Shown here one piece after another: positions 1 through 25,245 of a stretch of 25,245 bases of DNA. The translations under genes and the position numbers were made by a program. The stretch's first letter is position 1. Every line of letters starts with the position of its first letter. The stretch is from a virus: positions 1 to 25,245 of the IMG/VR virus record IMGVR_UViG_3300025087_000284. One strand, 5' to 3'. Below the pieces are notes generated by a model that saw nothing but the letters and a program-made list of their open reading frames with translations, was not told the DNA's origin and made no database searches.

Positions 1-1
1 G

Positions 2-541
2 AAAATCTACAACCTGGAGATGCAGAGCGACCTGGAGAGCTCGCTGGCCGTGATCGACCTGGTGCGCACAGCATTCTGGACCATCGGGCGCGGGCTGGAT
101 CTATCGGTTTACAAGGACAAGATTGGTCAGATCACCAACTTTGCGCTGCGGGTGTTGAGCATCCGGGCGCAGCACAAAATGGGCGACAAACGGCTGACGT
201 ATGGCAAGATGCTGCGCAGTCTTAACAGCCACATTCTGGAGATGTCGGGGCAGGAGGCGGCAGAGACGGTGATCGTGTGGCCGCAGCCGCTTCCCGAGGA
301 TCCCAAAGAAACCACGGCGGAACTGCAGACCGAAGTGGCCATGGGTGTAGTGAGCCGGCAGACGGCCAGCGAGGAACTGGGCCGGGATTGGAAGACCGAA
401 CAGGAACGGATGCGCCAGGAGAGCAAAGAACAGGCGACCCTGGGGCAGTATCTGATGGATCAATTCGACCGTGGTGGGCAGAACAATCAGGAGGTGAGCA
501 ATGGCAGAGACAGACCAGAATCTAACAGCCAGGATGGTTAG
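2..541 (+). CDS. Phage portal protein, C-terminal part (5' end outside window)
   Basis: The reading frame is open from the first bases of the window, so this is the C-terminal ~179 residues of a longer protein. The pattern of a helical segment 'ITNFALRVL' followed by 'KRLTYGKML', then an acidic/Gln-rich tail, is what I know from the end of SPP1-gp6-like portal proteins, which form the dodecameric DNA channel at the capsid vertex and dock the terminase and connector. The wing/stem-to-tail transition would be around the EERM-type helix near the end. The next gene starts inside its last 41 bases. The position just upstream of a MuF-type head protein, scaffold and major capsid gene supports the call. 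The final ~25 residues are polar and low-complexity, as is usual in portal tails. Alternative: another head-vertex protein, but order and motif favour portal. Confidence 0.72.
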   Translation, partial: KIYNLEMQSDLESSLAVIDLVRTAFWTIGRGLDLSVYKDKIGQITNFALRVLSIRAQHKMGDKRLTYGKMLRSLNSHILEMSGQEAAETVIVWPQPLPEDPKETTAELQTEVAMGVVSRQTASEELGRDWKTEQERMRQESKEQATLGQYLMDQFDRGGQNNQEVSNGRDRPESNSQDG

Positions 542-848
542 CATCTACGATCTGCGGCGCGTGCTGCTGCCGCTGATGGATGGCATTCCGGGGGCGGAGG
601 ACGATCTGATGGATCTCTGGAAGATGGGAGCGCCAGACCCATCCCCATCGGCGAGGCCATGCCGGATGGGTTTCTGTGAGCATGAGATCATGTGGGGACA
701 GCGCTGCGGGAAATGGGGTTGCGCCAGGGAAAAGCGGGTACTGCTACCAGCGCAGTTTGCGGTGTGGTGGAATGCGCTGGCAAAACGGCAGGGTTTGGAG
801 CTTACGGCGGCGCAGGCGCTGGGGAAGCGGAAGAATGGACACCACTAA
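501..848 (+). CDS. Small four-cysteine protein of unknown function
   Basis: This 115-aa protein starts at an ATG preceded by a strong AGGAGGTG (489-496) and overlaps the portal gene by 41 bases; its last 14 bases overlap the next gene. Residues 54, 59, 69 and 74 are cysteines in a C-x4-C-x9-C-x4-C arrangement with a histidine at 61, in a short basic region. This looks like a zinc knuckle or ribbon, but could also be a disulfide or just a small structural motif. The N-terminal half is acidic with an amphipathic helix; the C-terminal half is helical and basic (ending KRKNGHH). I do not recognise the family. Lying between portal and the glycosyltransferase block, it could be a small accessory virion protein or belong to the accessory block. 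The gene is real with good confidence; its role is open. Confidence 0.7.
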   Translation: MAETDQNLTARMVSIYDLRRVLLPLMDGIPGAEDDLMDLWKMGAPDPSPSARPCRMGFCEHEIMWGQRCGKWGCAREKRVLLPAQFAVWWNALAKRQGLELTAAQALGKRKNGHH

Positions 849-1599
849 AGTTGCTATCGTGATCGTGAACTACAATATGCCGGAACGGGCGGATGCTCTG
901 GCAGAGTACATTCACGAATTCGTGCGCTGGCCGTATGAGCTGATCGTGGTGGATAATGGCAGCGATCAGGATCCCAGCCGTTATACATCCCTGACTCTAG
1001 GTCGGAATGTGCAAACTACGAACGGATGGCTGGCCGGGATCCAGTATGCCAATGCACTGGCAGCCATGCAAGGAGAAAAGTACCTGTCGTATTGGATGAT
1101 GATCACCAGCGCGGCATTTGTGGGAGGCGGGGATGTGTTGAAACCGATGGCGGAATGGCTTATAGAGCATCCAGATGCGGAAGGTATTCATCCGGCGCTG
1201 ACGCCGCGAAGCACGACCACCTGGAAGCATCTCATTACCCGACCTGACGCGGCACCGAGGCCAAGAAAAACCTGGATGATCGATAATATCGCTGCACTGT
1301 GGCGAGCGGAGTGGTTCGATAGCATCGGGCGCTTCGACCCAAAGCTGATCTACGGCTGGGGGATCGATCTGGAGACCTGCTGGAAGGCCAGAATGTCGGG
1401 GCTGACCTTGTGGGTTGACGAGCGGGTGCGCATGGAAAAGATCACGGACATCGGTTATACGATGCGCCGGATGGGGATGGATGCGCAGACGCGGCGGGAG
1501 CTGGCTACCGAGAACATGCGCTCGATCCTGAGTGTGCGCTATGGTGCGGATTGGTGGGATAAGATGACGAAGGACGGAGTCTATGACGATTTACGATGA
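835..1599 (+). CDS. GT2-family glycosyltransferase, DxD motif apparently missing
   Basis: A 254-aa protein with the GT-A fold signature of family 2: 'VAIVIVNYN' at the start, 'VVDNGS' at residues 39-44, and a 'GWGIDLETCWKAR' segment (174-186) that matches the acceptor-side [E/G]D-x-[E/D] region of rhamnosyltransferase-like GT2 enzymes. Such enzymes transfer a sugar from a nucleotide donor in the cytoplasm. The strand that normally ends in the metal-binding DxD reads 'YWMMITSAAF' (87-96), so the acidic pair appears absent. I chose the ATG at 835 because homology begins right after it and GGAAG precedes it; an in-frame ATG at 676 would add 53 residues that read as the shadow of the upstream gene. 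It overlaps the previous gene by 14 and the next by 17 bases, so it is translationally coupled to head genes. Confidence 0.82.
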   Translation: MDTTKVAIVIVNYNMPERADALAEYIHEFVRWPYELIVVDNGSDQDPSRYTSLTLGRNVQTTNGWLAGIQYANALAAMQGEKYLSYWMMITSAAFVGGGDVLKPMAEWLIEHPDAEGIHPALTPRSTTTWKHLITRPDAAPRPRKTWMIDNIAALWRAEWFDSIGRFDPKLIYGWGIDLETCWKARMSGLTLWVDERVRMEKITDIGYTMRRMGMDAQTRRELATENMRSILSVRYGADWWDKMTKDGVYDDLR

Positions 1600-2152
1600 C
1601 ATCACAGAGAAAATCGATGGAAGGATCGGCGTATCAGATTCGGAAGCGAAGTTGATAGAGTCCATCGTAAAGGACAGCGCCACCCATATCGAAACCGGCT
1701 GCCTGTGGGGCGGAACTGCGATCCTGGCGGCGCTGGCCGGGGCCAAATACGTGACTACCATCGATCCGATGAAAGGCGGTTGGTGGGAGACCGGCGACCC
1801 GGCGGTAGGGAAGAAACCAACACCGCAGATCGTCACAGAGAATCTAAAGCGCTTTGGCGTGACCTATAGCGTGCAGGTGATCATGCAGCCATCCTGGCCT
1901 TTCCCATTCCCGGAAGCCAATCCCGATTCGTTCTTCATCGATGGCGACCATAGCTTCCAGGGCTGTTTCACCGACTGGGTGATCGCATCATCGATCACCC
2001 GGCATTATGTGATGCTGCATGACTGCGATGACCGGCATCCAGGCGTGCAGCGGGTTGTCGATATCGCCAGGCATACCCCCGGATGGGCGCTAGACAGGCA
2101 ATCCGGTTCGCTTGTGTTGTTCGTGAGAGGCGACGCATGGCATCCTTTCTGA
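1583..2152 (+). CDS. Class I SAM-dependent methyltransferase (Methyltransf_24-like)
   Basis: A 189-aa protein with a recognisable Rossmann-fold methyltransferase core. Motif I is 'IETGCLWGG' (36-44), the SAM ribose-binding acidic residue is in 'TIDPM' (59-63), 'FFIDGDHSFQG' (117-127) matches the strand-4/5 region of small-molecule O-methyltransferases, and 'MLHDC' (144-148) follows. This combination is typical of the family often found beside glycosyltransferases, where it methylates sugars or glycan ends; a protein or nucleic-acid target is not excluded, although DNA methyltransferase motifs (DPPY, PCQ) are absent. It starts 17 bases before the end of the GT2 gene and its end overlaps the next gene by 16 bases. 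GGAG at 1576-1579 serves as ribosome binding site. The substrate is inferred only from context. Confidence 0.82.
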   Translation: MTIYDDITEKIDGRIGVSDSEAKLIESIVKDSATHIETGCLWGGTAILAALAGAKYVTTIDPMKGGWWETGDPAVGKKPTPQIVTENLKRFGVTYSVQVIMQPSWPFPFPEANPDSFFIDGDHSFQGCFTDWVIASSITRHYVMLHDCDDRHPGVQRVVDIARHTPGWALDRQSGSLVLFVRGDAWHPF

Positions 2153-2895
2153 TCCGTCAAAACCCGATGTATGCCGAGCCAGGATACAGCTCGAAGATCA
2201 TCAAGTACCTGGAGACCGGTGAGATCGTGTCGCTGGAAAGACCGATTGCAGTCGGCGACGAATTTGCCCAGGTGCGGGTGAGTAACAAGATCGGTTTCGT
2301 GCGCGCCGATTGGCTGGAAGACTATCACGATCCATTTCTGCCTTCCGGGCAACTACGCATTCCGAAGGATAACGAGATCCTGGATGCGGTGTACGCCGGC
2401 AGGGCTCCCCAATACATTTACCTGGGGGAAATAGGGGTGCGGAGGATCCATTACAACCTGTGCGGCGAGTTTTGCTGTGCTGCGCTGGCCGGGATGGACG
2501 TACTGCCGGCGTGTTTCGCCTGGCGTAGAGCCTATACACCGGCACAGAGGATCCTGGCGAATAATTTGGGGTCCGGGGTCGCCGATCTGTGGGCTATGCT
2601 CTCAGCGCTTGGCATCAAAGCAGTCAATCTGCGCTTCGATGCCAAGTATCCACCGTCGCCGGCGCGCCTGGCTGCTCTCAACACTCTCATTATCGGGGTT
2701 GGAATCAAGACAAATGGCGTCGTCGATCGGGCTGGAAAAATTCGGCATTGGGCGGTCATGCTGAACTTTCTCGCGTTGGGAAATAGCGGGTTCGCCCAGG
2801 TTTATAACCCATTCCGAAACCGGACCGAGATTGTTGAATACCGTGACTTGCTGGAAAGCGGCGGCGGGCTGACTGCGTTGGAGGTGCTGCGGTGA
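2137..2895 (+). CDS. SH3-like domain plus C39/papain-like cysteine peptidase candidate
   Basis: The 252-aa protein begins at an ATG with GAGAGG (2124-2129) upstream. Residues ~8-60 look like a bacterial SH3 domain (repeating short strands ending in 'GFVRADWLE'). Residues ~100-235 hold what looks like a papain-fold peptidase: 'YNLCGEFC' (106-113) with a Cys-Gly pair at 109-110, 'RHWAVMLNF' (203-211) with His204 in the usual H-W-[AV]-V context, and 'VYNPF' (222-226) giving the third polar residue. SH3 plus cysteine peptidase is common in cell-wall hydrolases, but C39-type enzymes also cleave proteins. No signal peptide is seen. It sits between a methyltransferase and a glycosyltransferase inside a head gene block, so lysis, peptidoglycan entry, or virion protein cleavage are all possible. 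The fold call is moderately sure, the substrate unknown. Confidence 0.6.
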   Translation: MASFLIRQNPMYAEPGYSSKIIKYLETGEIVSLERPIAVGDEFAQVRVSNKIGFVRADWLEDYHDPFLPSGQLRIPKDNEILDAVYAGRAPQYIYLGEIGVRRIHYNLCGEFCCAALAGMDVLPACFAWRRAYTPAQRILANNLGSGVADLWAMLSALGIKAVNLRFDAKYPPSPARLAALNTLIIGVGIKTNGVVDRAGKIRHWAVMLNFLALGNSGFAQVYNPFRNRTEIVEYRDLLESGGGLTALEVLR

Positions 2896-3581
2896 AGGGG
2901 TATTCGTTCTGCATTATCACGGACGGAAAAGAGCCGGAGAAGACGGGTAGAGAAATTGGTAGCATTTTATCCCTACATGTTTTCCCAGAAAGCAATTTCG
3001 AAATCATTCTCTGCGGAAATAACGTTCCAGTTATGGATTACCCACATGGCGGACTTTCCATAATGCGGTTGATCGAGCTTGGTATCCTGAGATTCGTTCC
3101 GGCTATTACCCTGGCGCAGAACGGAAATCTGGGGGCGATGCGCAACCTGGTTTGCGATAGGGCATACTACAACACCATCATCCTGGCTGATGATGATATC
3201 CTGTTCGATCATGACTTCGCCTGGGGGCTGGAGCACTGCGAATACGGCGACGATTGGGATGTGATGGCGGTGCGCATCCAGAATCCGGACGGGAGCCGGT
3301 ACTGGGACTGGAAGACCCACCAGGATGGGCGAGACCAACTGCTGGACTATTCCGTCAAATGGCATCCCGCCCTGTCGCTTACCGGCGGTATCATGGTGCT
3401 CAGGAAGAGCGTACGCGAACGGGTGCGCTGGAATAACGAATTAGGCTTTTACCAGGGCGAAGATGTAGAGTTCACCGAGATGCTGAAAACGGTGGGGCTG
3501 CGCATCCGGCTGAACCTGCGCTGCCTGGTCACCCACATGGCAGACTACACCCAGAGCGGTGATGTGGTGGTGCGCAAATGA
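2892..3581 (+). CDS. GT2-like glycosyltransferase with intact DDD motif
   Basis: A 229-aa protein starting at GTG in a GTGA overlap with the preceding stop; GGAGGT at 2880-2885 is well placed. It has the layout of a GT-A enzyme: an N-terminal 'YSFCIIT' strand, 'NGNLGAMRNL' (77-86; the nucleotide-sugar site helix), the metal-binding triad 'LADDDILF' (Asp100-102), a 'LTGGIMVLRK' strand (163-172) and 'YQGEDVEFTEML' (187-198), the catalytic-base region of GT2 enzymes. It should therefore be active with a divalent metal, unlike the DxD-less GT2 at 835. The first ~70 codons are visibly more A+T-rich than the rest (24 G+C in bases 2941-3000 by hand count), suggesting a mosaic origin. It ends in an ATGA overlap with the head morphogenesis gene. 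Confidence 0.82.
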   Translation: MKGYSFCIITDGKEPEKTGREIGSILSLHVFPESNFEIILCGNNVPVMDYPHGGLSIMRLIELGILRFVPAITLAQNGNLGAMRNLVCDRAYYNTIILADDDILFDHDFAWGLEHCEYGDDWDVMAVRIQNPDGSRYWDWKTHQDGRDQLLDYSVKWHPALSLTGGIMVLRKSVRERVRWNNELGFYQGEDVEFTEMLKTVGLRIRLNLRCLVTHMADYTQSGDVVVRK

Positions 3582-4639
3582 CCTTCCCTGCAGGCGGCTC
3601 CCCCCTCCTGGAACGGATGCTCCAGGTGCGCCAGGCAATGAATGCCCGGGATGCGGCGATCTTGAACCGGCTGCTGCGAGATTACCTGGCATCTTATAAT
3701 AACTTAAAGGCGTCTATCCTTGCCTTGCAAGAAGCGGTCGAGGCTGCCGGTCCTGGCAGCCTGGCTCGCCTGGCAGCGCTGCAAAGCTTGCTGGATGGCG
3801 TAAAGCGGGAGATCGCCAGGTTTGCAGAAATCCTGGCCGAGAATATCGAACAGGCCATCCAATTAGAGATCGAGATGGCCGGGATCGATACGCTGGCGCT
3901 GACACAGGCGATGCTGCCAGGTTTGGAGACGGCCAGGTTGATGGCGGATTGGGCCAGGCTGGACAAACGGACGGTGTATAACCTGTACGGCTTCCTGGAC
4001 CCGGACGGGCCGCTATTTGCGATGATCCGCAACCAGTTTGCAGACGACGTGGCCCGGATGGTACGCCAGCAACTGCTGAGCGGGTTCGTGGAGGGGATGC
4101 ATTCGAACGAGATCGCCAGGATCATGGCGAAGGCGTTGGGCGTAGGCCTGGATTGGGCGCTGACAATGGCGCGCACAGCGGTGATCTGGTCGTACCGGGT
4201 CAGCACGCACCAGATGTACCTGGCGAACTCGAAGTACATCAAGGGCTGGTATTGGATCTCTGCGCTGGACCGGCGCACGTGCATGAGCTGTATCGCCCTA
4301 CATGGAAGCTTTCACTCATTGGCCGAGATCCAGAACGACCATCACAGGGGGCGATGTTTCTCCGTCCCTGACACAGTGAGTTATGCAGACCTGGGGCTGG
4401 TGGGGATCGAAGAATTCCAGCCGCATATCCCGGCAGGTGAGGAATGGTTCAAGAAACAAACCGACGCCCTGCAGCGAGAGATGATGGGGCCGGCGAAGTG
4501 GAAAGCCTGGCAAGATGGGGCCTTCGAGTTCGACCAGCTTACCAAGACCTATACCAATCCGATCTATGGCCCGATGAAGCGGGAAGCAACATTGCATGAA
4601 ATCCTGGGAGATAAGGCGAACATTTATTATGGCAAATGA
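3578..4639 (+). CDS. Head morphogenesis protein, Mu gpF / SPP1 gp7 family
   Basis: A 353-aa protein carrying the MuF signature: after a helical N-terminal two thirds comes 'ARTAVIWSYRVS' (198-209), then 'GWYWISALDRRTCMSCIALHG' with Cys235, Cys238 and His242, and 'HHRGRCFS' with His255/His256 and Cys260. This C-x2-C ... H-x(3-4)-C cluster, probably zinc-binding, is the hallmark of the family. SPP1 gp7 binds the portal and is packaged in a few copies in the procapsid; it affects DNA ejection. The ATG overlaps the preceding stop as ATGA. The gene normally follows the portal directly; here 3 kb of accessory genes separates them, which argues that those genes were inserted. A long helical, Leu/Ala-rich N-terminus (~10-130) is consistent with a portal-contacting coiled region. 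Confidence 0.88.
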   Translation: MTFPAGGSPLLERMLQVRQAMNARDAAILNRLLRDYLASYNNLKASILALQEAVEAAGPGSLARLAALQSLLDGVKREIARFAEILAENIEQAIQLEIEMAGIDTLALTQAMLPGLETARLMADWARLDKRTVYNLYGFLDPDGPLFAMIRNQFADDVARMVRQQLLSGFVEGMHSNEIARIMAKALGVGLDWALTMARTAVIWSYRVSTHQMYLANSKYIKGWYWISALDRRTCMSCIALHGSFHSLAEIQNDHHRGRCFSVPDTVSYADLGLVGIEEFQPHIPAGEEWFKKQTDALQREMMGPAKWKAWQDGAFEFDQLTKTYTNPIYGPMKREATLHEILGDKANIYYGK

Positions 4640-4844
4640 CCAAAATTCAAACGCTGCGGCCCCAAAGGAAGGGCTGTTTTTGTTGACCGAAGGCGAAATG
4701 AAGCTGATTCGGCGGATTCGCTCGTTGCATTCCGGGGCGCATCTCGCTATAATCCAGATCGACGGGAACGGAGTGAGTTCGCTCTCGCTGCTCGGGACGG
4801 GCAGCGTGGAGAAGCTCCGTAAGACACAAGCGGAACAGGTGTAA
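4629..4844 (+). CDS. Small hypothetical protein
   Basis: A 71-aa protein following the head morphogenesis gene, overlapping its last 11 bases. I place the start at the ATG at 4629 (AAGG at 4614-4617); an in-frame ATG at 4596 with GGGAAG (4581-4586) is an alternative adding 11 residues. The second half forms an alternating hydrophobic pattern 'HLAIIQIDGNGVSSLSLLG' that reads as a small beta hairpin, followed by a basic helix ending KLRKTQAEQV. I do not recognise it. The last 15 bases of the gene lie inside a tRNA-like cloverleaf that begins at 4830, so RNA processing there would remove the stop codon from the upstream message. Confidence 0.6.
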   Translation: MANDQNSNAAAPKEGLFLLTEGEMKLIRRIRSLHSGAHLAIIQIDGNGVSSLSLLGTGSVEKLRKTQAEQV

Positions 4845-4902
4845 CGGGTTGCACGCGGTGTCACCTCCGCCGAGGCGCCAGGTTCGAGACCTGGGTTCCG
4901 CT
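4830..4902 (+). tRNA. tRNA-like cloverleaf with aberrant anticodon loop (no CCA)
   Basis: The 73 bases fold exactly to canonical tRNA lengths. Acceptor stem: GCGGAAC (4830-4836) with GTTCCGC (4895-4901), 7 perfect pairs, discriminator T4902. D stem: GTGT (4839-4842) with GCAC (4851-4854), one G-T pair, around an 8-base loop containing GGG. Anticodon stem: CGGTG (4856-4860) with CGCCG-type pairing at 4868-4872, one T-G pair. Variable loop of 5. T stem: CCAGG/CCTGG around TTCGAGA (4883-4889), the consensus T loop. The anticodon loop reads TCACCTC, so position 33 is C instead of T and 37 is T instead of a purine; position 8 is A. The formal anticodon would be ACC. No encoded CCA follows. It is best read as a degenerate tRNA or tRNA-mimicking element; function as a translating tRNA is doubtful. 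Confidence 0.55.
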
Positions 4903-5062
4903 CTGCGACTCAAAATTTTGGTTTATCGGTAGCGGTTTGGGAAGCGGTAAATTTTAGTGGTAGCAGCAGGTGCAACGCATCAAAACCAGATGCATCGCAC
5001 CTCCAAGTGAAAAGCGGCTAACCGCCGCGGGCTGTAGGACGACGCCGGGAGAGGCGTCACAC
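4903..5062 (+). other. Hairpin-rich non-coding stretch between head gene modules
   Basis: No convincing gene is seen here. The stretch starts just after the tRNA-like fold and holds a CAAAATTTTG palindrome (4911-4920), three variants of a [TA]AG[CT]GGT[AT] word, and a bulged hairpin in which GGTGC (4969-4973) pairs with GCACC (4997-5001) and GCATC (4977-4981) with GATGC (4989-4993). Further hairpins follow at 5014-5025 (GCGG CTAA CCGC) and 5041-5058 (GACGCC/GGCGTC). In a window where most genes overlap, a non-coding gap of this size with consecutive self-complementary arms suggests a structured RNA leader or small RNA; this is inference. Confidence 0.4.
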
Positions 5063-5099
5063 ACACGGTCAAGAGACAGGAAAAGTCTCTTGACCGTGT
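5063..5099 (+). terminator. 15-bp perfect stem-loop, terminator or attenuator candidate
   Basis: ACACGGTCAAGAGAC (5063-5077) is perfectly complementary to 5085-5099, with a 7-base loop AGGAAAA. It is followed by a T-rich but not uninterrupted tail (TTCTGTTTCT from 5099/5100). The ribosome binding site of the next gene (GGAGAGG at 5110-5116) begins 10 bases later. It therefore could act as a leaky intrinsic terminator separating portal/MuF transcription from the scaffold/capsid genes, as an RNase III processing site, or as a 5' stabilising hairpin. Confidence 0.5.
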
Positions 5100-5117
5100 T
5101 CTGTTTCTGGAGAGGTT

Positions 5118-5573
5118 ATGCTGAAAGACGCCCAAGAGTTATCGAAGAAACTGAACAGCCAGGTGAACGCAGAAAAAGCGGGCAGCCTGGCTGACCGGAT
5201 TCAGAAGCGTTCAGGCAACGACCTGACGACGCTATGTGACTTCAACGCTCCCCAGCGGGTCAGGCGGCTGACCAACATCCCGCCAAAGTCTTGGCGGCTG
5301 CTGGAACAGCGCTGGGCAGCGAACGCCCTACTGCATATCGAGCAATTGAAGGCAGTGAAAGGCGACCGGGCAACCCTGGCGCTGGCTTGCTATGGGATCG
5401 AGCGCGACGGATTGAGCAAGGCGCTCAAGGCGCTTGACGGTAGCCAGGCCGAACCTAAACCGGAAAAGGTTGCCGTACCCCCATCCTCCCCCGAACGGGA
5501 GGATGAAATCGACCAGGATGCGCAGGCGACACTGGAAAGTCTGCGAGCCGAGGTCGGGAAACTATCACGATGA
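5118..5573 (+). CDS. Hypothetical protein preceding the scaffold gene
   Basis: A 151-aa protein beginning at ATG with GGAGAGG just upstream. Residues 1-30 are a charged helix, residues ~40-105 a compact helical region ('RLTNIPPKSWRLLEQRW', then 'TLALACYGIERDGLSKAL'), and the remainder is an acidic, Pro-rich linker followed by a short C-terminal helix (DAQATLESLRAEVGKLSR). I do not recognise the family. It is the first gene after the terminator-like stem and is separated from the scaffold gene by 82 bases, so it belongs to the capsid module by position. A head-assembly or DNA-binding accessory role would be a guess. Confidence 0.65.
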   Translation: MLKDAQELSKKLNSQVNAEKAGSLADRIQKRSGNDLTTLCDFNAPQRVRRLTNIPPKSWRLLEQRWAANALLHIEQLKAVKGDRATLALACYGIERDGLSKALKALDGSQAEPKPEKVAVPPSSPEREDEIDQDAQATLESLRAEVGKLSR

Positions 5574-5655
5574 TCAACAACTCCTTCTTGGCAGTTGTTT
5601 GGAATTCGGAAGGTAAGTCTATAACGCTACGCAGCGGTAAATTGCGGAGGAAACC
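5574..5655 (+). promoter_or_regulatory. Leader of scaffold/capsid genes, weak promoter candidate
   Basis: This 82-base gap is one of the longest inside the head module. It contains TTGTTT (5595-5600) and TATAAC (5620-5625) separated by 19 bases, a possible but poor sigma70-type promoter. AGCGGTAAATT at 5633-5643 repeats exactly the 11 bases at 4943-4953 in the other large gap. GGAGG at 5646-5650 is the scaffold ribosome binding site. An extra promoter for the highly expressed scaffold and capsid genes would make sense but is not proved. Confidence 0.25.
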
Positions 5656-6426
5656 ATGAGATTCAACCTACTTGAACCTGTAACGTTCTTCGATGCTGAT
5701 AAAGGCGGCGGGAGCGGCGCACCAGCGCCGACTGGCGAGTCTGCGGCTGCAAATACCCCGACGGGCGGGGGCACTACGCCCGGTAATAGCAGCCCGGCTG
5801 GGACGCAGCCAGCGGGTTCCCAACCACCGCCAACGATCGTCGAAGAGATTAAGCTGACGCCGGCGCAGCTCTCGGAGCGCCTGGAACGGGCACGGGCTTC
5901 GCTGCTGAAGCAGTTTGGCTTCGAGGATCCCGAGACGCTGAAGAAAGCGCTCCAGGACGGTAAGACAGCCCTGGATGCTCAGAAGACGGATGCGGAGCGC
6001 CAGGCGGAAACGCTGAAGCAGATGCAGACACGAGCGCAGGAATTGGAAGCGCAGGCTACCCAACTGACGGCGCAGGCCGAGCAGGCCGCTCTCCAGGTGG
6101 AGGCGCTGGGACTGATGTCCGGGCGATTTGCTAATCCAAAAGCTGCGCTTAAGCTGCTCAATCTGGAAGGGATCAAGAAGGCTGAGAATGGTTCGTACAC
6201 GGGTCTGAAGGAAGCCATCGAAAAGCTGGCGACCGAAGAACCGTGGACACTGGCAAAACCGGCATCAAAGCCGGTTGCCCCGCCGATTGGGATCACCAAC
6301 CCGGAGGGCGACGGCAAGAGAATTGTTACTGATGAAGAACGCCGGCAGCGATACTTCGGAGGTTACGGAGCCGGGCAGGAGTTCTTCACACCCAAGCCTC
6401 AAGGGCCAGGAATTAAGCCTGGCTAA
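5656..6426 (+). CDS. Capsid scaffold protein
   Basis: A 256-aa protein with the composition and layout of phage scaffolds. Residues ~15-60 are a low-complexity Gly/Pro/Thr/Ser/Ala linker, ~68-160 a long charged helix with heptad-like spacing ('AERQAETLKQMQTRAQELEA') that should form a coiled coil, and ~165-200 the conserved block 'RFANPKAALKLLNLEGI' followed by 'GLKEAIEKLATEEPWTL'. I know that last block from scaffold proteins directly upstream of HK97-fold capsid genes. The C-terminus (EERRQRYFGGYGAGQEFF) is basic and aromatic, fitting a capsid-binding tail. Scaffolds direct procapsid assembly and leave or are degraded before DNA packaging. ATG at 5656 follows GGAGGAAA. The capsid gene begins 11 bases after its stop. 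No separate prohead protease is visible. Confidence 0.85.
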   Translation: MRFNLLEPVTFFDADKGGGSGAPAPTGESAAANTPTGGGTTPGNSSPAGTQPAGSQPPPTIVEEIKLTPAQLSERLERARASLLKQFGFEDPETLKKALQDGKTALDAQKTDAERQAETLKQMQTRAQELEAQATQLTAQAEQAALQVEALGLMSGRFANPKAALKLLNLEGIKKAENGSYTGLKEAIEKLATEEPWTLAKPASKPVAPPIGITNPEGDGKRIVTDEERRQRYFGGYGAGQEFFTPKPQGPGIKPG

Positions 6427-6437
6427 AGGAGTTTGTT

Positions 6438-7283
6438 ATGGCAATTTCTACAATTGCAGACCTGAACAGTCTGTATAACCTTATCTACGAGGATGCGCTC
6501 TTCGTGGCACGCGAGACCAACCTGATGGTCCCGCTGGTGCGCAACTTCAGTGCCACAGGGTATATGGCGCGCAAGCTCGGAATCTATCCGACGATCACTG
6601 CGCAGACCAAGCCCGAGGGCATTGATTTCCAGAACCCCACCACGTTCGACAAGACACTCAAAGCAACATTGACTCCGGCAGTTGTCATGGCGCAGAGCCT
6701 GCTGACGGACGAACGGGTGCAAACCGATCCTGATAACGCCCGCACCGATTGCTCCCAGGAGCTGGGTGGAGCAATCGGCACCAAGATCGACCTTGACCTG
6801 GTCACGCTGTTCGCCAGCCTGACTACCAACAAGGGCACAGCGAACACGGCCCTGAGCATCGCCAAGTGCGCAGCCGCTATCAGCGTCCTGCGCAATGCGA
6901 AGGCTCCCAACCCGCTGTACTTCGTGCTGCATCCGTATGGATGGCACGATGTCTGGACGGAGCTGGGCCAGCCGGCCAGCCAGAGAGCCTTCCTGGGCGA
7001 CATGGCGAACGAGGCGCTGCGCAGTTTCTTCGTCGGCGGATGGCTTTCCGCTACCTGGTTTATTTCGGCAAACATTGCTATCGATGCGAGCACCGATGCA
7101 GTTTCGGCAGTGTTCAATCCGCAGTCCCTGGGCTTCGACAGCCGTGAGGCGCCGATCCTGGAACCGGAGCGCGATGCGAGCCGCAAGGCGACCGAGATGA
7201 ACATGAGCGCAGGCTATGCTGTTGGTATCTTGCGCACCGAGTACGCCGCGGGCCTGACCCACGACGCGACCGAGCCCACTTAG
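6438..7283 (+). CDS. Major capsid protein (HK97 fold expected)
   Basis: A 281-aa protein behind AAGGAG (6426-6431), directly after the scaffold gene. Its N-terminus ('SLYNLIYEDALFVARETNLM'), the block 'LTPAVVMAQSLLTDERVQTDPDNARTD' (read in two parts), the 'ELGGAIGTKID' helix, the mid-protein 'YFVLHPYGWHDVW' strand-helix and the C-terminal 'SAGYAVGILRTEYAAGL' match the group of major capsid proteins that follow a separate scaffold gene. The 'FVLHP..W' motif marks the A-domain core. No N-terminal delta domain long enough to act as an internal scaffold is present, consistent with the separate scaffold gene. The protein forms the icosahedral shell and would be the most abundant virion component, thus the first candidate substrate for the neighbouring glycosyltransferases. 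Confidence 0.85.
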   Translation: MAISTIADLNSLYNLIYEDALFVARETNLMVPLVRNFSATGYMARKLGIYPTITAQTKPEGIDFQNPTTFDKTLKATLTPAVVMAQSLLTDERVQTDPDNARTDCSQELGGAIGTKIDLDLVTLFASLTTNKGTANTALSIAKCAAAISVLRNAKAPNPLYFVLHPYGWHDVWTELGQPASQRAFLGDMANEALRSFFVGGWLSATWFISANIAIDASTDAVSAVFNPQSLGFDSREAPILEPERDASRKATEMNMSAGYAVGILRTEYAAGLTHDATEPT

Positions 7284-7292
7284 GAGGCAGCG

Positions 7293-7691
7293 ATGATTGA
7301 GAACCGGCACGTTTTATCTGTTGCGATCTATGACCCGGGGCAGGATGCAAAGGTTCCTTTGCTGCGTGTCCCAGACAGGCATGTGTTCACCGTCGAGAAG
7401 GCGTTTATCTCCGCTGATCGGACTACGGCTGCGCATGGCACGAACTACTTTGCCATAAACCTGCTGAACGGCGGCACGCCTGGAACGGCTGCCACCAATA
7501 TTGGCGGGACTGCTGGCGGAACTGGCGGCTGGACAGCCAACACTGCCAAAGAGATCACCATCACCTCCGGTTTGGGCGACCTGACCGAAGGCCAGTGGCT
7601 GGTCGCCAACTATGCCGAGAATGGCACGGTTGCGCCTGGCGTGATGACTGCCGTGATCGAATTCGTTGACGGCATCGGCTCGAAGGCGTAA
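7293..7691 (+). CDS. Small beta-rich head protein, possible capsid decoration protein
   Basis: A 132-aa protein starting 10 bases after the capsid stop behind AGGAGG. It is rich in Gly, Thr, Ala and short beta strands ('FTVEKAFISAD', 'ITITSGLGDLTEGQWLVANYAENG', 'GVMTAVIEFVDGIG') with a glycine-rich insert at ~58-82. A short beta protein directly after the major capsid gene, closed by a hairpin, is the usual position of a decoration or cement protein that binds the outer capsid surface. I do not recognise a named family, so the role rests on position and composition. Its Thr/Ser/Asn-rich exposed loops could be glycan acceptors if the phage glycosylates its head; this is speculation. Confidence 0.6.
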   Translation: MIENRHVLSVAIYDPGQDAKVPLLRVPDRHVFTVEKAFISADRTTAAHGTNYFAINLLNGGTPGTAATNIGGTAGGTGGWTANTAKEITITSGLGDLTEGQWLVANYAENGTVAPGVMTAVIEFVDGIGSKA

Positions 7692-7709
7692 GCAGCCTGA
7701 GAATGTTTG

Positions 7710-7742
7710 GAGGCCGGAAGGTTTCACTCGACTTCCGGCCTC
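7710..7742 (+). terminator. GC-rich 11-bp hairpin after the capsid module
   Basis: GAGGCCGGAAG (7710-7720) is perfectly complementary to CTTCCGGCCTC (7732-7742), with an 11-base loop. It lies in the 63-base gap between the small head protein gene and the first GT4 gene. The following TTCG has no real T run, so it may be a partial terminator, a transcript-end stabiliser or a processing site rather than a classic intrinsic terminator. It sits 4 bases before the GAGGTGA ribosome binding site of the glycosyltransferase. Confidence 0.5.
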
Positions 7743-7754
7743 TTCGAGGTGAAC

Positions 7755-8900
7755 ATGCGCATCTTATGGGTCTCCAACACCCCCTGGTCCCCTACCGGAT
7801 ACGGAAATCAGACCTGGTTGGTTTGCCGGATGCTGCCCAAGCTCGGACACGAGTTGGCAGTGGCGGCTAATTATGGTTTGCAAGGGTCAAGGCTGGATAT
7901 CGGCGGGGTGAAAATCTACCCGGTCGGGCGAGATAAGTTCTCGAACGACGTGATCCAGGCTTACGCCGACGACTGGCAGGCTGACGTGGTTATCAGCCTG
8001 TACGACGCCTGGACGCTGAATTTCGCAAAGCGGGAGAGCTGGCACAACCGTTGGATTGCCTGGGCGCCGGTGGATACCGAGAAAGCCTCTCAACCGATCA
8101 TAGATTCACTGCACGCAGCTACCCGGGTAGTAGCTTACAGCAAGCACGGCCTGCGAGTGCTGCAAGAAGCCGGAATCGATGCTGCGTATATCCCGCATGG
8201 GATCAACACAAGTAGTTTCATGCCTGGCGATAAGCTGGAAGCTCGAAAGCTGCTGAATCTTCCTGCCGACTGTTTCCTGGTGGGGATGATCGCAGCAAAC
8301 ATCGGCTACCCGAGCCGCAAGAGCATCCCTGAAGTCATTATGGCGTTTTCTTCAGTTTATCAACAGAACGACAAGGCGCTGCTGTATCTGCATATGATCC
8401 CCGATGAAACACACGGCGGGGTGAACGTCAATACGATTGCCAAGAGCGCGGGCCTGGAGGTTGGCAAACAGATCATCGTTGCTAATGCGTTCGATTACCT
8501 TTTAGGCTATCCAGAGCCGGCGATGGTACAGCTCTACCGGGCGATGGACGTGCTGGCGAATCCATCCACGGGTGAAGGGTTCGGGATCCCGATCATGGAA
8601 GCGATGGCGTGCGGAACGCCGGTGATCGGGACGAATTGCACTTCGATGCCAGAGCTGATCGGCTCTTCGGGCTGGTTGGTGGAAGGCGAGCCGTTTTGGG
8701 AAGCCCAGGGCGGCTGGAGAGTCACCCCGCACGTGTACGAGATTGCGGATGCTATGCTGAACGCAATGATCGAGCCGCGGCCCGAGAAAGAGCGGCGCAG
8801 TCAGCTATGCCGGGTGCGGGCGTTGGAATATGACGCCGAGACGATCATGATCCCGGCATGGAATGATTTTCTACAGCGATTTGCAGCGGAGGCGAAATGA
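7755..8900 (+). CDS. GT4-family glycosyltransferase, first of a tandem pair
   Basis: A 381-aa GT-B-fold enzyme. The ATG at 7755 follows GAGGTGA (7746-7752); an in-frame ATG at 7707 lies in the upstream hairpin and is rejected. The N-terminal domain opens with 'ILWVSNTPWSPTGYGNQT', the glycine-containing loop of GT4 donors/acceptors. The C-terminal domain has 'LYRAMDVLANPSTGEGFGIP', whose Glu274-x7-Glu282 is the EX7E motif that contacts the nucleotide sugar, followed by 'EAMACGTPVI'. Retaining GT4 enzymes transfer sugars from UDP-, GDP- or similar donors. There is no transmembrane segment, so it acts in the cytoplasm. The gene ends in an ATGA overlap with a paralogue of the same length. It is out of place among head genes, so likely an acquired accessory function. 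Confidence 0.87.
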   Translation: MRILWVSNTPWSPTGYGNQTWLVCRMLPKLGHELAVAANYGLQGSRLDIGGVKIYPVGRDKFSNDVIQAYADDWQADVVISLYDAWTLNFAKRESWHNRWIAWAPVDTEKASQPIIDSLHAATRVVAYSKHGLRVLQEAGIDAAYIPHGINTSSFMPGDKLEARKLLNLPADCFLVGMIAANIGYPSRKSIPEVIMAFSSVYQQNDKALLYLHMIPDETHGGVNVNTIAKSAGLEVGKQIIVANAFDYLLGYPEPAMVQLYRAMDVLANPSTGEGFGIPIMEAMACGTPVIGTNCTSMPELIGSSGWLVEGEPFWEAQGGWRVTPHVYEIADAMLNAMIEPRPEKERRSQLCRVRALEYDAETIMIPAWNDFLQRFAAEAK

Positions 8901-10042
8901 ACATCATTCTGGCTGGTCATGCTCCCTGGAGGCCTACCGGGTATGGCGTGCAGACAAAACTCTCGACGGAGATATTCAAGGCGCTGGGCCATCAGGTGAC
9001 GCTGCTGGTAGTTGACAGCCACGGGCCAGGCGTGATCGAGTGGCACGGTTTCGATGCATATCTTCCCAACCGTGACCGGTGGGGGCTGGATATCATCGGT
9101 ACGCTGTGCCAAATAACAAATTCCGATCTGGTGATTTCCATCTTCGACCCGTGGGTGCTGCCGATGGAGGGCTACCGGGTCGCCGGGCGGGATTGGATCG
9201 GTTGGTTCCCGGTCGATCAGCGACCGATGCCCTACCACCTGACAGGGCAGCTAGAACACATGACGCAGTGTGTGGCGCTTAGCACCTTCGGCCTGAATGT
9301 GATGCTGAGCGAAAAACCGAAACTAATGGAAAGATTCCACGCGATCCCTGCACCGGTGGATGTGAGCAAGTTCTCACTAGGCGACCGGCAGGAAGCGAGA
9401 AAGATACTTGGCTTGCCAGAGAACGCCAAAGTAGCCGGGATCGTGGCGGCCAATATCGCCGGCGACCGCAAGGCGCTGGCGGAACAGGTGGAAGGCTGGT
9501 GCATCTGGGCAAAATCATCAGGCGTCCAGGATGCAAGGCTATTGATACACAGCGATCCATTTGGGGCAGTCAACCTGGCAGCGCTGCTCGACCAATATGG
9601 CTGCCGGGATATGGCGCTATTCACCTCGGAATGGGCCAGGGCCTACGGATTTAGCTCGCATGAACAACTGGCGATCCTTTATCGGGCGATGGACGTGCTG
9701 CTGCACGCCAGCGCGGCTGAGGGTTTTGGGCTGTGCATCGCAGAGGCTATGGCTTGTGGAACGCCGGTGATTATCAATAACACCACATCGATGCCGGAGA
9801 CCAGTGGAAACGGGCATGGGCGTGTAATCATCGGCTCTGATTATCAAAATAAGGTTTGGTCGCCTTATGGCGGCTGGTGGAGTCGGCCAACAGCTAAGGG
9901 CGTGGCATGGGCGCTAGAAAATTTCTTCACTTACGACGCCCAGCTTTATCAGAACTACGAGAGCCGGGTCAGGGTGCGTGAAGAGGCATTGCGCTTTGCA
10001 CCCGAAAGGATTGGCGAGCAATGGTCAAAAATCCTGGCGTAA
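8897..10042 (+). CDS. GT4-family glycosyltransferase, second of a tandem pair
   Basis: Another 381-aa GT-B enzyme, overlapping its neighbour by ATGA. It shares the same layout: 'HAPWRPTGYGVQT' (8-20) and 'LYRAMDVLLHASAAEGFGLC' with Glu275-x7-Glu283, then 'EAMACGTPVI' and a conserved 'TTSMPE'. Identical length, aligned motifs and an 18-base identical stretch (CGGGCGATGGACGTGCTG) show that the two arose by duplication. Differences in the N-terminal domain (residues ~40-130), which usually binds the acceptor, suggest they act one after the other on different acceptors. The C-terminal ~70 residues (YGGWWSRPTAKGVAWAL) differ from the first copy in detail but keep the 'GGW' element. Regulation appears to be by coupling to the gene in front. 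Confidence 0.87.
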   Translation: MNIILAGHAPWRPTGYGVQTKLSTEIFKALGHQVTLLVVDSHGPGVIEWHGFDAYLPNRDRWGLDIIGTLCQITNSDLVISIFDPWVLPMEGYRVAGRDWIGWFPVDQRPMPYHLTGQLEHMTQCVALSTFGLNVMLSEKPKLMERFHAIPAPVDVSKFSLGDRQEARKILGLPENAKVAGIVAANIAGDRKALAEQVEGWCIWAKSSGVQDARLLIHSDPFGAVNLAALLDQYGCRDMALFTSEWARAYGFSSHEQLAILYRAMDVLLHASAAEGFGLCIAEAMACGTPVIINNTTSMPETSGNGHGRVIIGSDYQNKVWSPYGGWWSRPTAKGVAWALENFFTYDAQLYQNYESRVRVREEALRFAPERIGEQWSKILA

Positions 10043-10203
10043 GCGGATGGCCGACCAAAAAGCGGACAGTTCCTCCGTGTGAAGTTCAGAAGGTAAACCT
10101 AAAGGCTGACGAATCCGGAGCGCCCACAGCGATGCACGAAGAGCACTGCCTGCCGCCGTTTTACATGTACACCATCAAGTTTCAGGAGATGATCCATGCG
10201 TAA
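10021..10203 (+). CDS. Possible small protein filling the GT4 to connector gap
   Basis: A 60-codon frame that starts 22 bases before the end of the second GT4 gene (AAGGA at 10006-10010) and overlaps the next gene by 8 bases. It would fill an otherwise empty 153-base gap with the small overlaps typical of this operon, which is the main argument for it. The product is Pro/Lys-rich with two cysteines and ends 'FYMYTIKFQEMIHA', a possible amphipathic helix. I do not recognise it. It could equally be non-coding leader of the connector gene. Confidence 0.35.
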   Translation: MVKNPGVSGWPTKKRTVPPCEVQKVNLKADESGAPTAMHEEHCLPPFYMYTIKFQEMIHA

Positions 10204-10825
10204 CGGAATGGCTAATCTAGTCCAGCGGTTACGGCAGATGACCGAGGCCGGTATATCCGATTATACGCTCGGCGACGAAACCTACTGGAGCGACAACCAC
10301 CTGCAGGCGACGCTGGACGAATTCCGAACACGGAAGATCGACCTGGCGCTGCGCGTCGAGCCGGACTATGTGAATGCCGAGTACATCTACCAGCGTTACG
10401 TCATTCCATACAATGCCGGGAATGCTGTAGAAGGCACGGCAGGTGGAACGGACGTTTTCCGGGTGTATGACTCGACCGGGGCAAACATCGCCGGCAGCGC
10501 ATTTGCATTCAACGAGCGGGATCTGTCGATCGCCTTCAACAATGATACTGAGGGCAGCGCCAGGTACTGGAGCGGGTATTCCTACGATCTGATCGGCGCA
10601 GCAAGGCAAACCTGGCTGATGAAAGCGTCGCATGTCTGGAATGCGGTGAACTTCTCGGTAGACTGGCAGCGTTTCGACCGCGAGGCGCTGTATAGGCACT
10701 GCGTAGAGATGGCAGCCAACTTCGGGGCCAACCTGGCTGGCGGACGGTTGGGCAGCCAGGGCAGCATGAAGTCCACGAAGATGCAGCGCACCGACCTGGC
10801 AGGCTCGGAGAAGGACAGGTTCTAA
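10196..10825 (+). CDS. Head-tail connector (adaptor)-like protein
   Basis: A 209-aa protein behind AGGAG (10184-10188). It begins with a helical segment 'LVQRLRQMTEAGISDYTLGDETYWSDNHLQATLDEFR', typical of small adaptor proteins in which an N-terminal helical bundle attaches to the portal. A beta-rich middle (~60-125: 'YIYQRYVIPYN', 'DVFRVYDSTGANI', 'LSIAFNN') is followed by helices with several Trp residues and 'LYRHCVEMAANFGANLAGGRLG'. In the usual siphovirus order the adaptor follows the capsid genes and precedes the stopper, which matches. The middle beta section makes it longer than the simple ~100-aa adaptors, so the family is uncertain. Confidence 0.6.
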   Translation: MRNGMANLVQRLRQMTEAGISDYTLGDETYWSDNHLQATLDEFRTRKIDLALRVEPDYVNAEYIYQRYVIPYNAGNAVEGTAGGTDVFRVYDSTGANIAGSAFAFNERDLSIAFNNDTEGSARYWSGYSYDLIGAARQTWLMKASHVWNAVNFSVDWQRFDREALYRHCVEMAANFGANLAGGRLGSQGSMKSTKMQRTDLAGSEKDRF

Positions 10826-11202
10826 TGTCAACCCTTGCGCTCAGCGCAGCTGAGATCGAGGATATCCGCTCGACATTGGAAGCCCAGATGTTCCAGACGG
10901 CGGTGATCAGCCGGATAACGCTGACCAGCGACGCAATGGGCGGCTCCAACGAGGCTGGAACTCCGGTAGGAACGGCGATCTGCCGGGTTTCTGCTGCTGG
11001 CCAGCGCAGTGGGCTGTCGCTGATGGGCCAGGTGATCGCTGGCCGGATCGATAACCGGGATCAATATATGGTGTATTTTCCTCATGATACGAACGCACAA
11101 AACGATGATGAAGTGACCGTAGATGGGAGAACGTTTCGAGTAACGACAGTTTTGCATAGCGATTGGGAATTCTCGAAGAGAGCAATGGTGACTCCGGCAT
11201 GA
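10825..11202 (+). CDS. Head closure / stopper-like protein
   Basis: A 125-aa protein beginning in a TAATG overlap with the connector gene. After a short helix (7-25) it is a small beta barrel: 'AVISRITLTSD', 'GTAICRVSAAGQ', 'DQYMVYFPHDTNAQNDDEVTVDGRTFRVTTVL'. The 'H..D....DEVTVDGRTFRV' element is what I know from SPP1 gp16/HK97-type head closure proteins, which plug the connector after DNA packaging and provide the tail docking surface. Its place between adaptor and gp10-type protein is the expected one. Confidence 0.7.
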   Translation: MSTLALSAAEIEDIRSTLEAQMFQTAVISRITLTSDAMGGSNEAGTPVGTAICRVSAAGQRSGLSLMGQVIAGRIDNRDQYMVYFPHDTNAQNDDEVTVDGRTFRVTTVLHSDWEFSKRAMVTPA

Positions 11203-11615
11203 TAAAGACCAGGATTGTGAAGGAATTCGATCATCTGCCGATCATGGGGCAGAAAATGACGCAACGGGCGACTGCGGTGGTCAGGGTTGCCACGTTCAAC
11301 GTGCAAAGCCGGGTCAAGCTCTCGATGGAACCGCCCAAGACCGGCCTGATCTACAAGCGCCCAGGCGGTAAGACCCACCTGGCCAGCGCACCCGGGGAAG
11401 CGCCGGCGATCGATTACGGCAATCTGGTCAACAGCATCCAGGTGGACTTCGAGAACGGCGGGCTGACCGGGATCGTGTTTACCAGCCGGGATTATGCAGC
11501 GTTGCTGGAATTTGGCGGCGCACACGTGGCTGCCAGGCCATTCATGGAACCGGCGGTCAATGCGGAATGGCCGCCGTTCCTGGCGGCGATGATGCAAGTA
11601 GCGAATGGCAATTAA
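11199..11615 (+). CDS. HK97 gp10-type tail component / neck protein
   Basis: A 138-aa protein, starting at the ATG of an ATGA overlap with the stopper gene; an in-frame upstream ATG at 11163 would add 12 residues with no SD and is less likely. It has the gp10 pattern: an N-terminal helix with 'ATAVVRVATFNVQSRVK', the loop 'PGGKTHLASAPGEAPAIDYGNLVNSI', then strands and 'YAALLEFGGAHVAARPFMEPAV', where the E-F-G-x ... R-P-F-x-x-P-A motif is diagnostic. The family joins the head connector to the tail terminator. A repeat-rich leader follows its stop. Confidence 0.82.
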   Translation: MIKTRIVKEFDHLPIMGQKMTQRATAVVRVATFNVQSRVKLSMEPPKTGLIYKRPGGKTHLASAPGEAPAIDYGNLVNSIQVDFENGGLTGIVFTSRDYAALLEFGGAHVAARPFMEPAVNAEWPPFLAAMMQVANGN

Positions 11616-11620
11616 GGAAC

Positions 11621-11656
11621 AGGATATTCAGGATTAAAAGGATAACCAGGATAAAA
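11621..11656 (+). repeat. Four-unit 9-bp AGGAT tandem repeat
   Basis: AGGAT occurs at 11621, 11630, 11639 and 11648, exactly 9 bases apart; the units are AGGATATTC, AGGATTAAA, AGGATAACC and AGGATAAAA. The block occupies nearly all of the 46-base gap between the gp10-type gene and the small coiled-coil gene. Each AGGA resembles a Shine-Dalgarno core, and the last one is placed 9 bases before the next ATG. The spacing points to slippage or a mobile short repeat from the host rather than chance. Confidence 0.75.
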
Positions 11657-11661
11657 CCAAA

Positions 11662-11889
11662 ATGAGCGGATTCTTGAATAGCAAAATGGCACAAGCCGAG
11701 CTGCAACAGCAGATCGAAGAGCAAGCAATCGATGCGGCGCAGGTCGAGATCCTGAAGCGGCAGAACCAGGCTCTGCGGGAGCTGACCGGCGAGTACCTGG
11801 GTAAAATCGCCACATTGGAGCTTGAGCTTAAGCTGGCGCAGATGCGGCTGGCAGATCTGGAGGAAAAGCATGGCAGCTCCGGGGCTTGA
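11662..11889 (+). CDS. Small coiled-coil protein
   Basis: A 75-aa protein with almost no Gly or Pro until its end; residues ~8-70 are one charged helix with a Leu/Ile/Ala heptad pattern ('LRELTGEYLGKIATLELELK') and many Gln and Glu. It should form a parallel or antiparallel coiled coil. The ATG at 11662 is served by the last AGGA of the repeat; the 3' end overlaps the tail terminator gene by 20 bases. I do not recognise it. Position suggests a small neck or assembly factor. Since it follows a repeat block rather than an overlap, it may be a later insertion. Confidence 0.55.
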   Translation: MSGFLNSKMAQAELQQQIEEQAIDAAQVEILKRQNQALRELTGEYLGKIATLELELKLAQMRLADLEEKHGSSGA

Positions 11890-12286
11890 GCTGGTCACGG
11901 TCGAGACCTGGCTATATACCCGCCTGGCGAACAATGCGGTGGGCGTTTCCGACCGCGTATATGCAGACGTAGCGCCTCGTGGATCAACATTTCCGCTGGT
12001 GATCTATCAACTGCAAACGCCGGAGGATGTGATGACGCTGAGCGGCGTGCGGATCATGACCCGGGGAACGTGGATCGTGAAAGCAGTTATGCCTACACAA
12101 TCTTTCGGAGACTTGAGCGAGATTGCCGAGCTGATCGACAGCCGGCTGCACCGGCAAAGATACACGATCGCTGGCGAAGGGATCGTTCTGGCGTGCGTAA
12201 GAGAAGCGCCTTTCAAGATGACTGAAGTTACGGACGGCCTGCCCATTAGACACCTGGGAGGCTTTTTTAGAGTGTTTGCGCAATAG
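11870..12286 (+). CDS. Tail terminator / tail completion protein (DUF3168-like)
   Basis: A 138-aa protein. I chose the ATG at 11870 because GGAGG (11859-11863) precedes it and the family's N-terminal helix 'VTVETWLYTRLANN' begins just after. The rest follows the tail-terminator fold: 'DRVYADVAPRGSTFPLVIYQLQTPED' (a strand with the family's '..P.V.Y' core), a strand containing 'GTWIVKAVMPTQSFGDLSEIAELID' and a C-terminal strand 'GGFFRVFAQ'. These proteins cap the tail tube at its head end and set tail length. It precedes the major tail protein by 18 bases, the usual order. Confidence 0.8.
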   Translation: MAAPGLELVTVETWLYTRLANNAVGVSDRVYADVAPRGSTFPLVIYQLQTPEDVMTLSGVRIMTRGTWIVKAVMPTQSFGDLSEIAELIDSRLHRQRYTIAGEGIVLACVREAPFKMTEVTDGLPIRHLGGFFRVFAQ

Positions 12287-12303
12287 CGCAGAAGGAGCAA
12301 GAT

Positions 12304-13611
12304 ATGACAGTCAATACGGTTGTAAATACGATTAACCAGCGCACCCAGGTGGGCGTCGAGACCACAGCAGGTACGCCGGTCGCCTGCAGCAAGGAGCTGT
12401 TGGCGCTGTCGTTCGAGATCGGGGCGAAGGCAGAAACGCTGAAGTTCCGGCCAATGGGACGCAAGTTTCATACCATCGTCGTTCCTAACAAGGAGTGGAC
12501 GGAGGCGAAGGTTTCCGGAGTGGCGACGTACAACGAAATCGTGTACCCGCTGAGCATGATCCTGGGCTACACCGCTCCGGTGCAGCAAGGCGGGACCACG
12601 GCCTATAAATGGACGTTCGCACCCAGCGCAACGGCAGCGGACCCGGTCAAGACACTGACCGCGCAGCAGGGCAGCGACGTGCGGGCGCAGCAGCTCGCAC
12701 GGCTGACCATGCGGGATTTCGGCGTTTCATTCAGCCGGGATGGCCTGGAACTGTCTGGCGCAGCATTTGGAAATTCGCTGAGTGATGGCGTACAGATGAG
12801 CACCAACGAAGTCCAGCAAGTGGCAGTGACCGGCGGAACGCCGGCCAGCGGAGGCTTCCGGCTGACCTACAGCGGGCAGCAGTCGGGGACGATCCAGTAC
12901 AACGCGGCGGCTGCGGCGGTGCAATCGGCGCTCGAAGCGCTGAGCAACATTGCCCCAGGTGACGTGATCTGCACGGGCGGAAATCTGCCAGGCACGCCTG
13001 TATCGGTGGAATTCCGGGGCACCCTGCGGCAGACGGATGTCGCCATCATGACGGCATCGGACACGTTCTCCCCTGGCGGGGATATCACCGTGACGGAAGC
13101 TACGAAAGGCGTTGCGCCAACCTCGCTTGATCTGGAGCCGATCCTGCCTGAGGATGTCGACGTGTATGTGGCGGATACTCAAGCAGAATTGGATGCTGCC
13201 GAAGCTCTGACCGGTTTATTCAAGATCGATTGGGCGATCAACAACAAGCAAGGCCCGATCTTCCTGCTGCGCAGCGCTTACGGGCGCGGCTTTGGGAAGG
13301 TTGCCGAGACCGAGCCTGATGCGACGCTGGCGGTCGAGCAGGAAGCTGACGAAGAAGGCATGGCCTGGCTCACAACGCTGCGGGCGGGCGGAAAGAAGTA
13401 TATCCGCATCCAGTCCATTGGCGACATCGTGGCCGGGACAATCCCGTATAGCTTCAAGCTGGATATGTGTGTGAGCGTAGACCAGCCGAACGATTTCGGT
13501 GACAACCAGGGCTTACGTACTTCCCCGTTCAACCTGGTAGCGGTGAGTGATCCGGCCTGGGGCAACAAGGCGTTCCAGGTCGAGATCGTCAACGAGATGA
13601 GCTCGCTGTAG
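12304..13611 (+). CDS. Major tail (tube) protein with an inserted domain
   Basis: A 435-aa protein behind AAGGAG. The tube fold is suggested by 'NTINQRTQVGVETTAGTPV' near the start, the 'VSGVATYNEIVYPLSMILG' element (70-88), 'GVSFSRDGLELSGAAFG' (140-156) and the C-terminal 'VSDPAWGNKAFQVEIVNEM'. Residues ~168-268 form an added domain: 'GGFRLTYSGQQSGTIQYNA', 'AVQSALEALSNI', 'GDVICTGGNLPGTPVSVEFRG'. I know this small repeat-like domain (fx.FtG...I.yna..aavq.ALeal...g...V.VtG) from virion proteins of various phages, where it probably decorates the surface. The protein is made in many copies along the tail, so it would display ~100 residues of that domain regularly. Confidence 0.82.
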   Translation: MTVNTVVNTINQRTQVGVETTAGTPVACSKELLALSFEIGAKAETLKFRPMGRKFHTIVVPNKEWTEAKVSGVATYNEIVYPLSMILGYTAPVQQGGTTAYKWTFAPSATAADPVKTLTAQQGSDVRAQQLARLTMRDFGVSFSRDGLELSGAAFGNSLSDGVQMSTNEVQQVAVTGGTPASGGFRLTYSGQQSGTIQYNAAAAAVQSALEALSNIAPGDVICTGGNLPGTPVSVEFRGTLRQTDVAIMTASDTFSPGGDITVTEATKGVAPTSLDLEPILPEDVDVYVADTQAELDAAEALTGLFKIDWAINNKQGPIFLLRSAYGRGFGKVAETEPDATLAVEQEADEEGMAWLTTLRAGGKKYIRIQSIGDIVAGTIPYSFKLDMCVSVDQPNDFGDNQGLRTSPFNLVAVSDPAWGNKAFQVEIVNEMSSL

Positions 13612-13620
13612 GAGGCTGAG

Positions 13621-13908
13621 ATGAGCGTTCTAATCGTGAGAGATGCGCCAGGCGGCGCCCAGGTGCTTTTGGATGGCAAGGATATCTCAGACGATCTGGT
13701 TGGATTGACCATCAGGATCGAATTGGGTCACACAAAGAGCCCGTCCGGTTTGATGATCCGAACTGCACCGGAAAAAAGGATTGCTGTCCTGGAATATCCC
13801 GAACCCGTTGCGATCGACAACCCGGTTGTCGAGGCAAAGTTCTCTCCAGATGTCCTATCGGAAATCGAACCGGTGAAGCGAAAGCGAGGCAAGCATGCCA
13901 CGAATTAG
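13621..13908 (+). CDS. Small tail-region protein of unknown function
   Basis: A 95-aa protein behind AGGAGG with a predicted small beta sandwich in its first half: 'GGAQVLLDGKDISDDLVGLTIRIELG'. Proteins with this 'V.LDG.DIS..v.gl.i....g' opening are frequent between major tail protein and tail chaperone genes in siphoviruses; their role is not known to me. The C-terminal third is Pro/charged (KRKRGKHATN) and overlaps the next gene by 14 bases. Confidence 0.65.
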   Translation: MSVLIVRDAPGGAQVLLDGKDISDDLVGLTIRIELGHTKSPSGLMIRTAPEKRIAVLEYPEPVAIDNPVVEAKFSPDVLSEIEPVKRKRGKHATN

Positions 13909-14290
13909 CGTACTGGTGAAGAACGAAGGCCAGGTAACCATCGGCGAAGGCGAAAACGCGCTGCACGTGACGTATGCGCCGAACGCGTATACGCCGATTC
14001 TGGAAGATATGTACCAGAAGATCCTGCTACAGCGCCTCCCTGCAGGGGCTATGGCTTACCTGTTGAACAAGGTGCTGAAGACGTGGGACCTGGCGGAAGA
14101 AGACGAGCACGGCGACATTCTGTTCGATGCGAATGGCGAAGCGGTGATCGTCTCGACTGACCTGGAACGCCTGCGAGATCTGCCTACGGAGTTGATCTCG
14201 AACGTGGTAGCAGCAATCACGGAGGACATCTCCGTGAGCAAGGAAGAGCGAAAAAACTTGCGGCGTGGCTCTCTGGCGAAAAGGCCGTAG
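13895..14290 (+). CDS. Tail assembly chaperone, short form (gpG-like)
   Basis: A 131-aa protein in the position of lambda gpG, immediately before the tape measure. It starts with a beta strand segment (ISVLVKNEGQVTIGEGENALHVTY), continues with helices ('LPAGAMAYLLNKVLKTWDL') and ends, when read without frameshifting, in a basic tail RGSLAKRP. Residues ~75-120 ('STDLERLRDLPTELISNVVAAITEDI') are helical and typical of gp13/gpG chaperones. gpG and the gpGT fusion coat the tape measure protein and recruit tail tube subunits. The codons for residues 119-121 (CGA AAA AAC) contain the slip site for the longer product; the short form is expected to be the abundant one. Confidence 0.82.
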   Translation: MPRISVLVKNEGQVTIGEGENALHVTYAPNAYTPILEDMYQKILLQRLPAGAMAYLLNKVLKTWDLAEEDEHGDILFDANGEAVIVSTDLERLRDLPTELISNVVAAITEDISVSKEERKNLRRGSLAKRP

Positions 14291-14496
14291 AGCCACCCGG
14301 CGAATGGTATGCGCTCGTGAAAGCAGCCAGGTATGCAGGAATTCCGGCATGGAAGATGGCAAAAAAGTCAAGCGCCTGGCGGAATATGTACCTGGCTGCT
14401 GAGGCGGCAGAGATAGAAGCTGACAACAAGCGAGCGGAGAAGCGTTTGGAGCGTCTGCACGAACGGTACAGGCATAGAACACGGAGAACAAGGTAA
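13895..14496 (+). CDS. Tail assembly chaperone, -1 frameshift fusion (gpGT-like)
   Basis: The second frame, open to a TAA at 14494-14496, has no good start of its own and begins with residues that extend the first protein. After the slip at 14251-14257 the reading continues as LAAWLSGEKAVEPPGEWYAL (first part) and ends in a very basic helical tail (KRLERLHERYRHRTRRTR). The fusion would have 121 residues of the first frame plus 79 of the second, 200 in all. The downstream frame is one base back relative to the first, as in lambda. The C-terminal 'T' domain binds the tail tube protein in known systems. The tape measure start codon follows its stop directly. Confidence 0.85.
14251..14296 (+). 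promoter_or_regulatory. Programmed -1 ribosomal frameshift site with stem-loop
   Basis: The heptamer A AAA AAC (14251-14257) lies in the correct phase, so that the zero-frame codons are CGA AAA AAC. Seven bases later, GTGGCTCT (14265-14272) pairs with AGAGCCAC (14289-14296) in a perfect 8-bp stem, with an inner GGC/GCC pairing inside a 16-base loop. The zero-frame TAG stop (14288-14290) lies inside this structure. This is a textbook bacterial/phage slip site plus stimulator between gpG-like and gpGT-like frames. Confidence 0.88.
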
Positions 14497-17400
14497 ATGA
14501 CGATCACGGCAGCAAAACTCATGGTGGTTATCGGGGGGGACGCCAGCGGGGCGCAGAAGGCGATGCAAGGTGCATCCAAAGGTCTGGATGCTTTTGCGCG
14601 CAATGCGCAGCAGATCGGCAATAACCTGTCTCGATGGGTGACGCTCCCCCTGATCGGCATCGGCGTGGCTGCTACGAAGCTGGCAGCAGACTTCGACCGC
14701 AATATGAACGTGTTGCAGGCCACCAGCGGCGCTACCGCTGCAGACATAGAAACGCTGCGGGAACAGGCGCAGGCGCTGGGCGCTGACCTGACGCTGCCAG
14801 GCACGTCAGCGGCGGACGTAGCCGAGGCCATGTTGGAGCTTAGCAAGGCGGGGCTGGAGGTGAACGATGTATTGGGCGCTTCCAGAGGCGTCTTGCAGAT
14901 GGCGGTGGCGGGGCAGATCTCGAACACACAGGCGGCCACGATCGCAGCCAATGCGATGAATGCATTTGGCCTGGCCGGAGCGGAAGCCACGAGAGTCGCA
15001 GATCTATTGGCGGCCTCGGCGAATGCTTCGAGCGCCGAGATTGCGGATATGGCGGATGCGCTGAAGATGAGCTCGGCTGTTTTTGCATCGGCGAAGATCC
15101 CCATCGAAGACCTGGTGACGGTGATTGCTGAGATGGCAAATGCAGGCATCCAGGGGAGCGACGCAGGCACGAGCTTGAAGCAGATGATGCTGAGCCTGCA
15201 AGCGCCAGCGGCAAAAGCAGCAAATCTGATGAAAGAGTTGGGAATCAGCGTTTACGACAGCCAGGGGAACATGATCTCGATGGAAGGGATCATCGGTCAG
15301 TTCGAGAACGCCCTGGGTGGGCTGACACAGGAACAGCGCAATGCGGCGCTGGCGGTGATCTTTGGCAGCGATGCCGTCCGAGCAGCGAACGTGGTGTTGA
15401 TGGGCGGCGTGGACGCATTCAACGAAATGAAGGTAGCAGTTACCGAGCAGGGGGCAGCGGCTGACCTGGCTGCGGCGCAGAATAAGGGCCTGGGCGGTGT
15501 GTTCGATAAGATCAAAAGCGCAGCCGAAACGGCTATGCTCGCCGGCATCGAGCCCTTGACCGACGACATCGTGAGCCTGGCAGATAAAGTGGCGCAGGCG
15601 CTGATCAAGTTTTCGGAGCTGGACGAAGGCACCCGGGACCTGACGGTGAAACTGGGATTGATGGCGCTTGTGGCAGGACCGGCGATGAAGGGGCTGGGAT
15701 GGATTGCCAGCGCAGGGAGCGGAGTCATCGGTATGCTGGGCAAACTGACGCCGATGATTTTAGAAAGCACAAGAGCCTGGCAGGCAGGTCTCACACTCCA
15801 GACTGCGCTCGAAGTGGGCTTCGGCTCGCTGGCGGTCACGCTGGGGGCAGTGGCCGTGGCAGTCGCTGCGGTCGTCGCGGTGGTCTGGCAATATAACGAG
15901 CAGATCGTCAAGACGAACGAAGAAGGGCAAAAAGCGGTCGATAACGCATGGGTACAGTTCTTCGATGGACAGGTGGATAGCGGAAAGAGCGCCTATGAGG
16001 TATTGCAAGCCTACAATGACCGGCTGAGTGTCTTGCAGCAAAAGTTGGAAGAACTCCCTCCGTGGCTGCGAATCTTCATCACGAACCAGGATGAACTGAC
16101 GGATAACCAAGCAGTGCTGAACCATGCCCTGGTGGAAGCAGCGAATTCGTATGATGAGTATGCCGGCGCGGCAGCCCAGGCTGGGCTTGGAGCTGAGGCG
16201 TTCTCGGAAGCCGAATACGAATCGATAAAGAACACGGAGGAACTGGCTCAGGCTAATTTAGACCTGACGACGCAGCTGCTAGATACGTCCGATGGATACG
16301 ATGCGTACGTCGATGCGATGACCGAGGCTGGTCTTCTGCTGATGGTGATCACGGAGGACGAATATAACGCAGCAAAAGCAGCGGTGGTTCTGGGCGATGA
16401 AACCCAGGGAGCGGCAGAGAGGATCGATGAACTGTCTGCGGCTGCGATGGACGCCAGCGACATACTTTCCGGCCTGGACAGCGCCCTGCAGGCAGCGGGT
16501 TGGTCTGCGGATGAAGCGGAGGCAGCGCACAACCGGCTGGCGATTGCACTCGGAGAGCTGGATCCGGCTGTAGCGCAGACAGAAAGCGATATGGATCTGC
16601 TGAACCAGGCGTTTGCAGCGGGGGCGATTGCAGAGAACACCTACACGGATGCGGCGCTGCGAGCGAAAGAGGGGGTAGAAGTCCTGTCAGAGGCAGAGCG
16701 CCAGGCTGTAACAACAGCACTCGACCATGCCCGGGCGCTTGAGGAAGCTGCAAGAGCGGCAGAAGAGGCCACCCTGCGACAGATCGAAATGGCGCAGCAA
16801 ATGTCCGAGATGTGGAGCCGGGCCTTCGATAGCTACCAAAGCGGCGTTGACCGGCTGCTGGAGCGCCAGGAAGAAATCAACGGGAGAATCGCCGAGCTCC
16901 AATTGAAACTGCGCCAGGCGCAGAAAGAAGGCGATAAAAGCGCTATCAAAAACTACAAGCAGCAGATTGCTGATCTGCGCGGCGAGGCGGCTGAAACATC
17001 GAAAGAGGTCGGTAAGTTGGCAGATGAGATGCAGCGCACCATCGATGCAGCGATTGCCAGCGCGGCAATCCAGGAGCTGCAACGGATGTACGAAGAAGGG
17101 AAGCTCACCTTCGAGGAATATGTTGGCGGTCTTACAGGCATCCAGGAATCGTTCGGGCTGACCAATGAAGCCGGCATCGGCATTGCGGCTGGAATCGCCG
17201 CAATCAGCGGCGCAGTAGAAACCGGCAAGCTGCCGGTCGATCAATATGACGAGGCGATGAAGTTCCTGGCACAGGATGCCGGCGACGGACAGGTAGACCT
17301 GGAGAAGCTGAACGAGTGGATCGGGACGGTAGCAGAGACAGCAACCGAAACGGCCACCCTGGTTACCCAGGGGATGGACGACGCCGAAAAAGCGATGGAG

Positions 17401-17943
17401 GGGGCGGCGACCACAGCAGAAACAACAGCTTCGGAGATAGCGAAGGCGTTCACAGAAGTCGATTGGGTGGAAGTCGGTCGGACGATAGGAGAGGGCATCG
17501 CCCAGGGGATCGACGAAAGCGCCCAGGCTGTAGAAGATGCTGCAAGGGCTGCGGCGGAAGGGGCGAGCGGCGGCGTGGCAGACGAATTGGAGATGCAAAG
17601 CCCGAGCCGGGTTATGTACCGGCATGGCGTCAATGCTATGAAAGGCCTGGAGATGGGCGTGATGGACAGCGCCGAGGACGTGATCGCGGCGGTGATGGCG
17701 ATTGCCGGAGATATGGCGCGAGTGACCTGGTTGGTTCCCGGGATTGGATCGGAGAGCTGGGCAGGGAACGGCCCGGCAGAGACAGTGGTATCCGGCGGCG
17801 GAAGTCCGCTGCTTGATCACCTGCCGGGCGGGAACAAGAACCAGCCAGGCTCTGGAAGCGGACAAACACACCTGACGGTAAATATCGACGGTCGGTCGGT
17901 GCGGGAAGTGGTGCTAAACAGGTTGAATGAGGAGCTGACATGA
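14497..17943 (+). CDS. Tape measure protein
   Basis: The longest gene of the window, 1148 aa, directly after the chaperone pair. Residues ~60-310 are the TP901-type core: 'LAADFDRNMNVLQATSG', 'ALGADLTLPGTSAADVAEAMLELSKAG' (read in two parts) and 'GNMISMEGIIGQFENALGGL'. Hydrophobic stretches at ~381-415 and ~445-466 ('GAVAVAVAAVVAVVWQY') could insert in the membrane during DNA injection. Coiled-coil rich repeats follow (~490-790) and a strong charged helix at ~782-850. Near the end 'MQSPSRVMYRHGVNAMKGLEMGV' is the conserved C-terminal motif of these proteins, where the chaperones or distal tail bind. Protein length sets tail length; 1148 aa predicts a tail around 150-180 nm by the usual ~1.5 angstrom per residue rule. 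No Zn-peptidase or lysozyme motif was noticed in it. Confidence 0.92.
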   Translation: MTITAAKLMVVIGGDASGAQKAMQGASKGLDAFARNAQQIGNNLSRWVTLPLIGIGVAATKLAADFDRNMNVLQATSGATAADIETLREQAQALGADLTLPGTSAADVAEAMLELSKAGLEVNDVLGASRGVLQMAVAGQISNTQAATIAANAMNAFGLAGAEATRVADLLAASANASSAEIADMADALKMSSAVFASAKIPIEDLVTVIAEMANAGIQGSDAGTSLKQMMLSLQAPAAKAANLMKELGISVYDSQGNMISMEGIIGQFENALGGLTQEQRNAALAVIFGSDAVRAANVVLMGGVDAFNEMKVAVTEQGAAADLAAAQNKGLGGVFDKIKSAAETAMLAGIEPLTDDIVSLADKVAQALIKFSELDEGTRDLTVKLGLMALVAGPAMKGLGWIASAGSGVIGMLGKLTPMILESTRAWQAGLTLQTALEVGFGSLAVTLGAVAVAVAAVVAVVWQYNEQIVKTNEEGQKAVDNAWVQFFDGQVDSGKSAYEVLQAYNDRLSVLQQKLEELPPWLRIFITNQDELTDNQAVLNHALVEAANSYDEYAGAAAQAGLGAEAFSEAEYESIKNTEELAQANLDLTTQLLDTSDGYDAYVDAMTEAGLLLMVITEDEYNAAKAAVVLGDETQGAAERIDELSAAAMDASDILSGLDSALQAAGWSADEAEAAHNRLAIALGELDPAVAQTESDMDLLNQAFAAGAIAENTYTDAALRAKEGVEVLSEAERQAVTTALDHARALEEAARAAEEATLRQIEMAQQMSEMWSRAFDSYQSGVDRLLERQEEINGRIAELQLKLRQAQKEGDKSAIKNYKQQIADLRGEAAETSKEVGKLADEMQRTIDAAIASAAIQELQRMYEEGKLTFEEYVGGLTGIQESFGLTNEAGIGIAAGIAAISGAVETGKLPVDQYDEAMKFLAQDAGDGQVDLEKLNEWIGTVAETATETATLVTQGMDDAEKAMEGAATTAETTASEIAKAFTEVDWVEVGRTIGEGIAQGIDESAQAVEDAARAAAEGASGGVADELEMQSPSRVMYRHGVNAMKGLEMGVMDSAEDVIAAVMAIAGDMARVTWLVPGIGSESWAGNGPAETVVSGGGSPLLDHLPGGNKNQPGSGSGQTHLTVNIDGRSVREVVLNRLNEELT

Positions 17944-18363
17944 ACGTTTTGGCAATGCGAAGACATAGAACAATCCGGCAGGTAATCTATCCGCTTACTG
18001 GATTGGCGTTGCCCTATACTGTCGATTTCTCCAGCCTGGGAAATGGAGGGCTGCCTTCGCCATGGCGAGGGGCAACCTGGACAATTCTAAGCGGCGCTGC
18101 CACCAATACCCCCACCCTGGGAACTGAAGAACTAACCGACCAGCAACCCCGTTGCCATCAAGGCGCTGGCAGCCAACACGGGCATCGTATATGTTGGAGA
18201 TTCGAGTGTTTCCAGCGCCAACGGGTTCGAGCTGAGCGCCGGCGAGGTCATTATCTTCGACTTCCTGGTCGATCTGGCGTCTGTGTGGATCGATGCAGCG
18301 GTGAGCGGCGAAGGCGTCTGCTGGCTGATCCTATCTGCCCGGACACGCCCACCATCCAGCTAA
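17940..18363 (+). CDS. Distal tail-region protein interrupted by a +1 frame break
   Basis: Starts at ATG 17940 in an ATGA overlap with the tape measure. In zero frame residues 1-70 look like real protein ('YTVDFSSLGNGGLPSPW', 'TWTILSGAATNTPTLG'), but the remainder becomes Arg/Cys/Gln-rich nonsense to a stop at 18366-18368. One base further, from 18151, the +1 frame reads 'VAIKALAANTGIVYVGDSSV' then 'ELSAGEVIIFDFLVD' and 'VSGEGVCWLI', a well-formed beta domain common in phage structural proteins, to TAA at 18361-18363. The frames join at the CCCC run 18147-18150. Joined product: 140 aa. The +1 frame is closed upstream by TAA at 18133. This may be a one-base insertion or homopolymer error, or a +1 ribosomal shift at CCC-C. 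Role: small tail or baseplate protein, possibly surface-exposed. Confidence 0.7.
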
Positions 18364-18364
18364 C

Positions 18365-18823
18365 ATGATCGATTACATCACCTTATCCAACAGCAACGGG
18401 TCGCTGATAAAGCGGTTCGATCTATTGGAGTTCAAGCCGGCAACAGGGCGCAGCGAGGCGGCGGAAACGCTTTCGAGCGGTCGCAAGCATGTGACACGCG
18501 GGCGGGCGCAGAAAGTGTTTGACGTTACCTTCCTAATTCCAGAGATTTCCCTGGACGTAAATTGGGGAGACCAGGCCGACCTGGAAGAGTTCCACGGGTA
18601 CGATATGCCGGGAGCGACGCCCAGCGACGTGCTGACACTGACGCTGATGGATGAAAGCGTGTACCAGGTGCGCTGGTTGGGAGACCTGGAGCCGGTTCCA
18701 GAGGGTACGATCCTGTATGGCAGCCTGGCGTATTATGCGGTTCGAGCCGAGCTGCTGGATGTCTCACTACCACAGCTCGATTATTCTAACGTGGACTACA
18801 GTATGTACCTGGCGCTGATTTAG
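18365..18823 (+). CDS. Tail protein, possibly distal tail (Dit-like)
   Basis: A 152-aa beta-rich protein whose ATG follows the joined upstream stop by one base and overlaps the zero-frame stop (ATGA). No SD is seen, so initiation probably depends on ribosomes ending the upstream gene. Strand-rich stretches include 'IDYITLSNSNGSLIKRFDLLEF', 'RAQKVFDVTFLIPEISLD' and 'SVYQVRWLGDLEPVPEGTILYGSLAYYAVRAELLDV'. A gene of this size between tape measure and large tail protein is where the Dit hub usually lies, and the strand pattern would fit its N-terminal domain, but the C-terminal galectin domain is missing. Treat the role as tentative. Confidence 0.5.
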   Translation: MIDYITLSNSNGSLIKRFDLLEFKPATGRSEAAETLSSGRKHVTRGRAQKVFDVTFLIPEISLDVNWGDQADLEEFHGYDMPGATPSDVLTLTLMDESVYQVRWLGDLEPVPEGTILYGSLAYYAVRAELLDVSLPQLDYSNVDYSMYLALI

Positions 18824-18839
18824 CCAGGGAGGAGGCAAT

Positions 18840-19541
18840 ATGTCGAACATTCCAATCTTAACAGGTCTGGGAGACGAAGCTTATCTAAAGTCCTCTGGCG
18901 CTGGAACGAGCGGCGATCCGTTTATTCCAGAACAGACGATGAAACAGGCCACGCACGATGACCTGAACGGGAATGCAAACCTGCAGGTGAATAATGCAGA
19001 TGTTGGCATGGCTAACCCGGTGCCGGTGAAGTTTGGCACATCGATTGCTCTGCCGGCAGGCGAGAACCATATGGGTGCGGTCGGGAAACCGGCGACGGTG
19101 GTGGACGTGACGCTGGCGCTGGATACGAGCCAGTACGCGGACGGCGACGTGCTCTCGGAGACGGCAGCCGTGGCTTCTGCGGTGCGCACGAATGCCGGCA
19201 TAGGCAAGCTGGTCAGCCTGGCGGTGATCGACGGGGATGACCAGGGCCAGGCGATGGATATCTATCTGCTGAGCTCCAATGTGGCCATGGGCAGCGCCAA
19301 TGCTGCGCCGTCGATCTCTGACGCCAACGCCGGGGCGATCCTGGGTATGGTAGCGATCGGCACGGCGCAGTACCGGGACCTGGGCGGCGTGAAAGTGGCG
19401 ACGCTGATGGAAAATGACCTGGGTATGCTGGTGAAGGGCGCAGCAGGCATCAAATCGATCTACCTGGCGACGATCAGCCGGGGAACCGGGACGTATTCGG
19501 CCAGCGGTGTGAAGTTGCGGCTGGGGATCGAACAATACTAA
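18840..19541 (+). CDS. Structural protein of unknown function
   Basis: A 233-aa protein behind a very strong GGGAGGAGG (18826-18834), among the best SD sites in the window, implying high expression. It is alanine/glycine/threonine-rich with many predicted strands. Segments: N-terminal 'GTSGDPFIPEQTMKQATHDDLNG', a middle 'VVDVTLALDTSQYADGDVLSET' and 'LVSLAVIDGDDQGQAMDIYLLSS', and C-terminal 'GIKSIYLATISRGTGTYSASGVKLRLG'. I have seen similar 'LDTS.Y..GDVL ... L.S..viD..D....idi.ll..' proteins in virion gene clusters but cannot give a role. Strong SD suggests a multi-copy component, for example a tail or head surface protein. Confidence 0.6.
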   Translation: MSNIPILTGLGDEAYLKSSGAGTSGDPFIPEQTMKQATHDDLNGNANLQVNNADVGMANPVPVKFGTSIALPAGENHMGAVGKPATVVDVTLALDTSQYADGDVLSETAAVASAVRTNAGIGKLVSLAVIDGDDQGQAMDIYLLSSNVAMGSANAAPSISDANAGAILGMVAIGTAQYRDLGGVKVATLMENDLGMLVKGAAGIKSIYLATISRGTGTYSASGVKLRLGIEQY

Positions 19542-19543
19542 TT

Positions 19544-19560
19544 GGATAAACAGGTTATCC
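19544..19560 (+). promoter_or_regulatory. Small hairpin directly before the large tail gene
   Basis: GGATAA (19544-19549) and TTATCC (19555-19560) pair across a 5-base loop, ending 1 base before the ATG at 19562. The only SD-like bases (CAGG) are in the loop. This could lower initiation on the 1066-aa gene. The stem is only 6 bp and A+T-containing, so the effect may be slight. Confidence 0.3.
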
Positions 19561-19561
19561 C

Positions 19562-22500
19562 ATGAGAACGGATATTCCACAGGCGATCATCGACGCTCTA
19601 GCGGAGGATGCGACCAGCACGGTGCAAATCCGGCTGAGCGGTGGTCGCACGCGTGCGATGAATTGGGAGCGAAACGCCGAGAAAGCGCCGGCGTGGGCGG
19701 ATGATCCCGGAGCAATGGATTCACCGCTGGCGCAGGATTTTTGCATGGTGGCCGGGATGGGTTATTCCATTTTCGTGTACGGCGGCGAGCTGTGGGTATG
19801 CAACCAGTTCTCTGAGCCGATGAAAGCGACAGTGGGCGGGATCACCATCGACGCCGACGACGGCTCCAGGCCGGCAATCCGGCAGGGGCGCAACGAGAGC
19901 GAGTTGAGGGTGTATTACTGCACCGGCGCGGCGATCCAGAGTGCGGATCTTGACCGGGCGCTGGTAGACGCAGGCACGACGGAGTGCGTGCTGGAAGGGG
20001 ATACTTATTCCTTTGCGCACCAGGCGGCGTTGCATGCAATCGGTCTGGACGAAATTGTCGCCCTGTGGATCGACGACGGGGGCATCCGGGTGACCCTGAT
20101 CGATTACCAGGCAGCGACAGAGGTAAGCTGGCAGGGTCGGTTTATGTGGCCGGGGACGGATGTGGGCGCAAGCCTTGCGCCCCTACTCAATTACTCGGCT
20201 GCCGTGGAGTACGAGAGCAAAGTCTTTATATACCTGTCTGCTCCAACCGGAGAAGTGATGGGAGTGACCTACCGGCGCAGCAACGGGGCATGGAGCGACA
20301 GCTTTACAGCGGTCCTGGCAGACATGAGCCGCTTCCTGGCCGGGAAAGCGCTACTGATCGGGGATGCGATCTACCTGACAGGGATGCTTTACCGCTACGA
20401 TCGGGATGGGTCGTTCACGGCGGGCGTGTTCTACACGCTGCTGCTGTACAGCACGGATGGGCGGATATTTGCGATGGACCGCACCACTACCGTGGCCGGC
20501 GGGCAGGATACAGACACATTCAGCATGGCGCTGCGCTTCCTAGCCGGTTACAGCGAAACGCCGGACAGCCGGTACGGGATCGGGGCAGGCCTGGTGTTTT
20601 CAGATGCCAACCGGTGGTTCGCACAAGAGTCGCATTTCGGGATCGACGGCGTGGTGAAAGGGTACGATTTTCGAGATTGCATCCTGGCGCAGGTCAGTTT
20701 CGGGCAGATGTTCGATGTGACAATTCCTTTCGATACGAACGAGGACGCCGACCAGGTGCTGGTGGGCGACGTGGTGGATGTTTATTTCGGTGTGCGGGTC
20801 CCGGATGGGCCAATGCAAGAATTCCTGGCGGCCCGTTGCATAGTGATGGAAGTGCGTGAGGCGGTCAGCAGCGGGAGCCGCAGCCTGACGGTCAGCCTTG
20901 TATCGTTTTCGGATGGTAAGTTGTTAGAGATGGCGCATCCGTTCGCGCTGCGGAAGCATGGCAAAGAATTCTTGCACGATACGCTGGCAGAACTGGATAA
21001 CTTCGACCTGGCGAGCGAGGATGGTTTCGTGTTGTTCCCGCTGGCGGTGGATTTCTGGGGAAACGGGCAGATAGACCATGAGACGCACAACGCCAGCGAA
21101 GTAAAAGAGTTTACCACGCCGGAGCTTGACGAAGAACTGGATATCGTCGAACTGCCGGAGATCGAGGCGCTGCCGTTCGAGATCCACTGCTTCGGATGGA
21201 GCAGGTCGGGAAAGCCATCGGTGAGCGAGGATGGGGAGACGCTGGACGATAACCCGAGCGATCCGCTGGCGCCGAACGATGCGATCTACGTGAACCTGTA
21301 TATCCAGCGGGAGGGGGAAGCTGCGGATGTGGTGGTGAAGGTGGATACGCCAGCGAGCGGGCACGTGGATCACTTTCCGCAGACCTGGAAAGCCACGGGA
21401 GCAGGGGATTACCCGGTAGTCTTAGAAGCCAATGCCGGCCTGCAGGCCGGCGACCGGATCAAGAAGATCGGGCTGGTATTCTCAAACACACGCACGCCGA
21501 ACACGGCTGAAACTGTGTTCATTCCTGAGCGGGTGGAAATTCCTACGATCATGACGAAAGTGCGGTCGTTTCGGGATTCGTGGAAGACCGTGCAGGTGGA
21601 TAACGAAGCCGGCGTACCTGAAGACGGCCAGGCGCTGCAGCGGATCGGGATACCGGTGGTGCAATTCGCCCAGCAGCCGTATTATGCCCTGGGCTGCCAG
21701 GTCAGTCTGAAGATGGCAGTGGAAGGCGACAGCGCCTACGCCGGCGTGATCTGCCTGGCTTCGGACGGCCTGAACTACGTGGCTGCCAGGGCCAGCGCTA
21801 CGAAGGTGCAGCTCGTCGCCGCACGTGCGGGAGATGAGAGCGTACTGGCGGAAGAAAGTTACGCGTTTCCAACGCCAATGGGCTGGATCATGCTTCGCTA
21901 CCAGGACGGGCTATTCCGGGTGTACGTGAAAAGTAGCTCGACCAACCAATGGGCGCCGACATTGGAGTACGAATGGACGGAGGCGGACGGGGCGCTGCTG
22001 GTGGACGACCAGATCAGCCACGTGGGACTGTATGCTTTTAACGACGGGGCATACGTCAAGATCACCGGCCTTGACCTGGAAGCGACAGATGGGGTCGGGA
22101 TTCTACCGCTGGCGCATAAGATCGATGACTTCCCGGCTTCAGGTCAAATCCGAGTGGATGACTGTATTTACAGCTACACCAGCAAGGGCGCAGCTCCAAC
22201 ATCAGTTGGCGGGCCGTACCAGGGACGTAACGTGAGCGGTCCATACGCCTACACCAACGATGGCAAGCATTATGAGGGCAATGCGACCGAGTTCCTGCGC
22301 TTCGAGTGGGTCAGTAACAGCACACATGCAACGGATTTCCAGGGGAAGTACCTGGCGACCGATACAGGAATCGTGTGGACGATCGGGCTGGTGGATTTCA
22401 AGCCTTTCATCACAACGCACAAGGTCAAGGTTTTCCTGCGCAATCGAGGGCGTTTCTATTGCGCCCGGGCCAACGCCGATGTGATCGGCAAAAGCGTGCG

Positions 22501-22762
22501 CATCTGGCTGACGGACGTGCTGTTGGGTCTGAAGCGGATCAGCGGCGAGGAAACAACGCACCGCTATGGTACGGTGGCCTATGTAAACAGCGAGACCAGC
22601 GCAGCCAGCATATTCGAGTTCGCAGCGATCGTGGACGGTAAGCACCTGACCGACCGGGAGGCGCTGGATTGGATCGCCAGGGTCTGCCGTGCGACGGCTG
22701 AGTTTCCGGGCGATATCACTACGGCCAGCCACAGCCTGGCTACGGCCTGGGAGGCGCGCTGA
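19562..22762 (+). CDS. Large tail/baseplate protein with lectin-like domain
   Basis: A 1066-aa beta-rich protein. Residues ~1-400 consist of repeated strands with Trp/Tyr and Gly turns ('GYSIFVYGGELWVCNQF', 'MYRYDRDGSF'-like motifs), perhaps a propeller or baseplate domain; ~370-480 ('FGQMFDVTIPFDT', 'VDVYFGVRVPDG', 'SRSLTVSLVSF') resembles the beta core of hub proteins that bind the tail tube. Residues ~715-835 look like a concanavalin/LamG-type jelly roll ('ALGCQVSLKMAVEGDSAYAG', 'GWIMLRYQDGLFRVYVKSS', 'ISHVGLYAFNDGAYVKI'), which would bind sugar or provide a spacer. No enzyme motif recognised. It likely forms part of the tail tip that contacts the cell. It ends in a TGATG overlap with the next gene. 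Confidence 0.6.
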   Translation: MRTDIPQAIIDALAEDATSTVQIRLSGGRTRAMNWERNAEKAPAWADDPGAMDSPLAQDFCMVAGMGYSIFVYGGELWVCNQFSEPMKATVGGITIDADDGSRPAIRQGRNESELRVYYCTGAAIQSADLDRALVDAGTTECVLEGDTYSFAHQAALHAIGLDEIVALWIDDGGIRVTLIDYQAATEVSWQGRFMWPGTDVGASLAPLLNYSAAVEYESKVFIYLSAPTGEVMGVTYRRSNGAWSDSFTAVLADMSRFLAGKALLIGDAIYLTGMLYRYDRDGSFTAGVFYTLLLYSTDGRIFAMDRTTTVAGGQDTDTFSMALRFLAGYSETPDSRYGIGAGLVFSDANRWFAQESHFGIDGVVKGYDFRDCILAQVSFGQMFDVTIPFDTNEDADQVLVGDVVDVYFGVRVPDGPMQEFLAARCIVMEVREAVSSGSRSLTVSLVSFSDGKLLEMAHPFALRKHGKEFLHDTLAELDNFDLASEDGFVLFPLAVDFWGNGQIDHETHNASEVKEFTTPELDEELDIVELPEIEALPFEIHCFGWSRSGKPSVSEDGETLDDNPSDPLAPNDAIYVNLYIQREGEAADVVVKVDTPASGHVDHFPQTWKATGAGDYPVVLEANAGLQAGDRIKKIGLVFSNTRTPNTAETVFIPERVEIPTIMTKVRSFRDSWKTVQVDNEAGVPEDGQALQRIGIPVVQFAQQPYYALGCQVSLKMAVEGDSAYAGVICLASDGLNYVAARASATKVQLVAARAGDESVLAEESYAFPTPMGWIMLRYQDGLFRVYVKSSSTNQWAPTLEYEWTEADGALLVDDQISHVGLYAFNDGAYVKITGLDLEATDGVGILPLAHKIDDFPASGQIRVDDCIYSYTSKGAAPTSVGGPYQGRNVSGPYAYTNDGKHYEGNATEFLRFEWVSNSTHATDFQGKYLATDTGIVWTIGLVDFKPFITTHKVKVFLRNRGRFYCARANADVIGKSVRIWLTDVLLGLKRISGEETTHRYGTVAYVNSETSAASIFEFAAIVDGKHLTDREALDWIARVCRATAEFPGDITTASHSLATAWEAR
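21434..21451 (+). repeat. 18-bp perfect palindrome inside the large tail gene
   Basis: GCCGGCCTGCAGGCCGGC reads the same on both strands. It lies in codons for A-G-L-Q-A-G of the 1066-aa tail protein, and contains NaeI-, HaeIII- and PstI-type words nested around TGCA. It may be only a GC-rich coincidence of Ala/Gly codons. Confidence 0.6.
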
Positions 22763-23709
22763 TGGCTGAGTTCTACGACTTCGAGGTAGGTAGCTTCGAC
22801 GTGCAGCTCACCCTTTCGGAGATGGAGACCGGAGATTTAATCCGGATTAAGACCGACACGGCGGTGACGGCAGCGGATGGAGCGCTGAGCAGCCCGGAGA
22901 GCACAGTGGAGATAACCAGGCTGGCGGATGGATATCGCCTTGCGCTGCTGGATACCAACGGGAGCGAGATCGACCGGTTCGAGGCAGATTACCCGGCAGG
23001 ACCTGCCAGGCTGCAGGTGACCGGGCACGACGACGCCTTCTCGGTGTTCCTGGATGACGCCTGGCTGTACACGTTCTTCCTGACTTATGTGCATTACGAG
23101 ATCGAGCCGAGCATCGAAGTATCGGGCAGCTCGGGGATCACGATCAGCAATGGGCTGGTAGCGGAGCTGTACGACTGCCGGGATGCACTGGATATCGACC
23201 TGCAGAACAGTATGTTGAATGCAGCCAGCAGCGTTTTAGGGCAAAAGCCGATCAGGGTCTGGTCAACGTATGATGGGGTGGTGTGCTACGCCTACGATCC
23301 ACCGGCAGACGACGTGCAACTCTACCGGGCAACCACATTCGAGAAAGTGCGCAGCCTGCCCAGCGGTTCGGCATCGGATGCGCTGGTGATGCACCAACGC
23401 CTGGCGGCGCTGGCAGACCTGGCAGCTCTGGAAGAATTCGGGCTGATGACCCGGCTGGTGCGTGCGCCCGAGCTAGGGGCGGGAGCGATCCGGGTAGGGC
23501 AGAAGCTGCTGGAAAACGGACGCCAGGCAGCGGTGAGATATATGGCGAGCGGTCCCATCGATCCAAGAATTGAGATGTATGACCGGGTATCGGCCTGGGT
23601 GATCACGCCCGGGGCGGCGGTTGGGTACGATGCGACGCTCATCGTTGACAGTATAGCCTATACCGGCGGCGCCAGGCCGAGCATGAAGCTGGAAGGGAAT
23701 CGTCCATGA
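22762..23709 (+). CDS. Baseplate hub-like tail protein
   Basis: A 315-aa protein behind GGGAGG (22749-22754), overlapping the previous stop by one base. Residues ~1-135 form another jelly-roll-like domain ('YRLALLDTNGSEIDRFEADY', 'DAFSVFLDDAWLYTFFLTY'). Residues ~150-310 resemble the end of gp27/gp44-type hub proteins: 'RVWSTYDGVVCYAYDPPADD' and 'RYMASGPIDPRIEMYDRVSAW', with the pattern '[P]..i.pgDrv' of insertion into the tail tube axis. The ATGA overlap at the end couples it to the tail spike gene. This is likely a central tail-tip protein; the family is not certain. Confidence 0.55.
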   Translation: MAEFYDFEVGSFDVQLTLSEMETGDLIRIKTDTAVTAADGALSSPESTVEITRLADGYRLALLDTNGSEIDRFEADYPAGPARLQVTGHDDAFSVFLDDAWLYTFFLTYVHYEIEPSIEVSGSSGITISNGLVAELYDCRDALDIDLQNSMLNAASSVLGQKPIRVWSTYDGVVCYAYDPPADDVQLYRATTFEKVRSLPSGSASDALVMHQRLAALADLAALEEFGLMTRLVRAPELGAGAIRVGQKLLENGRQAAVRYMASGPIDPRIEMYDRVSAWVITPGAAVGYDATLIVDSIAYTGGARPSMKLEGNRP

Positions 23710-25245
23710 GTGAAAATAAGCTGACGCCATTCCGCAAACGGGTGCGGGATACTGCAAAGGATTACAGCCTGGCTGCGACCGTGGTAGATGCGGTGGGAAG
23801 CTTCTGCAGCGTGCGCCTGGCGCAAAACGGGCAGCTGATGACCGGGCTGAAGTATTCCGGGGTGAAGCCTGAGCCAGGGAAGAAGGTCCAGGTGGATTTT
23901 ATCTCCGGGTCGCCGATCGTGCTCACGGGTGCGGCCATGCCGGCAGCCGAGCCGGAGGTAAAGCCAATCCCACCAGCGCCGGTGAACTCGGAACAGGTTG
24001 ATCCGGATTACAGCGGGATCCTGCGCTACCACAGCGGCGAGATCGTGGCAGCATACCCGGCGAACGAGGAAGGTATGCAGGATGCGCTGGACGATTGCAT
24101 CGACGACGACCTGATCGTTCTGCCGGTTATCCAGCTGACGATGGACGTGGTGATGCCGGACAGCATCACGATCCGAGGGGATAGCAGGGAGACAAGTTTT
24201 ATTTACGGTCACCTGACGATGGGGGAAAAATGCAAAGTAACTAAGGTTTCTATGATCAATGCGGGAACTAGCTTCAGTCAGCTTGTCGCTCTCACTGGCT
24301 CAAAGAAGTACCTGGGAGTGGTCAGTGATTGTGATGTGTTGGCATCAAACTGCGGGGTTGGTGGTGCAGTTGGCTTGATGTCAACTGTCACTGCGACTAC
24401 AAGAGTAAGCAATTGTTTCTTGTCTGGCGAGGGTATTAGTGCTTGGGCAGTGTACCGGACTGCCGGATATGTTTATCTCGAGTACACTAAGGTCTATGGC
24501 TTGTACTATGGGGATGTGCATGTCTATGGAACTTATGAGGGGGAAGGTGTCATGGTCTGTGATGGCATTGTTAGAAATCCTGGTGGGCCACAGATGTCCT
24601 ATCGAGCAACTCTGGAAGTTCCTGGAGAGATGGTCAGGTCCCTAGCCGGAATCACAGCCATGACGAAAACACAGGTTGCCGCAACACCATCGGGCTACGC
24701 AGCCATTCAGCACTGTGTTAGTGATGACTATATCTACACAGTTACTCCAACTGGCGAGGCAAACGAATATATATTCAACCAGTATCAGGTTGCAAGTCCA
24801 GCAACAGCGCCAAAAACCTGCATTATTGACGATGGGGACAATATCCCGCTCATCGCCATGTGGGATAAAGATACCCTCCTCGCCGTTTACGACAATGGCA
24901 CAGAATACGTGATGATCTCGATGGACTTTTCAGTTGAAACTCCAGTAGCGACGGAGATAGATGCTTGGCCATATGAGGCGATAAGCCACAGCTACAACCA
25001 ACCAGACACACTGGTTGTAGCTGTGGCGTCAACTGGCACATTTGCTCTGTACGGTGGTATGGTTTTTGATGCCACTGAAAGCTACTATAAGGGCTATGTG
25101 CGAATTTGGGATGGCGCAAATGGTATCTGGATGATCGACAAGTTTGAACTTGCATCTGCCAATCCCGCGCATGTTGCATGGTCACTTGAACAAACCTTCT
25201 GGCCGCAAGCCGCAATATGCGGAGACAAGGTTGTTCTTGCGTATC
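23706..25245 (+). CDS. Tail spike with OB-fold N-terminus and beta-helix domain (3' end outside window)
   Basis: The frame starting at ATG 23706 (GGAAGGGA at 23691-23698; ATGA overlap with the hub gene) is open to the end of the window, at least 513 codons. Residues ~1-80 look like a spike OB fold ('SLAATVVDAVGSFCSVRLAQ', 'GKKVQVDFISGSPIVLTG'), followed by a Pro-rich linker (80-97). Residues ~110-300 have the right-handed beta-helix signature of tail spikes: 'YPANEEGMQDALDDCIDDDLIVLP', then 'LTMDVVMPDSITIRGDS' and repeated short rungs. The far part (~330 on) is Trp/Tyr-rich strands, possibly a propeller-like binding domain. From ~24215 base composition falls and codon use changes sharply. Such proteins bind and often cleave surface polysaccharides; catalytic residues cannot be named from this fragment. 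Confidence 0.68.
   Translation, partial: MSENKLTPFRKRVRDTAKDYSLAATVVDAVGSFCSVRLAQNGQLMTGLKYSGVKPEPGKKVQVDFISGSPIVLTGAAMPAAEPEVKPIPPAPVNSEQVDPDYSGILRYHSGEIVAAYPANEEGMQDALDDCIDDDLIVLPVIQLTMDVVMPDSITIRGDSRETSFIYGHLTMGEKCKVTKVSMINAGTSFSQLVALTGSKKYLGVVSDCDVLASNCGVGGAVGLMSTVTATTRVSNCFLSGEGISAWAVYRTAGYVYLEYTKVYGLYYGDVHVYGTYEGEGVMVCDGIVRNPGGPQMSYRATLEVPGEMVRSLAGITAMTKTQVAATPSGYAAIQHCVSDDYIYTVTPTGEANEYIFNQYQVASPATAPKTCIIDDGDNIPLIAMWDKDTLLAVYDNGTEYVMISMDFSVETPVATEIDAWPYEAISHSYNQPDTLVVAVASTGTFALYGGMVFDATESYYKGYVRIWDGANGIWMIDKFELASANPAHVAWSLEQTFWPQAAICGDKVVLAY
24985..25027 (+). repeat. 16-bp perfect inverted repeat within the tail spike gene
   Basis: GCCACAGCTACAACCA (24985-25000) is perfectly complementary to 25012-25027, with an 11-base loop. 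It lies inside coding sequence of the A+T-richer part of the tail spike. The frame stays open through it (reading H-S-Y-N-Q-P ... V-V-A-V-A). It would make a strong mRNA hairpin. Confidence 0.75.

Follow-up and report, generated by a model that had tools for sequence, protein, structure and literature searches.

The tail region and its last reading frame

The window considered here is the whole virus record, 25,245 bases long. On its head side the genes follow each other in the order portal fragment, head morphogenesis, scaffold, capsid, connectors and major-tail-like protein, up to the tape measure, which marks the tail module (Table 1). Five proteins come after it, of 142, 152, 233, 1066 and 315 amino acids, with no convincing family match in Pfam or PHROG, and for the last of them no match in either collection. 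The frame that interests us, running from 23706 to the contig end, is the sixth gene downstream of the tape measure, and it is because of this position in the gene order that we ascribe to it a probable role at the tail tip. It has no match in Pfam, in PHROG or among PDB sequences.

The initial annotation called the product a tail spike, with an anchor and a binding or enzymatic part. These labels, which we keep as putative, come from gene order together with the look of the sequence. By eye, residues ~20-80 resemble an OB-like attachment domain, residues ~120-135 presumably form a cap helix, the stretch ~120-300 has the look of a capped beta-helix, and what comes after residue ~335 that of a propeller. 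Two structure predictions returned a mean pLDDT of 36.0 and 34.9, too poor for use.

Table 1. Features of the tail region discussed in the text (positions in the window).
Feature	Coordinates	Strand	Remarks
Tape measure protein, marker of the tail module	14497-17943	+	PF10145, 1.2e-50; phrog_1533
1066-aa tail-tip protein	19562-22762	+	No convincing family match; native codon usage
315-aa neighbour, possible tail hub protein (by position only)	22762-23709	+	Native codon usage
Open frame, probable tail-tip or spike protein	23706-25244	+	513 codons, truncated by contig end
N-terminal part of the frame, residues 1-162	23706-24191	+	Native codon usage, GC3 0.76
Direct repeat CTGACGATGG, copy 1	24135-24144	+	10 nt, repeat family D12
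Break interval (95% posterior)	24162-24249	+	Change-point analysis; best point 24189-24192
Distal part of the frame, residues 163-513	24192-25244	+	Deviant codon usage, GC3 0.47, G+C ~0.49
Direct repeat CTGACGATGG, copy 2	24213-24222	+	10 nt, repeat family D12
Perfect inverted repeat in the coding distal part	24985-25027	+	16-nt arms, 11-nt loop

A sharp step within an intact frame

Attention had been drawn to this gene by three blocks of 60 nt containing 37, 29 and 26 G+C, counts that are exact. Blocks with at most 29 G+C are also found elsewhere (31 of 402), so that the quoted blocks are weak evidence in themselves; it is the run of one kilobase that is strong and carries the case. The 17 blocks from 24181 onward average 28.9 G+C, against 35.0 in the 402 earlier ones, and G+C is 0.487 in the last 1029 bases, while the lowest window of that size elsewhere reaches 0.539 (mean 0.582, sd 0.016). 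Change-point analysis of the third codon position places the fall in GC3 at codon 162, with a strength that none of 2000 permutations matched. A model with one step has a log10 Bayes factor of 6.3 and a 95% range of codons 153-182; a second step barely improves the fit, and one is therefore enough. Sliding G+C and GC3 thus both bear out the sustained drop described at the outset, and the break proposed at ~24215 lies within the 95% range. The accompanying codon shift was also rightly seen: across the break CTG goes from 0.63 to 0.26 and GTG from 0.52 to 0.19, GTT rises from 0.15 to 0.47 and ACT from 0.08 to 0.48.

The reading frame is not disturbed by this change. Over the 351 distal codons it contains no stop, against 14, 21, 21, 7 and 19 in the five other frames, and the distal part is therefore coding, as is the remainder of the frame. 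The composition break is real, sharp and placed within an intact reading frame.

Codon usage against the other genes

Codon fit was computed with amino acids held fixed, against the 26 other genes of the contig. Synonymous choice fits well before the break (z +3.1) and very poorly after it (z -10.7), which excludes amino-acid content as the cause. Among the 26 genes the next worst fits are those of 17940-18368 (z -5.1) and 13621-13908 (z -2.3), and the lowest rolling window of 351 codons elsewhere gives z -4.2. Every block of 50 codons from codon 151 onward deviates (z -3.1 to -4.6); hence the shift extends to the contig end. Both halves of the distal part deviate in the same way (r 0.50). The tail genes upstream match the first part of the frame: those beginning at 18840, 19562 and 22762 deviate in the direction opposite to the distal part (r -0.29, -0.43 and -0.25), and the gene of the 1066-aa protein displays no such shift, with a codon fit of z +3.4.

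Three genes deviate partly in the same direction as the distal part, 17940-18368 (r 0.39), 2083-2895 (r 0.50) and 13621-13908 (r 0.41), so that native genes with weak versions of the distal usage do exist. The first of these, which codes for the 142-aa protein directly after the tape measure, has a GC3 of 0.50 and no family match. As for a possible donor, codon usage names none: the best loci match the distal part no better than would an equal use of synonyms.

Repeats around and beyond the break

The two copies of CTGACGATGG flank the best break point on either side. They might constitute a patch of short homology, or be there by chance, as two-copy repeats of such size often are. Further on, the inverted repeat at 24985-25027 makes a hairpin with a predicted RNA folding energy of -32 kcal/mol (z -5.4). 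Counting this one, two inverted repeats in the window are perfect, have arms of at least 15 nt and enclose a short loop; none of 60 dinucleotide shuffles contains any. At 5063-5099, shortly before the gene at 5118, a perfect inverted repeat with 15-nt arms and a 7-nt loop could be a terminator or an operator.

Relatives of the phage

Search for the capsid gave 7 viral loci at first and 22 in total with alignment; it is also present in a contig of a Candidatus Eisenbacteria MAG and in one of an Anaerolineae MAG. In the nearest head relatives the capsid is 46-74% identical. Compared gene by gene in eight head loci, the head genes have 27-74% identity; the tail-tip genes have no match in these eight, of which only one (L017) extends that far. 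Searching the whole records of 20 head relatives, a subset of those found, located the tape measure in 4, the spike in none and the 1066-aa protein in none. Search with the tape measure retrieved 31 viral loci. In four of these its identity reaches 68-73% over 120 residues, and they have connectors, major tail protein and tape measure in common with the window, to varying degrees. No gene from 17940 onward has a match in any of the 31, and for 23 of these loci the complete record contains no match to the spike. It is thus the whole tail tip, beyond the distal half alone, that is without found relatives.

The two parts of the spike were also searched for separately, as had been suggested, together with a search for phages combining the same anchor with a different C-terminus. 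Neither residues 1-165 nor residues 166-513 retrieved a relative from the phages collection or, with peptide patterns, from viral_contigs; the viral_contigs scans, which require an exact match of eight residues to a single query, reach close relatives only, so that their empty result is weak. Single matches to spike parts, at E 10 and E 4, are at chance level, and the spike has no match in plasmids. Within the class to which the Anaerolineae genome belongs, 2 of 396 gave a match to the spike, one judged to be chance and the other with internal stops, and 1 of 396 a match to the 1066-aa protein, judged to be chance; in the corresponding phylum the 315-aa neighbour was found in 0 of 400, and for the phylum that includes the Eisenbacteria genome the spike was found in 0 of 47. 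Among the weak hits, the following were dropped on inspection: G392:C966 (L044), a short proline-rich, membrane-like match in a bacterial contig, and G030:C159 (L046/L053), whose setting resembles by eye a respiratory-chain operon. The frame of L045 has two stops.

Other features of these phages deserve mention. Some four genes form a cassette around 835-3577; the first one is weakly similar to glycosyltransferase 2, below the Pfam cut-off. The four have no match in five head relatives (L012, L013, L018, L019 and L020), where the flanking genes are only ~80 bases apart in all except L018 (~400), and the cassette looks like an inserted cargo island. The gene at 835-1599, with a codon fit of z +0.4, is no outlier; neither the 8 head loci nor the 31 tape-measure loci contain a match to it. 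Between the capsid and connector genes, 7707-10042 carries two adjoining glycosyltransferase genes (phrog_2170), the first of which is kept in head relatives at ~52% identity. Finally, the head morphogenesis homologue of G005 (L018 10921-11888) is split, with matches to residues 3-268 and 260-352 lying ~970 bases apart, which we read as an inserted element or an intron.

How rare are such steps?

Among loci of phages whose tape measure is related, a fall in GC3 with z of at least 6 is seen in 0 of 74 ORFs lying downstream of that gene and in 1 of 71 lying upstream (1 of 145 altogether). This tally, on which we rely, counts high-to-low steps only. In a two-sided tally of the head-module relatives, which includes some overlapping loci and is inflated by mechanical ORF starts, the frame ranks third of 150 ORFs; in G+C-rich phages, spurious upstream extension of an ORF creates a false low-to-high step.

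Origin of the distal part

We think it likely, with a probability of about 0.6, that this tail-tip protein of a tailed phage, which probably contacts the receptor, is in two parts, the first ~162 codons being native and the remainder recombined from a phage of lower G+C. The first part, native to the phage, would probably fix the protein to the tail. The remainder would have come by recombination from a lower-G+C phage with a preference for codons such as ACT, GTT and CCA, too recently for amelioration to have erased its usage. An in-frame join of this kind would keep the part that attaches and replace the part that contacts the cell surface, with host-range exchange as a putative effect. That a distal part had been acquired on a native anchor was already the proposal of the initial annotation: the sharp in-frame break and the native character of the first part speak for it, while no relative of either part was found in the collections searched. 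Against a swap one must also count the three native genes of partly similar usage, the rank of third among 150 ORFs, and structure models that cannot be used. That a native anchor carries an acquired distal module is nevertheless the best reading, plausible and preferred, if unproven.

It might be that nothing was transferred, and that the distal part is native, its usage being shaped by selection (slow codons helping beta-structure to fold, for example), by relaxed selection or by fast evolution. Tail-tip genes do evolve fast, one other gene of the contig fits poorly and three deviate partly likewise. Yet the step is sharp, with a 95% range of ~30 codons, and large even when amino-acid content is controlled; none of 74 tail-side ORFs of the relatives has one as strong, and the 1066-aa neighbour lacks such a shift. 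We hold a purely native origin to be unlikely. The contig itself could be at fault: the assembler may have attached to it a last kilobase or so that comes from another phage or from a population variant. The deviant segment coincides exactly with the end of the contig, a place where assemblies break off or are wrongly joined, and a misjoin would be favoured if the tail-tip gene varied within a mixed population. That the frame stays open across the break, through 351 codons, argues against an assembly joint, and a random join would retain strand and frame in ~1/6 of cases; a fusion of two variants of this one gene would, for its part, preserve the frame. On balance such an artefact seems quite improbable to us.

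Still more so is a device generating variation within the genome, be it a diversity-generating retroelement or an invertible segment: we give it very little credence. The perfect inverted repeat within the distal segment would go along with it, but a change of codon usage across 350 codons is not what such devices are expected to produce. Within this incomplete contig there is no second copy of the segment and no template/variable repeat pair, and none of the 27 predicted proteins matches a reverse transcriptase or recombinase family among the PHROGs matches listed. We may also venture, as a rather doubtful refinement, that the break falls inside a beta-helical solenoid and not where anchor and body meet, with exchange through homology at the level of a rung or through very short homology such as CTGACGATGG, in which case we would be dealing with an undescribed tail-tip family that swaps its distal part within the helix.

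Comparison with known receptor-binding proteins

Modular receptor-binding proteins combine a conserved N-terminal anchor with an exchangeable C-terminal receptor-binding or depolymerase domain, as in tailspikes directed at E. coli O-antigens or in the depolymerases of Klebsiella phages. As in these proteins, the boundary is here near residue 150-165, with a native first part and a deviant second one, and the gene is found at the tail end of the structural genes. Unlike them, the spike is unrelated in sequence to every known member, and it is composition, rather than homology, that constitutes the evidence, no exchange partner having been seen. That C-terminal receptor-binding domains are exchanged while the N-terminal anchors are conserved is documented (PMC10408124, PMC8262889): the former has anchors clustering by phage taxonomy while receptor-binding domains move across genera, with an anchor cut-off of 150 amino acids, and the latter finds exchanged modules functional. 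The break at residue ~162, with its intact frame and native upstream genes, fits this pattern of an anchor kept and a domain exchanged.

Exchange of the outer parts of tail proteins between phages is a common route of phage evolution. The present case is ordinary in kind and leaves the known picture of tail-protein mosaicism unchanged. If the acquisition of a distal module is true, this phage would provide one clear case, visible through composition, of receptor-binding module exchange in a group of uncultured phages for which the collections searched contain no relatives of the tail tip, and the replacement would alter which cells are bound.
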